From a virus: 57,094 bases of DNA. The stretch lies in the IMG/VR virus record IMGVR_UViG_3300037502_003174, positions 1 through 57,094 of that record; one strand, 5' to 3'. Below, in pieces: positions 1 to 57,094 of the stretch; the stretch's first letter is position 1, and every line of letters begins with the position of its first letter. Made by a program: the position numbers and the translations under genes. The notes beneath the pieces were generated by a model that saw only the letters and a program-made list of their open reading frames with translations, was not told the DNA's origin and did no database searches.

Positions 1-653
1 GGCGAGCGGCGGCCGGAGCCCGTCACGCTCCACTGGCGGAAGTCTCCGCCGTTGTCCACCACCAGGGCGCGCCGGATGTTGATCCGCTCGCCCATCGGCC
101 GGCAGACGTCGAGCACCCGGGCGATGCGGGCGCGGTCGAGCTCGTCCAGGGGGTCGGCGAGCCACACGTCGGAGACGCGCTCCTGGGGGCTGTAGGCGTC
201 GCCCGCTTCGTCGTCGACCCCCACGTCGGACATGATCGCCAGGCCGCCCCAGGAGCCGATCGTGGCGCGCCGGTAGAACCAGTCGAGAACCATCGCCCGG
301 CGGCCCGCGGCCATCGCCCGCAGGGCTTGGCGCCAGCTCGGGAGCGTGCCCTTGCCGGCCCAGATGCCGGCACCCACGGCGGCCATCCGGCGCCAGTCCT
401 CATCCGACCAGCCCGACGTCGCGGCAAGGTCGGGCGACCAGCCGCCCATGGCGGCGATCTCGCGGACGATGCGGATGTCCGTCTGGACGCTCGGATCGCG
501 GATGGTGATCAGCGCATCGATCCGGGCGTCGTGCAGCGCGACCACCTGGACCCAGCCAGCGAGAAACCGCCGGAGGAAGTCGCGCCCCGCCGGGTCGGCG
601 TTCAGGCTCTCGGGGAGCAGGGCGATCATCTGGTCGACGTCGAGGGACGGCAT
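1..653 (-). CDS. Tail protein gpI-like, N-terminal part; runs off window start and continues at 56431..57094
   Basis: The ATG at 653 overlaps the gpJ stop as TGATG, and the frame stays open to base 1. The first ~175 residues look like the P2 gpI/phage tail protein I family: position right after gpJ, an early LLPESLNADP segment, and alternating helices. That family links the baseplate wedge to the tail fibres. Because bases 7..132 equal 56969..57094, the gene continues at the other end of the window. Joined, it encodes about 394 residues, with a beta-rich lectin-like C-terminal half. The first six bases of the window disagree with the other copy and would change the frame's residues only at the very edge. 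Family assignment rests on synteny plus sequence resemblance. Confidence 0.75.
   Translation of the reverse strand, partial: MPSLDVDQMIALLPESLNADPAGRDFLRRFLAGWVQVVALHDARIDALITIRDPSVQTDIRIVREIAAMGGWSPDLAATSGWSDEDWRRMAAVGAGIWAGKGTLPSWRQALRAMAAGRRAMVLDWFYRRATIGSWGGLAIMSDVGVDDEAGDAYSPQERVSDVWLADPLDELDRARIARVLDVCRPMGERINIRRALVVDNGGDFRQWSVTGSGRRS
7..132. repeat. Direct terminal repeat, left copy
   Basis: These 126 bases are identical to 56969..57094. They lie inside the gpI-like gene in the same reading frame, so they are most simply an assembly overlap of a circular or circularly permuted molecule rather than a functional repeat. The six bases before it (1..6) do not match the corresponding bases 56963..56968. 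Confidence 0.95.
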
Positions 654-2836
654 CAGGCCTCCACGACAGAGACGGTGATCGTGCCGGGGACAGGGAGCTC
701 ATCGGCGGCCAGGGTGACGGTCGAAAACCCGGAGAACGAGGCCGAGTAGGCGCCGCGGGTCTGGAGGACCAGGCGCGAGGAGATCGCCGCCTCCGTGACC
801 GACCCGCCCCACGACCATTGCCAGTCCTCGCCCTCAGAGAGCGATCCGTCGGCCTGGACGTCGAGGGCGCGGGCGAGCGGAGACAGCAGCGACCGGAGGA
901 GAACGGGAGCGCTGGTCTCCGCCGCCGCGCCAAAGCCAGTTTTGACGTACAGCGTGACCGTGACGTTGACGGCGACCGGGGTGAAGGCCGCCGCTTCTAT
1001 CTGCATGTTGGCGAGGGCTACGCCGCCGCTGACCTCCCACCCGGTCTGAGTGCCGCGGAAGTAGGCCTCGAGCTCGGCGAGGTCGGCGGACGCGGGCGTC
1101 AGACCGCCGGGGCCGACGCACACGAGCTGGATCGTCTTGGGGCCGGCGCCCTCCTCCAGCGCGAGCACCCGAGCAACCGGCGCTGATCCGTCGGACGTCT
1201 CGAACGCTTCGGCGAGCTGCGCAGCGTCCTCGGCGGTGACCACTCGGTTCCGCGCGCGAATGGAGGCCGGGATCGCGCTGCGGAGGCGGTTGAGATCGGC
1301 TTCGGTGGAGCCCTCGGCAGCGACCCAGCCGGAGGCGGCGCGGGGGTTGGTGACGGACCGGATCCGCCCGTTGCCGCTGCGGTCGTGGACGATGGTCCCG
1401 GCTTCCACGTCCCCAGAGACGTCACCGCCCACCCGGTAGACGACGCGCACGGTGGAGGCGGCGGGCAACAAACGCCCCCGCTCGCCGTCGCCGAACGTGA
1501 TCCTCACAGTCTCGTCGGGCTGCTCCACGACGGTATAGACGCGGTCGAACGCCGCGGCGTCGAGGAACGTCCGAACCTCCGTCCACAAGTCATCCCCAAC
1601 GGAGACGGACGAGACGGAGATCAGCGGCGACGAGGACAGCGCCCACGACTCCGACGCCGCGCCGGTCGCGACGCCCAGGATCTCCGAGACGGTGGAACCC
1701 TGCCGGACCGGGAACAGGACGGCCCACTCCGAGCCGGTGGCGTCGACCGCGTCCACCTTCCGGGTCAGCGAGCCGACGGAGGCGGAGATCACGCGGTAGC
1801 GGACCCAGTAGGCCGAGGTCGACTTCACGGTCGTCTTGGCCCACCGCCGGTCGGATCCCTGTGGGATCTCCCACCCGTAGGCGCCATCGGTCGAGAGGTC
1901 GCCGTAGGATGCGGCGACGCCGTCAGGCTCGGTCAGCGACGGGACGACTGGCCACGCGACGCGGACAAGGTAGTCGTCGGCGTTGGTACTTGGCGAGGTC
2001 TGCCCGAGGTAGCCGCTCGTCGTCACGATCTGCGTCGAGCTTCCGGTCGTGGTCAGCGTCGCGGCGATCCCGGTCCGGAGGCAGGTGACCGTCACCGACG
2101 CCCCGGTCGGGTAGGGCGCGGCGCTCAGGGTGGCGCTACCGGTGAGCGCGGTGTTGACGGTGATCTCCAGGTTGGAGCCCGCCACGGAAACGGCGTCCGG
2201 GGCGACTTCTCGGAGGTCGTCGTAGTACTCCCAGACGCCATCCACGACGAGCCCGCCGCCGGTCGCGGTGACGCTGAGATCCGCGCCGTCAAACATGGCG
2301 TCTGCGTGGCCGAGGTAGAGCGCGTCTCCCGTGCTCGGCGTCCCGCCCCAGAGCGTCGCGCCCAGGGTGTAGGCGCTCTGGACGCCGCCGTTGTCCTCGA
2401 CGAGCGAGAGGGTCCCGACGTCGATCGCTTCCAGGTCGTCCGCCTCGTCGTACTCGTAGACAAGGCCGGCGCTGGTCGCGAACTGGCTCCCGGCGCGGAC
2501 GACGGTCTGCGTCCCGCTCCAGGTGGTCGTGAGCGTCGCCAGGACCTCGGCTTCCGCCGGGGTCGGGCCGTCGAGGCGGTAATCGACCAGGGCGCCCAGG
2601 GCGATCATCGACGAGCGGAGGCGAGCCGAGCCAATGAACCCCTCCCGGGCGACGTGATCCGTCCGGACCGCCTGGAGGTGCGAGACCAGCGCCATCAGGC
2701 CGAGAACGGCGTTGATCGGGTCGCGGGGGTCCGTCTCGGTGTGCTCCGGCAGGTCACGGCGCTTGGCCGACTGGAGGAAGCGCAGCGTCTCCGGCTGGTA
2801 GAAACTGGCAAACGGGAAATCACGGACCTCAGCCAA
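653..2836 (-). CDS. Baseplate J-like protein (gpJ)
   Basis: The protein of about 727 residues matches the P2 gpJ/baseplate J family, the wedge component at the periphery of contractile baseplates. Support comes from the segment with DETVRITFGDGERGRLLP followed by STVRVVYRVGG, the typical core of the fold, and from its place between a gp25-like and a gpI-like gene. I chose TTG at 2836 as start because a GGAGGTGG ribosome site lies just upstream and the start overlaps the end of the gp25 gene by 8 nt. The open frame extends to 2959 but the extra residues are Arg/Ser/Thr-rich shadow sequence. The middle (roughly residues 130-370) looks like inserted beta-sandwich domains, making it longer than P2 gpJ. 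Confidence 0.85.
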   Translation of the reverse strand: MAEVRDFPFASFYQPETLRFLQSAKRRDLPEHTETDPRDPINAVLGLMALVSHLQAVRTDHVAREGFIGSARLRSSMIALGALVDYRLDGPTPAEAEVLATLTTTWSGTQTVVRAGSQFATSAGLVYEYDEADDLEAIDVGTLSLVEDNGGVQSAYTLGATLWGGTPSTGDALYLGHADAMFDGADLSVTATGGGLVVDGVWEYYDDLREVAPDAVSVAGSNLEITVNTALTGSATLSAAPYPTGASVTVTCLRTGIAATLTTTGSSTQIVTTSGYLGQTSPSTNADDYLVRVAWPVVPSLTEPDGVAASYGDLSTDGAYGWEIPQGSDRRWAKTTVKSTSAYWVRYRVISASVGSLTRKVDAVDATGSEWAVLFPVRQGSTVSEILGVATGAASESWALSSSPLISVSSVSVGDDLWTEVRTFLDAAAFDRVYTVVEQPDETVRITFGDGERGRLLPAASTVRVVYRVGGDVSGDVEAGTIVHDRSGNGRIRSVTNPRAASGWVAAEGSTEADLNRLRSAIPASIRARNRVVTAEDAAQLAEAFETSDGSAPVARVLALEEGAGPKTIQLVCVGPGGLTPASADLAELEAYFRGTQTGWEVSGGVALANMQIEAAAFTPVAVNVTVTLYVKTGFGAAAETSAPVLLRSLLSPLARALDVQADGSLSEGEDWQWSWGGSVTEAAISSRLVLQTRGAYSASFSGFSTVTLAADELPVPGTITVSVVEA

Positions 2837-3170
2837 CGGCCACCTCCATCGCGCGGCGATCGCCTTGCTCCAGGTCCCGATAGTCGATCTGGACGGCGGC
2901 GCGCCCGTTGCCGCGCGAGACGCGGACGTCGAGCAGCTCGGCGCGCTTCTCGCTGGCAAGGCGCGCGAACACGTCGCGCACCCGGCCGGCGAGGTCGCGG
3001 TCGTCGCGCCAGGCCGGATCGGGGCGGGTCAGGCCGCGGGAGGGCCCGAAGGGGTCGGCCGATGCATCGCCCAGGAGGGAAAGCGCGATCACCTGCCGGA
3101 GCGCGTCGGCGCCATCGACGCGGGCGGGTCGGCCGGTCGTCAGGTCGGGGGGCCACTGGATTGAGCGCAT
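2829..3170 (-). CDS. Baseplate wedge protein, gp25/gpW-like
   Basis: At 113 residues this is the usual size for the T4 gp25/P2 gpW family, which forms the baseplate wedge and nucleates sheath polymerisation. The central part (ALRQVIALSLLGD) and the C-terminal RVSRGNGRAAVQIDY strand pattern fit the fold. It has an AGGAGGCGCG ribosome site before ATG 3170. It overlaps the start of gpJ, the normal neighbour of this family. Confidence 0.8.
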   Translation of the reverse strand: MRSIQWPPDLTTGRPARVDGADALRQVIALSLLGDASADPFGPSRGLTRPDPAWRDDRDLAGRVRDVFARLASEKRAELLDVRVSRGNGRAAVQIDYRDLEQGDRRAMEVAVG

Positions 3171-3213
3171 CGCGCCTCCTGACGCGCCCTACCACGTCCG
3201 CCGGCGGTCGGTA

Positions 3214-5241
3214 TCAGGCGAGCACGCTCGCGGTGCTCACGCCCCAAAGGTGCGCCTGCGGGGTGCCCGACGTGGCCTGCGCGGCGATGAGGTAGTTTGC
3301 GCGCGTGGCGCCGCTCGGGAGATTGGTCGAGATTGTCTTGGACTCGATCAGCGTGTAGCGTCCGTCCTGCTCATAGGGCGCAAAACTGTACAGATTGAAC
3401 GTCACCGAGCCCGACCTGGGCACAATCTCATAGGCATAGGGCGTGTTGTCTGCAACGGTCTGGGTAAACGTCTCGGGGGTTCGGTTGGTCCCATCGGCAC
3501 AGATGGCGACGATCGACGTTCCTGAAAACCCAAACCGGACGCAGGCGAGCACGCTGGTGGTGGCGCCGGCGATGGCATCCGGCGCGCCCCAGGCGGCGAA
3601 GCCCACGAACATTCGAGTCGTTGACACCGACGCGCCGGCAAACACGGCGATGGTCCGCGACTTCAGCAGCGAGTCATAGGTCCCGGCGCACGTGGAGGTG
3701 CCCGTGTACGGCCCGCGGGGCGTGGTCGTCGATGTGTTCCAAGAGCAATAGTACCCGTAGGTGCTGCTGTATGTCGTGCTGTAGGTAGGCGTTCCGGTGG
3801 ATGCCGCGTTGCCCCAGAGCCCGGCCGTCGAGCCGGTAAGCGGCGAAGTTGAAGCGCTTGAGCCGCTGACCCAGAATCGGCCCCACCCGGGGTCAGTGGC
3901 ATCGCCGTAGCCCGCGAACGGGTCGGCGATGTGGTCGGCCACGCGAGCGAGCCGCGCCGAAGTCCCGGCGTCGTCCGTGTACATCGGAGCGGAGGGCGCC
4001 CCGGTGCGGCCCCAGAACGCCCAGCGTCCGGTCCATCCGCCGCTCGGCGCCTGAACCGTCGCCTGCTCCTTGCCGCTGTACTGGAGCGACCAGGCCTCCT
4101 GCCAGGTATAATCTTTGTTCCCGATCTGCTGGGTATCCGTGGTCGCGGGCCGTAGAGCACCTGCATCGGTTAGATGAACCGCGCTATCTTGGAGGAGCTT
4201 CCCAGTGCCGTCGTATCGCGCGAGGTGGTTGTCGCTTGCCGAACTCGGCCCGACAACGTCGCCCGAGCCCGTCCCGGCGCCGATGGTGGTTCGGACCGCC
4301 GCGGCGTCCGCGTCGTCGAGGATGGTCCGAGCGAACGCGGACAAGGTCGTGAGCGCGAGCGTCCCGGCGCCGCTGGCGTAAGGCAGGCGGTCGGCGACAA
4401 GGGACAGCCCGGCGAACTGCGCCAAGTTGGCGTTGTACGCCTGAACGTCCGCGCCGATCTGGTAGTAGGCGGCCACTCCGGAGCCGTCGAAGCCAGCGAG
4501 CCGGGAGGCGGTGCCGGTGTGCCCCGAGGCCGCCCAGGGGCGGTTGATCAAGGCCGCGTGGTCGATGCTGCTGCCGAGGTTGACCCAGGATCCGCCCGGG
4601 TAGGCGGCATCGTAGCGAAGATCGGCGCCGGAGTCCTGAACAGGGACGGTCCAGCCCTCGGCGGGCGTCGTCTGATCCCAGACCGACCCGTCCCACTCGA
4701 CGATCAGGTCGTCCAGCGTCGCCCAGCCGCCGCCGGCGCCAACCGGGACGATGTACCGATCGCCGGTGGTCGGCATTGCTGGGGGCGTGCCGGTCGTCGC
4801 GGAGATGACCGGCTTCTGCCACGCGAGGCCGGTGATCAACGCCTGCACCTGGTCGAGCGTCGTCGCGTCTGAGCCGGCGGAGGCCGCGCCGAGGTTCGTG
4901 ATCCGGTAGCCGCCCCAGTTGATGTTAGCGCTCGGGGAGTTGGCTCCAGACCTGGACAGCGCGCCGACGTCCGCCGCGTCGGGCATTGCGTGGACGTGAT
5001 CGCCCCGGCTGTACGCGGTCGCCGTCCCGGGGTCGGCCGTCCCGAGGGGCTGCGGGTCGTCGTCGGAGGGCGTCCCGCCGCCCCCGCCGCTGTAGTAGTC
5101 CTCGATCTCGTCGATCACGGCCTGCGCGAGCGCGCGCATGTTGACTTTGGTGGCCGTCTCCTGCGCGCCGGAGAACGTGGACCCCGCCGCGATCATGCCG
5201 TCGACGATGGCGTTTCCGAGCCGGGTGGCGTTCATCGTCAT
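3214..5241 (-). CDS. Tail fibre protein
   Basis: The 675-residue protein carries a tail-fibre signature: a Gly stretch (about residues 52-56) followed by a [21 protein letters not shown]-like collar motif. Then come fibre-shaft segments such as [14 protein letters not shown] and [13 protein letters not shown], and a Ser/Thr/Tyr-rich C-terminal receptor-binding-like domain. It likely trimerises and contacts the host surface. It lies between the spike (gpV) gene and gp25, an unusual position since fibres normally follow gpI; a second fibre does follow gpI here (54967..56424). The ATG at 5241 has only a weak ribosome site; ATG 5235 is an alternative. The C-terminal third is A+T-richer and of different composition, suggesting a swapped module. 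Confidence 0.8.
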
Positions 5242-5244
5242 CGG

Positions 5245-5817
5245 TCAGTCCCGCACGAACAGGGTGGTCGAGTCAAAGTCAGGCTCAGCGGGCGGCGCGG
5301 CTACCGGAGTGCCGGTCGTCCCGGTCATGGGGTCGACGTGTGTGTGCGCCGTTGCCCAGGCGGTGATCGCCGAGATCCACGCCGCGAGCTCGGGGTGTCG
5401 AGCGACCGCGATCGCCGCGTTGGCGGATCCGATCAGCGCCTTCGCGCCGGCGGGGAGGATGACGCCGAAGCCTGGATCTCGCTCGTCGAGGAACACCCGT
5501 GTCCCGCCGCCGGGGGACGTCAGCCCGGACCGGCGCGGGTAGCCCTCCAGGAGCTCGGCGGGGAGCTTCGTTGAGCCGCTGATCTCGCCGCCGCTCCAGA
5601 CCATCCGGGCGCCGTCCACCTCCACAAGGACGATCGCGTCGACGGGAGGGCACCACCAGAGGCCCACAGCGCGGCCCGCAGCGCCCCCGACGACGCGGGC
5701 GGGCACCCAGTCGGGGGCAATGCCATCCGGCCCCAGGAGGCCCGGGATGCGCAGCCGCAGGCGCCCCCGCTGGTCGGGGTCGGCGTTGTCGACCACCACG
5801 GCGCTGTACCAGGTCAC
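5245..5817 (-). CDS. Baseplate spike protein, gpV/gp5 OB-fold family
   Basis: This 190-residue protein resembles P2 gpV and the N-terminal OB-fold of T4 gp5, the trimeric membrane-piercing spike under the tail tube. The opening (YSAVVVDNADPDQRGRLRLRIPGL) and the following WVPARV...WWCPPVDAIVLVEV are typical of the OB-fold. The C-terminal part has an AWATAHTHVDPMTG His-rich segment like those binding a metal at spike tips. ATG 5817 overlaps the stop of the gpD-like gene by 4 nt. Confidence 0.8.
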   Translation of the reverse strand: MTWYSAVVVDNADPDQRGRLRLRIPGLLGPDGIAPDWVPARVVGGAAGRAVGLWWCPPVDAIVLVEVDGARMVWSGGEISGSTKLPAELLEGYPRRSGLTSPGGGTRVFLDERDPGFGVILPAGAKALIGSANAAIAVARHPELAAWISAITAWATAHTHVDPMTGTTGTPVAAPPAEPDFDSTTLFVRD

Positions 5818-6974
5818 GGCTGCTCCTCCACGATGCGCTCGAGGTCCCAGTCACAGCGGTAGCCCGCCGAGGACCAGGAGTGCCGGCACCCGACCGCGAA
5901 CCACAGGCCCTCATGGTGCGGGGCGAGACCAGCGAACCGGTGCGCCTGGCCGACCCAGGCGTCGACGTGGCCGACGGTCGTTGCGCGGGCCGTCTGAGCC
6001 GCCGTTGACTGCGTCCTGAGCCACCGCCGCGCCCAGGCCTCCGCGGCCTCGGGGGTCGACGCGCTCGGGACGTAGCGAACCTCAGGGCGGTCCGGGTCGG
6101 CGCCGCCGTCGCGGAGGGCGCGAGCGCGGGCCTTGCCCCCGGAGGTGATCGGCTCGTCGAGGCGCCCCACGTCGGGGCCGATCTGCACCGTCGTCTCGCC
6201 CGCCGCGCCGTTGACCCGGGCGACCACGCGGAACGGCTGCCCCGCGCCCGCATCCCAGCCTACGACCTCAACGGCCGTCGGGATGCCCTGGAGGCTCAGC
6301 GACGGCGAGAACTGCAGGAGGGTCGGGACGGGGACGGCCCGGCGGAAGGTCGCCACGTGGGGCTGCTGATCAAGCCGCTGCGCCCGGAAGTGGAGGACGT
6401 CCCGCCCGGTGTCCGCGTCGTAACGGACCCAGGGCGCGCCGTAGCCGTTCGCCTCGGCGATCTGTTGGAGGAAGCTCCAATCGGTGTCGCCGGCCTTCTT
6501 CAGTCGACCGCCCTGGACTTCGCCGGTCGGGTCGAGCGACGTCGCGGTCACGGCGCAGTCGTGGATCCCGGCGAGCTCGCGGGCGATCTCGGAGTCGACG
6601 GACGGGCCGGACCACACGCGGGGCTCAGTGGCCTCGGCGAAACGGGCCTCGGCGGAGTAGCCGCGGAGGGTCACCTTGGCGCCGCCCGGCCCGTAGTTGA
6701 CTTCCTCGCGCGCCATGCGAAAGCGCTGCATCGGGCTGAGGGATCGGCCGTCGCCTGCCCAAAGCACCACCTGAGAGCCGGGGCCGAGGATGGTCTCGCC
6801 GATGAGGCGCCAGCGGCGATCGATGGAGTCCCAGCCGTCCGCCTGCACGACGAGCTCATCGGCGCCGTCGAGGGTGGCGTCGCAGGTGACCGACCGAACC
6901 AGCCGTTTCAGGTCGGCCGAGAGGAACACGCCGGGGCTGACCTCCAGCTCCCAGCGGGGCGCGGAGAGGTCCAT
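5814..6974 (-). CDS. Baseplate hub protein, gpD/gp27-like
   Basis: The 386-residue protein fits the late-control gene D (gpD/gp27) hub family that joins tail tube and spike. Seen in the sequence: an N-terminal ADLKRLVRSVTCDATLDGADELVV strand pattern, the KVTLRGYSAEARFAE segment, and DWSFLQQIAEANGYGAPWVRYD. The last is a well-conserved block of the family in which a LysM-tail gene normally precedes it, as here. It starts by 1-nt overlap with the previous gene and ends by overlap with gpV. It should act as a trimer in the baseplate centre. Confidence 0.85.
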   Translation of the reverse strand: MDLSAPRWELEVSPGVFLSADLKRLVRSVTCDATLDGADELVVQADGWDSIDRRWRLIGETILGPGSQVVLWAGDGRSLSPMQRFRMAREEVNYGPGGAKVTLRGYSAEARFAEATEPRVWSGPSVDSEIARELAGIHDCAVTATSLDPTGEVQGGRLKKAGDTDWSFLQQIAEANGYGAPWVRYDADTGRDVLHFRAQRLDQQPHVATFRRAVPVPTLLQFSPSLSLQGIPTAVEVVGWDAGAGQPFRVVARVNGAAGETTVQIGPDVGRLDEPITSGGKARARALRDGGADPDRPEVRYVPSASTPEAAEAWARRWLRTQSTAAQTARATTVGHVDAWVGQAHRFAGLAPHHEGLWFAVGCRHSWSSAGYRCDWDLERIVEEQP

Positions 6975-7753
6975 CAGGCGCCCCCGTCAGGGTGGCGGGC
7001 GTAGTCCATGCCGCGGGTGGTGGTGCCCCGGTCCTCGGCGAGCGCCTGGAGAGCGGCGCGCCAGGAGTCGCCGACGAAGCAGGGCGCGACGGGGGCAATC
7101 CGCTTGCGCATGGCAGGGTGCTCGGCCTCAAACACTCGGACGCGGTCGCCGCCCTCCAAGCCGTACACCGCCTCCCGGGGGTTGAGATCGGCGATCAGCG
7201 TGCCGCGGAGGGGGTCGCCGAGAAGGCGGGCCGCGAGGTGTTCCCAGGTCCCGCCCTCGGGGATCTGCACCCACGTCGTCTCCCGGAGCGCCGGCTGCTC
7301 CGTTTCGACGACGACGCGGGCGGCCGGCACGATCTCCAGCTCGGCGACGATGAGGCGCAGCGTCCCGGCGACCGCCCAGCGGGCGAGGGTGAGGCGGAGC
7401 GAGGTGACGAAGCCCTCGACCACCGACGGCCCATCCTCGAGGCGCACCCGCGGCGCGCGGCCGAGGACCGGATCGCGAGCGGTCAGCCGCTCCACGGCCG
7501 CCAGCGTGCCGCTCAGGTCGACGGAGGTGTCGACTGCCGCCCAGGTCGCGGAGACGCGGACGGTGCCCGTGGGGCCGCTGACCCACTGTGCCTGAGGGCC
7601 CGCCGCCCCGGCCGGCGTCTCGACGTTGACCGACGGGGAGAGGTCGCGAGACGTCCCGTCGGCGAGCGGGGTGGGGCTCTGGAGGAGGATCCCGACCTCC
7701 GGGTCGAGGGAGACGATCCGCCACGTCCGGTTGTCGCCGCTGCTGCCTGCCAT
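6974..7753 (-). CDS. Tail tube-terminating/hub-adaptor protein with C-terminal LysM-like domain (gpU/gpX or CIS-tube/gp53 type)
   Basis: Start at ATG 7753 is set by an AGGAGG ribosome site 7 nt upstream; the longer frame to 7837 is unlikely. The protein has 259 residues. Residues ~1-150 form a beta-rich domain like the contractile-injection-system tube/adaptor family. Near residues 165-215 the segment WVQIPEGGTWEHLAARLLGDP...LIADLN resembles a LysM repeat, as in P2 gpX or T4 gp53. These proteins adapt the tube to the hub. Position between tape measure and gpD supports this. It may represent a fusion of the gpU and gpX roles. Confidence 0.65.
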   Translation of the reverse strand: MAGSSGDNRTWRIVSLDPEVGILLQSPTPLADGTSRDLSPSVNVETPAGAAGPQAQWVSGPTGTVRVSATWAAVDTSVDLSGTLAAVERLTARDPVLGRAPRVRLEDGPSVVEGFVTSLRLTLARWAVAGTLRLIVAELEIVPAARVVVETEQPALRETTWVQIPEGGTWEHLAARLLGDPLRGTLIADLNPREAVYGLEGGDRVRVFEAEHPAMRKRIAPVAPCFVGDSWRAALQALAEDRGTTTRGMDYARHPDGGA

Positions 7754-7781
7754 GGGGAGCCTCCTGAGGCGCGATATCCCG

Positions 7782-9770
7782 TCAGAGCGCTGACACCGCT
7801 TCCAGCGGCCCGAGGGCGCCGATCTCGCTCGACCCACGGCGGATCACCCGGCCCGTCGCGTTGCCGGTGACCGGGCGCCCCGTGCCGCGCTCCCCGTTGC
7901 GGACCGCCGCTTTCCCCTGCGCCCGAGCGATCTCGTGGCCGTCCGCCTCGATCACGGTTTCTCCGACGTTCACCTCGATCGCGCTTTCGCCGAGGTCCAC
8001 CTTGACGTTCGCCCGCTCCCGGGCCTTCGCGGCGTTCATACTGGCCGAAGAGTTACGGACGGTGTCCTCGACCTGCTTGCTGAGGTCCCGGCGGAGCGTC
8101 GCGAGGGTCCCCGCCCCGAAGTCGGTCCCGCCGAAGATCGCGCGCGCCCCGGGGATGGCGTCGACCATCGCGCCAAACGAGCGGATCAGCAACTCCATCG
8201 CGCCGAGCACGAGGCCGATCGCGCCGGAGACGAACGAGGCGACGATGCCGCCCACGCCGCCGAGGAGGAAGGTCGCGAAGCCGCCCTCGGTGCCGGCCAG
8301 CATCTCCCCGATGCCCCGGCCGATCATGAAGATCGACGCAAGAAACGGTTCTACGATGCTGATCGCGATGTCGACCATGGCGAGGAACTGCGTCCCGAGG
8401 GCGCCGAGCAGGACGATCCCGCCCCCGACGACGGCGCCGATGACCTGCCCCAGCGCGACGGCGGCAAGGCTCAGGCCCTCCATCGACCGGGCGTCGAACG
8501 CCTCGCCCCATGCCAGCCGCACCGACTCGATCGCGGGCATGATCCAGCCGCTGAGGACGTTGTACAGGTCCCACCCGCCGAGCGCGGCGAACGCGAGACC
8601 GGCGCCCAGCGCCTGGACGCCGCCAACGCCCATCGCGCCGATCGCAGTGAAGATCGGCCCGAGGCCGGACAGGGCGAGCGCGACGAGGCCCGCGGCCGCG
8701 CCGACGGGGACAAGGACGGCGGCGAGCGCCCCGAAGCCGATCACGAGCTTCGCCACCTGCGTCTGTCCGCCCGCGCCCAGCGAGTCCCACCACGCGCCGA
8801 GCCGGGTCATCATCGGGCCGACGGTGGAGGCCGAGAGGCGATCGAAGGCGCCCGCCATCTCGTCGACCGCCCGGACGACGATCGGGGAGATCGAGGACAC
8901 GCGCCCCGCCAGGCCGTCGAGGGCGGCGCCGAGCCGGTCGTTGAGACGCGCGCCGATGGTCGTCAGGGTCATGTCGAGCTGGTCTCTGAACGTCGAAAGC
9001 CGGCCGGTGAACGTCGTCGACAGCGCTTGCACCAGGTCGCGCCCGCCGGTGAGGCGCTGGATCCGGCTCTGGATCTCCGCCTCGACCGCGTCCATGTAGG
9101 CCTTGGAGCCCGCCGCGCCGGCGCTGGTGAACTGCTCCATCTTCATCGCGAACCCGGTGAACTCGGTCATACGCGCCATCCCGCCGCCGCTGAGGGCGTC
9201 GTTGAGGGCGAGCGCCGCGTCGCCGACCGTGCGCGAGGGGTCGATCGCCGCCATCGTCTCGGCGATCTTCAGGAGGCGCATGTTCGCCTCCACGTTGTCG
9301 CCGGTGATCGCCAGCATTCGCTGGCTCGCCTGGATCAAGTCCGCCTCGCCGAACGGCGTGCGCGCTGCCTCCTGGCGGATGTCGTTGATCATTCGGCGAG
9401 CGGTCGCAGCGTCGCCGAGGAACGTCTCGAACCCGACCATGTTCTGTTCGAGGGTCGCGGCGAGCTCGGACGATCGGGCGCCGGCGAACCCGAACGCCAA
9501 CCCCAGCGGAGCGAGGGCGGCGGTGATCATGCCCAGGCCGGAAGCGACCCCGCTGACGTGCGTCTGAAGGCCTGCGAACACGCTGGACGCTCCAGCCGCC
9601 TCCCGGCCGAGCCCGCCCATCCGCTGGGAGCCGACCTTGATCCGCCCGTCGAGGCCGCCGAGCTGCCCGGCGAGGCCCTCCACCGCCTTCCCGGCCCGGT
9701 TGATCTCGGCGATGCCCTTGTCGGCGGAAAACAGGAACTCCGCCCCGATGCCCCATTCCTCGCCCGCCAT
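7782..9770 (-). CDS. Tail tape measure protein
   Basis: The 662-residue protein has the tape-measure pattern. The N-terminal helical part contains a segment with ATLEQNMVGFETFLGDAATA and EAARTPFGEADLIQASQRML, typical of these proteins. It is followed by long hydrophobic Gly/Ala-rich stretches (about residues 345-420 and 435-560). It sets tail length and probably inserts into the host membrane during DNA delivery. By length it predicts a tail of roughly 100 nm (rule of thumb about 0.15 nm per residue). The ATG at 9770 has a GGAGGCG site. The tail chaperone genes that normally adjoin it are displaced upstream by the plus-strand cassette at 9860..12784. Confidence 0.9.
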   Translation of the reverse strand: MAGEEWGIGAEFLFSADKGIAEINRAGKAVEGLAGQLGGLDGRIKVGSQRMGGLGREAAGASSVFAGLQTHVSGVASGLGMITAALAPLGLAFGFAGARSSELAATLEQNMVGFETFLGDAATARRMINDIRQEAARTPFGEADLIQASQRMLAITGDNVEANMRLLKIAETMAAIDPSRTVGDAALALNDALSGGGMARMTEFTGFAMKMEQFTSAGAAGSKAYMDAVEAEIQSRIQRLTGGRDLVQALSTTFTGRLSTFRDQLDMTLTTIGARLNDRLGAALDGLAGRVSSISPIVVRAVDEMAGAFDRLSASTVGPMMTRLGAWWDSLGAGGQTQVAKLVIGFGALAAVLVPVGAAAGLVALALSGLGPIFTAIGAMGVGGVQALGAGLAFAALGGWDLYNVLSGWIMPAIESVRLAWGEAFDARSMEGLSLAAVALGQVIGAVVGGGIVLLGALGTQFLAMVDIAISIVEPFLASIFMIGRGIGEMLAGTEGGFATFLLGGVGGIVASFVSGAIGLVLGAMELLIRSFGAMVDAIPGARAIFGGTDFGAGTLATLRRDLSKQVEDTVRNSSASMNAAKARERANVKVDLGESAIEVNVGETVIEADGHEIARAQGKAAVRNGERGTGRPVTGNATGRVIRRGSSEIGALGPLEAVSAL

Positions 9771-9792
9771 CGCGCCTCCATGCGGCCCGCTA

Positions 9793-9805
9793 TCTCGCGG
9801 CGAGA
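9793..9805. promoter_or_regulatory. Perfect 6-bp inverted repeat next to the cassette promoter
   Basis: TCTCGC-G-GCGAGA ends 1 base before the -35 of the plus-strand promoter at 9807. It could be a second operator for the divergent pair (tape measure versus plus-strand cassette) or chance; only the palindrome itself is seen. Confidence 0.35.
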
Positions 9806-9806
9806 C

Positions 9807-9835
9807 TTGCGCGGGAATCGCGCACCGGGTAGGCT
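9807..9835 (+). promoter_or_regulatory. Promoter with 17-bp dyad operator (family member 1)
   Basis: TTGCGC (9807-9812), a 17-bp spacer and TAGGCT (9830-9835) form a sigma70-like promoter. The dyad TGCGCGGGAATCGCGCA (9808-9824) covers the -35 and spacer. Seven other sites in the window share this dyad. Transcription should start near 9842 and drive the plus-strand cassette beginning at 9860, giving a leader of only about 18 nt. Confidence 0.75.
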
Positions 9836-9859
9836 CCAGACGAGCGGCGGGAGGACCGA

Positions 9860-10930
9860 TTGCTCTGCGAGACGTGCGGCCTGAGTGCCGCGATCATCAC
9901 CTGGGCCGACCGACGGCACCGGGCGCCAACCACCTACCGCCTGTGCCGCGACTGCGCGGCGCGGGCTGAGGAGACAACCATGGGACAGCAGACCGATGAA
10001 ACGAGGGCGCTGCGGGCCGCGATCCTGCGCGCCTTGGAGGCGGAGCCGGACGGGCTCCACCGCGCGGGGATCTGCCGCGCCATCCAGGCGGAGCCGGGTG
10101 AGCACCGGCTCGTGAACGGTGTGATCTCGGGGCTCATCCGGGCGGGGCTTTGCCTCGCTGTCGGCGGCATGGTTCGGATCACGCCGGCCGGCCGGAAGTC
10201 GCTCGCCCCGGTCGCGCCCGTTGCCGCGCCGTTGCCGCCCGCCCCGGCGCCGAGCAACGCGGCGGTCACGGTAAGGGTTGACGCGTCGCGCGAGTACGCC
10301 CTTGAAGCCCTCACGCTGATCGAGATGGCGATCCCGGGTCCGAACCCGCCTCCGACCACGGTTGATGCGATCGTCGACCGGGCCGTGACCGCGCTGCACA
10401 GCATCCACAACCTGCGGCGGATCGAGCGGTTGTACAACGACGACCGCGCCGCGAAGGAGCGGGCGGAGGCCGAAGCGGCCGACCTCAAGGGCCGCCTCGA
10501 CGTCTCGACGATGGAGGTTGCGCGCCTCACCGCCGAGCGCGTGCTTGACGACCAGCGGGCGAAGATGGTCCCGCCGGCATGGGAGACGGAAGCGTTGCGG
10601 GGCAACCTTGACGACGCCAAGGCCGAGATCGCCCGCCTCCGCGCCCAGCTTGCCGAGGCGCAGCGCTCCCGCATCTCCTGGGACATCGGCGAGACGCGGC
10701 GCCTCGTGCGCCAGCGGATCACCCACGAGACGCTGGCCGAAGTCACCATCGACGGTGACGACGTCGTTTGGCGCGCCACCGACGATCACGCCCACGGCGT
10801 GATCGCCATCCCAAAGCCCGGGGAGGACGACGCGGCCGTCGAGCAGGCGCTCGTCATGGGCCAGATGCTTGCTGAGGTGGCGTGTGGGGCGCGGGTGGTT
10901 CTGGCGGCGAAGGACGGGGGTGCGCTGTGA
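9860..10930 (+). CDS. Unknown protein: N-terminal zinc ribbon, winged-helix-like region, coiled coil
   Basis: First gene of the plus-strand cassette; 356 residues from TTG 9860, which has GGGAGGA 4 nt upstream and lies 18 nt after the predicted transcript start. Residues 3-32 carry two CxxC knuckles (C3/C6, C29/C32). Residues ~41-110 resemble a winged-helix (ILRALEAEPDGLHRAGICRAI...LIRAGLCLAVGGMVRITPAG), and ~175-275 is a charged coiled coil. A second in-frame ATG at 9980 also has a good GAGGAG site and would give a form lacking the zinc ribbon. A DNA-binding role is plausible but the family is not recognised. It overlaps the next gene as GTGA. Confidence 0.7.
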   Translation: MLCETCGLSAAIITWADRRHRAPTTYRLCRDCAARAEETTMGQQTDETRALRAAILRALEAEPDGLHRAGICRAIQAEPGEHRLVNGVISGLIRAGLCLAVGGMVRITPAGRKSLAPVAPVAAPLPPAPAPSNAAVTVRVDASREYALEALTLIEMAIPGPNPPPTTVDAIVDRAVTALHSIHNLRRIERLYNDDRAAKERAEAEAADLKGRLDVSTMEVARLTAERVLDDQRAKMVPPAWETEALRGNLDDAKAEIARLRAQLAEAQRSRISWDIGETRRLVRQRITHETLAEVTIDGDDVVWRATDDHAHGVIAIPKPGEDDAAVEQALVMGQMLAEVACGARVVLAAKDGGAL

Positions 10931-11265
10931 GCGCGCGGAAGCTCCGCCCGGGGATGGTCATCCGGGAGAAGCCGATCCGGCGCGGTGATCTGCCCCGGCA
11001 TTCGCTGATCACCTCGGTCGGCGCCGGCGGGGTGGCGGTGATGCGGCCCGCCGTGGAGCATTCGATCTGGCGCCCGATCTGGCCGCTCCTGCGGGCGCTG
11101 CGGGCCGGAACGGCCGAGATCGTCACGGTGCCGTGCGGTCCCTGCGGGGCGCCGCTCACGGACTACGACGCGGCGCGGATGCTCCTGCGGTGCCGGAAGT
11201 GTGGCACGCCGCACTCGGCGACGATGTGGAGCATCCTGGCGCTGATCCGGCGGGGCGAGTCGTGA
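10927..11265 (+). CDS. Small zinc-ribbon protein, unknown function
   Basis: GTG 10927 overlaps the stop of the preceding gene. The 112-residue product has KLRPGMVIREKPIRRGDLPRHSLITSV at its N terminus (a small beta domain) and a C-terminal zinc ribbon, CGPCG near residues 73-77 and CRKCG near 92-96. No enzyme signature is visible. Second member of the coupled plus-strand cassette. Confidence 0.6.
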   Translation: MSARKLRPGMVIREKPIRRGDLPRHSLITSVGAGGVAVMRPAVEHSIWRPIWPLLRALRAGTAEIVTVPCGPCGAPLTDYDAARMLLRCRKCGTPHSATMWSILALIRRGES

Positions 11266-11504
11266 ACCCCGCCGAGCGGTGGCTCGCGGCCCGCCAAGCC
11301 GCGGCCGAGGCGCGGGAGCGCGCCCGGGAGGCGCCCGAGCACGGCCCGCAACTGACGCTGGAGGGCGCGAGCCTGGAGGCTGAGGCGGCCCGCCTGGCGG
11401 CGCAGGAGAAGGCCGCGCAAGCGGCGGTGGACAGGGATCCGGCCGGGCGGTGGTCGCTCGGCGGGGGATGGTCGGTGGTGAGGATGGAGGTGCGGCATGG
11501 GTGA
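11262..11504 (+). CDS. Small helical protein, unknown
   Basis: GTG 11262 overlaps the previous stop (GTGA). The 80 residues are Ala/Glu/Arg-rich and predicted almost wholly helical (AERWLAARQAAAEARERAREAPEH), ending in a short Gly/Trp strand segment. Coupled position in the cassette is the main support that it is translated. Confidence 0.5.
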   Translation: MNPAERWLAARQAAAEARERAREAPEHGPQLTLEGASLEAEAARLAAQEKAAQAAVDRDPAGRWSLGGGWSVVRMEVRHG

Positions 11505-12156
11505 GACGGGTTGCTATCGGTGCACCGGGCAAGAGCGGTTCGAGGGCGCGATCTGTGACGGCTGCGGGTCTGTTGCCGACGGGCGCGGCGGGTTCGCGCG
11601 GCCGGAGCCGGTGCTGTCGGTCGGCGAACCGATGTGGCTCCTGTGGACGGGAGACGAGTACGACCAGCGGGATTCCAAGGACGATGCTGTCATCCGGTTC
11701 GATGCCATCGTTCAAGAGATGGAGAGCGACGCGTGGTCGGATGGCGAGTGGCCGGAGGACGCCGAGAGCGCGCCGGTGCTGTGGGTCGCGTACCCACTCC
11801 AGCGCCACACGCTGGTCCCCGACGTCGACGAGGACGGCGCCGATGTGTCGCGGTCGGAGGTGGTCGAGTACGCCGACCCGGTCGCCACCCTCACCGCCGA
11901 GCGCGACCAGGCCCGCGCCGAGCGCGACGCAGCCCAGGACACCGCCGCCCAGGCGATCGCCGACTTCGATCGGGTCGTCCGGGAGCGGGACGAGGCGCGT
12001 ACAGTGGCCCGCAACGCGATCCGAGAAGTCATTCACCTCGCGGCCAGGGTTGCTCAGGGCCACTATGGGGAGGACGACAATGGTAGCCACGGGAGACTCG
12101 CCATCGCGCTGCGCGACATCGCGAACAAGCTGCGAACGGCCGGGGTGGCGGAATGA
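11497..12156 (+). CDS. Zinc-ribbon plus coiled-coil protein, unknown
   Basis: ATG 11497 overlaps the previous gene by 8 nt. The 219-residue product starts with a zinc ribbon (C6YRC9 and C20DGC23). It continues with an acidic WLLWTGDEYD... domain, and then a coiled coil at about residues 125-170 (ERDQARAERDAAQDTAAQA). Several zinc-ribbon proteins in this one cassette suggest nucleic-acid or protein-interaction roles against the host, but none is recognisable. Confidence 0.6.
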   Translation: MGETGCYRCTGQERFEGAICDGCGSVADGRGGFARPEPVLSVGEPMWLLWTGDEYDQRDSKDDAVIRFDAIVQEMESDAWSDGEWPEDAESAPVLWVAYPLQRHTLVPDVDEDGADVSRSEVVEYADPVATLTAERDQARAERDAAQDTAAQAIADFDRVVRERDEARTVARNAIREVIHLAARVAQGHYGEDDNGSHGRLAIALRDIANKLRTAGVAE

Positions 12157-12374
12157 CGCCGCGTGGATGGGCCGTTGCCCTGCTGCTTGCCGTTGTCACG
12201 GGTTGCGGGCTTCCCGTGCCTACAGTGCGGGTGTGCCGCGAGGAAATCCTACGCCCCGAGCGCGCCTCAGGCTTGGAGGCGATGTGCGGGTCGCTGGACG
12301 CACGGATCGAGAAGCTGGACGGGCGCTTTGTGTGCCGCTGCCCGCCTCCGACCGTCGAGCGAGGCGAACCGTGA
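12153..12374 (+). CDS. Small Cys-rich lipoprotein (candidate outer-membrane spanin or exclusion protein)
   Basis: The 73-residue protein has a positively charged start, a hydrophobic stretch (AVALLLAVVTG) and a lipobox VVTGC with lipidation Cys at residue 18. Mature part is short with four further Cys residues (VCRE, MCGS, VCRC). Small phage lipoproteins are often outer-membrane spanins or superinfection-exclusion factors. It is not in the lysis cluster, so the second idea is at least as likely. ATG 12153 overlaps the preceding stop by 4 nt. Confidence 0.6.
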   Translation: MTPRGWAVALLLAVVTGCGLPVPTVRVCREEILRPERASGLEAMCGSLDARIEKLDGRFVCRCPPPTVERGEP

Positions 12375-12784
12375 CCCGGGAACTTCAACGCGCGATCAAG
12401 GCGGCCACTCAGGACCTGGAACGCGTCTCGCCTGCGGGTCGCGCGCTCGGTGGGCGGGTCGCGGCGATGGCGGAAGCCGGAGAGCGGATCATCGTGGCGG
12501 CCCTGGGTGATCGGCCCATGCCTCGCGAGATCCGGATCCGAAGCAGCATGTGCCCGACCTGCGCGTGCCGCCCGGGGACGGTGCCGAACGGCTGCGCTCA
12601 GACGCAGATGGACCTGCTGAAAGCGGCATCGGAGGGCGGATCGTTCGCCTGTCACTCGCCGCTGGACGGCACGCTCTGCCGAGGGTGGGCCGCCGTTCGG
12701 GCCTTCGTCGTCCGCCACCCGCTGCCCCGGCGGATGCGGCGGGCACTCCAGCGCCACACCTACAGCCCGCCGGACGAGACCTGA
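12371..12784 (+). CDS. Conserved-type Cys-motif phage protein, unknown
   Basis: GTG 12371 overlaps the lipoprotein stop (GTGA). The 137-residue product has a helical N-terminal half. It then has a cysteine-rich motif, CPTCACRPGTVPNGC near residues 59-73, followed by FACHSPLDGTLCRGW. A C-P-x-C-x-x-R-x-G-T-x-x-N ... C-H ... C-x-G-W pattern recurs in hypothetical proteins of many actinobacterial and other phages and probably binds zinc. Last gene of the plus-strand cassette; it ends 3 bp from the convergent tail chaperone gene, with no visible terminator between. Confidence 0.6.
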   Translation: MTRELQRAIKAATQDLERVSPAGRALGGRVAAMAEAGERIIVAALGDRPMPREIRIRSSMCPTCACRPGTVPNGCAQTQMDLLKAASEGGSFACHSPLDGTLCRGWAAVRAFVVRHPLPRRMRRALQRHTYSPPDET

Positions 12785-12787
12785 AGC

Positions 12788-12985
12788 TCACCGCCGGCTC
12801 ATTGCCCGCGCCCGCTCCTCGGAGATCGTGGCCAACTCGTCAAACAGGCCGCGGACTTCCTCGATCGTCAGCGCGTTGAATCCGGCGGGCCCGCCCAGCC
12901 CGCCGCAGGCCTCCGCCGCCCGGGCGAACCAGCGGATCCAGTCGGCGCCGCTGATCCCGGCCTCCCGGACGGCATCAGAAAACAC
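12788..12985 (-). CDS. Second tail assembly chaperone ORF (possibly a frameshift extension)
   Basis: The 65 residues from GTG 12985 overlap the end of the preceding chaperone gene in a different frame (equivalent to +1 or -2). This is the position where double-stranded DNA phages put the second tail assembly chaperone, often made as a frameshift fusion. It has IEEVRGLFDELATI near its C terminus and is small and helical. There is no ribosome site at the GTG. An ATG at 13024 in the same frame would add Cys/Pro-rich residues. Re-initiation and programmed frameshifting at the GGTGTTTTC just before the upstream stop are both possible. Confidence 0.5.
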   Translation of the reverse strand: MFSDAVREAGISGADWIRWFARAAEACGGLGGPAGFNALTIEEVRGLFDELATISEERARAMSRR

Positions 12986-13769
12986 CGGACAAGGCCCGCA
13001 ACGGGATGGACACGGTATGCCCACAGGCAGGGCACGTCGTCTCCGCCGCGCCCTGCACGGTCAGGGTGATCGCCTGGAGCGCCCGATCGATGGCCGCCGC
13101 GTCGCGGTCGTCGAGGTCCTCAACCGCCGCCGTCGGGAGGCGCCCGATCCGCGGGTCGTCGGTCCCGGTGACGCCCGACTCAATCGCGTCGGCAAGGAGC
13201 TGCGCGACGTTAACCGCGCCCGGTCGATGGTGGGCGTACAGGCCGCCGTGCGAGGGCGGAGACAGGGTCAGGACCCGCACGACGGCCGGGCCCAGGGTGA
13301 CGGGCTCCCGGAGGGCGTAGAGCGCCCCTGGCGGCTCGCCAGCGCCGCCCCAGCAGGCGACTTCCGCCGCGCCCAGGTCGTATGTCTGCGTCGACGAGCG
13401 CTTGCACGCGGGGCAGGTGTGCGCCCACTGGACGCCGTCGGGGTGGAGGTGGGCGAGGAGCGAGATCGTCAGCGTCTCGACGTCGCCCGAGGGCAGGCCG
13501 AGCAGCTCCCCGGCGAGGCGCCCGCGGTCGGCGTCGGCGACGGGCATCCCGCGCCAGGTCGAGAGCGCCGCGGCGATCCGCTGGACGAGGCCGCGGGCGT
13601 CGCCGGCCTTCGCCTCGCCGATGGCCTTGTGGAGCCCGAGGTTCCGCCGGCGCCAGCCGAAGGGGATCCGCGTCGTGGGAGTCATGCCGAGGTCGCGGAT
13701 GCGGATCGCGGTTGTCGGCGTTTCGGAAAGCCGGGCCTCGCCCGGGGTGATGTTGTCGTGCATTCCCAA
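12975..13769 (-). CDS. Tail assembly chaperone / T4 gp26-gp51-like baseplate assembly protein
   Basis: The 264-residue protein has an N-terminal strand region (TTAIRIRDLGMTPTTRIPFGWRRRNLG). It continues with a helical body and two zinc knuckles: CPAC near residues 118-121 and CPACG near 249-253. Myophage proteins annotated as T4-type baseplate or tail assembly chaperone share this Cys-bearing architecture and sit between tube and tape measure genes, as here. ATG 13769 follows a TGGAGGTTGGGA ribosome site. It should keep the tape measure soluble during assembly rather than be in the virion. Confidence 0.6.
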   Translation of the reverse strand: MGMHDNITPGEARLSETPTTAIRIRDLGMTPTTRIPFGWRRRNLGLHKAIGEAKAGDARGLVQRIAAALSTWRGMPVADADRGRLAGELLGLPSGDVETLTISLLAHLHPDGVQWAHTCPACKRSSTQTYDLGAAEVACWGGAGEPPGALYALREPVTLGPAVVRVLTLSPPSHGGLYAHHRPGAVNVAQLLADAIESGVTGTDDPRIGRLPTAAVEDLDDRDAAAIDRALQAITLTVQGAAETTCPACGHTVSIPLRALSGVF

Positions 13770-13857
13770 CCTCCAGAGCAGGCGACCGGCCAGCCGGAGG
13801 CTGGGATGCTCGACCGACCGGCGCCCGCTGGGACGGCGTAGCCCGCCCGAAACGGAA

Positions 13858-13890
13858 GCGCCCCGGGAGCCACAAGGGCCGCCGGGGCGC
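13858..13890 (-). terminator. Stem-loop after the tube gene (terminator or RNA-processing hairpin)
   Basis: A perfect 9-bp stem, GCGCCCCGG (13858-13866) with CCGGGGCGC (13882-13890) and a 15-nt loop, lies 18 nt beyond the tube stop. On the minus strand it is followed by TTCCGTTTC, a modest T-rich tail. It probably lowers transcription below the highly expressed sheath and tube genes. Confidence 0.55.
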
Positions 13891-13908
13891 TGGGAGACAG
13901 GCGAGGGC

Positions 13909-14352
13909 TCAGAGCGTCTTGATCACGCTGTCGATGGAGCAGGAGTAGACGATCTCGGTCGCCTCGGTGGACGTCTTGTCGAGGTCGCCCAACGACCACT
14001 TGGTCGGGAACATCCCGGCGAGCGCGTAGATCGCGACCGGGACGTCGTCAGCGCCCATGACCTCGACGGTGGCGGCGCGCTTGTAGCCGGGCGATCCCGC
14101 CTGCGACTGCACCCACCAGGCATCCCAGGCCGCGGCTTCGACGCTGTGGTGGACGTAGCCGGAGACGTCGGCGGTGCTCGCCTTGGTGTGCCCGGCCGAC
14201 TGCATGGTGCGATCGGCAAGCTCCACCGTCTCAAGCTCGCTCTCGAGCCCGGCGAACTTGGAGGCGTAGAACGGCGGGAGCCCCGCAACGGTCACGCGGA
14301 ACTTGGAGCGCGGCGCGGCGCCCGGCAGCACTTCGCCCTTGATGTTGCTCAT
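13909..14352 (-). CDS. Tail tube protein, gp19-like
   Basis: At 147 residues this matches the size of contractile tail tube proteins (T4 gp19 family). The pattern PRSKFRVTVAGLPPFYASKFAGLESELETVEL at the N terminus and the beta-rich remainder fit the family, whose rings stack to form the inner tube. ATG 14352 overlaps the sheath stop by 4 nt; sheath-then-tube order is standard. It is followed by the hairpin at 13858. Confidence 0.85.
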   Translation of the reverse strand: MSNIKGEVLPGAAPRSKFRVTVAGLPPFYASKFAGLESELETVELADRTMQSAGHTKASTADVSGYVHHSVEAAAWDAWWVQSQAGSPGYKRAATVEVMGADDVPVAIYALAGMFPTKWSLGDLDKTSTEATEIVYSCSIDSVIKTL

Positions 14353-17081
14353 GCGACCTCGCTATCGGCGGACACGCCGCCCGGGTTGACGGTGAAGACG
14401 ACGCGCTCCGAGGTGCCCCGGATGGTGAAGGCGATTTCGATGTGGAGCTCGCCCGCGGCGCGGGTGGCGGCGGTGTTGTTGGACGAGTCGACCTTGATCG
14501 ACACCTGGTCCTCAAACCCGGAGCCGCGAGCGTCGTCGAACCAGCCCGCCCGGTACCACGGGAGGAACAGGTCGCGGACGACGCGGCGCGCCTCGGCGAA
14601 CAGGGAGACGGAAAGCGGCTGGAACACCAGGCTCTCCGTCTCGGTCAGCAGCACCCGGCCGATGTGGGACAGCGCGATCCGCTTGTGGGCGAACGGAAGC
14701 GTCCCGTTGTACCCGGCGATCCGGTCGCCCCAGCTCTCGATCTGCGGGCCGCGCTTGCGCAGCGCGATCAGGCCGTAGGAGTTGAGGGCTTCGAGGTCCA
14801 GCGACCGATCCCCGGTCGGGAGGTCGAGGGCGATCGGGTTGAGGCCGAGCCGCGCGAAGGCGATCGCGTGGCTGTTGGCGTCGGACACCTGGCGGGCGCG
14901 GGCGCCGAGGAGCAGGCCCGTCGCGGTGCACGTGTAGGTGCCGGGCCGCGCCACGTTGACCGCGAACGGGTCGCGGATCTTGACGTAGGACGGGAAGAAC
15001 GTCACGCTGTAGTCTTGGTCCGCCCCGACCGCGAGGTTCGTCGCGTGTTCGGCGAGCGCCCCGGCCTCGGTGGTGGTGGCGTCGTCGATCTCGCAGACCG
15101 CGAGGGCGTTCTTGGCGGCGGCCCAGGCGATCAGCGCCTGTTGCACGGAGGCGGTGGTCACGCCGGGGACGGCGGCCACGATGGCGCCCGTGGAGAGGCT
15201 GTCGAGGGACGACAGGATCGCGCTCGGCCCGATGGCAAGGGCGGCCTCGTAGTCGGCGGCGGCCAGGGAGGCGTAGCCGTCGACGCCGCCGGAGAGCTCC
15301 TGCGCCCACTGGAGGCGGAGGATCTGGCCGTCGGTGCCGGCGTAGCTGTTGCCGTTCGTGAACCCGAGCTTGCTGTTCAGCCCGCCGTTCCCGACGACGA
15401 TCGTGGCGGCCGATCCGTAGTCCTGCAGCGCGGTCACCTTGATCTTGTTGTCGCTGGTCGCCTCAAACACCACCGTCTTGTCGGCGGCGACGCTCGACAC
15501 GCGGGACAGCTCCTGCGCGTTCAGGTCGGCCGCGAGCGCGGCGGCGGTCGTGGTCGCGCCCGAAAGCGACGAGGTGAGGGTGATGTTCCCCCGCCCGCCG
15601 ACGTTCAGGATCACGGTCTTGGTGCCGCTGCTGAGGTCGTAGGTGCCGGCGACCGACCCGGTGAAGGTCGGCGGCTGCGCGACGTCGATATCGCTGCCGG
15701 GGCTCGACTCTAGGGTCACCGCCTTGTGGGTGTTGCCGGTGATCCGCCACTTGAGCCGCTGGTTGCCCTGGCTCGGGGCGGCGGCGGCGTACAGGTAGCC
15801 CCGGCGCCCGGCGAGGCCGCTCGGGAGCGCCTGCACGGTGAAGACGATCACGGTGTCGGTGTCCGCGCCCGTCCCGCCGGCCCGGACGGTGAACCCGGGG
15901 AGGAAGGCGTTCGGAGCGGCATACGCGCTGCCCACGGTGCCACTCGGGAGGTTCCGGGCGGTGCCGCCATCGGCGTAGGTGGCGCTCACGTCGAACGCGG
16001 TGGAGCTCGTGAACGTGAGGGTCACGGTGCAGGGCTTCGGATCGGTGCCCCAGGTGACATCGTTGATGATGTCGATGTACGGGTTCCCCGTGCCGGATCG
16101 CGTCCAGCCGACGGTGAGCAGCTCGATCGTGCTGCTGACGGTCGTCCCCGGCTTCACGATCCCGGCCCAGTTGGCCGGGCGGTTCAGGGCGGCGTTCGGG
16201 TCGCCGCTGAAGGCCGCGTCGTCGACCTGGACCTCGTAGTTGATGGCGTCCTGGCTGAGCTGCGTCTTCCAGTAGGCGCCGTCTTCGTCGTCGAGGTGGA
16301 GGCCGTCGTAGCTGCGGACGGTGGCGCCGTCGCGCAACACCCCGAGCCCGAAGCGCTCAGCATCGGCGGCCGCGTCGTAGATCTCGACGGCGAGCCCTTC
16401 GCGGTTGCCCGTCAGGTCGCTCACGTTGTCGAGCCACAGGACGTAGCGCCCATCGGTCCCCGAGGAGAGGCCGCTCGGGAACCCGCCCGCGACGGTCAGG
16501 ACGCCGGCGGTGGTGTTGCTCTCGACGGTGCCGACCCAGGTGGCGTTGTCGTAGGGGAACGAGATCGAAGCGCCCTTCCAGGCGTCCTTGACCATGGTGT
16601 GGGCGAGGTCGATCGTGGACCCGCTGATCGCGCTGGAGAGCGTCACGTCACCGGTCGTCCGGTTGCGGCGCCCGCCGCGGCGCCCGCCGTTGTCGGCGGA
16701 GACGGTCGCGATCACGGGGGCCGGGGTGACGGCGGAGATCTCGACCACCGACGTCGCGGCGGCGCGGGAGCGGACCGGGAGGGAGGCGGAGACCTGATCG
16801 CCGTCGGCGACGCGGGCGCACCACAGCTCCCCGGCGCCCTGGCTCATCGAGAACCAGTGCTGCGCGGCAAGCGGCGCCTGCGACTCGCGGGTGATCCCGC
16901 CGAAGATGCGGCTGAACTCGGCGAGCGAGGCGCAGCGGACAACCTCGTCGAGCGGGCCGGAGCGGAACGCCCCGACGAGAACGGACGTCCCCAGGGTCCC
17001 GGGGCGGCGCGGCTGATCGGCCGGCATCTCCCGGACCTGGGATCCGGGGGCGCGGATAGCGCCGAACACACGGATACTCAT
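14349..17081 (-). CDS. Contractile tail sheath protein
   Basis: The N terminus (SIRVFGAIRAPGSQVREMPADQPRRPGTLGTSVLVGAFRSGP) and the C-terminal third are typical of the phage tail sheath family. In the C-terminal third, residues ~640-900 include GLNPIALDLPTGDRSLDL, LALSHIGRVLLTETES-type segments and an EIAFTIRGTSERVVF tail. It polymerises around the tube and contracts at injection. ATG 17081 with GGAGGAA site is the start. At 910 residues it is much longer than T4 gp18 (659), with about 300 extra beta-rich residues inserted in the middle (about residues 150-580), likely surface domains. Confidence 0.9.
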   Translation of the reverse strand: MSIRVFGAIRAPGSQVREMPADQPRRPGTLGTSVLVGAFRSGPLDEVVRCASLAEFSRIFGGITRESQAPLAAQHWFSMSQGAGELWCARVADGDQVSASLPVRSRAAATSVVEISAVTPAPVIATVSADNGGRRGGRRNRTTGDVTLSSAISGSTIDLAHTMVKDAWKGASISFPYDNATWVGTVESNTTAGVLTVAGGFPSGLSSGTDGRYVLWLDNVSDLTGNREGLAVEIYDAAADAERFGLGVLRDGATVRSYDGLHLDDEDGAYWKTQLSQDAINYEVQVDDAAFSGDPNAALNRPANWAGIVKPGTTVSSTIELLTVGWTRSGTGNPYIDIINDVTWGTDPKPCTVTLTFTSSTAFDVSATYADGGTARNLPSGTVGSAYAAPNAFLPGFTVRAGGTGADTDTVIVFTVQALPSGLAGRRGYLYAAAAPSQGNQRLKWRITGNTHKAVTLESSPGSDIDVAQPPTFTGSVAGTYDLSSGTKTVILNVGGRGNITLTSSLSGATTTAAALAADLNAQELSRVSSVAADKTVVFEATSDNKIKVTALQDYGSAATIVVGNGGLNSKLGFTNGNSYAGTDGQILRLQWAQELSGGVDGYASLAAADYEAALAIGPSAILSSLDSLSTGAIVAAVPGVTTASVQQALIAWAAAKNALAVCEIDDATTTEAGALAEHATNLAVGADQDYSVTFFPSYVKIRDPFAVNVARPGTYTCTATGLLLGARARQVSDANSHAIAFARLGLNPIALDLPTGDRSLDLEALNSYGLIALRKRGPQIESWGDRIAGYNGTLPFAHKRIALSHIGRVLLTETESLVFQPLSVSLFAEARRVVRDLFLPWYRAGWFDDARGSGFEDQVSIKVDSSNNTAATRAAGELHIEIAFTIRGTSERVVFTVNPGGVSADSEVA

Positions 17082-18361
17082 GGTTCCTCCAGAGCAGTTG
17101 AGACGGTCCCTGATAGGACCACGGTGGACACGGAGAGCGGACCGGCCGAGTAGGACACCCGCCACGTCGCGGCCGACTCGGGGACGCCGGCGCTCAGGCC
17201 CTCGTTCCCGGTTCTGAACGCGCTGATCTCGCGGACGTCGATCACGGCTCCCGTCTCCTGGCTGACGAGGGAGCGATACCGCGCCGGGCCAAGGTAGGCG
17301 CGCAGGGAGGTCGCGATCTCGCGGAGGTCGTCTTGGAGCTCGGCGATGATGCGGACGCCGAGCGTCGTCGAGAGGCGCGTTTCGCCGGCGTAGCGGCGGG
17401 CGGTGACGGGCGAGGCGGCCGTCGAGCGAATGAGGGCGTAGCCGTCCGGCGGGCCGATCTCCGGGTCGCCCTGGAGGCTCAGGAGCACCGTTGGCGTCGC
17501 CTGGATCGCGCTGACGTCGCGGTGGTTGTGGACCGCCACGCGGAGCGAGTACCGGCCCTCAAACCGCAGGATGTGGCCGTTCAGGTGGTCGTGAACGGTC
17601 GGCGTCCACGTCGCGTCAACACCGGCCACAAACGTTCCGGTGTGGGTCGACTCCTCGTTGTCGAGATGGATCACCGCGTCGGCGTCTGTCCAGATGTACG
17701 ACGTTTCGCCTTGGTTCAACGACTGCGGGGCGCCGTTGCCCTGGCACTCCCATTCCACCGCGCCGAAGGCCCTCACGGCGGCCAAGGCGGCGCGGAGGGT
17801 CGCGAGCATGTCCCGCTCGGCGCTGCCCTTCCGGGTGCCATAGGCGACGCGCGCGCCGTAGAACGCCGGAGTCACGTCGTCATCCGTCGTCGCGAGCGCG
17901 CACAGGAACGCGATCCGGCGAGCGGTCACGGGGTGCGTCGCGAGGTTCGCCTCGATCTGGGCCTTCGTCGACCAGTGCGAATCCGTCGTCGCGGTCGCCC
18001 AGGCCGAGCCCGTCCAGTACCGCAGGGTCGTCCCGTCCCACGTCCGGTAGGCGGTCGACGTCCCGGTCGGCTTCGACTCGAACAGCTCCACGGCGACGAG
18101 CGAGCGCATCCCGTCGGCCCGCAGGAGGGGCGTGCGGGCCCACCGGCGGGTGCTGTCGACCGGGTAGGGCGCGGCGAGGACGGCGCGGGCGGGGGCGCGC
18201 TCGTTGCCCGGCAGGTCCCAGCCCTGGACCGCTGCGGGTTGTCCGATCTCCCAGGCGACGGCCGAGGACGACCGGTCGATGTACTCCGAGCCGTTGCGGA
18301 GCAGGTAGCTGGCCGGGTCGAGCCACAGGTCGCACACGCGTTCGTCGAGTTGCCGCGTCAT
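17078..18361 (-). CDS. Virion structural protein, unknown (neck/sheath-terminator region)
   Basis: The 427-residue product begins at ATG 18361, coupled to the gene before and overlapping the sheath start by 4 nt. It is rich in Trp, Thr and beta segments, for example a run around residues 95-130 (GTSTAYRTWDGTTLRYWTGSAWATATTDSHW). The C-terminal part (RRYAGETRLSTTLGVRIIAELQDDLREIATSLRAYLG) resembles tail-completion proteins. Position directly upstream of the sheath, after head-tail connector genes, suggests a neck or tail-terminator protein or a decoration. No specific family could be named. Confidence 0.6.
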   Translation of the reverse strand: MTRQLDERVCDLWLDPASYLLRNGSEYIDRSSSAVAWEIGQPAAVQGWDLPGNERAPARAVLAAPYPVDSTRRWARTPLLRADGMRSLVAVELFESKPTGTSTAYRTWDGTTLRYWTGSAWATATTDSHWSTKAQIEANLATHPVTARRIAFLCALATTDDDVTPAFYGARVAYGTRKGSAERDMLATLRAALAAVRAFGAVEWECQGNGAPQSLNQGETSYIWTDADAVIHLDNEESTHTGTFVAGVDATWTPTVHDHLNGHILRFEGRYSLRVAVHNHRDVSAIQATPTVLLSLQGDPEIGPPDGYALIRSTAASPVTARRYAGETRLSTTLGVRIIAELQDDLREIATSLRAYLGPARYRSLVSQETGAVIDVREISAFRTGNEGLSAGVPESAATWRVSYSAGPLSVSTVVLSGTVSTALEEP

Positions 18362-19002
18362 CCCTTGGTCCCCCGCCAGTTGGAGCCAGCGCCGGCGCCG
18401 CCCAGGGCCTTGCGTACCGCGATCCGCCACTCCTCGCGAGCGATCCGCTTCATGGCGGGGCTCGTGAGCGGCCGGCGGAGGAAGGGGCGGCCCGGGATGA
18501 TCCACAGGTGCCCGGCGGGGCGGCTGCGGGATGTGGCGAGCTGCGCGGCGGCCTCGGTGGTGACCTTCTTCGACGCGCCCCGGCGCTTCTCTCCGAGCTT
18601 CTTCGCCACCTGAGCCATGACAGCGGCGCGAACCTTGGGGTGCTTCCTCACGTCGATCACGGCGCCTTCGTGGAGGATGCGCGCGATGTTCAGCTGAGCG
18701 GGCGTCTGCTTGAGGACGCCGATCCGCAGGCGGTACCACTCGGGGACCGAGTAGGTGATCGACTGGATCAGGTCGCCCTTGTCGACGAGCGGCGCCGAGC
18801 TGCCCTTGATCGCGATGGTGATCGGGCTGTTCGGGGCGTAGTCCCGGGCGCGGATGCTCTTGACGACGAGGGCGCGACCCTTCAACCCGATCCGGGCGTT
18901 CGCCTTCGCCACCTCCTTGTGGATCGCGGCCTTCACGCGGGCGGGGTCCAGCGCGCGCATCAGGGCGCGCCAGTCGCCGGTCAGCTTCGCGCCGGCGCTC
19001 AC
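18358..19002 (-). CDS. Tail completion / virion morphogenesis protein (Mu gpG, P2 gpS-like)
   Basis: GTG 19002 overlaps the preceding stop as GTGA. The 214 residues start LTGDWRALMRALDP and continue with a basic helix (KVAKANARIGLKGRALVVKSI) and LVDKGDLIQSITY. The end is PGRPFLRRPLTSPAMKRIAREEW. This order is characteristic of the phage virion morphogenesis/gpS tail-completion family. These proteins finish the tail for head joining. The upstream extension of the open frame to 19407 is shadow sequence. Confidence 0.7.
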   Translation of the reverse strand: MSAGAKLTGDWRALMRALDPARVKAAIHKEVAKANARIGLKGRALVVKSIRARDYAPNSPITIAIKGSSAPLVDKGDLIQSITYSVPEWYRLRIGVLKQTPAQLNIARILHEGAVIDVRKHPKVRAAVMAQVAKKLGEKRRGASKKVTTEAAAQLATSRSRPAGHLWIIPGRPFLRRPLTSPAMKRIAREEWRIAVRKALGGAGAGSNWRGTKG

Positions 19003-19433
19003 AGCGACTCGGCGGCCCGGCGCCCCGGGCGGTCGGCGACGTCGAGGATCACGAGATCGCGCGCGGCGGCGGAGCCCAGGCCGAGCTTCCCGCTGCGTCG
19101 GACGCGGACGACGTACCAGCCGACCGTGTCCGTCCAGGTCGCGCCGCGAGCGATCGACTTCAGGCCGGTGATCCGGTCGCCGTCGGCGGGCGTCCACCCG
19201 GAGGCGGCAACGTCGGAGGCGCGGAGGGCGATCTCGGCGACGAGCGGGAGCTCGGGGCCCGCGGCGTCCGGTTGGCGGCCGTTGCGGACCTGCTCGTTGA
19301 CCTGGCCCTGGATCTCGACCGTGTCGGCGCGCGCGATCCGCCGCACCGGCTCCCCGAGGGCGTCCACCTGGGTCCCGGAGCGGTCGATCGGGGCGACCCG
19401 CACCCACTCGCGGCCGATGAGGGTCGGGCGCAT
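18999..19433 (-). CDS. Head-tail connector/neck protein, unknown family
   Basis: The 144-residue protein is beta-rich, with VEIQGQVNEQVRNGRQPDA and a DTVGWYVVRVRRSGKLGLG C-terminal strand. It lies between two connector-type genes and its start overlaps the stop of the 82-residue gene as TGATG. Size and position suggest a head-closure or stopper protein; the assignment is by context. Confidence 0.5.
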   Translation of the reverse strand: MRPTLIGREWVRVAPIDRSGTQVDALGEPVRRIARADTVEIQGQVNEQVRNGRQPDAAGPELPLVAEIALRASDVAASGWTPADGDRITGLKSIARGATWTDTVGWYVVRVRRSGKLGLGSAAARDLVILDVADRPGRRAAESL

Positions 19434-19681
19434 CAGCCCTCCCGGGAGCGACGCCGGCGCGGGCTCTCGACAGGGGCGGGAGCGTCGCCAGCGGGCGCAG
19501 GGGCGGCCGGGGCGGGCAGGACGGCCGGCGGGTCGTCCACGGTCAGCAGCGGGCCCAGGACGGCCGCCAGCGCGCGCACGGCGGGGCGGATGGCCTCGGG
19601 GACCAGCGTCCAGACGCCGGGGCGAAGGGGCAGGCCGGCGACCTCGCGGGGGCGGGAGGCGGGGGACAGGCGGACGCGCAT
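19433..19681 (-). CDS. Small Pro/Ala-rich protein in the connector cluster
   Basis: The 82 residues have a short folded-looking start (RVRLSPASRPREVAGLPLRPGVWTLVPE) and a low-complexity APAAPAPAGDAPAPVE tail. Both ends overlap neighbouring genes by 1 nt (TGATG), so it is translated in the connector operon. The N-terminal pattern is reminiscent of small head-tail joining peptides that follow the adaptor gene, but no function can be given. Confidence 0.5.
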   Translation of the reverse strand: MRVRLSPASRPREVAGLPLRPGVWTLVPEAIRPAVRALAAVLGPLLTVDDPPAVLPAPAAPAPAGDAPAPVESPRRRRSREG

Positions 19682-20439
19682 CAGATGCTCCAGGGCGAGC
19701 GACGATCGCGGCGGCTGCGGGAGACGTAGACCGCCGGCGGGCGCCGGTAGTGGGCCAGCGTCTGATCGATAGCCCGGTCGCCGGTCAGGCCGCCGGAGAC
19801 CGCGAGCGGGGACAGCTTGTAGTGCCTGCCCTGGGTCGTCTCTTCGAGCACGCGAGCGGCGCGAGCGTCGTCCTGCGAGGCGACGTCATCGACGGGGATC
19901 AGCGTCCGGCAGCACAGACGGGCGATGCAGTCGAGGATCAGCTCGGGGGTGGACCCGTCGGCCTCGACGTAGCCCCAAGTGGCGGTGACGGAGACGTTCC
20001 CGATCCCGTCCGGCCAGCGGCCGGAGGCGCCCCGGTAGCGGATCACGGGGTCGAGGCGGGGATCGTCCGGGCCCCAGCACGCACCCTCGTTGACCTCCAC
20101 GAGCTCGAGGTCGACGTCGGTGTCGTCGCTCTCCGAGTCGGAGGCGCGCAGGGTGATCGCGGTGACGCCGCCGCCGGCGAGCTGCCCAGCGGAGACGACG
20201 GGGAGCGGGAGCGGGAGGCGGTTCCCGCCGGTCCCGTCGACGGTGAGAGTCGCGGCCACGGGTCGGAACACGCGGCCGGTGTAGCCGTGGAGGTAGGCGG
20301 CCGCGAGCTTCAACGCGGACAAAGCCTCCGCGTCGGTCACGGTCGAGTAGCTGTTACCCATGCGGGTGCGGAGGGCCGTCAGCGCCGTTGCCTGGACGCT
20401 GCCGAAATACTTCCAGGCGTCGAACGCAGGGAACAGCAC
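19681..20439 (-). CDS. Head-tail adaptor/connector protein
   Basis: The 252-residue protein has an alpha-helical N terminus with DAEALSALKLAAAYLHGYTGRVF, a beta-rich insert, then VTATWGYV...PELILDCIARLCCRTLIP. This helix - strand - helix pattern, with a WGY motif followed by 'P..l..A...l' helices, is typical of gp6/gp15-like adaptor proteins that bind the portal. Residues about 60-165 form a longer beta insert than usual. Confidence 0.6.
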   Translation of the reverse strand: MLFPAFDAWKYFGSVQATALTALRTRMGNSYSTVTDAEALSALKLAAAYLHGYTGRVFRPVAATLTVDGTGGNRLPLPLPVVSAGQLAGGGVTAITLRASDSESDDTDVDLELVEVNEGACWGPDDPRLDPVIRYRGASGRWPDGIGNVSVTATWGYVEADGSTPELILDCIARLCCRTLIPVDDVASQDDARAARVLEETTQGRHYKLSPLAVSGGLTGDRAIDQTLAHYRRPPAVYVSRSRRDRRSPWSI

Positions 20440-20457
20440 GAGGCCCTCCAGGGCGAA

Positions 20458-21384
20458 TCAGACGGCGGACTCGTCGACGCGGGCGTCGATGTCGATCTCA
20501 ATGCACACGCGGCCCTCGACGAACGAGGTCACGGACGCGGCTTCGATCGACAGGGTGTCCCCGGGAACGAAGGTGTTGGCCGCACTCGGGGCGCCGCCGG
20601 CGGTCACCACGCCCAGCGCCTTCGTGCCAGCGTAGACCAGCGTCGCGTCGGTGATGTTGGTCGTGCCGATCTCGAGGTTCAGCGTCGCCGTCTTGGCGCC
20701 GGTGCTGATCGCCTTCTCGCAGACCACGCGCCACGCCGAGACCTTGCCGTAGATGCGCGGGAGCGGCAGCTCGGTCAGGACGTCGCCGTTGGCGATGTCG
20801 GCCGCGTCCACGGAGTGGCAGATCTTGCCCCACGGGCGGTACAGCGCCGCGACGGCCGAGCCACCGATGATCGCGCCCGCCGGAGCCTCGTCGGCGCCCG
20901 AGGCGCGCCAGCCGGCATCCGCGTAGACCCCCTGGGGGCGGACGGTGTGGTCGAGGCTGACGGAGATCGCCGAGCCGGAGCGGGAGAACGTGACGCTGCC
21001 GAGCTTGACGAAGGCGTCGGTCCCGCACGAGGTCTCGATCGCGGCGTCGGTCGGGGCGGCCTGGCTGCCGGTGGTCGCGGCGGCGCCCTCCACCATCTTG
21101 CGCTTGACCTTGCCGGCGCTCTCGTCCCAGTAGGCGACGAGGGTGGCGGAGATCGAGGAACCGTCGGCGAGGGTCGACCCGCTGTAGACGGTGATCGCCT
21201 CGGCGGAGGCGAGCTGCGCGACGCGGTGGTCGATGACGACCTCGCCCGGCGCGGCCGCGACCTTCAGGGAGGTGCTGGACAGCGCGGCGGCCAGGTAGAG
21301 CATCAGGTGGGCGCCGAGCGCGCGGCGGGTGCCGCGAGATTCAGCGACCGAAAGGGCGTTCAGCCCGGTATCCAGATTCGGCAT
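20458..21384 (-). CDS. Virion structural protein, probable capsid decoration or head fibre
   Basis: The 308-residue product is beta-rich and low in charge, with few helices after the first 50 residues (NALSVAESRGTRRALGAHLMLYLAAAL). It sits between the capsid and connector genes, where decoration proteins are commonly encoded. A repeated pattern of short strands (KTATLNLEIGTTNITDATLVYAGTK) fits an outer-capsid or fibre domain. Family not recognised. Confidence 0.5.
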   Translation of the reverse strand: MPNLDTGLNALSVAESRGTRRALGAHLMLYLAAALSSTSLKVAAAPGEVVIDHRVAQLASAEAITVYSGSTLADGSSISATLVAYWDESAGKVKRKMVEGAAATTGSQAAPTDAAIETSCGTDAFVKLGSVTFSRSGSAISVSLDHTVRPQGVYADAGWRASGADEAPAGAIIGGSAVAALYRPWGKICHSVDAADIANGDVLTELPLPRIYGKVSAWRVVCEKAISTGAKTATLNLEIGTTNITDATLVYAGTKALGVVTAGGAPSAANTFVPGDTLSIEAASVTSFVEGRVCIEIDIDARVDESAV

Positions 21385-21405
21385 GGGGTCTCCAGAGAGG
21401 GGGCG

Positions 21406-22035
21406 TCAGCCCGGGTTGGCGGCGAGCCACGCGGCGATCGCCTCGCGCTGCGCCTTCTTGGTGGGGTGGACCTCGATCCCGAGGCCCTCGATCGCGGCGT
21501 GCATCAGCTTCAACGTCGCGTCGTCGTCGGCGAGCAGGCCGGCCAGGACCTCGTGGTGCGACGCGGCGGCCGCCGGGGTGTCCCAGCCTTCGTCATCGGC
21601 CGGGGCGGGCGCGAACGGCGGATCGTCGAGCGAGACGACCGGAGCGGGCGCCTCCGGCTCGTCGGCCGGGCCGGGGAGCAGGTCGTCGAGGGCGTCGAAG
21701 ACGTCGGCGGCGTCGTGGACCTCGACGCGCCGGGTGCCCCAGACCTCGCCCATCGCGGCCCGCCCGGCCTCGTCGAGTGCGCCCACGGCAGCGGCGACGT
21801 CGGCGAGGGCGGACAGGAGGCGGTCGACGATCCCGTGCGCGGCGGCGGCAGAGGTCGCCTCAGAGGAGACTGAGCCGATCAGCTCGCGGCCGGTCAGGCG
21901 GAAGCGTGGCGAGGCCTCCCAGGCGGCCGCCCGAGGGTCGTCGGAGCGAAGGGAGATCACGGAGCCCTTGGGGACGCGCTCCCCGTCGATGGTGACCGAT
22001 GCGGCGACGACAACGAAGGTCAGAAGGTACAACAT
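21406..22035 (-). CDS. Head-associated protein with C-terminal HeH/LEM-like helix pair
   Basis: Start chosen at ATG 22035 with a GGAGC site; the longer frame runs into capsid antisense. The 209 residues begin with a beta segment (VVVAASVTIDGERVPKGSVISLRSDD), then helices, an acidic Pro-rich linker and a last ~35 residues (LMHAAIEGLGIEVHPTKKAQREAIAAWLAAN). The last part resembles the HeH/LEM fold found in phage head-completion and termination proteins. Position directly after the major capsid gene agrees with a head role. Confidence 0.5.
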   Translation of the reverse strand: MLYLLTFVVVAASVTIDGERVPKGSVISLRSDDPRAAAWEASPRFRLTGRELIGSVSSEATSAAAAHGIVDRLLSALADVAAAVGALDEAGRAAMGEVWGTRRVEVHDAADVFDALDDLLPGPADEPEAPAPVVSLDDPPFAPAPADDEGWDTPAAAASHHEVLAGLLADDDATLKLMHAAIEGLGIEVHPTKKAQREAIAAWLAANPG

Positions 22036-22090
22036 TCCCAGCTCCAAAGCGTGTGAACGGGCCGCCCCAGAGGGGGCAACCCAGAGGGCG

Positions 22091-23410
22091 TCAGGCGCCG
22101 AACGAGGTCGTCGAGACGATGATGCCGTCCTGGATGCTCGCGGCCTCCGGCCGGTACACGAGCGGGCACATCTCGACGTAGAAGTCCAGGCGGAACCTGT
22201 CCGCTTCCTGTTCAAACTTGTTGAACATGCGGAAGCGGCTGGAGTCGATCACGTTCACGAGGTTCCGGGGATTCGTGAGGAGGATCGACGCGCAGTCCGC
22301 GATGTCGAGGGTGTAGTCGCTGGCCGTGGTGCTGATGCTGCCCTGGCCGAGCGCGCCCACGGTCGACACGAAGTTGTTGGTCCCGTCCCAGGTGACCGTC
22401 CGGGTCTCGCTGAGGCCGGTGGAGTTGCGGGTCACCTTGATCTTCCGGCCCGCGTTGCCCGCCGCGGCGCCGCCGAGAAGGGTGTCGACGCGGAGCTTGA
22501 TGATCGTGCCGCTCGGGTTGGTGACGGCGTCCGCGTTGGTCGTCGAGCCGTTCAGGGTCGCAAAACCCTGGGTGCGGCTCATCTGGGGCACCTGCACCGG
22601 CTGGATGCCGAGGATCTGGGCTTGCTGGCGGCTGAGCAGCGCGTCGTTCGCCACCTGCGAGGCCGAAGCCCAGGCGGACGCGAAGGCGTACTGAGCGTTC
22701 GCCGCAAGCATCGGCGAGATCATCCAGCGGAGGTTGGGATCGTTCTGGTAGCGCTCGGGCAGGTTGTCGTACGCCGACTGGAACGCGGCGATCGAGTAGG
22801 CGGAGCCGCGGGTCGTCGAGAGGACGTTCCCGGCGTCGCGGATCTGCTTGAGCCAGCCGTCCTTGGTGCCCAGGAAGCGATTCTCGCGGGTCGACGCGCC
22901 GGACGCGAGGTCGGTGTCGCCGTTGATCGCAAGCTGCGCGATGTTGCTGCCGAGCCTGATCGCGATCAGCTTGCGCAGCTTGCCGATGAAGTCGCCCTCA
23001 CCGCTGGCCGCCGCTTCGCGCACGTCCTCGGGGGTGTAGAACACGGTCCCGTGGAACTTCGCGGTCGTGTACTCGATCTTCGCCGTGGTCGCGACGTTTG
23101 ACGCGGTCTGCGTCTCGCCCTCGGTCGCCGGCTCCATGAGCCAGTCGCCCATGGTCATGTCGGTGAACTCGCCGGAGCGCTGGTCGACGAACTTCATCGA
23201 CGTGGCGCCGAGCCAACCGCTGTCGTCGGCCGCGTCCACGATCAGCCCGTGGACCGCCTTGCGGTTCATGAACTGGCCGCCGGCGCTGAGCGTAGAGGTG
23301 GTGTTCACGTCGTCGGACTTGCCGACCGGGAGGGACTCGGCGCCGGGGAGGCCGATCGCCTTGTTGACGGCGTTCAGGGACGCCAGAAGCTGGGCAGTGG
23401 AGCGGCTCAC
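22091..23410 (-). CDS. Major capsid protein (HK97 fold)
   Basis: The 439-residue protein directly follows protease and scaffold genes. It shows the HK97-type order: an N-terminal arm, the E-loop region around AADDSGWLGATSMKFVDQRSGE, a spine-helix part (REAAASGEGDFIGKLRKLIAIRLGSNIAQLAING) and a P-domain/A-domain with NLRWMISPMLAANAQYAFASAW. A beta-rich insert at about residues 275-375 (ATLNGSTTNADAVTNPSGT...) may be an added surface domain. ATG 23410 overlaps the scaffold stop by 4 nt. A small 5-bp GC hairpin (22064-22077) follows the stop. Confidence 0.85.
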   Translation of the reverse strand: MSRSTAQLLASLNAVNKAIGLPGAESLPVGKSDDVNTTSTLSAGGQFMNRKAVHGLIVDAADDSGWLGATSMKFVDQRSGEFTDMTMGDWLMEPATEGETQTASNVATTAKIEYTTAKFHGTVFYTPEDVREAAASGEGDFIGKLRKLIAIRLGSNIAQLAINGDTDLASGASTRENRFLGTKDGWLKQIRDAGNVLSTTRGSAYSIAAFQSAYDNLPERYQNDPNLRWMISPMLAANAQYAFASAWASASQVANDALLSRQQAQILGIQPVQVPQMSRTQGFATLNGSTTNADAVTNPSGTIIKLRVDTLLGGAAAGNAGRKIKVTRNSTGLSETRTVTWDGTNNFVSTVGALGQGSISTTASDYTLDIADCASILLTNPRNLVNVIDSSRFRMFNKFEQEADRFRLDFYVEMCPLVYRPEAASIQDGIIVSTTSFGA

Positions 23411-23976
23411 TTGGCACCTCCGAGGATCGCCGAACGGAGCGCGGCGTCGACGTCATCCGCCTTGGAGGCGGTGTCGCGGTTGGTTTCGATGCGGCCGGCG
23501 TTGCCGGCGGGGACGGCGCGCTCCATGGCGGAGACGCGGCCGGCGATGCCCTCGATGGACTTCCCGACGTTGGTCAGGACGTCGATCAGGCCGGGCTGGC
23601 GGAGCTCGGCGCCGTCCGCGGACTTGGCGACGACGCCCTTGTCGTCGGTGACGGGGGCGCCGGCGAGGACGGATTCGAGCTCGGCGATGCGCTCCGCCTG
23701 CTTGGCGACGGTGGCCATGATCGGCGCCATCGCGCGGTCGATCATCGCCTGGAGGCTGGCAGCCTGGAGGCCCGCGCCAGCGTCGGCGATCTCGCCCTCC
23801 AGCTGCCCGGTGGGACGCGCCGGCTGGTCGGGGGTGATCGACGCCTTGGCGGCGACTTCCGCGGCCTTGGCCACGACGTTCTGAAGTTGGGCGTCCGTCG
23901 CGCCGGGGTTGGCGGCCTTGTAGGCCGTCACCGCCGCGGTGACGACCGCGTTGATTCGGTTCTGGTCGAGCGCCAT
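23407..23976 (-). CDS. Nested short scaffold from an internal start
   Basis: Within the scaffold gene, the in-frame ATG at 23976 is preceded by AGGAGGA (23984-23990) with a 7-nt gap, the strongest ribosome site in this area. It would give a 189-residue protein starting MALDQNRINAVV, the C-terminal half of the scaffold. In lambda, scaffold Nu3 is made in the same way inside protease gene C. This is an inference from the site; a single long product is the alternative. Confidence 0.5.
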   Translation of the reverse strand: MALDQNRINAVVTAAVTAYKAANPGATDAQLQNVVAKAAEVAAKASITPDQPARPTGQLEGEIADAGAGLQAASLQAMIDRAMAPIMATVAKQAERIAELESVLAGAPVTDDKGVVAKSADGAELRQPGLIDVLTNVGKSIEGIAGRVSAMERAVPAGNAGRIETNRDTASKADDVDAALRSAILGGAK

Positions 23977-24651
23977 GTGCTCGTCCTCCTGGTTGTCAGC
24001 CGCTTTCGCGGCGGTGGTGGAACTGTCGGCGGCGTCGAGCACCGCTTGGAGCGCCGCGATCGCCGAAGTGACGGCGGCTTTGTTCTTGGTGCTGAGGACC
24101 TTCCCGGCCTTCGCGACGAAGACGGCGGCGCAGTCGTCGGCCTCGCGGTGCGCCTTGGCGACCATCTCCAGGCCGAGCGGGTTGGCGGCTGGGAGTTGGC
24201 TCACAAGGTAGGTCGCGGCGTCGGAAAACCGCTTGCGGATCTCGGCCGGCTTGTCGGTGAGCATCGGGTCTTCCATGACCGACTCGACCGACTCACGGAG
24301 CGCCGAGGTGACGTTCCACCAGCGATCCCAGAACACCTGAGGCGCCAGCGCCTCGGCGAAGGACTTCGCCGGCTCGTCCTCGCTCTTGGCGGTGGTGTCC
24401 GTCACCGTGCCGCCGGTGAAGAACGCGAGGAACCGGCGCATCATGCCGACTTCGGCCGGGGTGACGCCCATCGCGCCGCCGTTCAGCTCGGGACCCTCGT
24501 TGGCGCCGAGGTCGGCCTTCGCCACGCCGAACTGGCGCCCGTTGGCGCCCCGGGGAACGAGGGAGACGACCGAAACGTCGGGATCGCCCATGATGGTGAC
24601 GACGGGCTTGCCGTCGGGGCCCTTGAGGGCCGCGAACTTCTCTGGCTTCAT
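23407..24651 (-). CDS. Capsid scaffold protein with N-terminal XkdF-type segment
   Basis: The 414-residue protein starts at ATG 24651 with GGAGAA upstream, coupled to the protease gene. Residues ~20-45 (VSVVSLVPRGANGRQFGVAK) are the motif normally found near the middle of XkdF-like protease/scaffold proteins. The rest is Ala/Glu/Lys-rich helix and coiled coil, as expected for a scaffold (for example ATVAKQAERIAELESVLAG near residues 320-340). It should guide procapsid assembly and be degraded by the protease encoded just before it. An internal start (see 23407..23976) may give a shorter scaffold. Confidence 0.7.
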   Translation of the reverse strand: MKPEKFAALKGPDGKPVVTIMGDPDVSVVSLVPRGANGRQFGVAKADLGANEGPELNGGAMGVTPAEVGMMRRFLAFFTGGTVTDTTAKSEDEPAKSFAEALAPQVFWDRWWNVTSALRESVESVMEDPMLTDKPAEIRKRFSDAATYLVSQLPAANPLGLEMVAKAHREADDCAAVFVAKAGKVLSTKNKAAVTSAIAALQAVLDAADSSTTAAKAADNQEDEHMALDQNRINAVVTAAVTAYKAANPGATDAQLQNVVAKAAEVAAKASITPDQPARPTGQLEGEIADAGAGLQAASLQAMIDRAMAPIMATVAKQAERIAELESVLAGAPVTDDKGVVAKSADGAELRQPGLIDVLTNVGKSIEGIAGRVSAMERAVPAGNAGRIETNRDTASKADDVDAALRSAILGGAK

Positions 24652-25112
24652 GCGTTCTCCGCAGGGTACACCGGTACAACCGGCGTCTTGGTGACGCTGC
24701 CCCAGAAGCTGACGGCGTTGTACGTCCCGTCCTCGATCGCGGTCCACTCAGCGGACCCGGGATCGACCTGGAGGACGACGACCCAGGCTCCGGGCCAGTA
24801 GTTGGGGCTCGCGACCTCGGGGCCGTTCACGAAGGACTCGACGACGCGGACCGTGGTCACCGGCTGGAGGTCGTGGCGCTGGTCGATCTTGCGGTAGTCG
24901 GCGAGGTAGCGCCGGGCCATCCGGGCGACGTCCTCCGCGAGCATCGCCTCCCCGTGCGAGTCAATCGGAGTCAGGGCGCGATCGGCGAGGTCGGGCGCGG
25001 TCGCGGCGGCAAGCTCAGCGCTTCCGAGCTTGGCTTCTAGCGCCGAGAACTGCGCGAACGCCTCGGGGTCAAACGGGAGGTAGACCTCCACCCAGATGAG
25101 GCCCTCGCTCAT
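24648..25112 (-). CDS. Prohead maturation protease, XkdF-like
   Basis: Residues 1-12 (SEGLIWVEVYLPF) are the usual opening of XkdF-like phage serine proteases. Further on are KIDQRHDLQP (H80), VVESFVNG (S93), PGAWVVVLQVDP and YNAVSFWGS (S135), the blocks of that family's catalytic domain. The protein cleaves scaffold and capsid arms. Here it is only 154 residues and lacks the C-terminal scaffold, which is encoded by the next gene with a 4-nt overlap. ATG 25112 has no clear ribosome site; a start further up in the same frame (up to 25217) cannot be excluded. Confidence 0.75.
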   Translation of the reverse strand: MSEGLIWVEVYLPFDPEAFAQFSALEAKLGSAELAAATAPDLADRALTPIDSHGEAMLAEDVARMARRYLADYRKIDQRHDLQPVTTVRVVESFVNGPEVASPNYWPGAWVVVLQVDPGSAEWTAIEDGTYNAVSFWGSVTKTPVVPVYPAENA

Positions 25113-25221
25113 CGATCGTTCGGACTTGCGGACCCGAGCGAAGACCGGCAACGGCGACCCTCCATGCGCCGCGTTGACCCGTCGCGGACACGGCGTCAAG
25201 CGGCGTTCAACCGGCATCGGA

Positions 25222-25238
25222 CGCGCGATATCCGCGCA
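25222..25238 (-). promoter_or_regulatory. Operator-like dyad without clear -10
   Basis: On the minus strand TGCGCGGATATCGCGCG matches the 17-bp dyad of the phage promoter family with one arm base changed. It lies about 110 nt before the protease start. The -35 would be GTGCGC and the -10 position (TGCCGG) is poor, so it may be an operator or a weak, activator-dependent promoter for the capsid genes. Confidence 0.4.
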
Positions 25239-25245
25239 CCGGCGC

Positions 25246-25890
25246 CTAGCGGGCGTCGGGGGCGTACAGTCGGCCGACTTCCAGCGCGCGGACCATGAGC
25301 AGATCCGCGAGGTCGGCGGCGGCCGGCGGGGCGTAGCCTGCGACGTCCAGCGCCTCCAGGACGGCCGATCTCGACACCGCCGCTACCCGGGCCGCGACCT
25401 CTCGGCGCGCGGCGGTGACGGCCTCTCCAACGGCGCGCGGGCGGGTGACCGCTCGCCAGTCCTCCGGCCCCACCGGGGAGCGGCCGAGGGCGGAGCCGGG
25501 GGTCAGCCGGAGGGCGCCGAGGCCCAGGGCGGGCGCGTCGGGGCGGGCGCGGAGGCCCTCGTCGGGCCAGGTCGCGGAGAGCCAGTCGTCGGCGGGGCGG
25601 CCAGCGGCAACGCCAGCGACGGCCCACGGGCGCGCGGCCCACGGCGTCCAGGCGACCCACAGGCGGCCCGCTGCGACGTAGCGGCCCCCGACGAGGGCGA
25701 GGCGGGAGGCGGGCGCGGGGAGCCCGACGAGAGCGGCGAGGTTGCGCGTCGCGGCGATCTGGCGGGCGCGGTCATCCACCTCGGGGGAGAGGAGCCACGT
25801 CCGGCCGTCCGGGGAGCGCCACACCGGGCCGTCGGGCGTCTCCAGGGTCGTCGGGGCGAGGGTCGCGCCGAACTCCTCAGGGCTGATCAT
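25246..25890 (-). CDS. Unknown protein between methyltransferase and capsid protease
   Basis: The 214-residue product starts at ATG 25890 (GAGGAGGCCC site), overlapping the methyltransferase end by 14 nt. The N-terminal half is beta-rich with Trp (PDGPVWRSPDGRTWLLSPEV, RLWVAWTPWAARPW). The C-terminal half is helical (AVGEAVTAARREVAARVAAVSRSAVLEALDVAG). No motif is recognised. The codon pattern is as biased as in neighbouring genes, so it is a real gene. Confidence 0.6.
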   Translation of the reverse strand: MISPEEFGATLAPTTLETPDGPVWRSPDGRTWLLSPEVDDRARQIAATRNLAALVGLPAPASRLALVGGRYVAAGRLWVAWTPWAARPWAVAGVAAGRPADDWLSATWPDEGLRARPDAPALGLGALRLTPGSALGRSPVGPEDWRAVTRPRAVGEAVTAARREVAARVAAVSRSAVLEALDVAGYAPPAAADLADLLMVRALEVGRLYAPDAR

Positions 25891-26617
25891 GGGCCTCCTC
25901 GATCCGCTTGCGGGCGATCTGAGCGTAGACCGGTAGCATCTCGCAGCCCCGGAAGCGGCGACCCTCCAACACGGCGCCGACGCCCGTGGACCCGCCGCCG
26001 GTGAACGGGTCGACGATGAGCCCGCCGGGAGGGGCGAGGCGGGCCAGTTGCCGCATGACGCCCACCGGCTTCGACGTCTGGTGAACCCTGTTCGCGGCGC
26101 GTGGCGAGGCTTCGCGGAACACGCCGGGGAGGCAGGGCGCGCCGTCGTAGCTGGGGACCGGCATCGCGCCGTGGCTGCCCCACACGATGAACTCTGTGTC
26201 CGCGCGCATCCTCCCAGGCATCGGGCGAGCGTTGCCCTTGTCCCACACAGCAACGCCGCGCCAGACGAAGCCAGCGGCCTGGATGACGTCGGTCACGGTC
26301 GGGAGTTGGCGCCAGTCCGTGAAAACGGCGATCGCCCCGCCGGGCTGGACCACGCGCCGAGCCTCGGAGAGCCACATGGTCATCCAGAACGCGAACGATC
26401 GTTGATCGCGGTTGTCGCCGGCGAAGTCCTCCAGGTCGCCGATCGCGACCGTGCCCTTCCCGCCCGCGTCGCTCTTGCCGTACTTCGCGCCCGTCCGGTT
26501 CGTTCGGTCGCCCCGGTACTGCCCGCCGGACGAGTAGGGCGGATCGGTGATCATCGCGTCCGCGCTCGCCCGATCCAGCGTTCGAAGCCACTCCATCGCA
26601 TCGCCGACGTCGACCAT
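25877..26617 (-). CDS. DNA methyltransferase (adenine-N6 or cytosine-N4, beta-type order)
   Basis: The 246-residue protein has the catalytic motif IV DPPY at 25-28. Next is a QPGGAIAVFTDW segment near 91-102, then a HQTSKPV motif (179-185) and the AdoMet-binding motif I as DPFTGGGSTG at 203-212. Motif IV before motif I, with the recognition region between, is the beta-class arrangement of N6-adenine/N4-cytosine enzymes. It modifies phage DNA, probably against host restriction. It sits in the head gene cluster, without a nuclease partner, so it is an orphan enzyme. Confidence 0.9.
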   Translation of the reverse strand: MVDVGDAMEWLRTLDRASADAMITDPPYSSGGQYRGDRTNRTGAKYGKSDAGGKGTVAIGDLEDFAGDNRDQRSFAFWMTMWLSEARRVVQPGGAIAVFTDWRQLPTVTDVIQAAGFVWRGVAVWDKGNARPMPGRMRADTEFIVWGSHGAMPVPSYDGAPCLPGVFREASPRAANRVHQTSKPVGVMRQLARLAPPGGLIVDPFTGGGSTGVGAVLEGRRFRGCEMLPVYAQIARKRIEEAHDQP

Positions 26618-26665
26618 CCCACCTCCCCGAAGTGGGTATCGCAGGCGGTGAACGAGGGCTCGCGC

Positions 26666-27568
26666 CTAAGCGAAGCGGGCGATGATCTGGCTGCGACAGT
26701 GGAAGTGGAGCGGGGGCACGGCGATCCCCAGCGCCTGGAGGGCGGCGGTGCTCAGCTCCTCGCCGTCGGACCCGTAGAGGTCGGACTCGCGCGGCCACGG
26801 GCTGATCTCGCGCCACTCCTCGGGGGTCTCGGCGGTCAGCAGGCGGTCGCGCAGGGCAAGGCTCCCGGAGACGGTGAAGACGCGGCCGTCGAGGGCGCGG
26901 CAGACGGCGCTCGTCCGCTCGTCCATCGGGTTGAGGTACTCGTACTCAACGACTTCGCCGCGGCTCAGGCTCTCCAGGGCGCCGAAGGACCGGGCGCGGG
27001 TCGCGGTCGTCGAGGCGAGGCCCTGCCAGTAGCTCTCGGAGCGGGTGATCCGGTCGGCGAAGGCCGCCTCCAGGCGCTTCCCGGCGTCCACGCGCCCGAG
27101 GCCCAGGTCGAGCACCTTGCGCGTCTCGGTGAGGAGGGGGCCTTCGATGGCGCTCCCGTAGGCGTCGCCGATCCAGAACAGGCCGGCGCGCTGCAACCCC
27201 GCGATCGCGTCTTGGTCGACTAGGTCGAAGGCGAGGCTGATCTCCAACTGCGTCCCGATCTCGTCGGCGCCCAGCGAGTAGGCCCCCACGAGGCCCCGGG
27301 CGAGCTCCTCGCGGGAGCCGGCGGGTAGCTCCTCGCCCAGCCGGCGGAGCTGCGCGCCCAGGTCGGCGACGATGGCCTCGGCCCGGCCGGGGTTGCGGGC
27401 GATGCGCTCCGCGGCGGCGAGGATGATCGGCGTCGATGCCTCGGAGAAGTCGCCGAAGAGCTGCGCAGACAGCGACGAGCTGATCGCGATGTACTCCGGG
27501 GGCGTCTCGGCCTTCAGCGCGAGGATCCGGGTCGCGGCGCGGTGGAGGTGACCGGCGGGGGTGATCAC
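26666..27568 (-). CDS. Head morphogenesis protein, Mu gpF/SPP1 gp7-like
   Basis: The family signature is at the C terminus: EYLNPMDERTSAVCRALDGRVFTV followed by PPLHFHCRSQIIARF. It combines Cys and His residues of the gpF-type minor head domain. The first 200 residues are helical. Such proteins attach to the portal inside the head. GTG 27568 overlaps the preceding stop (GTGA), giving 300 residues. It follows the portal gene, as in Mu-like and SPP1-like phages. Confidence 0.8.
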   Translation of the reverse strand: MITPAGHLHRAATRILALKAETPPEYIAISSSLSAQLFGDFSEASTPIILAAAERIARNPGRAEAIVADLGAQLRRLGEELPAGSREELARGLVGAYSLGADEIGTQLEISLAFDLVDQDAIAGLQRAGLFWIGDAYGSAIEGPLLTETRKVLDLGLGRVDAGKRLEAAFADRITRSESYWQGLASTTATRARSFGALESLSRGEVVEYEYLNPMDERTSAVCRALDGRVFTVSGSLALRDRLLTAETPEEWREISPWPRESDLYGSDGEELSTAALQALGIAVPPLHFHCRSQIIARFA

Positions 27569-27780
27569 TCGGCCTCCAACGGCGGCGGGGAGCGGTCGCG
27601 GCGTCCGAGTGCACGGCGATTGGACGCGCACACCCGGCAGTCACAGCGCCCGGGCGAGGACTTCGCGGCGACGTGCAGCAGCCGCGCGATCGTCGCCTCG
27701 CTCCAGCCGCGAGCGCGGAGGGTGGCTTCGGTGCGGCGGAGGTTCCGGGCCGCCAGCGCCCGCCGTTTGTCCCGGGTCAC
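27565..27780 (-). CDS. Small basic protein with Cys motif after the portal
   Basis: GTG 27780 overlaps the portal stop. The 71 residues are very basic, with a predicted HTH-like helix pair (LRRTEATLRARGWSEATIARLLHVA) and a CDCRVC motif near residue 49 followed by SNRRALGRRDR. Similar short Cys-bearing proteins occur beside portal genes of other phages. Function unknown. Confidence 0.55.
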   Translation of the reverse strand: MTRDKRRALAARNLRRTEATLRARGWSEATIARLLHVAAKSSPGRCDCRVCASNRRALGRRDRSPPPLEAE

Positions 27781-29564
27781 GCGCGGCCCTCCGGCGACTC
27801 CGACGCGGCGGCCTCCATCTTCGCCACCAGGGCCCGGCCCTCGCGGATGACGCCCAGGGCGATCCCCATCGCCTCCTCGGCGGCCGCCTTGGCGGCGACG
27901 GCAACCTCGGCCTGAGCGGGCGGCGTCTGCGGGTTGGCGGCGGCCTCCGCGGCGGCGGCAGCGACGGCGGCGGCTTCCTGGCGCTTCGCTTCGGCGACCG
28001 CCACCACCTCGGAAAGCGGCGCGTTCGGGTCGGCGCCCATCGTGAGGAGGGCGGTCGTCAGCGCCAGCGGGCGCTCGCCCCACGGCTCCGCGATCAGCGC
28101 CTGCGACTGGCCGGTGAGCTCGTTCGCGAGGCGGATCAGCGCGTTGGGGCTCGCCCCGCCGCCGTCGATCAGTGGCTTCATCCCGGCGAGCTTCTCCGCG
28201 TCGTCGCTCGTCGAGGCGCCCCGGAAGCGGACGGCCCAGCGGTTGATCCCCAGCGCCGGGAAGATCCGGCCGTTGATGAGGTCGGCCCACCTGCTCTTGC
28301 GCAGAGGAACGAACACCTGCTCCTCGGCCACGGCGCGCGCGGTGTTGGCGGCGGCGCGGCTGTAGTCCTCCGAGCCGCCCCAGTAGATCGGCGGGAGGCG
28401 GAAGCACTCGTCGATCTGCTTGCTGGCCTGCCGGATCAGGCTCTCGTCGCCCTTGTAGAGCTCGGCCGGCAACACGAAGGCGACGTCCTCCAGCGAGAAC
28501 CGGGGCGCCGTCTCGCGGGTGGTTTCGTCGAGGGGATCGACGGCGGCCTTGTTGGCGTCGGCCTCCAGCGCCACGACGCTCCATGCGTTGCCCGACCCGC
28601 GGCCGCGGCTGTCGAGCTCGCCCAGGAACTTCTTGTAGGACGCGGCGTTCCAGGCTCCGCCCGCGATCATCGCCACCTTGAGCCCGATCGGCGCGTCGAG
28701 GAACCAGGAGAGGATCGTGTCGATCGCCTCGCGGCCCGCCCGGGAGTAGGGCGCCGCCGGGATCCAACGGGGGACGCCGTAGGCTCCGGCCGGATGGTAG
28801 ATGCGGACGTGGATCATCTCGGTGGCGTCGGTCCCGTCTCCGGCGGCCGCGTCCATGTACTTCCCGGTGAGGGCGGAGAGCGGCCGGGGATCGCCGAACT
28901 CCTTGAAGTATACCTGCCGGTTGTCCACGATCTGGATGTACCGCCGGAAGCGGCGCATCTGCGGGACCATGACGATCTCGCCGCTCGTCGGGTCGCGGAA
29001 GGGCACGTCAACCCGCACCGGCGCGCTCAATGGCGCCAATCGGACCGTGAACGCCTGGACGTGGTTCAGGCTCGCAACCTCGCCTTTCGCATTGCGCAGG
29101 ACCTCGATGTAGCCGTTGCCCTGCCCCTCGCAGTCGACGTCGACCGGAAACGCGACGGCGCCAAACCCGCCTTGGGCGCAGGTGTCGAGGAGCAACGCCG
29201 CCCGGGCCTTCTCCGCCGCGGCATCGGCCGGAGGCGGGATCGGCTGGCCGGACTCATCGGCGGTCGGGAAGAGCGGCTCCAGGTCCCAGCCGAAGCCCGT
29301 CAGGTTCGTCGCCATGGCTTCGACGCGCGACGACAGGGTGACGCTCTCGTCGACCGCACAGACCAGCGTCCAGGGGTCGTAGGGCGGGGCGATGGCCTCA
29401 CCCGTCGAGAACAGCCCTCCCCAGGTGTTTTCCGTCGGAGGCAGGATGCGCGAGGCAGCGATCTCGGGGAGGGCGGAGCCTTGGATCCTGGCCTGCTTAG
29501 ACCCGCCGTCGTCCGCCTTGCCGACCGTCCCGGCGCGCACGCCGACGTTCTCGAACTCGCCCAT
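27777..29564 (-). CDS. Portal protein
   Basis: The 595-residue protein matches phage portals of the PBSX/P2 gpQ type. Matching segments include PYDPWTLVCAVDESVTLSSRVEAMATNLTGFGW near the N terminus, the GNGYIEVLRNAKGEVASLNHV stretch, and a long FSLEDVAFVLPAELYKGDESLIRQASKQIDECFRLPPIYWG...NTARAVAEEQVF block. It forms the dodecameric DNA gate, docks terminase and binds connectors. The last 90 residues are an Ala/Glu-rich tail. ATG 29564 has a GGAGGCTCCCC site. Confidence 0.9.
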   Translation of the reverse strand: MGEFENVGVRAGTVGKADDGGSKQARIQGSALPEIAASRILPPTENTWGGLFSTGEAIAPPYDPWTLVCAVDESVTLSSRVEAMATNLTGFGWDLEPLFPTADESGQPIPPPADAAAEKARAALLLDTCAQGGFGAVAFPVDVDCEGQGNGYIEVLRNAKGEVASLNHVQAFTVRLAPLSAPVRVDVPFRDPTSGEIVMVPQMRRFRRYIQIVDNRQVYFKEFGDPRPLSALTGKYMDAAAGDGTDATEMIHVRIYHPAGAYGVPRWIPAAPYSRAGREAIDTILSWFLDAPIGLKVAMIAGGAWNAASYKKFLGELDSRGRGSGNAWSVVALEADANKAAVDPLDETTRETAPRFSLEDVAFVLPAELYKGDESLIRQASKQIDECFRLPPIYWGGSEDYSRAAANTARAVAEEQVFVPLRKSRWADLINGRIFPALGINRWAVRFRGASTSDDAEKLAGMKPLIDGGGASPNALIRLANELTGQSQALIAEPWGERPLALTTALLTMGADPNAPLSEVVAVAEAKRQEAAAVAAAAAEAAANPQTPPAQAEVAVAAKAAAEEAMGIALGVIREGRALVAKMEAAASESPEGRA

Positions 29565-29603
29565 GGGGAGCCTCCATGCGGGCGCGTAGCCCGCCGGGGC
29601 GCG

Positions 29604-29768
29604 TCAGGCGCGCCGCTGCCAAGCGGGGCGGGTCATCAGCCAGCCGCCGAGCGTCAGGGTGGCGAGCTGCGCCACCTCGCCGGGCGTCGGGCGGAGCAGG
29701 TGCCCGAGGCGCCAGCCGATGGCGAGGGCAGCCACGACGCAGGCCGGGAGGGCGGCTGCGCGGATCAT
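29604..29768 (-). CDS. Small two-helix membrane protein
   Basis: The 54 residues start at ATG 29768, overlapping the previous stop by 4 nt. Two hydrophobic segments, ALPACVVAALAIGWRLGHLL and VAQLATLTLGGWLM, are joined by a short RPTPGE turn. It may be a holin-like or other small membrane protein. It lies before the portal gene and away from the amidase. Confidence 0.5.
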   Translation of the reverse strand: MIRAAALPACVVAALAIGWRLGHLLRPTPGEVAQLATLTLGGWLMTRPAWQRRA

Positions 29769-29950
29769 GGCATCACCCCCGACGCGGCGGCGACGACCGC
29801 TTCGAGCCAGACGGCGAAGGGCTGCCCAGCGTTCTCGGCCGCGGCGCGAGCGGCGGCGGCGATCTCGGGGCGGAGGGACACCCGGGCGCGACCGGCGCGG
29901 CCGGGGCGAGACGGATCGCGGCGCGGGCCGCGGGGGCGAGGGTCGGACAT
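29765..29950 (-). CDS. Ribbon-helix-helix-like small protein
   Basis: The 61-residue product has a basic, Pro-rich head, then a strand and helix pair, ARVSLRPEIAAAARAAAENAGQPFAVWLEAVVAAA, the pattern of CopG/Arc-type DNA-binding proteins. A GGAGGACCG site precedes ATG 29950. It could be a transcription regulator, but its target is unknown. Confidence 0.55.
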   Translation of the reverse strand: MSDPRPRGPRRDPSRPGRAGRARVSLRPEIAAAARAAAENAGQPFAVWLEAVVAAASGVMP

Positions 29951-29971
29951 CGGTCCTCCGGAGACAGGAAG

Positions 29972-29994
29972 GCCCCGAGGGGCTGCCTCGGGGC
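29972..29994 (-). terminator. Factor-independent terminator after the 74-residue gene
   Basis: A perfect 9-bp stem, GCCCCGAGG with CCTCGGGGC, and 5-nt loop is followed on the minus strand by CTTCCTGTCTCC. It lies 10 nt downstream of the gene ending at 30004, so that gene may be a one-gene transcript. Confidence 0.65.
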
Positions 29995-30003
29995 TGGGTG
30001 GGG

Positions 30004-30228
30004 TCAGGCCACCGAGTGGATCGAGTCCGGCTCGTACTTCAGGGCCTCGGTCACGTTGGCGATCGTCTCGCCAGCTTCGACATCGACCTCGTACACCCGG
30101 CGGTCCGAGTAGCCGCCCTGTCGCTTGCAGGCGCGCTGGTCGCGCTCGCAGGCCGCGCGGGCGGCCTCGATAGAGCGATGGAGAACACCGTTTGTTCCGC
30201 GGACGGGACCGTAGGCAACGTAGCGCAT
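30004..30228 (-). CDS. Small unknown protein with its own promoter, leader hairpin and terminator
   Basis: The 74 residues start at ATG 30228 with a GGAGAG site. They contain VLHRSIEAARAACERDQRACKRQ (helix with two Cys) and a C-terminal strand part (RVYEVDVEAGETIANVTEALKY). No family is recognised. The gene has a promoter at 30271..30299, a 5'-terminal stem-loop at 30241..30262 nearly identical to the one before the gene at 43649..43834, and a terminator. It is thus an independent transcription unit inside the late gene region. Confidence 0.6.
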   Translation of the reverse strand: MRYVAYGPVRGTNGVLHRSIEAARAACERDQRACKRQGGYSDRRVYEVDVEAGETIANVTEALKYEPDSIHSVA

Positions 30229-30240
30229 CGTCTCTCCTTG

Positions 30241-30262
30241 CCGGCGGGTTCATCGCCACCGG
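30241..30262 (-). promoter_or_regulatory. 5'-terminal leader stem-loop (copy A)
   Basis: On the minus strand, CCGGTGG (30262-30256) pairs with CCGCCGG (30247-30241) around a CGATGAAC loop. Relative to the copy at 43847..43868 one base differs, and the change turns a C-G pair into a U-G wobble, keeping the stem. It begins about 2 nt after the predicted transcript start, directly before the ribosome site. Confidence 0.6.
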
Positions 30263-30270
30263 ACACCCAC

Positions 30271-30299
30271 ACTGTAGCCGCTCCTGTAACCGTGGTCCA
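30271..30299 (-). promoter_or_regulatory. Predicted promoter for the 74-residue gene
   Basis: On the minus strand TGGACC (30299-30294), a 17-bp spacer and TACAGT (30276-30271) fit a sigma70 promoter with a good -10. It does not carry the TGCGCG-N5-CGCGCA dyad. The predicted start near 30264 fits exactly with the leader stem-loop. A CCACACT direct repeat flanks it (30268 and 30297). Confidence 0.5.
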
Positions 30300-30654
30300 C
30301 ACTTTCGGTGAAGATTCCCGCAGAAAGTTGGTGGCGGATAGACCGGTCGGCGTCCGAGGCCGGTTCTCGCGGCCTATCGGACACGGCTACCCGCCACCCT
30401 ATCGGACATTGGAGACACCGGGCCGCCCGGTTTCCGCCCGCGCGCAATGCCGCGCCAATGGGTAAGTCGTCTCCATGTGAGACTCGGCCGCGAACGCCGG
30501 GGGTTTCATTCCGCGCGGTTTCCGGCGCCCGCGCTACCCTGTCAGTTCGCCTCTGCCCATGTCAGTTCGCGAAAAACACCGCCGAATAGACGGCCTCGAA
30601 CCAGGGCCGAAAAACCCGACATGTCAGTTCGCGATCCGACCTGTCAGTTGAGGG
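30300..30654. other. Non-coding stretch after terL
   Basis: About 355 bases hold no credible gene on either strand. The stretch is somewhat less GC-rich than its surroundings, contains two CCTATCGGACA copies (30373 and 30398), four TGTCAGTT copies (30540-30650) and A-runs (GAAAAAC near 30571 and 30610). These features suggest a protein-binding or packaging/replication site. Confidence 0.6.
30540..30650. repeat. Four TGTCAGTT direct repeats (iteron-like cluster)
   Basis: TGTCAGTTCGC occurs at 30540, 30560 and 30622, and TGTCAGTTG at 30642. The spacing is 20 bp in each pair, two helical turns, with pairs 82 bp apart. The cluster lies immediately beyond the terL stop. It could bind a replication initiator, terminase small subunit or regulator. 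Confidence 0.7.
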
Positions 30655-32445
30655 TCAGGCGGCGGCCCGGTCCTCGCGGTCGGCGTCGGCCCAGGAGTCG
30701 CCCACGGCGGCGGGGCGCGTCCCGATCTGGCGGCGGCGCTCGGCGTCCCGGGAGCGGACCCACCGGCGGAGGGCGGCGACGGCCATCCAGAGCGCCATCA
30801 CACAGTCGTCGTGCGCCTCGCGACCGAGGCCGTGGAGCTCGGCGATCACCCGGTCGACGCGCTTCTCCTCGGCGGGCGTCGACCAGGCGAACGACAGGAG
30901 CCCGCCCTCGAACAGCGCGGACATGCTCGGCACGCCCTCGTACAGCGACGACTTGCGCTTGGTAGTGGTGTGCCCGCGCAGCGGGATCCCCAGGCGCGCC
31001 AACGGCTCGCGGAGGTCAACCTCGAACGCCCGTTGCGCCGCGTTGTTTTCAACGATGACGTACCCGGGGCGGATGGCCTCCGCTTCGTCGATGATCCGCG
31101 CCCGGATCGCGCTCGGGGTCAGCCCTCGGCCGCGCCAGATCCGCCGCACCTCGATCCGGTCGTCCAGGGTCAGCCCGACCGTGACGCCGACCGTGTAGTC
31201 GGAGTCGGCGCGCTCGGCGGCGGCCGAGGTGTCCACGATCGCGAGGTCCCAGGCGGTGATCGTGACCTGGTACTCCGCCTCCCCGGCCTCGGCGGCGAGG
31301 TCGAGGGCGTCCCAGGACGAGAGAGCGAGGTCGAGGGTGATCGAGCGGAGCGCCTCGTAGGCGAACCCGCGCCCCCGGCCGCGAGCCTTGGCGCCCTGCA
31401 ACCACCCCCACTGAAACATCGCCGTCGCGTCGTCGATCGGCTGGTTCAAGTATTCGCGTTGGAACGCCAGCGACCCAATCTTGCGCCGGCGGGCCGCGAG
31501 CGCGTCGGCGCTCCAGTAGTCCGGCATCAGGATGTGGTCGCCGTCGATGCTCGGGACGTTGGCGCCGTCGACCATCCGCCACCGGGCGGCGTAGCGCCGC
31601 GACCACCACTCCGGGGACTTCTCGCGGTCGATCAGGTTCGCGAGGAGCGAATCTTGGTGGAGCACCGTCCCAATCATGCAGGTCAGGAGGTGGCCTTCGA
31701 TGCCGAGGGGGATCAAGACTTCGTTGAGCCACCGGTGCAGTTCGGCCCGCGCGTCCTTGGACCGGACGTCGAGGTCGTTTTCGAGGTCGTCCACGAGGAT
31801 GAGCGTCGGGCGGCGGTTGCGGCGGTTGACGCCTCGGATCTGGCCCCCGGCGCCCAGGGCGCGGACGAGAACGCCGTCCGACGTCTCGAACAGCTTCGTG
31901 CCCCACGGCTTCTGACTCTTGCCCTTGGAGCGGCCCGCCGCGGGGACGAGGCTCCCGTAGTCGCGGCGCAGGTCGTCGTTCGACTCCAGCTCGGCGCGGA
32001 GGTCGGAGACGATCGCCTCGGCGAGGCTCGCGGTGTCCGAGACGACCACGATGAACGGCGGGCGCCCCCGAAAGTGGGGCATCTCGCGCCATTCGTGGAT
32101 CACCCGGAGAAGAAACGCCTTCATAAGCGTCGTTTTGCCGTGGCCTCGGGGGCAGGCGAGCGCGTAGGAGTCCTGGACCCGCCCCGCGATCGGCCGCTGC
32201 ATGACCATGGCGTCGAGGTCGGCGGCGATCTCCGCCTGGAACGGGGCCGGAGCGGCGCTGAAGGCCTCCGGCATGTAGCGGTACGCCCAGCGGAGGAGCC
32301 TTGCCTTCGCCGCCCGGCGGTCGGCCTCGTCTTCGGCGAGTAGCGCCTCCATCCGCGCGCGCCGCTCCGCGGCCGTGACATCGGCCCGGATGCGGTTGGG
32401 GAGCTGGCGGGCGGCCGAGCTGGGACGGGCGACGGCGGCGGTCAT
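30655..32445 (-). CDS. Terminase large subunit (packaging ATPase and nuclease)
   Basis: The 596-residue protein has a Walker A CPRGHGKT (98-105) and a Walker B PTLILVDDL (213-221). A RNase H-type nuclease domain follows, with AWD (398-400), IVENNAAQ (464-471) and HDD (545-547) supplying the acidic metal ligands. It pumps DNA into the procapsid through the portal and cuts the concatemer. ATG 32445 overlaps the stop of the TerS-like gene by 4 nt. Confidence 0.92.
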   Translation of the reverse strand: MTAAVARPSSAARQLPNRIRADVTAAERRARMEALLAEDEADRRAAKARLLRWAYRYMPEAFSAAPAPFQAEIAADLDAMVMQRPIAGRVQDSYALACPRGHGKTTLMKAFLLRVIHEWREMPHFRGRPPFIVVVSDTASLAEAIVSDLRAELESNDDLRRDYGSLVPAAGRSKGKSQKPWGTKLFETSDGVLVRALGAGGQIRGVNRRNRRPTLILVDDLENDLDVRSKDARAELHRWLNEVLIPLGIEGHLLTCMIGTVLHQDSLLANLIDREKSPEWWSRRYAARWRMVDGANVPSIDGDHILMPDYWSADALAARRRKIGSLAFQREYLNQPIDDATAMFQWGWLQGAKARGRGRGFAYEALRSITLDLALSSWDALDLAAEAGEAEYQVTITAWDLAIVDTSAAAERADSDYTVGVTVGLTLDDRIEVRRIWRGRGLTPSAIRARIIDEAEAIRPGYVIVENNAAQRAFEVDLREPLARLGIPLRGHTTTKRKSSLYEGVPSMSALFEGGLLSFAWSTPAEEKRVDRVIAELHGLGREAHDDCVMALWMAVAALRRWVRSRDAERRRQIGTRPAAVGDSWADADREDRAAA

Positions 32446-33515
32446 TCGCGGTTGAACATGGCTTGCCGCTCGCGGAGTCGGCGGGTGCGCTCCTCGAGCT
32501 CGACGTCGGAGAGGGCGGCGTAGTCGCGGCTCGCCCGGGTGTGGGCGTCCTCGTCGGCCGAGACGGGCGCGGCGTTGTCGTCGTCGCGGCCTGGCGCGAG
32601 GCGGGAGAACCGCTCCGAGCGGGTCGCGTGGAGGCGGACGCGGGCCATCAGAGCCTCACGAGACGCCGCGAACTGGCCGGCGTCCTCGGCTTTCTTCGCG
32701 ATGCGGAGCAAGGCATCGGAGGTGAACGCGATCACGCGCTCCGAGAACCCCGCGTCGTCGTGCCGAATCGCGAGGGCGCGACCCAGCGCGGCGAGCTCGG
32801 CCCGGGCGCGCTCCGGGGAGCAGCGGACCTTCTCGCCCTGCCACTCCAGGCCGTCCTTGCTGGCGACTGCGCTGACCGCCTCCTCCTCGGTGTGGTGGCT
32901 CAGCATGTGCGCCAGCATCGCCCGTTGGATCCGGAGGGACTTCGGCCCGGTTCCAGGCTCGCCGTCGTCCACTGGGGGCGGGCCGGGCTTGGCGCCGCGT
33001 TTGGCGGCCGGCGGAGTGGGCTCAGCGGCGGGAGCCTTCGCGGCCTTCGTCGGCGGCTTCTTGGCGGGCGGCTTGGGCTTCTTGGGGGCCGGCTTGGCGG
33101 CGGTCGGCTTCTTCGGGGGCATCGGGTCGACCCTCAGACGCCGATCTTGCCCCGGGCGCGGGAAGCGCGCCACCCTTGGGCCTTGGGGCCACCTCGGCGG
33201 CAAGCCCTCGCGCGGTGTCTCGGCGCCCGTCCAGGGGCCATGCGTAGGCGTGGTTCCCCGGGTGCCTGACGCGGCGGAACGGGCCCTCGGCGAGCGCGCG
33301 GGCCACCGCTGGGTCAATGCATTCCCCGCTCGTCCGGCATCTCTACCGGGCGATGCCCCATCGTACCCGCTGCGCGCCTGTCGCGCTAGCTCCGCGTCGT
33401 AGTCGGCGGCGGCTTCCGGGTCCATTACGCCCAGGCAGGGGCGGCAGATGCCGTGAGAGGCCGGCGGCGGGCCCGGGGTCATGGTGGCTCGGCAGTAGAG
33501 GCAGACGGTCAGCAT
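32442..33515 (-). CDS. Terminase small subunit-like protein, possibly with N-terminal zinc ribbon; alternative start 33122
   Basis: One open frame runs from ATG 33515 (strong GGAGGG site) to the terL start, 357 residues. Residues 1-35 hold a zinc ribbon (CLYC ... CRPC). Residues ~70-130 have low-quality, Arg/Pro-rich composition. ATG 33122 (MPPKKPT) gives a 226-residue form: a Lys/Pro/Ala histone H1-like tail of ~45 residues, then a helical domain (AMLAHMLSHHTEEEAVSAVASKDGLEW, then long helices). Position before terL suggests the DNA-recognising small subunit. The phage-type promoter at 33360..33388 lies inside the long form and would transcribe only the shorter one. The family match itself is weak. 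Confidence 0.55.
   Translation of the reverse strand: MLTVCLYCRATMTPGPPPASHGICRPCLGVMDPEAAADYDAELARQARSGYDGASPGRDAGRAGNALTQRWPARSPRARSAASGTRGTTPTHGPWTGAETPREGLPPRWPQGPRVARFPRPGQDRRLRVDPMPPKKPTAAKPAPKKPKPPAKKPPTKAAKAPAAEPTPPAAKRGAKPGPPPVDDGEPGTGPKSLRIQRAMLAHMLSHHTEEEAVSAVASKDGLEWQGEKVRCSPERARAELAALGRALAIRHDDAGFSERVIAFTSDALLRIAKKAEDAGQFAASREALMARVRLHATRSERFSRLAPGRDDDNAAPVSADEDAHTRASRDYAALSDVELEERTRRLRERQAMFNRE
33360..33388 (-). promoter_or_regulatory. Promoter with dyad operator (family member 2), inside the zinc-ribbon frame
   Basis: On the minus strand TAGCGC (33388-33383), 17 bp, TACGAT (33365-33360); the dyad AGCGCGACAGGCGCGCA covers 33387-33371. It reads toward the terminase genes and probably drives the late operon. 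A 6-bp stem (GGCATC 33357-33352 with GATGCC 33341-33336) lies at its predicted transcript start. Confidence 0.65.
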
Positions 33516-33577
33516 GGGCGCCCTCCGTCCGGGGTATCGGCACCCAGGGGCGCCCACTTGAGCCCCGGGGAGGATCG

Positions 33578-33796
33578 ATGACACCAGGACGGAAGGACAG
33601 GGCCTACCGGGAGGCCATGGCGGCGTGCTGCGCCGTCGTCGCGCTCATGGCGGCCGGCTACCTCGATGCCGAGCAGGCCGGGGCGGCGTTCGACGGGGTG
33701 TTCTACCTGTTGGCGGCCTACACCGGAGGCAACGCGGCGGAGTGGTTCGCCCGGAGACCTACCGGGGCGGCCCCTCCGCCGGCCTCTACGGCGTGA
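33578..33796 (+). CDS. Small two-helix membrane protein, holin-like
   Basis: ATG 33578 has a GGGGAGGATCG site. The 72 residues carry two hydrophobic helices, AACCAVVALMAAGYL and FDGVFYLLAAYTGGNAAEWFA, with a short acidic turn. The YTGGNAAEW ending of the second helix recurs in small membrane proteins and holin candidates of other phages. It is a lone plus-strand gene between the early and late blocks. No phage-type promoter was seen just upstream. Confidence 0.55.
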   Translation: MTPGRKDRAYREAMAACCAVVALMAAGYLDAEQAGAAFDGVFYLLAAYTGGNAAEWFARRPTGAAPPPASTA

Positions 33797-33982
33797 TCAG
33801 CCGAACGGCAGCGACGGCGGGGTCGGAGCCTCGGCCCGGCGCTCGATCAGCTCGTCGAGGGCGGCCAGGACGCCCAGGTTGTCTTCGTAGTCCGGATCGC
33901 TCCACCGATCGGGGCGGGTCAGGGCCTCGGCGCGCTCGCGGAGATCGCGGAGGCGGTCCAGGGTGAGGCGGTCAGCGGCCAT
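33797..33982 (-). CDS. Small helical protein at the end of the early block
   Basis: The 61 residues from ATG 33982 (LTLDRLRDLRERAEALTRPDRW...NLGVLAALDELIERRAE) form two amphipathic helices and a Pro-rich end. It overlaps the previous gene by 11 nt and ends just at the stop of the convergent membrane gene. Function unknown. Confidence 0.5.
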   Translation of the reverse strand: MAADRLTLDRLRDLRERAEALTRPDRWSDPDYEDNLGVLAALDELIERRAEAPTPPSLPFG

Positions 33983-34733
33983 CGGACACCCCGGGCGGCG
34001 TGAGGTGGGCGTCGGCGGGGGAGCGGTAGCCGGAGGGCTCGGCGGCGTTGATCGTCGCGGCCTCCAGGGTGACCGTGGTCGGCCGCAGGTCGGCCGGCGT
34101 GATCTCGGGAATGACGCAGCGCATCAGCGGATGGGTGCTCCGGGAGGTGGGGTTCTTCGGGGCTGAGTGGATCCCGGTGCCCCCGCCGAGCGCGGGGGCC
34201 TCCGGGGTCAGGCAAGCCGTGTGGCGCATCCCGTCGGACTCCGCCCGGACGCCCGGGCCGACGTCAAACTCCGGCTCAGCGGGCGCGGGGCGGACCGGTC
34301 CGCCACCAGACCGGCCGATCTCGACGAGGCGTTCGTACTCGGGGGTCAAGCGGTAGATCGTCACGCCCCGCCTGGCGTCCCGGTCGCGAATGACGCCGGG
34401 CCCGACCTCGATCCTCCGCCTGCCGTCCGACACGTAGGTCAGCGCGCGGTGCTCGGCGGCCAGCTCGCGCACGCCGCGGGCCAGGTCCCGCCAGTCCGCG
34501 GCATCCAGTCCCAGAGCGGCGGCGACCTCGGTCAGCTCGTTTCGGAGCGACGTGGCCTCGGCCACGAGCTGCTCCGTCTCCGGCGTCAGCCGGAACACCG
34601 CGATCCCCTCCGAGGTGTCGCACTCGACGCCCGGATCGAGCTTCACGCTCTCCAGCGCCGCGAGCTTGGCCCGCTCCGGGGCGTAGTCGTAGTCGTAGTT
34701 CTCGCGGGGATCGCCCGCGCAGTCTCCGTTCAT
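33972..34733 (-). CDS. Unknown early protein, paralogue of the gene at 34849..35085
   Basis: ATG 34733 has an AGGAGGAAGG site. The 253-residue protein starts NGDCAGDPRE, as does its shorter neighbour (NQDCAGDPRE), and both contain an AALGLDAADWRDLARGVR/AALGLDSVDWRDLPRHVR segment. The longer protein also has two similar internal blocks, IAVFRLTPETEQLVAE (~50-65) and VTIYRLTPEYERLVEI (~125-140). No function can be assigned. Confidence 0.55.
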   Translation of the reverse strand: MNGDCAGDPRENYDYDYAPERAKLAALESVKLDPGVECDTSEGIAVFRLTPETEQLVAEATSLRNELTEVAAALGLDAADWRDLARGVRELAAEHRALTYVSDGRRRIEVGPGVIRDRDARRGVTIYRLTPEYERLVEIGRSGGGPVRPAPAEPEFDVGPGVRAESDGMRHTACLTPEAPALGGGTGIHSAPKNPTSRSTHPLMRCVIPEITPADLRPTTVTLEAATINAAEPSGYRSPADAHLTPPGVSDGR

Positions 34734-34826
34734 CCTTCCTCCTTCGTCTCGGCCTTCTCGGCCTTGTTCCACCGGTTGTCTTTCCATTGCGCCCCACACC
34801 ACGGGCAGAACGCGATCTGAAGAAAC
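34701..34826. repeat. Duplicated ~126-bp segment, copy 1
   Basis: Bases 34701..34826 match 35053..35178 at a constant 352-bp offset, with roughly one mismatch in ten. The unit covers the start of the DCAGDPRE gene and the end of the CPWC zinc-ribbon gene before it. Synonymous-looking differences suggest an old tandem duplication. Confidence 0.8.
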
Positions 34827-34852
34827 GCTTCACGCGCCCAGTCGATGATCAC
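34730..34852 (-). CDS. Truncated zinc-ribbon paralogue, 40 residues
   Basis: GTG 34852 overlaps the stop of the previous gene as GTGA. The product (WAREAFLQIAFCPWCGAQW...) repeats the last 31 residues of the protein at 35082..35384, with two changes, behind a new 9-residue start. It keeps a single CPWC knuckle. It seems to be the remnant of a tandem duplication that is still translationally coupled at both ends. Confidence 0.5.
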   Translation of the reverse strand: MIIDWAREAFLQIAFCPWCGAQWKDNRWNKAEKAETKEEG

Positions 34853-35085
34853 CCAGGCCAGGTCACGGCGGCCAGCGACCGGACATGCCTGGGCAGGTCG
34901 CGCCAGTCGACCGAATCCAGGCCCAGGGCAGCGCCGATCTCGGTCAGGGCACCCAGGTAGGCCATCGCGTCGTTATCGGCGTTGAGCAGCGCCTGGAAGG
35001 TCAGATCCGCTCTCACCGGCCCGAGGTTGACGACCTCGTCGTTGTCGTTTTCCTCGCGGGGATCGCCCGCGCAGTCCTGGTTCAT
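34849..35085 (-). CDS. Small early protein, short paralogue of 33972..34733
   Basis: The 78 residues begin NQDCAGDPREENDND and contain ALTEIGAALGLDSVDWRDLPRHVRSL, both shared with the 253-residue neighbour. The rest of that neighbour is missing, so it is either the ancestral short form or a shortened copy. AGGAGGAAGG precedes ATG 35085. Confidence 0.55.
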   Translation of the reverse strand: MNQDCAGDPREENDNDEVVNLGPVRADLTFQALLNADNDAMAYLGALTEIGAALGLDSVDWRDLPRHVRSLAAVTWPG

Positions 35086-35178
35086 CCTTCCTCCTTCGTC
35101 TCGGCCTTCTCAGCCTTGTGCCACTGGTTGTCTTTCCACTGCGCCCCGCACCACGGACAGAACGCGATCTGCAGGAAC
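35053..35178. repeat. Duplicated ~126-bp segment, copy 2
   Basis: Partner of 34701..34826, offset 352 bp. This copy contains the intact end of the 100-residue zinc-ribbon gene. Confidence 0.8.
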
Positions 35179-35384
35179 GGCGCCGCCTTCGACCACCCCA
35201 CCATCGGGGCGGAGCGCCGAGACTCGCCCGGACGCACGAGGCGGGCGACGATCTGACCGACGCCCACGCCGTGGGTGGTCAGAAACTCCGAAGTCGCGGT
35301 CATCATGTCGCAGCACGCGCCCTCAGCGACCGGCGGGAAGCCCTCCAGCGACTTGAGCATCGCTGTCACGTCCGAGGCTTTCAC
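35082..35384 (-). CDS. Zinc-knuckle early protein, unknown
   Basis: The 100 residues include ACCDMMTATSEFLTTHGVG near 23-41 and FCPWCGAQWKDNQW near 74-87, giving CC and CxxC pairs that could bind one zinc. The end is Lys/Glu-rich. Small CPxCG proteins of phages include restriction-alleviation factors, but the resemblance is too short to assign one. It is coupled to its neighbours by 4-nt overlaps. Confidence 0.55.
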   Translation of the reverse strand: MKASDVTAMLKSLEGFPPVAEGACCDMMTATSEFLTTHGVGVGQIVARLVRPGESRRSAPMVGWSKAAPFLQIAFCPWCGAQWKDNQWHKAEKAETKEEG

Positions 35385-36052
35385 TCGCCCTCCTCTCCGG
35401 CTCCCGCCGGGATCTCGAACAGTCCCTCAGCCTCGCCCGCGTCCTCCGCGTCTCGGCCCCACAGAATCTCGGCCCCCATCGGAAGCGCGTACACCACCCA
35501 GCGGTCCACCGGGAGCCTCGCCCGGATCCACGCCTTCGCCACCGTCTCCGGGGCGCTGCGGGTCCGCGGGGCGGCAATGGCGGCGGGCTTCAGCACCTTG
35601 CGGCCCACGATCTCCCCGGTCAGCTCGATCCCCGACGTCTCATCCTCGGGGTCGGTCCACGTCCACGCCCCGGCGACCTCTACGCCCTCGACGCGGAGCG
35701 GCCGGTAGATGCGCCCGGGGCGCCGCGAGCTGCCCGGCGGACGGTCGAGGGCCTCGGCGAGCGAACCCCGAACCGCGTCCAGCGCAGGCCCAAACAGCGA
35801 CACCGGGACGGGGACCGGGCGCGCCGACTTGCCCCGGCCCTCCCAGGCCGTGAGGTTCCGACGCCGGAACTGGTCCTCGAGGTGGGCGCGGGTCTCGGCC
35901 GTCGACCAGGGACCGTCGATCGTCGCCAGGGCGAACCTCACGAGGCCGCGGTAGTCGTCGTGGACCCGCATCGCCACGCGCGTCGCGTCGTCGCCCACGG
36001 TGCGCCCGTCGATGACCCGGCCCGCCTTCTGGTAGGTGAAGACGGCGATCAA
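35381..36052 (-). CDS. Unknown early protein
   Basis: The 223-residue product starts at ATG 36052, overlapping the previous stop by 4 nt. The N-terminal ~80 residues (IAVFTYQKAGRVIDGRTVGDDATRVAMRVHDDYRG) look like a small alpha/beta domain. The middle has RIYRPLRVEGVEVAGAWTWTDPE, and the tail is acidic. No motif was recognised. It belongs to the operon driven by the promoter at 36740. Confidence 0.55.
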   Translation of the reverse strand: MIAVFTYQKAGRVIDGRTVGDDATRVAMRVHDDYRGLVRFALATIDGPWSTAETRAHLEDQFRRRNLTAWEGRGKSARPVPVPVSLFGPALDAVRGSLAEALDRPPGSSRRPGRIYRPLRVEGVEVAGAWTWTDPEDETSGIELTGEIVGRKVLKPAAIAAPRTRSAPETVAKAWIRARLPVDRWVVYALPMGAEILWGRDAEDAGEAEGLFEIPAGAGEEGE

Positions 36053-36381
36053 GCGACACGCTCGACGTGCTTCCGGCAGACGCCGTCGGCTTCCTCGAAG
36101 ATTTCCGAGTACTGGACGCCGAGCAGCTCCGCGAGGGTCGCCCGCACCGCGTCCCGGCGCGAGTCCGACGTCTCGGTCGCCTCCGCCAGCACGCCGCCGG
36201 CAACCGCCGTGAACAGGTCAGAGGCCAGCCGAACCGCCAGCTCCGGCCCGCCACCGACGCTCCTGACCCGCGCCTCGATGTGGAGGGCCATGCGGGTCGC
36301 CTCATCCTTGATCCAGGCGTCGATCCCGTCGTCGTTCAACTTCGGGCCGCTCGTCTTGCCGGCCTTCACCGGGCGCCCCAC
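36049..36381 (-). CDS. Unknown helical early protein
   Basis: The 110-residue protein has a basic, Gly/Pro start (GRPVKAGKTSGPK) and then helices with DAWIKDEATRMALHIEARVRS and SDLFTAVAGGVLAEA. It overlaps the lipoprotein gene by 16 nt. Function unknown. Confidence 0.5.
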   Translation of the reverse strand: MGRPVKAGKTSGPKLNDDGIDAWIKDEATRMALHIEARVRSVGGGPELAVRLASDLFTAVAGGVLAEATETSDSRRDAVRATLAELLGVQYSEIFEEADGVCRKHVERVA

Positions 36382-36698
36382 GGCCAGCGGCGGGGCACGT
36401 TGCCCGTCTTCTCACCGGTCACAGGGTCGACGCAGTAGGGCGCGGAGCGGTTCGCGTCCTCGTCTTGGTCATACTGGCACTTTTCGCCGTTGGGGCAGCG
36501 TCCCATCCGGACACAGGGGATCCCTGTCTCGGCGTAGACCCCATCTACGCCCGGGTCATCGACCACCGGATCTGGCACCGGTCGGGCCGGCTTCCGGATG
36601 CGGAGCGTCTCGCCAGAATCGGCCTCCGACCAGACGTCAGACTCAGGGGCCACAGCCTCGGAACAGGCCACCAGGGCGGCCAGGAAGAACCAGCGCAT
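36366..36698 (-). CDS. Cys-rich lipoprotein, first gene of an operator-controlled operon
   Basis: The protein (110 residues, ATG 36698, GGAGGCGCTC site) starts with a short signal ending in a lipobox, LVACS, lipidation Cys at residue 12. The mature part is acidic and then has CVRMGRCPNGEKCQY...YCVDP, a disulphide-type motif common in secreted proteins of Myxococcota. It is probably exported and anchored in the envelope, possibly for superinfection exclusion or host-surface alteration. It is expressed from the promoter at 36740. Confidence 0.65.
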   Translation of the reverse strand: MRWFFLAALVACSEAVAPESDVWSEADSGETLRIRKPARPVPDPVVDDPGVDGVYAETGIPCVRMGRCPNGEKCQYDQDEDANRSAPYCVDPVTGEKTGNVPRRWPWGAR

Positions 36699-36712
36699 GA
36701 GCGCCTCCAGTC

Positions 36713-36731
36713 GCCAGGGTCCATCCCCAGC
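36713..36731 (-). promoter_or_regulatory. 5'-terminal leader stem-loop (lipoprotein operon)
   Basis: On the minus strand GCTGGGG (36731-36725) pairs with CCCTGGC (36719-36713), including two G-U wobbles, around an ATGGA loop in a GGATGGAC context. The predicted transcript start is about 36733, so the stem is at the RNA's 5' end. Confidence 0.5.
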
Positions 36732-36739
36732 GTGCCCAG

Positions 36740-36768
36740 AGCTTACACCGCGCGCGATTATCGCGCAA
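36740..36768 (-). promoter_or_regulatory. Promoter with dyad operator (family member 3)
   Basis: On the minus strand TTGCGC (36768-36763), 17 bp, TAAGCT (36745-36740). The dyad TGCGCGATAATCGCGCG spans 36767-36751. It lies 7 bp beyond a terminator (36775..36803) and drives the operon from 36698 down to 33797. Confidence 0.75.
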
Positions 36769-36774
36769 CGGAAA

Positions 36775-36803
36775 ACGCCCCGGCTTGTCAAGGCGCGGGG
36801 CGT
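36775..36803 (-). terminator. Factor-independent terminator after the deoxyribosyltransferase-like gene
   Basis: An 8-bp perfect stem, ACGCCCCG (36775-36782) with CGGGGCGT (36796-36803), is followed on the minus strand by TTTTCC. It isolates the upstream operon from the promoter that starts 7 bp later. Confidence 0.8.
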
Positions 36804-36859
36804 TCGGTGCGTTGGAGGCTGGTTGTCACGTCGTCGTTACAGAACCCACGCCGGACGCT

Positions 36860-37297
36860 TCAGCAGGTGGCAGACGTCCGAAAGCGCCGGGCGCCCTCGC
36901 CTTCATGGCAGCGCAACCAGCCCGAGGCATCCTCGACCCGGGCCGCGGGCGTCCCGTCCATTGACGTCGCCCACTTGTAATCCAGTCGGAACGCCACCAG
37001 TTCCCGCCTCATCCCCTCGGTGGGGGCCCCGCTGGCGGGCAGCCGCACCCAGATCTCCCCGCCGGACTTTGCCACCCATGACGCGAGCTGTTCAGCCGCT
37101 TTGAGCCCGGCTTCACGCTCGTCAGGCACGTCGTCCCGGCCCATCCCTCCGGCCTCGATCGTCGCGTGCACCACCGGCAGGCGGCCGGTGCGCAGCGCCA
37201 CCCGAGCCATCGTCATCGCGATCGCCACGTTCGCCGCGCGGTCCTCCTCAGTCTCGGCCCGGTAGGGCGCGCAGATGTACGCCAGGGGTCGCAGCAT
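36860..37297 (-). CDS. Nucleoside 2-deoxyribosyltransferase-like protein (DUF4406/DUF7768 type)
   Basis: The 145 residues open with LAYICAPYRAETEEDRAANVAIAMTMARVAL, which matches the first strand and helix of deoxyribosyltransferase-like phage proteins. Further along is PVVHATIEAGGMGRDDVPDEREAGLKAAEQLASW; in related enzymes this region holds active-site acid residues. A role in nucleotide salvage or modification is plausible. ATG 37297 follows AAGAAGGTG. Confidence 0.65.
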   Translation of the reverse strand: MLRPLAYICAPYRAETEEDRAANVAIAMTMARVALRTGRLPVVHATIEAGGMGRDDVPDEREAGLKAAEQLASWVAKSGGEIWVRLPASGAPTEGMRRELVAFRLDYKWATSMDGTPAARVEDASGWLRCHEGEGARRFRTSATC

Positions 37298-37335
37298 GTG
37301 TCACCTTCTTTCTTTGGTTGTTCGTCAGGTATCGC

Positions 37336-37360
37336 CGATGTGCCAAAAAATGGCACATCG
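37336..37360. promoter_or_regulatory. 10-bp perfect dyad with A5/T5 loop
   Basis: CGATGTGCCA (37336-37345) and TGGCACATCG (37351-37360) flank AAAAA. It sits in the gap between two minus-strand genes, which is AT-richer than the rest of the window. There is no T-run after the stem, so an operator or RNA hairpin is more likely than a terminator. Confidence 0.5.
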
Positions 37361-37384
37361 ACAGAGCAGCGCGCCCGCCCAGCC

Positions 37385-37864
37385 TCAGCCAGCGGCGCGC
37401 GTCGTCTCGGCTTCGGCGGCGCTCGGCTCGCCGTCCTCCGGATTGTCGCCGGCACGCGGCTTTCGACCGATCCGCGGTCGGATCTCCACCCAGGCCAAGA
37501 ACAGCGCCTCCGGCGTCGGGTAGTCGCGGGACGGGCGGTAGTAGCGGCCCGCGCGTCGGATGAGCCCCGCCTCGTAGACCGCGAGCAGCGTGGCGGCGAT
37601 CCAGTGGCGCGTGCACCCGCTGGTCTCGATCCGCCGGTGGATGTCCACGGGCTGCGCCGGGCTGATCTGAAACAGCGTCTGGAACACGAGCAGGGCGTGA
37701 TCCGGCCTCGCGCAGTCCCGGTGCGCCGCGCCCCGGCCGATCACCGCCCGGACGCGCCAGCCTCGGTACATCCGCCGCCCACAAAGGCAACACTCCGCCG
37801 ACGGCTGATCGAGCAGGAACTCGCGGCCGATGGCTACCCCGTCTCGGGTCATCATCGCCGTCAT
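37385..37864 (-). CDS. Zinc-finger/winged-helix early protein, unknown
   Basis: The 159-residue protein starts at ATG 37864 (GGAGGCCCC site), overlapping the preceding gene by 4 nt. It has ECCLCGRRMYRGWRVRAVIGRGAAHRDC near residues 23-50, a CxxC...HxxC zinc site. A helical part (ETSGCTRHWIAATLLAVYEAGLIRRAGRYYRPS) resembles a winged helix. It may bind nucleic acid; nothing more specific is visible. Confidence 0.55.
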   Translation of the reverse strand: MTAMMTRDGVAIGREFLLDQPSAECCLCGRRMYRGWRVRAVIGRGAAHRDCARPDHALLVFQTLFQISPAQPVDIHRRIETSGCTRHWIAATLLAVYEAGLIRRAGRYYRPSRDYPTPEALFLAWVEIRPRIGRKPRAGDNPEDGEPSAAEAETTRAAG

Positions 37865-38496
37865 GGGGCCTCCCCGGGCGCCTGGCGGGTCGAGCGCAGC
37901 GGCGGGCGCTGCCACCGGAGGTAGGGGCCGTTCACTGTCGGGCCGCCCCAGCCGCGGAGCCAGTGGGCGACGATGCACTCGCTCCGGGCCGTCCCGCCGC
38001 GATCAAAGCTCGGCCGGGGACAGACCGGCCACCACTTCAGGATCGGATGCTCCTCGTGCAGCGGCGCCCGCTCGTCGGCGGCCAGGAACGGCATCGGGAG
38101 CAGGTACGCCACCTGCGGCGCGACCTGCAGGCCGGCGCGGACGTGGTCGATCGCCGTCGAGAACGGCGGGTTGCCGATGACCATGATCGGCTGCCGGGCC
38201 TCCAGCTGGAGGCGCCGCCGGGGCTCGCTGAGGGCGTCGAGGAAGTCCCCGTCACCCAGGTAGCGGAACCCCGGGCGCCCGAGGAGGCGGGCTTTCCCAG
38301 GGGCCTGCGGGTCCAGGTCGCCTGCGAGGACGACGGCGCCGGCGTCGAGGAGGGCCTCGGCGATCGCCCCGCCGCCGAGGTGGGGCTCAAGCACGACGTC
38401 GCCGGGGCGGATGCGGAGCGTCGAGACGATCGCCCGGGCGAGGGCGAGCGGGGTGTAGTGGGCCTCCAGGGCCGCGGGGTCGCGCTGCTCAGACAT
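37861..38496 (-). CDS. N6-adenine methyltransferase-like protein
   Basis: Motifs of adenine methyltransferases appear in the order motif X/I then IV. They are EAHYTP (11-16), DVVLEPHLGGGAIAEAL (33-49) and the catalytic MVIGNPPFS (105-113). At 211 residues with a short C-terminal part it lacks an obvious recognition domain. It may be a compact DNA or rRNA-type methyltransferase. ATG 38496 overlaps the upstream gene by 8 nt. Confidence 0.75.
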   Translation of the reverse strand: MSEQRDPAALEAHYTPLALARAIVSTLRIRPGDVVLEPHLGGGAIAEALLDAGAVVLAGDLDPQAPGKARLLGRPGFRYLGDGDFLDALSEPRRRLQLEARQPIMVIGNPPFSTAIDHVRAGLQVAPQVAYLLPMPFLAADERAPLHEEHPILKWWPVCPRPSFDRGGTARSECIVAHWLRGWGGPTVNGPYLRWQRPPLRSTRQAPGEAP

Positions 38497-38935
38497 TGGT
38501 CGCCCCCTGAACGAGAGACACACAGGTCAGGTCGATCTCGGGATCTGGCGTCAACTCAAGCCCAGAGCGCCGGACGTCGCACCCGGGAAACTGGCAGAGC
38601 GCGCCGGGCGCGTAGGGATAGCCCTCGCACATTCTTGGCCGAACCTTGTACACCGTACACTTCCGCGATTCCCGATCGAAGTGCCGACAGGTGAACGTGA
38701 CCGGGCTCGTGTCAGTTTCAGGGATTGGAATCAGCATGTCGGCGAGGAACTGGCTTTCCTCAACATCGGACCGGCCAGCGCGAGGAGCGGCGGTCCGGAA
38801 CTCACCGGATCGGGCGCGCTCTCTCCATTCCTCGAACTCTGCGACGGTCCGGCCCGCCACCCACAGAGTGAAGCCTTCACAGCATCGACCGGTGCATCGG
38901 CCCGTGCAGGGATTCGGGTTGTCACTGTCAGACAT
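38489..38935 (-). CDS. YkgJ-type Cys-cluster protein
   Basis: The 148-residue product has C10, C14, C18 and C19 at its start (TGRCTGRCCEGF). A second cluster follows: FTCRHFDRESRKCTVYKVRPRMCEGYPY and a final CQFPGCDVR. This arrangement is that of the YkgJ/zinc-iron-chelating family, thought to bind a metal. Role in the phage unknown. Confidence 0.7.
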   Translation of the reverse strand: MSDSDNPNPCTGRCTGRCCEGFTLWVAGRTVAEFEEWRERARSGEFRTAAPRAGRSDVEESQFLADMLIPIPETDTSPVTFTCRHFDRESRKCTVYKVRPRMCEGYPYAPGALCQFPGCDVRRSGLELTPDPEIDLTCVSLVQGATNV

Positions 38936-39416
38936 GCCAGCCTCCGGGAAGGCGCGCCACGCACGCCGCTTGGATCTCAGGGGTGGGGCGCCACAGACCG
39001 AGACGGCCGGACGCGCGGACGGGTTCGTCGAGCGCGACGACGCCGCGGAGCACCCAGGCCAGCGGGCCGGCCCACCATCCCTCTTGGCCGTCGGGCAGCC
39101 GGTCCAGCCCGTCGCGCACGTCCTCGACGACGGCCGCACCGATGATCGCCCCGCAGGTCAGGCCCCAGGCCGGGGAGGAGAAGCGGACGGTACGGCTCCG
39201 CACTCCCCAGCTATGGAGGGCGGGCGTCGGATGATCCAGAGAGGCGCGATCCGGCTTCGCGCTGGCGTGGATCCAGATCGCGAACGGGCCGTCCTTCAAC
39301 TGGAACGGCCGCCACGTCCGGTTCTCGATGCGCTTCGAGCCATGAACGATGGCGCTTGCCCATGGCTGCATGACGCTCAGGGCATGCTCCGGCACGCGAT
39401 CAGAACGCGATGTCAT
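38928..39416 (-). CDS. ASCH-domain protein
   Basis: ATG 39416 is preceded by GGAGGGTGACG and overlaps the phosphatase gene by 17 nt. The 162 residues contain ALSVMQPWASAIVHGSKRIENRTWRPF and FAIWIHASAKPD, the PUA-like ASCH core, which binds RNA or modified nucleotides. A GAIIGAAVVEDV strand follows, as in the family. It may recognise modified bases; other phages also encode such proteins. Confidence 0.75.
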   Translation of the reverse strand: MTSRSDRVPEHALSVMQPWASAIVHGSKRIENRTWRPFQLKDGPFAIWIHASAKPDRASLDHPTPALHSWGVRSRTVRFSSPAWGLTCGAIIGAAVVEDVRDGLDRLPDGQEGWWAGPLAWVLRGVVALDEPVRASGRLGLWRPTPEIQAACVARLPGGWHV

Positions 39417-40140
39417 CGTCACCCTCCACCACCTGGGCCGGCCACTCGCGCCAGATGACGCAGACCGCCGCGTTGTCGCGCTTCCACATCGGTTCATCGC
39501 CGCCGAACTCCGCCTTGCTGGCGGCCATGATCTCGGCGGCGGGCGCGGGCTTGGCGCGCTCGAACGCGATCCGGGCCTTCTCGGCCAGCCAAGCGGCGGC
39601 CTCCAGCTCGTCGCGCTCGTGCTGCGGGTGCCCGCTCCAGACGCCATCCGTCGCCAGGATCAGCATCTCGCCCGGCTTCAGCGTCCCGATCATCGTCACC
39701 TGACCCAGGTCCCGCCGGGGCGGCGGGAGGCGGCGTAGCGTCTCCGCCCGCTCCTCGACGAGCACGTCACCCACGGCCCACGCCCAGACCTCCGAGGGCT
39801 CGTTCCACGCGGGAGCCGTCACCAGGACGGCGCCGATGCACGTCTTCGGGGCGTCGCGCGGGATCGGGTCCAGGTGCCCGAGGCGGGCGGCGGTGTCTGC
39901 GGTGTCGGCCATCTGGGTCAGAAAGCGGGCCGAGGGGCGGTCGCCCGCCCAGTGCTGCGCCTGGCGGCTCGCCTCCACCACCCAGGCCCAGGCGGCGGCC
40001 TGGGCGGCCCATTCGCTGCCGTGGTGGCTGCCAAGCCCATCACAGACGGCGGCGACGATGCCGTCGGCGAGGTGCAGCGCGGCGATCGCATCCTGTTGTA
40101 CCGACCGACCGCCAAGGTCGGTCGCGGTGTCGAAGTCCAT
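39400..40140 (-). CDS. PP2C-type protein phosphatase
   Basis: The 246-residue protein shows the metal-ligand motifs of PP2C (PPM) Ser/Thr phosphatases. They are GGRSVQQD (10-17), VCDGLGSHHGS (32-42), WAVGD (121-125), ILATDGVW (161-168) and KRDNAAV (220-226). It should remove phosphate from Ser/Thr of host or phage proteins. It is the first gene after the promoter at 40184, so strongly and independently controlled. Phage-encoded PP2C is unusual; phosphatases in phages are mostly of the lambda/PPP type. Confidence 0.8.
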   Translation of the reverse strand: MDFDTATDLGGRSVQQDAIAALHLADGIVAAVCDGLGSHHGSEWAAQAAAWAWVVEASRQAQHWAGDRPSARFLTQMADTADTAARLGHLDPIPRDAPKTCIGAVLVTAPAWNEPSEVWAWAVGDVLVEERAETLRRLPPPRRDLGQVTMIGTLKPGEMLILATDGVWSGHPQHERDELEAAAWLAEKARIAFERAKPAPAAEIMAASKAEFGGDEPMWKRDNAAVCVIWREWPAQVVEGDDDIAF

Positions 40141-40153
40141 TCGATGCTCCGGG

Positions 40154-40175
40154 GCGCCGGGGCCGTTCCCGACGC
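40154..40175 (-). promoter_or_regulatory. 5'-terminal leader stem-loop (phosphatase operon)
   Basis: On the minus strand GCGTCGGG (40175-40168) pairs with CCCGGCGC (40161-40154), with one U-G wobble and a 6-nt loop. The predicted transcript start is about 40177. Confidence 0.5.
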
Positions 40176-40183
40176 CTGCACGG

Positions 40184-40212
40184 AGCCTAGCACCGGCGCG
40201 CTAAGCGCGCAA
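40184..40212 (-). promoter_or_regulatory. Promoter with dyad operator (family member 4)
   Basis: On the minus strand TTGCGC (40212-40207), 17 bp, TAGGCT (40189-40184). The dyad TGCGCGCTTAGCGCGCC covers 40211-40195. It drives the PP2C phosphatase and the genes after it down to the terminator at 36775. Confidence 0.8.
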
Positions 40213-40214
40213 CG

Positions 40215-40919
40215 TCAGCCGAAGTCGGGATCGTCGCTGGCGGACCGCTGCCGGCTCTGCCGGTTCTGCAGGACCGGATCGTTGTCCGGGCGCGGCTTCC
40301 GGCGCGGCCTCTCCGCCGGCGCGGGCTCGGCCTTCTTCTCCGGCTCAGCGTCGATCACGAGCCCAGCGTCGTCATCGGTCAGCAGGTGCGGCCCGGGCTC
40401 CAGGGCGCCCCAGCCGTCGTCATCGACCTCCGGCGGGAGCGGTTCCTCGCCCGGCTTCAGGACGGCGGCCAGGGCTTCCCGGCGCGTCCCCTCTCCGGCG
40501 GGCGGCTCCGCCTCGCGGTCGTAGCCGGCGGGCGCGTTGCCCCCGGTGACCGAGATCGAGGATCCCCAGTCGAAGTGCCGTTGGCGCTCCTCGGCCTCCA
40601 TCGCGCGCTCGCTGACGAGCTCGCCGGTGTCGAGGCGGTAGATCCGCACGGCGTTCGACGCATAGTCCACGCGCGTCTCGCACTGAATCTGACGCTTCTC
40701 CTTGCCGGATCGCACGATCGCCTGAAGCTCGGCGGCTTCAACCTCGAGCTCCTCGATCGCGCCCTGCGCCGCCTTGCGCCGGGCTTTCTCCGCCTCCTCA
40801 GCCGCGCTGATCTGGTCGCAGAGCGCACACCATTGAACCGCCACGGCGGCCCGCTCCTCAGCTTCGAGGGCGCACTCCAGCTCCTGTTGGTGCGTCCCAG
40901 TCACTTCTCCCAGCCTCAT
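40215..40919 (-). CDS. Unknown coiled-coil early protein
   Basis: The 234-residue product starts with a helical, Glu/Ala-rich region with one CALC pair (about residues 4-70). It continues with CETRVDYASNAVRIYRLDTGELVSERAMEAEE, a small beta element often seen in hypothetical phage proteins, and an acidic Pro-rich tail. It ends 3 bp before the -35 of promoter 4. Function unknown. Confidence 0.55.
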   Translation of the reverse strand: MRLGEVTGTHQQELECALEAEERAAVAVQWCALCDQISAAEEAEKARRKAAQGAIEELEVEAAELQAIVRSGKEKRQIQCETRVDYASNAVRIYRLDTGELVSERAMEAEERQRHFDWGSSISVTGGNAPAGYDREAEPPAGEGTRREALAAVLKPGEEPLPPEVDDDGWGALEPGPHLLTDDDAGLVIDAEPEKKAEPAPAERPRRKPRPDNDPVLQNRQSRQRSASDDPDFG

Positions 40920-40931
40920 GGTCGTCTCTCC

Positions 40932-41261
40932 TCAGTCGTCGCCCAGGTCGAGGACCGAAGGCCTCGCCGGGCGGGGGTTGGTCGCGGCGGGGGCCGCGGG
41001 TTGGTCGGGTCGATCCCAGGCACGAAGCCTCAGGAGGACGTCGATCGCCTCGATCTCCACCGTGCTCAGGCGGCGGGCGAGGACGGACTCCACGATCTCG
41101 CGGTGGCGCGGGCTCATGGGGTCCGGGTGGGGGCCGGCGAACGCGCGGGACTCCACGAAGGCGCGGGCCTCCGCGGGTTGCGGCGCGGTCATCGCTCGGC
41201 GGTCGTTGGCGCCCCGGCGGGCGTCCAGGCGGCCGGAGCGGCGGTGCAGGGGGTGGGTCAT
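40932..41261 (-). CDS. Small unknown protein after the RuvC-like gene
   Basis: The 109 residues from ATG 41261 overlap the RuvC-like stop by 4 nt. An Arg-rich start is followed by helices (SPRHREIVESVLARRLSTVEIEAIDVLLRLRAWD) and a Pro/Ala tail. Coupling to a replication gene is the only clue. Confidence 0.5.
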   Translation of the reverse strand: MTHPLHRRSGRLDARRGANDRRAMTAPQPAEARAFVESRAFAGPHPDPMSPRHREIVESVLARRLSTVEIEAIDVLLRLRAWDRPDQPAAPAATNPRPARPSVLDLGDD

Positions 41262-41869
41262 CGCCAGCCTCGGGGGTTTGCGGGGGCGTCGGCGAGGTGG
41301 CGGGAGGCGCCAACGCCGATCAGGCAGGCATCCGCCATATCCCCCGCCGGCCAGGCCGGCGCCGTTTCCCCAGGCTTCACCGGCGGCGGTTCCAGGTCGA
41401 GGCCGCGAAGGACCTGCGGCCAGCGGTCTCGGACGATGGCGACGCCGAGGCGCTTGAGGGCGTCTCGGCCCATCCCGTCGCGGAGGCCGTGCCACCCGCG
41501 CCACTCCTCGGTGGGGACCTCCCAGGGCGCATCCCAACCGGGCCGGACGAAGTGCTGCGTCACCGCGCCCTGGATGCTCGCGAGGCCTCGGATCGTCATC
41601 TGGACGCGGGACGCGCTGAACTTGTCGCCCTTGTTGCCCCGGTAGCGCTTCGGGACCTCCTCGATCGCCAGCCGCGGTCGACCGGACGCGTGCGGCTGCA
41701 TCGCCTCCACAGCGGCGGCGGCGTCGACCTCGGCGAGGAGGTCGCGGAGCTTGAACCGGCGGTGCGGATCGTTCAAAACGCGGTGGCCCCACGCGACCGG
41801 GATCCCGTGATGCACGAGCACCCAGGCGGTTCCCTTCCAGGCGGGATCGACTCCGAGAATCAGGGACAT
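41258..41869 (-). CDS. RuvC-like Holliday junction resolvase
   Basis: The 203-residue protein has the RNase H-fold pattern of RuvC-type resolvases. D8 lies in ILGVDPAWKGTAW, an acidic pair in LAIEEVPKRY (E70/E71), and D177/D180 in AGDMADACLIG. It would cut branched DNA during recombination-dependent replication and before packaging. ATG 41869 has an AAGGAGGACGA site. It follows the helicase gene in the replication operon. Confidence 0.75.
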   Translation of the reverse strand: MSLILGVDPAWKGTAWVLVHHGIPVAWGHRVLNDPHRRFKLRDLLAEVDAAAAVEAMQPHASGRPRLAIEEVPKRYRGNKGDKFSASRVQMTIRGLASIQGAVTQHFVRPGWDAPWEVPTEEWRGWHGLRDGMGRDALKRLGVAIVRDRWPQVLRGLDLEPPPVKPGETAPAWPAGDMADACLIGVGASRHLADAPANPRGWR

Positions 41870-42090
41870 TCGTCCTCCTTCGTGGTCAGCATCAGGCCCA
41901 CCAGCGGGCCGCGCTCTCCGGGCCGGCCGGGGCGCCACAGGGTCCACCCGAGGGACCGGCCGCTCTTGCCGCTCATGCCCCGGTGCTCCAGCCAGACCCG
42001 CCCGTCGTCCGGCGACGTCCAGACCGGTTGCCCCTCAACCTGCGTCCAGCCCCGGGCGCGGAGGCGGCGCTCGTCGTCGGCGAGGCTCAC
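41860..42090 (-). CDS. Small Trp-rich protein after dnaB
   Basis: GTG 42090 overlaps the helicase stop as GTGA. The 76 residues (RGWTQVEGQPVWTSPDDGRVWLEHR...SLGWTLWRPGRPG) suggest a small beta sheet with regularly spaced Trp. Unknown function, translated with the helicase. Confidence 0.5.
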   Translation of the reverse strand: MSLADDERRLRARGWTQVEGQPVWTSPDDGRVWLEHRGMSGKSGRSLGWTLWRPGRPGERGPLVGLMLTTKEDECP

Positions 42091-43427
42091 GCGAGCCTCA
42101 GGCGCTGGGCCGGGTCGTAGAACTCCGTTCGATCGCCGTTCCAACCGACTTCGACGATCCCCGGGCCGCTGTGGCGATCCTTGGCGATGATGATCTCAGC
42201 GCGGTTCTGGAGGTCGGCCCGCTCCGGGGCGTAGTAGCCAGGGCGGAACGGGAACAGGATGCGATCAGCGTCCTGCTCGATGGCGCCCGACTCGCGGAGA
42301 TCGGCGATCTCCGGCCGCTTGTCCTTCCGGTGCTCCGACTGGCGGTTGAGCTGCGCAACCAGGATGACCGGGATCTTCATGTCCAGGCAGATCTGTTGCT
42401 TCAGCGCCTTCGTGATCCCCGCGATCTCCTGCTCTCGGTTCCCGGCGCGCTCATCGCCGCTCACAAGCTGGAGGTAATCGACGATCAAGAGCCGAAGCGG
42501 CGTTTTCTTGGCGTTGCATCGCAGGGATAGCGTGCGAACCTTGGCGATCAGCTCGCCGATCCCGACCGGCCGGGCGAGGACGGCGAACGGGATCTCCCGC
42601 GCCGCGGCGGCGGCCTGGACGACGCGATCCCGGGCCTCGTCGCTGAGCTCGCCCGTCCGGATCAGCTTCCCGCTGGTCCGCGCCCGCTGCGCCAGGATGC
42701 GCCGGGCAAGCTGCGTCCCCGGCATCTCCAGCGAGAACATCGCCGTCGGGCCGACGGTGCTCGCGACGTGGATCCCCGCCTGGACGGCCAACGCGGTCTT
42801 GCCCATCGCCGGGCGGGCCGCCATGATCACGAGGTCGGTTTCAGTCAGGCCTCCGAGGTGGCGGTCGAGCGGCGGGAGGCCCAGCATCAGCCCCGGGGCG
42901 CGGGTTCCGTCGGCGACGTCGTCGTGCTCCTGCAGCGCCTGGCCGGCGAGATCGCCCAGCCACTCCCAATCCCCGCCGCCGTGGGACGGGGACGCCTGGA
43001 GCAGCTCGACGACGAGCGACTCGGTGACGGCCGCCACCGGCTCGCGATTGAACAGGCGCTCGAGGGCGGGCTCGAGGATCCCCACCGCCGTCCGGCGGGC
43101 GGAGGACTCCAGCACCTGCCCGACGTAGTGGCTCAGGTTCGCGGTGCTCGGGCAGTGCCCCGGCAGGTCGAGGACGTAGTCCAGGCCGCCAAACTTCCCC
43201 GCCTCGCTTCGGACGTCGGGGATCAGCGACACGAGATCGAGCGGCTTCCGATCCGCCCAGCGTCTGAACAGGAGGCCCCAGATCTCGCCGTGGGGCGCGA
43301 AGGCAAAGTCCGCGGCGCGGATGCGCCCGGCGACGTCGGCCATCAGCGCCGCGTCGTCGGCCTCGCCGATCAGGCCGCCGAGGATCGCGCGCTCGGCTTC
43401 GATGGCTGCCGGAATCGAGCGGGACAA
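42087..43427 (-). CDS. dnaB: Replicative DNA helicase, DnaB family
   Basis: The N-terminal domain (residues ~5-110) and RecA-like ATPase fit DnaB. Walker A is ARPAMGKT (204-211), Walker B LLIVDYLQL (313-321), and the tail has PEIADLRESGAIEQDADRILFPFRPGYY with an arginine-finger region. It unwinds DNA at the phage fork. I chose TTG 43427 because CTGGAGGCCGA lies directly before it and homologous sequence starts there; the frame upstream is Pro/Arg-rich shadow. 446 residues is normal for the family. Confidence 0.9.
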   Translation of the reverse strand: MSRSIPAAIEAERAILGGLIGEADDAALMADVAGRIRAADFAFAPHGEIWGLLFRRWADRKPLDLVSLIPDVRSEAGKFGGLDYVLDLPGHCPSTANLSHYVGQVLESSARRTAVGILEPALERLFNREPVAAVTESLVVELLQASPSHGGGDWEWLGDLAGQALQEHDDVADGTRAPGLMLGLPPLDRHLGGLTETDLVIMAARPAMGKTALAVQAGIHVASTVGPTAMFSLEMPGTQLARRILAQRARTSGKLIRTGELSDEARDRVVQAAAAAREIPFAVLARPVGIGELIAKVRTLSLRCNAKKTPLRLLIVDYLQLVSGDERAGNREQEIAGITKALKQQICLDMKIPVILVAQLNRQSEHRKDKRPEIADLRESGAIEQDADRILFPFRPGYYAPERADLQNRAEIIIAKDRHSGPGIVEVGWNGDRTEFYDPAQRLRLA

Positions 43428-43492
43428 TCGGCCTCCAGAGGGGGGAAAGGGCCGGAGAGGTGAGGCGCCGGGCCGGGCACCTTGCTCGCGAT

Positions 43493-43524
43493 GAGGCGGC
43501 GCGAGCATCGCAGACCGCCGCCTC
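43493..43524. promoter_or_regulatory. 9-bp inverted repeat in the dnaB leader
   Basis: GAGGCGGCG (43493-43501) and CGCCGCCTC (43516-43524) are perfect complements around 14 nt. The hairpin lies 66-97 nt before the dnaB start and after the upstream terminator, so it may regulate helicase expression. No T-run follows on the minus strand. Confidence 0.45.
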
Positions 43525-43591
43525 AGAGCTTCCCAGGAAAGACACGTAAGAACCTGGTTATCGCGCTCTCTCCGGACCCTGGATTTAGGAA

Positions 43592-43615
43592 GCCCCGGGA
43601 CCGAAGCCCCGGGGC
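43592..43615 (-). terminator. Terminator after the 61-residue gene
   Basis: GCCCCGGG (43592-43599) pairs with CCCGGGGC (43608-43615), followed on the minus strand by TTCCTAAAT. Located 34 nt after the stop at 43649; dnaB expression beyond it needs readthrough or a local promoter that I could not identify with confidence. Confidence 0.65.
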
Positions 43616-43648
43616 GGTTGGGGCCCGCCGTGAAGGCGAGCCCGCGGT

Positions 43649-43834
43649 TCAGACCTCCTCGGTGTCGCCACCAGGCCGGAGCACCACCTCACCGTTCGAA
43701 AGGTTCCAGGTCTGACCGTTGTAGGTCAGCGTGGGCACCCCGTCGAACACCTCGATGCAGTAGGCGCGGAACTCATCGACCGAGTCAAAGGCGGTCGGGT
43801 CGGGACAGAAACCGTCGTGGACGCAAACGAGCAT
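43649..43834 (-). CDS. Small acidic protein with its own promoter, leader hairpin and terminator
   Basis: The 61 residues from ATG 43834 (GGAGGGCCG site) read LVCVHDGFCPDPTAFDSVDEF at the start, then beta strands (PTLTYNGQTWNLSNGEVVLRP). Two Cys residues near the start. It is a one-gene transcription unit: promoter 5 before it, a 5'-terminal stem-loop shared with the gene at 30004..30228, and a terminator after it. Function unknown. Confidence 0.6.
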   Translation of the reverse strand: MLVCVHDGFCPDPTAFDSVDEFRAYCIEVFDGVPTLTYNGQTWNLSNGEVVLRPGGDTEEV

Positions 43835-43846
43835 CGGCCCTCCAGT

Positions 43847-43868
43847 CCGGCGGGTTCATCGCCGCCGG
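43847..43868 (-). promoter_or_regulatory. 5'-terminal leader stem-loop (copy B)
   Basis: On the minus strand CCGGCGG (43868-43862) pairs perfectly with CCGCCGG (43853-43847) around the loop CGATGAAC. The 22 bases differ from 30241..30262 at a single position, which keeps pairing. Predicted RNA start is about 43869. Confidence 0.65.
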
Positions 43869-43875
43869 TGTCCAT

Positions 43876-43903
43876 GCTCTAACCCTGCGCGCGTATCGCG
43901 CAA
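43876..43903 (-). promoter_or_regulatory. Promoter with dyad operator (family member 5)
   Basis: On the minus strand TTGCGC (43903-43898), 16 bp, TAGAGC (43881-43876). The dyad TGCGCGATACGCGCGCA covers 43902-43886. It lies within the last codons of the upstream replication gene. Confidence 0.65.
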
Positions 43904-44787
43904 CCCTTCCCAGCCGCTTTCGGCTCCCATTCGACGAACGCCGCGACAAACGCGCGCTTCGCGTCGGCTTCGTCGCCTCGGGTCAGGCGGCCGATCGCGC
44001 GCCAGCCTCCGACGGCATCGATCGCCGCCTGGAGGCGGCTGACCTTCGCCGGGCCCATCTTCTCGGCGGCGGGCGCCGGGATCCCGGACTCTCCGGCCCG
44101 GATCCAGCGGTCCACGAACGCCCACGAGCGCTCGGCAGCGTCCCGGTCCTCGGCGCTGATCTTGCGCTCCGGCACCTCGGCCGCGGGGTCAGCGGCGGGG
44201 CGGCCGGCGTCTGCCCAGGCGCGCGCCCTCGACAGCCGGTCGGAGAGCTTCGTGTGCCGAAACGCCGTCTGGAACGAGGTGTGCCCCTCGCGGCGCCAGA
44301 ACGCGGCATCCGGACCGACCGCCAGCCAGTCGAGCATGTCCGCGCCCTCGCGCTCGATCGCGGCGACGTCCCGGCCGTGCTCTCGCCGGAGCAGGTCCAC
44401 GGCGGCCAGCGCCAGGCGCTCGCACTCGTCGGGGATCGCCTTCAGCGCCCGGGGGTGGCGGCTCGCCCAGCGGGCGTACCACGCGGCCGCGATCCGGCGG
44501 TCCTCGGCCTGCCGGCCCGTCTGAGGCAGCAACGCCACCTGAGGACGGATGCGGGTCCAAGCGTCGACGACTCGGAGATCGAGCCCGACCCGTTCCAGCG
44601 CCCCGGCCTCGATGAGCTTGCCGATCGAGGCCTCCACCAGCGCGACGGAGACGCCGGCGCCTTCGGCGAGCCGCTCGGGGTCGAGGTCGCGGAGGTGGGC
44701 GGCGACGAGCAGGACCAGGCGCTCGGGCGGGCGGAGGGTCGATGCGACGACGGCGCACCTCAGGCGCTTCCAAGCGTCCGGCGTCAT
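43879..44787 (-). CDS. Replication initiation or helicase-loader-type protein
   Basis: The 302-residue protein has an N-terminal winged-helix-like part (RLVLLVAAHLRDLDPERLAEGAGVSVALVEASIGKLIEAGALERV). A middle region ends in RLSRARAWADAG, and the end is LQAAIDAVGGWRAIGRLTRGDEADAKRAFVAAFVEW. The 'GGWRAIG...FVAAF' ending is frequent in phage replication proteins encoded beside helicases. Position between SbcC and DnaB supports a replisome role. Its final codons contain promoter 5. ATG 44787 overlaps the SbcC stop by 4 nt. Confidence 0.6.
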   Translation of the reverse strand: MTPDAWKRLRCAVVASTLRPPERLVLLVAAHLRDLDPERLAEGAGVSVALVEASIGKLIEAGALERVGLDLRVVDAWTRIRPQVALLPQTGRQAEDRRIAAAWYARWASRHPRALKAIPDECERLALAAVDLLRREHGRDVAAIEREGADMLDWLAVGPDAAFWRREGHTSFQTAFRHTKLSDRLSRARAWADAGRPAADPAAEVPERKISAEDRDAAERSWAFVDRWIRAGESGIPAPAAEKMGPAKVSRLQAAIDAVGGWRAIGRLTRGDEADAKRAFVAAFVEWEPKAAGKGCAIRAQG

Positions 44788-47264
44788 CGGGCCACCGCGC
44801 GCGCTGTCCCGGCCTCCACCTCGATCCGGTAGTCCGCCTGACTCCACGATTCCTCCGCGTGCGAGACGTAGAGGAGCGAGCCGAACCCGCCCCGCTCCAG
44901 AGCCCGGCGTAGCATCTCCGGGTACGCGCGGCGGTTGCTCAGGTCGAGGGCGCCATCGGCCTCGTCACGGAACAGCGCCCCGAACCGGCCACGTCCGCGA
45001 AACAGGGCGATCCCGAGCTTGACGGCCTCGTCGACGATCACCCTCTCGCCACCCGAGAGGGTCGAATGGGGGCGGCCGTAGCCGAGGCGGGAGTCGTAGA
45101 CGACGAGATCCAGGACTTCCTTCTGTTTCTTTCCGGCCTCCGCCTCCTGCAGCGTCTTGATCTCGACGCTGAACCGCGTCCCGTAGCAGGCGGAGAGCAG
45201 GTCGTTGACGATCGCGGCGACCGACGGCCCGGCGCAGTCGATCTCCAGCGCCTGGAGGCCCTGCCGTCCCAGCGACCGGGCGAGCAGCTCCCGCGTCGCG
45301 GCCTGCTGCCGGAGGTCCTGCGCCTCGGCTCGGAGGGCAACGGCGGCGTCGCGGGCGCGGGCCGACTGGCGGGCGGACTCCTCGGCGCGGACCTGCTGCG
45401 CCTCGAGGTCTCGCAGCCTCGCGGCGGCGTCGTCGGCGTCCAGCTTCGCGGCTTTGTAGCCGGCGACCGCGGCGTCGCGCTCCGCCTGCGCAGCGACCAA
45501 CTCCGGCCCCCGGCGGGCGGCGGCGATCTCGGCCTCCTCGACGGCGGCGCGGGCCGCGCCCTCAGCGTCGACCGCGAGATCGCGGGAGGCATCCCAGGCG
45601 GCCAGATCGGCGGCGCGGGCGGCCGTCTCCCGGGCGGCGCAGAGCCCCGACAGGTCCGGCAGATCCGGCATCGGGGCGCGCTCCGCCGCGTTCCATTCGT
45701 CCTCGGCGGCGTTGAGCGCGACCTCGTCGGCGGCGTGCTCCGGTTCGATCCGGGCGACGTCGGCAAGCGCTTCGTTGAACCCAGCGGCGAGGCCTTCCAG
45801 ACGCGCGATCTCCGCCTCGGCCCGGCGGTGCTCCGCCTGCGCCTTTTCCGCGGCGACGTAGGCGTCGGAGGCGGCGGCGAGGGCGATCCCGGCGTCGCGG
45901 GCGCGGATCCCCTGGTCGCGCTGCTGCCGGACGACGTCCCGGGCCTCAGCGTCGAGCTCGCCCGCGCGCGGGGCGAGGGCGGCGGCACGGGCGATCAGCG
46001 GGCAGCGGGCCGTTTCGATCCCCTCCAGCATCCGGCCCCCGCAGGGGACGGCTGCGATCTCGCTCGCGGCGGTCCGCGCAGCCGTCGCGGCCTCGGCAGC
46101 GGAGGCCATCCGGCTCATCAGGTCGGCCAGCGTCCGGCGCTCGGTCGCCTCCACCTCGCGGGCCGCGTCCACGGCCTCCCTGGCGGCCTGGACGTCCGGG
46201 GCTGGCCCGAGGCTCGCCCGGAGCGCCGCGGCCTGCTGTGCCGCCTCCTGCGCGGCGCGGGCGCGCTGTCGAGCGGCCAGCAAGCCCCCGGCCGAACGAC
46301 GCTCGGCCAGGCTGGCAGCTCGAAGGCATCCCTTGGCGTCCTCGATGCGCTTCGTCCTGGCCTGCATCGTCGACAGGTAGGAGGCTTCCAGCGCCTGGAG
46401 GCGGGCGACCTCGACGACGGCGGCCTCGATCGCGCCACGCTGCGCCTCCAGCGCCCGACCGGCCGACACACGGGCGGCGGCGACGGAGAGCGCGCGGCGG
46501 CGCTCGTCGAGCTGGTCTGCGGCGGCCGTCTCCGAGCGGATCAGGTCCCGGCGCGCGGTCGCGGCGATGCCGGCGGCGGTCTGAGCCTCCATTCGGGCCC
46601 GGGCGTCGGCGAGCTCGGCGCGCGCAGCGTCGATCGCCTCCGGGGCGGGGGCGTCGACCACCTGGATCGCGGACCCCTGTCCACGCGCCAGCGCCTCCCG
46701 GGCGTCGGCATCGGCAGCGAGCCGCTGCCCGGCGGCGCGGGCCTCCTCGCTCATCGCCTGCCAGCGCTCGAGCCCGAGCAGGGAGGCGAACAGGTCGCGG
46801 CGCTCCGAGGGCGAGAGATCCGCGAAGTTCCCCCGGCCGTTCTGAGGGCTGTACGCGGCGGCGTAGAACTGCGCGGCGGGCGGGAAGTGGCGAGCGACCG
46901 CGGCGTCGAAGTCGGGGAGGCGGCCGGTGGTGAGCCGCTCGCCGTCGCGGGTCAGGAACGCTTCCGCCTTCCCCCGGCCACCGTTGGCGCTCGGGTCGAT
47001 CAGGTGCTCGATCTCCCAGGTGCTCCCAGCGTGCTCCAGGCGCAGCCAGAGGCGGGCGTCGCGGGCGGTCGCAAGGTCTTTGAGGCCGGCGTTCCGGCTC
47101 GGGAACTCCCGGTAAAGCGCCGCCGGCCCTAGGCATTCGAGGAGCGTGGTCTTGCCGGCGCCGTTGGGCCCGACGATGGCGACCAGCCCCTCGGTGGCGG
47201 TCAGGTCGAGGCGGATGTCGCGGAGGACGGTGAGGCCGCGGGCCTCCAGCATCAGGGGGCGCAT
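44784..47264 (-). CDS. SbcC/Rad50-like ATPase (T4 gp46 role)
   Basis: The 826-residue protein has Walker A GPNGAGKT (32-39), a Q-loop region (AAYSPQNGRGNF) and long Ala/Glu-rich coiled coils. A CGGRM...ARCPLI pair in mid-protein may be a zinc-hook-like turn. The ABC signature is LSGGE (736-740) and Walker B is ALFRDEADGALD (763-774). With the nuclease before it, it processes DNA ends for recombination-dependent replication, as gp46/47 do in T4. ATG 47264 overlaps the nuclease gene by 13 nt. Confidence 0.85.
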   Translation of the reverse strand: MRPLMLEARGLTVLRDIRLDLTATEGLVAIVGPNGAGKTTLLECLGPAALYREFPSRNAGLKDLATARDARLWLRLEHAGSTWEIEHLIDPSANGGRGKAEAFLTRDGERLTTGRLPDFDAAVARHFPPAAQFYAAAYSPQNGRGNFADLSPSERRDLFASLLGLERWQAMSEEARAAGQRLAADADAREALARGQGSAIQVVDAPAPEAIDAARAELADARARMEAQTAAGIAATARRDLIRSETAAADQLDERRRALSVAAARVSAGRALEAQRGAIEAAVVEVARLQALEASYLSTMQARTKRIEDAKGCLRAASLAERRSAGGLLAARQRARAAQEAAQQAAALRASLGPAPDVQAAREAVDAAREVEATERRTLADLMSRMASAAEAATAARTAASEIAAVPCGGRMLEGIETARCPLIARAAALAPRAGELDAEARDVVRQQRDQGIRARDAGIALAAASDAYVAAEKAQAEHRRAEAEIARLEGLAAGFNEALADVARIEPEHAADEVALNAAEDEWNAAERAPMPDLPDLSGLCAARETAARAADLAAWDASRDLAVDAEGAARAAVEEAEIAAARRGPELVAAQAERDAAVAGYKAAKLDADDAAARLRDLEAQQVRAEESARQSARARDAAVALRAEAQDLRQQAATRELLARSLGRQGLQALEIDCAGPSVAAIVNDLLSACYGTRFSVEIKTLQEAEAGKKQKEVLDLVVYDSRLGYGRPHSTLSGGERVIVDEAVKLGIALFRGRGRFGALFRDEADGALDLSNRRAYPEMLRRALERGGFGSLLYVSHAEESWSQADYRIEVEAGTARAVAR

Positions 47265-48436
47265 GAGGACTCCAGATCGGGCAGGAGGGCGAGGGCGGCG
47301 GCCTGCTCGGCCTCCGTCGGGGGCGTCGCGAGGGTCCGCCAGTAGGCGGAGATCTTGGCGCCGAGGTCGGGAGCGTCGGCCACCTCGGGGGCGCGGACGC
47401 GCTCGGTCGGGATGACGTCGGCGTCGACGCGCCAGGACAGGGCCCCGGGCGGCGGCGCGAGCTCAGGCACGCTCGCCCGCTGGTCGGCCCGGTAGCGGAC
47501 GACGGCGCGGACGTGGTGACCGGCGCAGGCAGCAAGGGCGGCGGCGTTGGGGCCTTTCGCCCACGCGGCGCCGTCCCAGGCGTAGCGGAGGGTCAGCAGG
47601 CGCGGGGCGCGGGAGGCGATCCGGTAGGCGGTCGCGTCCCCGTAGTCCCCGACCACCTCGGAGTAGGCGAGGTTGACCACCGACTCGCCGAAGCACCAGA
47701 GCATCCACCCTTTCGGGTCGTGCTCCCCGTAGTCGCTGGACCAAGGCGAGCCGCCGAACCAGACCCGAGGGGCGGCCTCTTGCTGAACGTGAATGTGACC
47801 GATCATCCCGGCGTCCAGGTTGAGCGCCTGGAGGTCGGCGACCGTCACCTCGGGCTCGTTGGTGACGAGGACTTCGCCCCCGCTCAGCTTGCTCCCGCTG
47901 ATCTGGACGTGGCCGAGCAGCACGCGGCGGGTGCAACCCGGGGCGCGTCCGCGGGCGGCCCAGAGGCCGAGAAGCCCGGCCACGGCCCGTTGCGTCGCGG
48001 CGCGGAGGTCGGCGAGCCCTCCGGCGTCCGGGCCGAGCATCGACAGGATCCCCGCCTTCGTGACGAACGGGAGGATCAGGACCTCGCACTTGCCGACGAT
48101 CACGGCGTCGGCCCGGTCGTGGACGGTGACCTGGCCGTCGGCGCCCAGGTGGGCGAGCGGCTCCAAGTCGCCCGGGAAGTCGTGGTTGCCGTAGACGACG
48201 ATGATCCGCGTCTCAGGCAGCGCGCGGGCGAGCCGGGCGACGAAGCCGAACAGCACCCGCCGCTCGGCCACGCTGGACCGGTGCGGCACGGTGTGCCCGT
48301 AGAAGTCGCCCGTCAGGGCGATCAGGTGGGGGCGGACGGCGATCATGGTCGCCGCGATCCGCCCGAGCTCCTCCGCCTGTTCCGCGAGCCGAGGCCCGTC
48401 GGTCAGGTGAAGGTCCGTCAGGTGCGCGATGCGCAT
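47252..48436 (-). CDS. SbcD/Mre11-like nuclease (T4 gp47 role)
   Basis: Calcineurin-type phosphoesterase motifs are in order: AHLTDLHL (D8, H10), LTGDF (D44), YGNHDF (N84, H85), LLGHVQ (H176) and GMIGHIHVQ (H214, H216). The 394-residue protein forms a complex with the SbcC-like partner and trims DNA ends or hairpins. ATG 48436 is the start after the promoter at 48479 and stem-loop at 48448. Confidence 0.85.
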   Translation of the reverse strand: MRIAHLTDLHLTDGPRLAEQAEELGRIAATMIAVRPHLIALTGDFYGHTVPHRSSVAERRVLFGFVARLARALPETRIIVVYGNHDFPGDLEPLAHLGADGQVTVHDRADAVIVGKCEVLILPFVTKAGILSMLGPDAGGLADLRAATQRAVAGLLGLWAARGRAPGCTRRVLLGHVQISGSKLSGGEVLVTNEPEVTVADLQALNLDAGMIGHIHVQQEAAPRVWFGGSPWSSDYGEHDPKGWMLWCFGESVVNLAYSEVVGDYGDATAYRIASRAPRLLTLRYAWDGAAWAKGPNAAALAACAGHHVRAVVRYRADQRASVPELAPPPGALSWRVDADVIPTERVRAPEVADAPDLGAKISAYWRTLATPPTEAEQAAALALLPDLESSCAP

Positions 48437-48447
48437 GGGGACTCCGG

Positions 48448-48472
48448 GGCGCCGCGATCCATCCGCAGCGCC
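48448..48472 (-). promoter_or_regulatory. 5'-terminal leader stem-loop (sbcD operon)
   Basis: On the minus strand the 9-nt arms GGCGCTGCG (48472-48464) and CGCGGCGCC (48456-48448) pair with one U-G wobble; loop GATGGAT. The predicted RNA start is about 48472, so the hairpin is the very 5' end. The best example of the group. Confidence 0.65.
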
Positions 48473-48478
48473 TGCCAA

Positions 48479-48507
48479 CCCCTACCACCTGCGCGCCTAC
48501 CGCGCAA
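48479..48507 (-). promoter_or_regulatory. Promoter with dyad operator (family member 6)
   Basis: On the minus strand TTGCGC (48507-48502), 17 bp, TAGGGG (48484-48479, weak -10). The dyad TGCGCGGTAGGCGCGCA covers 48506-48490. It overlaps the stop codon of the small gene at 48497 and drives sbcD-sbcC. Confidence 0.65.
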
Positions 48508-48712
48508 CCATCGCCGCGCGTTCCCGGTCGGTCAGGCTGCCCCACCAGCGCCGCGTGTCCTGCTCGGCGGCGAGCTCGGCGTCTCGGCGCGGTTGCTGGC
48601 CCATGAACTCCCGGATCCCTGCCCGCTCCTCGTACCAGACGACAGCGCCCCACAGACCGGCGACGCGCCAGTCGGCGGGGCTGCCAGGGAGGCGCGGCCC
48701 TACGCCAGCCAT
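48497..48712 (-). CDS. Small unknown protein before sbcD
   Basis: The 71 residues (ATG 48712) contain DWRVAGLWGAVVWYEERAGIREFMGQQPRRDAELAAEQDTRRWWGSLTDRERAAMVAR, helical and Trp-rich. Its last codons include the operator of promoter 6. It overlaps the 29-residue peptide gene. Function unknown. Confidence 0.5.
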   Translation of the reverse strand: MAGVGPRLPGSPADWRVAGLWGAVVWYEERAGIREFMGQQPRRDAELAAEQDTRRWWGSLTDRERAAMVAR

Positions 48713-48789
48713 CGGCCCAGCCGGCGGCCCACCCGATCGGCGGCGCGGGTCAGCAGGTAGCCCGCGAAGGATACAATCTCACCGATCAC
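48700..48789 (-). CDS. 29-residue amphipathic micropeptide
   Basis: GTG 48789 has a strong GGGAGGTGGCGG site and overlaps the preceding stop; the TAG at 48700 overlaps the next start. The peptide has a hydrophobic half (VIGEIVSFAGYLL) and an Arg-rich half (RVGRRLGRW), like membrane-active or membrane-anchored micropeptides. Coding is supported by the ribosome site and coupling on both sides. Confidence 0.5.
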   Translation of the reverse strand: MIGEIVSFAGYLLTRAADRVGRRLGRWLA

Positions 48790-49285
48790 CCGCCACCTCC
48801 CGCCAGTCCGGCGCGACCGCCTGTAGCTCATCGAGGGCGGCGTCCACCGCCTCAATGAGGGTGTCGGCGTCGGTATCGTCGTAGTTCTCCGGCAGCCGAT
48901 CGGCTGCATCCGAGACCGCGACCAGGGTGGCCGCGAGGGCGCGGAGCGTCGCGTCGGCCACCCGGCGCTGGCGGCCGAGAAGCTGCCGCTGGAGGGCGCG
49001 GCGGAAAGCGGCCCGCTCTTGCTGCTCGGTAGTCAGTCGCTCCCGCTCCTGCTCCAGTCGGTGCAGTTCGGCCATCTCCTGCCGGGTGCCCCGGGCCGGC
49101 GAGCCGATGCGCCCTCGGAGGTCGCGGACGTCATCCGCGGCCCGGCGGATATCCGCCTCACCCCGAGCCTGGAGAAGCTCCAGATCGTCGAGGATGACGC
49201 GGATCTCCGCATCGGTCAGGCCGGCGATCGAGTCCTCGCCATCCGAGAAATCGGCGAGGATCTGAGCCCAGGTCACTCGGTCCAT
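48779..49285 (-). CDS. Coiled-coil early protein, unknown
   Basis: The 168 residues (ATG 49285) start WAQILADFSDGEDSIAGLTDAEIRVILDDLELLQARGEADIRRAADDVRD and continue as a long charged coiled coil with RLEQERERLTTEQQERAAFRRAL. The acidic C terminus includes NYDDTDADTLIEAVDAALDEL. It overlaps the recombination-type gene by 13 nt. Function unknown. Confidence 0.5.
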   Translation of the reverse strand: MDRVTWAQILADFSDGEDSIAGLTDAEIRVILDDLELLQARGEADIRRAADDVRDLRGRIGSPARGTRQEMAELHRLEQERERLTTEQQERAAFRRALQRQLLGRQRRVADATLRALAATLVAVSDAADRLPENYDDTDADTLIEAVDAALDELQAVAPDWREVAGDR

Positions 49286-50286
49286 GGCGTCTCCTCCCCG
49301 TCGTCGTCGCCGTAGGGCATCGGGACGTCCGGCTCGTTGACGATCTCGCCGGTCGGCTCGGCGGCGATCGTGGGCTGGTTCGCGGGCCGACCGCCGAACA
49401 GGGCGTCGACGAGGCCGAGCTCCTTGGCGGCGATCATCTGCTGAATCGCGGCGTTGTCTCGCGGCGGGACCCACGTCAGCTTCGGCACGACGAACGGCTT
49501 TTCGGCCTTGGCCGGTTCCATGGCGGCGGCGATACCGAGGGCGGCCCGGACGGCCCGGTTGTGCGCCTTGCTCTCGCAGATCGCGGCCCCGAACTTGCGC
49601 GCCTGCTGAATCTGGGCAGGGACGCTGCCTTCTTTGTACTTCCCGGCCCGCTTGGCTGACTCCACCGCGAGCGTGAAGTCGGGGCCGGTGTCGGAGAGGT
49701 CAACCTCGCGGCGGCGGATGACGCGGCGGGTGGAGCCGTCGAGGGCGCGGATCAGGACGCTCGACTCGTACTCCCAGCGGAACGGGGTTTTCCCGTCGTC
49801 GACCCGCTTCGTGTACTCGTCGGAGATGCCGGCGAGCTCGGCGAGGCGGTCAAGCGCCACCTTGGAGGGCGCCAGCTTGCCGCCGTCGACCTTGTACCAG
49901 AGTGCCGAGTCGGAGGTCGGAAGGTCGACCGTCGCCAGGGTGATCGCGTAGCCCTCGGGGATCGGCATCCCGGGCCGGACGCTCCCGAGCAGGTTGAACC
50001 GGTGCTTGCGGACCGACTCGATGGCGTTGTCGATGACGTCCGACGAGGTGATCGGCGCGGTCGGGATCGCGAGCGCGGTCGTGTCGCGCTTCACCAGCGG
50101 CCGGGAGGCGCCGGCCTTGAACTCCTCGATCTTCCGGGCGCCTTCGGCCGTGCCAAGCCACCTGTCGTACTCGAACAGGTCGCGCTCGCTGAGGTTCGCC
50201 AAGCCCACCCCATCGCGGATGTGCATGTGGAACTTGTCGGCGAGATCGCGGCCCCACAACTCGATGTTCTTCGTTTCAATGGCCAT
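49273..50286 (-). CDS. Possible single-strand annealing/recombination protein
   Basis: The 337-residue protein (ATG 50286) has GYAITLATVDLPTSDSALWYKVDGGKLAPSK and DFTLAVESAKRAGKYKEGSVPAQIQQARKFGAAICESKAHNRAVRAALGI then PFVVPKLTWVP. The last two stretches resemble a pattern of phage annealing-type or DNA-repair accessory proteins in which an ESKA-NRA-R-ALGI helix is conserved. It lies with an exonuclease-like gene before it and SbcCD after it. The assignment is tentative. Confidence 0.45.
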   Translation of the reverse strand: MAIETKNIELWGRDLADKFHMHIRDGVGLANLSERDLFEYDRWLGTAEGARKIEEFKAGASRPLVKRDTTALAIPTAPITSSDVIDNAIESVRKHRFNLLGSVRPGMPIPEGYAITLATVDLPTSDSALWYKVDGGKLAPSKVALDRLAELAGISDEYTKRVDDGKTPFRWEYESSVLIRALDGSTRRVIRRREVDLSDTGPDFTLAVESAKRAGKYKEGSVPAQIQQARKFGAAICESKAHNRAVRAALGIAAAMEPAKAEKPFVVPKLTWVPPRDNAAIQQMIAAKELGLVDALFGGRPANQPTIAAEPTGEIVNEPDVPMPYGDDDGEETPWTE

Positions 50287-50288
50287 GG

Positions 50289-50882
50289 TCAGGACTCCTT
50301 GCGGGCGTTGAGGACGCGGAGACGCTGGATCTCCGCCACGATGGCGGCGACCTGGAGCGCCATGGTGGCGGCGGTCCGGTCGGGCGGGAGGATGCCGACG
50401 CCGGTGGCGCCGGCGACGTAGGCGGACGCTGCCTCGATCGAGGGCGTCGACGAGGTGAACGTCCCGGCCGGGACGTTGCGCGCGAGGCTCGAACGGACGT
50501 CCAGGATCCGCGGGAACTGCATCCCAAGATCCCAGGGCGCGCCGCCGAGGAAGTGGACGACGAAATCGGACTGCCACGCCGCAAGCGACGTGATCCCCGC
50601 CTCGGCGATGATCGCCTTCATCGCGGCTGCAACCGCCGGCGCGGCCGGGGCGCCGCGAAGGTCGTCCAGCTTCAAGCCCCCGAAGCGAAGGGCCTCAGGA
50701 AGGTCCTTCCGCTCGGCGACGGTGCGGGTGATCCCGACCACGCTGGACCAGACTTTCGGGCCACCCGGCGCGGGCCAGGCGAGGGCGACGGACACCAAGA
50801 AGTGCGGGACGGCGCTCGGCGCGCCGCAGCCGTCGAAGGGGAGGCCGGTCGTCTTGACGACGACCACGCCAACCCGGCTCAA
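50289..50882 (-). CDS. DnaQ-fold (DEDD exonuclease)-like protein with changed first motif
   Basis: The 197 residues show the order of DEDD 3'-5' exonucleases. There is an opening strand VVVVKTTGLPFDG, a LVSVALAW strand, GITRTVAE, then SLAAWQSDFVVHFL and ILDVRSSLAR. In active enzymes the first block is DxETTG; here it reads VKTTG, so the metal-binding acids are missing. It might be a degenerate, non-catalytic relative or a different fold. TTG 50882 overlaps the stop of a 10-residue leader peptide; GTG 50870 is an alternative. Confidence 0.4.
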   Translation of the reverse strand: MSRVGVVVVKTTGLPFDGCGAPSAVPHFLVSVALAWPAPGGPKVWSSVVGITRTVAERKDLPEALRFGGLKLDDLRGAPAAPAVAAAMKAIIAEAGITSLAAWQSDFVVHFLGGAPWDLGMQFPRILDVRSSLARNVPAGTFTSSTPSIEAASAYVAGATGVGILPPDRTAATMALQVAAIVAEIQRLRVLNARKES

Positions 50883-50911
50883 GGGGCACCCGGAGGGTGA
50901 CGGATGATCAT
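50879..50911 (-). CDS. 10-residue leader peptide coupled to the DnaQ-like gene
   Basis: ATG 50911 has GGAGC upstream; the peptide MIIRHPPGAP ends in TGA at 50879, which overlaps the TTG start of the next gene. A short ORF placed between promoter and a poor non-ATG start may couple or gate its translation. Confidence 0.4.
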   Translation of the reverse strand: MIIRHPPGAP

Positions 50912-50921
50912 GGAAGCTCCG

Positions 50922-50944
50922 GCGCCGGGGGCAATGGCCGGCGC
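50922..50944 (-). promoter_or_regulatory. 5'-terminal leader stem-loop (DnaQ-like gene)
   Basis: On the minus strand GCGCCGG (50944-50938) pairs with CCGGCGC (50928-50922) around a 9-nt loop. The predicted transcript start is about 50945. Confidence 0.55.
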
Positions 50945-50951
50945 TGGTCTG

Positions 50952-50980
50952 AGCTTACCCGATGCGCGCCGAGCGCGCAA
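50952..50980 (-). promoter_or_regulatory. Promoter with dyad operator (family member 7)
   Basis: On the minus strand TTGCGC (50980-50975), 17 bp, TAAGCT (50957-50952). The dyad TGCGCGCTCGGCGCGCA covers 50979-50963. Confidence 0.8.
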
Positions 50981-51049
50981 GTGTCCGCGAGAGGAACGAC
51001 GGTGTCAAGGAAGGTCCGGAACAACCACCGCCGCCCCTCTGGCGAGCGC

Positions 51050-51469
51050 CTACGCGACCCGAACGCCAGCCTCGGAGCGGACCAGCAACCCGGCGGCGAC
51101 AAGGCGGTTGATCGCGGGGTCGGCGACGTCGACCGTCCCGGCGGCGGCGCGCTCGTAGGCGGTGGCGTCGGGCTCGGGGAGGATTTCTTCCACCCGCCCG
51201 CAGAGGAGCAGTTCGGCCGGCGTGCGGAGGACGATGGCGAGCCGATCGACGTCATCGAGCGTCCACCGGTAGTCGCCGCGGACGCGGTGCCGAAGGTTCT
51301 GAGCCGAGATCCACTCGACCTTTTGGGACAGGGCCGAGATCGTGGGGATCCCGGCTCGAACCAGGGCGGCGCGGATGTTGACGCCGAGGCGATCGGTCAG
51401 GCCGCCCATGACCGGCGGAGGCTTCGGGGCGGAGGGGCGGGCGGGCGCCCGGGCTTTGCGGCGGGTCAT
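51050..51469 (-). CDS. XRE/Cro-type helix-turn-helix regulator, candidate operator-binding protein
   Basis: The 139-residue protein (ATG 51469, overlapping the previous stop by 4 nt) has a basic N-terminal tail. An HTH of the lambda-repressor type follows at about residues 22-90: LTDRLGVNIRAALVRAGIPTISALSQKVEWISAQNLRHRVRGDYRWTLDDVDRLAIVLRTPAELLL. It ends with a winged-helix-like TYERAAAGTVDVADPAINRLVAAGLLV. It is in the first early operon, behind promoter 8, and is the only clear DNA-binding regulator in this block. It could bind the TGCGCG-N5-CGCGCA sites and control its own promoter. Confidence 0.65.
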   Translation of the reverse strand: MTRRKARAPARPSAPKPPPVMGGLTDRLGVNIRAALVRAGIPTISALSQKVEWISAQNLRHRVRGDYRWTLDDVDRLAIVLRTPAELLLCGRVEEILPEPDATAYERAAAGTVDVADPAINRLVAAGLLVRSEAGVRVA

Positions 51470-52884
51470 GCGGCACCTGGGGTGAGGGAGATCGAGACGG
51501 AGAATCCGGCGGCGGCGGCGCGCTGGCGGACGAGGGCGAGGAGGACGTCGAGCGGCGGCACGTCTGGGGCGCGCGGGGCGTGGTCGGCGGTCTCCGCCCC
51601 GCGGACCTCCACGCGGCGGCCGCTCTCCAGGGCCTCCCGGATGATGGAGGCGCACCGCTGGGACGCGCCCGGGGCGGCGGTGGTGATCGTCAGGCGATCC
51701 GGGAAAACGCGAACCTCGTCGAGCAACTCGGCGCGCTGCCCGGGGAACTTCGCCCAGCGGTCGTAGCCGTCGGGCCGCTCCACAACGTGCGTCGTCGGGC
51801 CCTGCGTGGGGACCTCGGCGGGCTGCGTGGGGACCTCCGGCGCCTGTGTGGGGACCTCGGAGGGCTGTGCCGAAGCCTCGCCAGCGCCCGTATTGGCCGC
51901 CGTGGGCTCGGGGGTGACCTGCGCGACGTCCGCGACGGGATCCGGGCTCGTGGAGGCTGCCGCGGCCTCCAGCGCGCGGACGCGTCGCGACTGCGCGGCC
52001 TTGCGGAGGTTGGTGATCGCGCTCTGGCGCGCCCGGCCTCCGGTCTCCAACCGGGCGAGCAGGTCGAGATCGTCCGCGGTGAGGCCGCTGTCGAGCCGGC
52101 AGGCGGCGCCCAGGGTCGCGGTGGTGGCGAGCATCGGGGCCAGTCGGGCGAGCGTCTCGTCGTCGACGTCGGGGGCGATCGTGCGGAGCGGGGCCAGGTC
52201 GATCGCGGGCCCGGGGACGAGCGCCTCGACGACCGCCTCGAGGTCTCGTGCGGCGTCGGCGACGGTGGGCGCCACGGCGGCGATCTCCCGGGCGGCGTCG
52301 GTGGCGATCCGCGTGGCGAGCGCCTTCGCCTGCGTCCAGACCGCGATCCGGGCCGGCTCCTCACGGGAGGCGACCGCGACGGCGCGGAGCAGCTCGGCGG
52401 CGGCCGCGGCGCGATCGGCGGGCATCTCGGCGGCGCCCATGGCGTCCTGGAGGCGGCGGATCTCGTCGAGGTGGCGGGACGCCGGGGCGCGCTGATCCGC
52501 CTGCGCAGCCGTCCGGCGCTGGACTTCCTCGCGGAGCATCGCCTCGGCCCACATCGGGAGCGCCAGGCCGGCGGCCTCCTCGATCTCCTCGCTGGTCAGG
52601 TGGCGGAGGATCGCCCCGACGTCAGCGCGGCGCTCGCTGGGCTTTCGACCCTCGGCGAGGGCAGCCGCCCGGAGCTGAGCGTTCCCGTCGAGCCGGGCAT
52701 CGGCCACCTGGGGCGGCGCGGCTTCGATCTCCGCCGTCACCTCCAGCGACGGAGGCGCCTCCAGCGCCCGGCCGCTCTCGGTGATGAGCGAGACCGTCCC
52801 GTTCGGACCGCGCCCGGTGACCTGAGCCCTCACGCCCTTCGCGTTGCGAAACCAGCCCCCGACGGGGACGTCCTCCAGCCGCAT
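51466..52884 (-). CDS. Large early protein with Pro/Gln repeat, unknown
   Basis: The 472-residue product is the first gene after promoter 8 (ATG 52884, GAGGAGG site). The N terminus has VPVGGWFRNAKGVRAQVTGRGPNGTVSLITESGRAL (small beta domain). The middle is Ala-rich helix; residues ~335-365 carry a triple EVPTQ repeat acting as a linker; the C-terminal ~100 residues (WAKFPGQRAELLDEVRVFPDRLTITT) form a further alpha/beta domain. No family was recognised. Confidence 0.55.
   Translation of the reverse strand: MRLEDVPVGGWFRNAKGVRAQVTGRGPNGTVSLITESGRALEAPPSLEVTAEIEAAPPQVADARLDGNAQLRAAALAEGRKPSERRADVGAILRHLTSEEIEEAAGLALPMWAEAMLREEVQRRTAAQADQRAPASRHLDEIRRLQDAMGAAEMPADRAAAAAELLRAVAVASREEPARIAVWTQAKALATRIATDAAREIAAVAPTVADAARDLEAVVEALVPGPAIDLAPLRTIAPDVDDETLARLAPMLATTATLGAACRLDSGLTADDLDLLARLETGGRARQSAITNLRKAAQSRRVRALEAAAASTSPDPVADVAQVTPEPTAANTGAGEASAQPSEVPTQAPEVPTQPAEVPTQGPTTHVVERPDGYDRWAKFPGQRAELLDEVRVFPDRLTITTAAPGASQRCASIIREALESGRRVEVRGAETADHAPRAPDVPPLDVLLALVRQRAAAAGFSVSISLTPGAA
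51802..51864 (-). repeat. Three 21-bp tandem repeats (EVPTQ linker)
   Basis: Units at 51802-51822, 51823-51843 and 51844-51864 differ at a few bases and encode seven-residue units ending in EVPTQ. The frame is kept, so the repeat number could vary between relatives. Confidence 0.85.
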
Positions 52885-52899
52885 TCGGCCTCCTCGCGA

Positions 52900-52928
52900 G
52901 GTCTACCCCGTGCGCGATTCCCGCGCTA
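52900..52928 (-). promoter_or_regulatory. Promoter with dyad operator (family member 8), start of the early block
   Basis: On the minus strand TAGCGC (52928-52923), 17 bp, TAGACC (52905-52900). The dyad AGCGCGGGAATCGCGCA covers 52927-52911. Predicted transcription starts about 10 nt before the ATG at 52884, so the leader is very short. It controls the operon with the HTH regulator. Confidence 0.75.
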
Positions 52929-53178
52929 GCGGCGCTGATCTAACCCTCGATCGCTGGTAAGGGGGGTTGCTTGAGCCTGTGGCGCGCCGACAGGGGAGTA
53001 ATGCGCCTCCGGCGCGGGGGCGGTCCGCCCCCTGTACCCCCAGACCGGGGGTGCTGCGCACCCCCAGGCCCCCGCTTTCTTTTGAGGAAAAGGCTGTAAA
53101 ACGGAGACTGGCGGACAACGACAGCCGGCGAGTCGATCAGCGCCAGCCACTGCTCTACCGCGCGCGCGTGCGAGACTC
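52929..53178. other. Non-coding inter-operon region with stacked GC hairpins (origin or terminator candidate)
   Basis: No credible gene on either strand; open frames here are Pro/Gly/Arg-rich. It holds tight inverted repeats in a row: GGGGGCGG-T-CCGCCCCC near 53016-53032, and GGGGGTGC-TGC-GCACCCCC at 53047-53065. These are followed on the plus strand by CTTTCTTTT. It separates the divergent early promoter (52900) and plus-strand promoter (53179). Confidence 0.5.
53047..53065. terminator. Perfect 8-bp GC hairpin with nearby T-rich tract
   Basis: GGGGGTGC (53047-53054) pairs with GCACCCCC (53058-53065); a CTTTCTTTT run follows 10 nt later on the plus strand. A terminator function is possible, but no plus-strand gene ends just upstream. 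Confidence 0.4.
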
Positions 53179-53206
53179 TTACGCGCGGGCGCGCACGCGT
53201 TACAAT
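53179..53206 (+). promoter_or_regulatory. Strong plus-strand promoter with near-consensus -10
   Basis: TTACGC (53179-53184), 16 bp, TACAAT (53201-53206). The -10 is the closest to TATAAT in the window. The spacer is a run of CGCGCG/GCGCGC without the N5-spaced dyad. A 6-bp stem (GCGCCG 53215-53220 with CGGCGT 53228-53233, one wobble) starts 2 nt from the predicted RNA start. A second hairpin, CGTCTC with GAGACG (53239-53255), follows. Confidence 0.6.
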
Positions 53207-53298
53207 ACATTGAAGCGCCGTGACCATCGGCGTTTACCCGTCTCTTTCGGAGACGCGACAAAAGCTAGCGCGTGATCACGTCACGCTTGGAGGCTGGG

Positions 53299-53742
53299 AT
53301 GCCGTTTGTACGTCGATTCATCGTCTGGACGCTTCGCGCGCTGTCGCGGTGGAGCACCGCCGGTCTTGCCCGCTGGGATCCGGCCGCTTGTCGCCAGCCC
53401 GCGCCGGTCGAGGGCGCCGAGGACGTCCTCCCGCACCTTGTCGCGATGCTTCGCCGCGAGCTCGGGCCGACGCTGGCCGAGGGCGCGATCGGCGACCTGG
53501 AAGCGCGCGCGGCGGTCGGCCTCCGCACCTACGGGCGGTCGCTCCAGACCCGCAACGGCCGCGATCCCCTGATCGACCTGTCCCAGGAGCTCTACGACGC
53601 CAGCGCCTACGCGGTCCAGGTGTTGGTCGAGGACGGCGAGCGGCTGCCCTGGCATGACCAGTCGGCCATTCACCGGCAGGCGGTCCACGGCGCGGCGCTC
53701 GCCCGGCAACTGGTCATGCTGGCCGAGCAGCGGGCGCGCTGA
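53299..53742 (+). CDS. Unknown protein, first gene of the right plus-strand unit
   Basis: ATG 53299 has a GGAGGCTGGG site. The 147 residues start with a basic amphipathic helix (VRRFIVWTLRALSRW). They then form a helical domain with LRTYGRSLQTRNGRDPLIDLSQELYDASAYAVQVLVEDGER. The 'DLxxELxDAxAY' pattern is common in small phage proteins related to nucleotide pyrophosphohydrolase-like helical bundles, but metal-binding residues are not clear. The strong promoter and opposite orientation suggest very early expression. Confidence 0.55.
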   Translation: MPFVRRFIVWTLRALSRWSTAGLARWDPAACRQPAPVEGAEDVLPHLVAMLRRELGPTLAEGAIGDLEARAAVGLRTYGRSLQTRNGRDPLIDLSQELYDASAYAVQVLVEDGERLPWHDQSAIHRQAVHGAALARQLVMLAEQRAR

Positions 53743-53828
53743 CAGCCCGTATTGGCCGACCTCGCGCCGCCGGCGGGTCAGACGTCGGGCGCGGCGCTGC
53801 GGGCGGTTACGGCCCCCAGGGAGGGCCG

Positions 53829-53981
53829 ATGTGGTCGTGCGTGTTCGCCGCCTGCGCCTACGTCTGGTCGATGTGTGCATACCACTACGCGATGCAGTGG
53901 TGGACATACCTCACCGAAACCGAGGACGAGGCCCGGCTCAGGCGGGCGCAGCGCGCGGAGCGGGACGCGCGGGGCTGGTAG
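53829..53981 (+). CDS. Small membrane-anchored protein with charged tail
   Basis: The 50 residues start at ATG 53829 (GGAGGGCCG site). There is one hydrophobic, Cys/Trp/Tyr-rich helix (residues 2-28) followed by a charged amphipathic tail (EDEARLRRAQRAERDARG). It is too short for the usual tracking cutoffs but well formed. An i-spanin or antiholin is possible because the amidase and holin-like genes converge on it 2 nt away. Confidence 0.5.
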   Translation: MWSCVFAACAYVWSMCAYHYAMQWWTYLTETEDEARLRRAQRAERDARGW

Positions 53982-53982
53982 C

Positions 53983-54339
53983 TCAGGCCTCGGTCGGGCC
54001 GCGCCGCCAGCCGATGCCACGGATGTCGCCCTCAATGCGATCCAACTTGTTCCCGTTGTCTTTGTTGGCGTCTGCCGATTCCTTTTGGAGCCTGAGCAGC
54101 TCCTTCAGGTTTGTGTCGATGCTCTCGCCGAGCGTCTCCAGCCGACCGACGAGGCGCCCCACCCAGGCCGCGGCGCCGCCCATGCCCAGCGCGCCGACGG
54201 TCCCGCCAGCGCCAAGCAACGCGACGGGATCCGCGCTCACGCCGGCTTGCGTCGGGCCACCCTGCGCCATGGCGACGGAACACCCTACTAGAACGCCCGC
54301 AGTCGCCGCCAGCATGAGGCCGTAGACAAGCCGGCTCAT
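53983..54339 (-). CDS. Holin or spanin-like lysis protein with lipobox
   Basis: The 118-residue protein follows the amidase gene with a 4-nt overlap. It starts with a signal-like helix ending in a lipobox VLVGCS (Cys 20). It has a second hydrophobic, Gly/Ala-rich segment (about 41-62, PVALLGAGGTVGALGMGGAAAWVG) and a charged coiled-coil tail (ETLGESIDTNLKELLRLQKESADANKDNGNKLDRIE). Two hydrophobic segments plus a charged tail suit a class II holin. The lipobox and coiled coil suit a unimolecular spanin. Confidence 0.55.
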   Translation of the reverse strand: MSRLVYGLMLAATAGVLVGCSVAMAQGGPTQAGVSADPVALLGAGGTVGALGMGGAAAWVGRLVGRLETLGESIDTNLKELLRLQKESADANKDNGNKLDRIEGDIRGIGWRRGPTEA

Positions 54340-54965
54340 GGCGACACCGCCCAGGCCATCGCGCCGGCGACGAGGGCGGCGCCGATGCGCTCCAGGCCCT
54401 CGGCGGTCAGGAGCGGCCGGTGCTCGAGGCGGTCGATGAAGCACGGTTCAAAGCAGATGCCCGACAGGTTGGCGGGTCCGGCGAAGATGCCGTCGATCGT
54501 CGACCACGCGCGGGGCCACGCGGAGCCCTCGGCGGCGGTCGTACCGGTCACGACGCGCCCCCTGGGCTCGCGCAACTCGGGGAGTGCGCCCAGAGCATCG
54601 GCGACGTGTCGGGCGGCGCTCTGGCCGGCCTTGCTCCGAGCGTCCGCGATGACGAGCCCGTAGTTGCCGCCGCCGGCGTTCAGGTGACAGGCGACGTACA
54701 GCCATCGGCGGTCGGGCTGCGCTTTTGCGCACTCGATCGCGGCCTTGTGGCGCCACCCATACTCGCCGCCCTCCAGCCACAGGACCTGCACGCCCCCGGC
54801 CTCGGCCTTGGCGCGGGCCGACATGCCGTAGATCGGCGTGAGCCGGGCCTCAAACTCCTCCGGTTCAATCTTGCCGTCGCCGTCGAGGTCGGCGGAGGCG
54901 CCCAGGTCGCCGGGTCGCGAGGCGCGCCCGGCGTGCTGGATGTCGATGATGAGTCCCAGCTTCAT
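54336..54965 (-). CDS. Endolysin: N-acetylmuramoyl-L-alanine amidase (Amidase_3 type) with EF-hand loop
   Basis: The 209-residue protein has the zinc amidase pattern: IDIQHAG (H11), GGEYGWRHK (E68), VACHLNAGGGNYG (H94) and GICFEPCFIDR (E173). It cuts the peptide side chain from peptidoglycan at lysis. Inserted after the first strand is D26-L-D-G-D-G-K-I-E-P-E-E37, which fits the 12-position EF-hand calcium loop exactly. There is no signal peptide, so release needs the neighbouring holin-like protein. ATG 54965 lies 1 nt after the fibre gene. Confidence 0.85.
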   Translation of the reverse strand: MKLGLIIDIQHAGRASRPGDLGASADLDGDGKIEPEEFEARLTPIYGMSARAKAEAGGVQVLWLEGGEYGWRHKAAIECAKAQPDRRWLYVACHLNAGGGNYGLVIADARSKAGQSAARHVADALGALPELREPRGRVVTGTTAAEGSAWPRAWSTIDGIFAGPANLSGICFEPCFIDRLEHRPLLTAEGLERIGAALVAGAMAWAVSP

Positions 54966-54966
54966 G

Positions 54967-56424
54967 TCAGCCCTCCATGGCATAGCGGCGAAGCGTCACA
55001 AACGCTTGATCCACCCGCATCTCAGACGACCCGCCACCGGCCTGATCGATCACGAGGTACAGGTAGTAATCGTAGTTTTCAAGGTCTACCTGCTCGGCGG
55101 TGCCGAGGCTGACCGTCCCCGTTTTCCAGGTCGACGCGCCGGCCGTCAGGGTGGCCGTGCCAAGCGTGGTCGGCGTCTGGGTGCCACGGTGGTACTTCAC
55201 GAGCTTGAAGCTGGCATCATCAGACGCGTCGCCCCGGTAGCCCCCAAAGCCGAACGACACGATCTTCATCGGATCGCTGGTTGGCGTGTCAGTGACGTTT
55301 CGACCCCCGATCAGCGGGTTGAGGTTGTAGACAAGGCCGGTCACCCCAAGGCTTCCGGAAATGTTGGCGGCCACCCAGCGGGCGTTGGCGGAGGCGTCGA
55401 TGGTGAACACCGGCGGTCCGCTGAGGCTGAGATCGCCGCTCGCATACATCCACCCGCCCAGCCACGGGGCGAGATTGTACCGGAAATCAACGTAAGTCCC
55501 GGTAAACTGGTAGCGCCATTCTGACGTGTTGTCCTTGCCGGCGTAGAACCCATCGTTTGCCGTCACGATGTCGGCGGTGACGGTGCCGGCGGTGATGTCG
55601 GAGTGCGTGCCGTCGAGGTTGTGCTCCAGCACGAAGGCGCTCACATAGTCGCCGAAGCTGCTGACCACGGTCGCGCCGGTGTCGGCGTATGCCGAGCTGC
55701 TGACCTGCCCGAGGGCGACGTAGGCCGAGCCGAGGGCGGTGGCCGAGACGGTCAGGCCGAGGACGAGGACGCGGTAGGCGCTGGCGGTGGTGGACGGCAC
55801 GGTCTGCCCCAGGAGCGAAGGGATTACGACCTTGTACGCGCTGCCGTCCTTGACGAGGCTCCCCTCGTGGATCGCGGCGCTCGAATCGGAGGCCGGGCCG
55901 TCGACGAGCCAGACGACGACGGGGCGCGAGTAGGCCGAGTTGCTCCACTTCATCGCTGCGGGGATCGCCGACGTCATGGTGACGGTGATCTCGGCGGATC
56001 CGGTCACAGCGACCGAGGTCGGCGTGTACAGCTCGCCGATCGCCTCGGTGTAGGCGGTGTAGGCCGCGACGCCGTCAAACCCGAGCGTCGTCCCAGCGGG
56101 CCGCTCGTTGTAGCGGGCGCCCAGGTAGTACGGGCCCGCTTCGTCCTCGAACGGAATCGAAGCGAAGCCCTTGCCCGCCGCGTTGTCGAGGCTCAACCGG
56201 TAGCCGGTGCCCGTCCAGGCCGTCAGGTCGGCGTCGAGGGTGAGGCGCGAGCTGGAGATCGTGAAGCTCGGCGTGGTGCCAATGATCAGCCCGCCGGTGC
56301 CCCAGAGGTCGACCCAGGCGGCGGCGAGCGTCTCGCGAAGCGGCGTCAGCAGGTAGTCGCGGAGCGTCTGGAGGCCGAGGATCAGGCCGGAAGTCGGATT
56401 GAACCAGCTATGAAGCGTGCTCAT
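54967..56424 (-). CDS. Second tail fibre / receptor-binding protein
   Basis: The 485-residue protein follows the gpI-like gene, the standard place for fibres. It starts with a helix region (STLHSWFNPTSGLILGLQTLRDYLLTPLRETLAAAW), likely the baseplate attachment. It is then beta-rich with low charge, many Ser/Thr/Tyr/Gly residues and a C-terminal jelly-roll-like part (DYYLYLVIDQAGGGSSEMRVDQAFVTLRRY). It probably binds the host surface. No chaperone gene follows; the endolysin comes next. Confidence 0.7.
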   Translation of the reverse strand: MSTLHSWFNPTSGLILGLQTLRDYLLTPLRETLAAAWVDLWGTGGLIIGTTPSFTISSSRLTLDADLTAWTGTGYRLSLDNAAGKGFASIPFEDEAGPYYLGARYNERPAGTTLGFDGVAAYTAYTEAIGELYTPTSVAVTGSAEITVTMTSAIPAAMKWSNSAYSRPVVVWLVDGPASDSSAAIHEGSLVKDGSAYKVVIPSLLGQTVPSTTASAYRVLVLGLTVSATALGSAYVALGQVSSSAYADTGATVVSSFGDYVSAFVLEHNLDGTHSDITAGTVTADIVTANDGFYAGKDNTSEWRYQFTGTYVDFRYNLAPWLGGWMYASGDLSLSGPPVFTIDASANARWVAANISGSLGVTGLVYNLNPLIGGRNVTDTPTSDPMKIVSFGFGGYRGDASDDASFKLVKYHRGTQTPTTLGTATLTAGASTWKTGTVSLGTAEQVDLENYDYYLYLVIDQAGGGSSEMRVDQAFVTLRRYAMEG

Positions 56425-56430
56425 GGGGCC

Positions 56431-57094
56431 TCAGGTGGGAATCGCGGGGCCGAGGCGCCGCAGGTCAAGGGCGGAGTCGCCGTGGGGCGTGAGGAGCACT
56501 GGCCCGAACCGCAGCACGGCGCCAGAGCCGCAGGCGAACCAGACAGGGCCGGCGGAGACGGTGGGGGTCAGCGACGCGCGGAGCACCTCGCGGCCTTCGA
56601 TGACGACAACCACCTCGACGTCGCCGCCGGCGAGCGCGACCGCAGAGATCCGCAGGCGGTAGGAGACGTCGGCGACCAGGGCGTCGGCGGAGGCCGAGGC
56701 GACCAGCGTTGCGGAGCCGCCGGCCATCTCGTCGAGGGTGACCGTGCCGTCGAGGGCGAAGGTCAGCCGGAGGCCGTCATCAGGCGCGCCGAGCACTCCG
56801 ATCACGGCGTCTCCGGCGCCGATCTGGATCTCGGTCCAGAGCGTGTAGTCGGCGAGCGCAGCGTCGATCTCGGCGCTCAGGTCCAGGGCGGCGGTCGCGT
56901 TGGCGAGGCGGCGCCAGCCCTCGGTGATCGTGGTGCTGTCAGCGTTCGGGGTCGGACGACTCACGATCCGGCGGCCGGAGCCCGTCACGCTCCACTGGCG
57001 GAAGTCTCCGCCGTTGTCCACCACCAGGGCGCGCCGGATGTTGATCCGCTCGCCCATCGGCCGGCAGACGTCGAGCACCCGGGCGATGCGGGCG
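56431..57094 (-). CDS. Tail protein gpI-like, C-terminal part; continuation of 1..653
   Basis: This is the 3' part of the gene that begins at 653. The frame enters at 57094 in phase with base 132 of the left end and stops at 56431. The domain encoded (about 180 residues after the shared part) has VVSRPTPN..., ALDLSAEIDAALADYTLWTEIQIG and DGLRLTFALDGTVTLDEMAGG, and ends with VWFACGSGAVLRFGPVLLTP. It is a beta-sandwich pattern like lectin/glucanase-type domains, so this gpI seems to carry an extra surface or binding domain. Confidence 0.7.
   Translation of the reverse strand, partial: ARIARVLDVCRPMGERINIRRALVVDNGGDFRQWSVTGSGRRIVSRPTPNADSTTITEGWRRLANATAALDLSAEIDAALADYTLWTEIQIGAGDAVIGVLGAPDDGLRLTFALDGTVTLDEMAGGSATLVASASADALVADVSYRLRISAVALAGGDVEVVVVIEGREVLRASLTPTVSAGPVWFACGSGAVLRFGPVLLTPHGDSALDLRRLGPAIPT
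56969..57094. repeat. Direct terminal repeat, right copy
   Basis: Identical to 7..132. See the left copy. Confidence 0.95.

Follow-up and report, generated by a model that had tools for sequence, protein, structure and literature searches.

A plus-strand cassette of six overlapping ORFs (9860-12784) separates the minus-strand tape measure gene of a phage from its minus-strand chaperone genes. It is probably a multi-gene moron of about 3.0 kb that lies in reverse in the tail cluster, uses the phage's own non-structural promoter-operator and is probably silenced late by antisense transcription. The window, the whole 57,094-nt stretch of DNA analysed (IMG/VR record IMGVR_UViG_3300037502_003174), has a 126-nt direct repeat at both ends (7-132 and 56969-57094), and it therefore appears to be a complete, terminally redundant myovirus genome of about 57 kb, with a G+C content of 72%. 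The virion genes follow each other on the minus strand in the order terminase (30655-32445), portal, head, sheath (14349-17081), tube, gp26-like gene, tape measure and baseplate. The non-structural genes, among them those for a DnaB helicase and SbcCD, occupy 33-53 kb and are on the minus strand too.

The ORF1 side of the cassette is flanked by the tape measure gene (7782-9770, minus strand; phrog_23574, E 7e-12). The ORF6 side is flanked by a small chaperone-like ORF of 65 residues (12788-12985, minus strand), whose orthologue in the relative G001 abuts the tape measure gene, and then by the T4 gp26-like or tail chaperone gene (12975-13763, minus strand; 262 residues), which gives weak matches to PF12322 and phrog_150 (E about 0.006). 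The chaperone label of these two genes is based on their position and on a frameshift-like junction. The gp26-like gene ends (12975-12990, minus strand) in GTTTTCTGA, with the 65-residue ORF in another frame, and the end of its counterpart in G001 (25241-25330) reads CCTTTTTGAAGTAG. A programmed frameshift that joins the two chaperone ORFs is possible from these sequences.

Relatives of the phage were retrieved only with alignments of the TerL, sheath and baseplate proteins. Scans with the single sheath, ORF1, TerL and capsid proteins retrieved none, nor did searches of the phage collection at the DNA level or by tblastn with the sheath, ORF1, capsid, ORF6, ORF2 and ORF4 proteins. The terminase alignment led to a clade at 43-48% identity. 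Its best-matching member, G001 (IMGVR_UViG_3300016471_000834; 87.8 kb), is about 44% identical in the sheath and terminase and is collinear with the window through the tail genes; its small chaperone ORF (25117-25287) and tape measure gene (23042-25117) overlap as TGATG. The baseplate alignment gave 29 loci, and 19 distinct ones (G001 counted in, the duplicates L219 and L233 left out) extend without a break from the gp26-like gene to the gene that follows the tape measure gene. In all 19, a small ORF and one tape measure ORF (691-1335 residues) are the only ORFs between these two genes, so that the cassette is present in none of the relatives with the same tail order. Since no relative has an extra gene at this junction, the 3,017 nt between the flanking genes of the window (9771-12787) are, as judged from gene order, an insertion specific to this phage among the relatives examined. 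The sequence-only reading had held that the tape measure gene normally neighbours the chaperone genes and that the cassette splits the tail operon; both statements are borne out by the 19 loci, and the comparison by which that reading could have failed showed no relative that shares the order of the window. Inserts are found at other places in the relatives. G001 has an accessory insert of about 13.7 kb (39643-53337) between its head-morphogenesis and portal genes, which is missing from the window and includes ORFs resembling an adenine methylase and a PAPS-reductase-like protein. In two other loci, L220 (4800-9980) and L223 (1754-9580), 4-7 kb of inserted DNA separates the gp5-like from the wedge genes, but these inserts were rejected as a parallel to the counter-oriented cassette, since their genes lie on the same strand.

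Each ORF of the cassette has its own distinguishing motifs. ORF1 (9860-10930, 356 residues) has a TTG start behind GGAGG and an alternative ATG at 9980. Its N terminus carries a zinc-ribbon-like CxxC-x22-CxxC arrangement (CETC/CRDC), which is inside the protein only if the TTG is used, and a coiled coil is also present. The TTG at 9860 is inferred to be the better choice of start, because its distance of 53 nt from the promoter fits the 44-113 nt seen at seven of the other operator sites better than the 173 nt to the ATG. ORF2 (10927-11265, 112 residues) has a zinc-ribbon-like CGPC-x15-CRKC, and ORF3 (11262-11504, 80 residues) is rich in Ala and Glu. ORF4 (11497-12156, 219 residues) combines an N-terminal zinc-ribbon-like CYRC-x10-CDGC with a coiled-coil-like remainder. 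ORF5 (12153-12374, 73 residues) encodes a putative lipoprotein with the lipobox VTGC behind a hydrophobic N terminus, and ORF6 (12371-12784, 137 residues) has the motif CPTCAC...FACH...CRGW. The zinc-ribbon, lipoprotein and Cys-motif content named in the first description of the cassette is thus found again, and so is the chain of GTGA and ATGA overlaps: four of the five junctions are 4-nt overlaps (GTGA, GTGA, ATGA and GTGA in order), while ORF3 and ORF4 overlap by 8 nt. The codon model rates the plus-strand frames as coding, at 0.04 to 0.22 per codon, except ORF5, which is the weakest of the six at -0.04. The model of the early genes is favoured in all six ORFs, as it is in 68% of early and 21% of late genes, although the shift in codon usage towards the early genes is small. 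The Cys content of the cassette proteins is 2.7%, compared with 1.1% in early and 0.6% in late proteins, and their small size and Cys richness place them nearer to the early set than to the late set.

The predicted promoter-operator of the cassette (9807-9835, plus strand) consists of a -35 element TTGCGC, the palindrome GCGCG-GGAAT-CGCGC and a -10 element TAGGCT, at a spacing of 17 nt. The palindrome is located between the -35 and -10 elements, as expected of an operator. The pattern TNGCGCG-N5-CGCGC has nine copies in the window, whereas 1.28 are expected and none of 100 simulations gave more than 5. With TAG in register it has four against 0.01 expected; three copies besides that of the cassette keep its register, with TANNNT. 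The eight copies outside the cassette, with which its predicted promoter is shared, occur at 33-53 kb and without exception on the minus strand. Nearly all of them are just upstream of non-structural genes, and a same-strand gene starts 44-113 nt downstream in eight of the nine cases. Within the virion region (1-32 kb) the operator is found at the cassette only. A 17-nt stretch is identical at 9809-9825 (plus strand) and 52926-52910 (minus strand). Since the palindromic operator was found in neither of the two relatives that were checked, G001 and G002, the control element is particular to the phage of the window. The sequence-only reading had described an early-type operator promoter and likely early expression of the cassette. 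The shared promoter class stands, and together with codon usage it points indirectly to early expression; because two weaker operator copies precede the gene adjoining the terminase, "non-structural-type" is a safer label than "early-type". Besides the cassette, the only convincing plus-strand genes are located at 53299-53981. They are divergent from the operon that begins at 52884, with a gap of 414 nt in between, and the first of them matches two PHROGs of unknown function. This region is a candidate for the regulator of the operator.

The search for homologues proposed with the first description of the cassette found none in the databases or relatives searched. The six proteins have no homologue in Pfam, PHROGs or NCBIfam, no match to the anti-phage defence models of PADLOC, no paralogue in the window and, at the thresholds applied, no homologue in G001 or elsewhere among the relatives. 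The anti-host functions suggested in the sequence-only reading thus find no support. ORF1, ORF2, ORF4 and ORF6 gave no tblastn match in the phage collection, and ORF1 gave none in plasmid records or in 398 genomes of one phylum, which may not be that of the host. Several candidate similarities were rejected. DUF6283, considered for ORF6 from its Cys/His spacing, was dropped, as PF19800 matches nothing in the window even with E values up to 10 admitted. A stretch of L223 similar to ORF6 does not share the reading frame of the real gene at that place. For ORF1, the impression of a winged helix has no support in Pfam or the PDB. The GrpE match of this protein covers the coiled-coil part and is far below its cut-off. 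The match of ORF4 in G418 (E 1.8e-5) involves only the coiled coil, has a stop within it and lies antisense to a 979-residue ORF. AlphaFold models from single sequences were unusable, with a mean pLDDT of 47 for ORF1 and 46 for ORF6.

The composition of the cassette is native to the genome. Its G+C fraction is 0.719, the same as the genome mean (0.719) and between those of the flanks (0.724 and 0.715), and it ranks 42 of 167 in tetranucleotide composition. There are no repeats at its edges; a simple scan of 9500-13100 gave no plus-strand terminator-like site, and there is no T-run in 12700-13100. Native composition and missing homologues agree with either a long stay in the genome or a source of similar composition.

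In the proposed mechanism, host RNA polymerase would initiate near 9842 and make one polycistronic cassette mRNA together with those of the other operator-bearing operons, and the six products would be translated by coupling. Late silencing is expected because the tape measure gene lies beyond the cassette for late polymerases coming from the sheath, tube and chaperone genes, which would have to cross the cassette in antisense. A further late promoter, within the 89-nt divergent gap or the cassette itself, would remove this need. Late transcription and the operator protein would then shut the cassette off. The products, of which three or four may be small zinc-binding proteins, one a lipoprotein and one helical, would have early targets in the host cell or its envelope; this host-directed role is a guess, made from the promoter class, from the size and Cys content of the proteins and from the lipoprotein among them. 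It is conceivable, though not likely, that the six orphans form an early set for host takeover or counter-defence whose antisense placement is itself regulatory. Early transcription of the cassette would then delay synthesis of the tape measure protein and late transcription would silence the cassette, forming a two-state switch.

Four other explanations have to be weighed against a reversed moron under the phage's own control. In a genome of 72% G+C, plus-strand ORFs could be shadows of minus-strand genes called in error, and long minus-strand ORFs (422, 281, 434 and 242 residues) do overlap the cassette. However, these score -0.04 to -0.51 in the codon model, no gene is found at this junction in any of the 19 relatives, and the plus-strand ORFs are chained by 4-nt overlaps and equipped with ribosome-binding sites and a promoter, all of which makes such an artefact barely credible. 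The location inside the tail cluster might instead be functional, with six late proteins that assist tail assembly or decorate the tail. This is very unlikely for a block that lies opposite to every structural gene, has a promoter of the non-structural set and is missing from 19 relatives with the same tail genes; in addition, neither a lipoprotein nor zinc pairs were found among the late proteins.

To the sequence-only reading the cassette looked like a relocated early or accessory operon. In a true relocation, a rearrangement would have carried an early operon of the same phage lineage, promoter included, to the tail cluster. Even though promoter and composition are both native to the phage, no paralogue is left in the window, no homologue is found in G001 or any other relative at the thresholds used, and the edges have no repeats. 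Since early regions diverge fast, the missing early-region homologues are weak evidence against relocation, which is kept as a doubtful but serious alternative, while the word "relocated" finds no support. A moron expressed from the prophage, for lysogenic conversion or superinfection exclusion with the lipoprotein as effector, would agree with the lipoprotein, with the cassette's own promoter and with the analogy to the P22 immI region (PMC2629481), and exclusion lipoproteins of the Ltp type provide a precedent (PMC3952083). It is nevertheless improbable: no integrase or firm repressor match was found among the proteins scanned in the window, which leaves a temperate lifestyle unsupported, and the operator is common to the replication-side operons, which the repressor of a lysogen would silence.

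Classical morons often have their own terminator and a base composition unlike that of the genome around them. The reversed moron proposed here resembles morons generally in being placed between genes that are adjacent in relatives and in having its own predicted promoter (PMC4378225, PMC6316719), but it differs from them in its six genes instead of one or two, in its opposite orientation, and in showing neither a terminator nor a compositional contrast. As the term is now more widely used, a moron need not have its own terminator (PMC6316719), and a differing base composition is usual but not required (PMC4378225). In architecture the cassette is comparable to the ant moron of P22-like phages (immI: mnt, arc, ant and sieA), which sits between the late-operon genes 16 and 9. 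Both are multi-gene blocks in a late morphogenetic cluster that vary or are missing among phages with otherwise conserved gene order, and late transcription passes through the P22 block as it would through the cassette (PMC2629481). However, the cassette is at a different position and has no detected sequence relation to the P22 block; no homologue of mnt, arc, ant or sieA was found among the six proteins in Pfam, PHROG or NCBIfam. The ant moron also carries its own repressors, whereas the cassette uses an operator common to the rest of the phage. Like the 16.1-17 insertion of SPP1, the cassette adds genes at one point of a conserved virion module, and like the accessory transcription units of SPP1 it encodes small uncharacterised proteins, although the accessory early units of SPP1 sit in the early module and the cassette is set against the tail operon (PMC6316719). 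The repeated operator recalls the repressor sites and stoperators of cluster A mycobacteriophages, in which one short operator is repeated genome-wide at many units. Those sites lack symmetry, are numerous and bind a known immunity repressor (PMC9283540, PMC6550527), whereas the element of the cassette is a palindrome inside a promoter spacer at nine places and a putative operator.

Since moron architecture is already known, the novelty of the cassette is its orphan gene content and its wiring to the phage's own regulon. Insertion at the junction between chaperone and tape measure genes was unexpected, as this junction is invariant in the relatives (19/19). An accessory operon can evidently be added in reverse at a tail junction and yet be wired to the regulon of the phage itself. 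The six orphan proteins are candidates for early, host-directed roles, and the cassette is a natural case in which to test whether early and late units interfere with each other in transcription.

Two further features of the non-structural region may be mentioned. At 33972-35384 a two-gene unit is duplicated in tandem (142 nt, 89% identity; pairs 33972/34849 and 34730/35082), and one of its proteins has a zinc-ribbon-like stretch, FCPWCGAQW. A protein phosphatase 2C-like gene, which is unusual in a phage, is located at 39400-40140 on the minus strand (PF13672, E 4.7e-10), with an operator-promoter directly above it at 40212.
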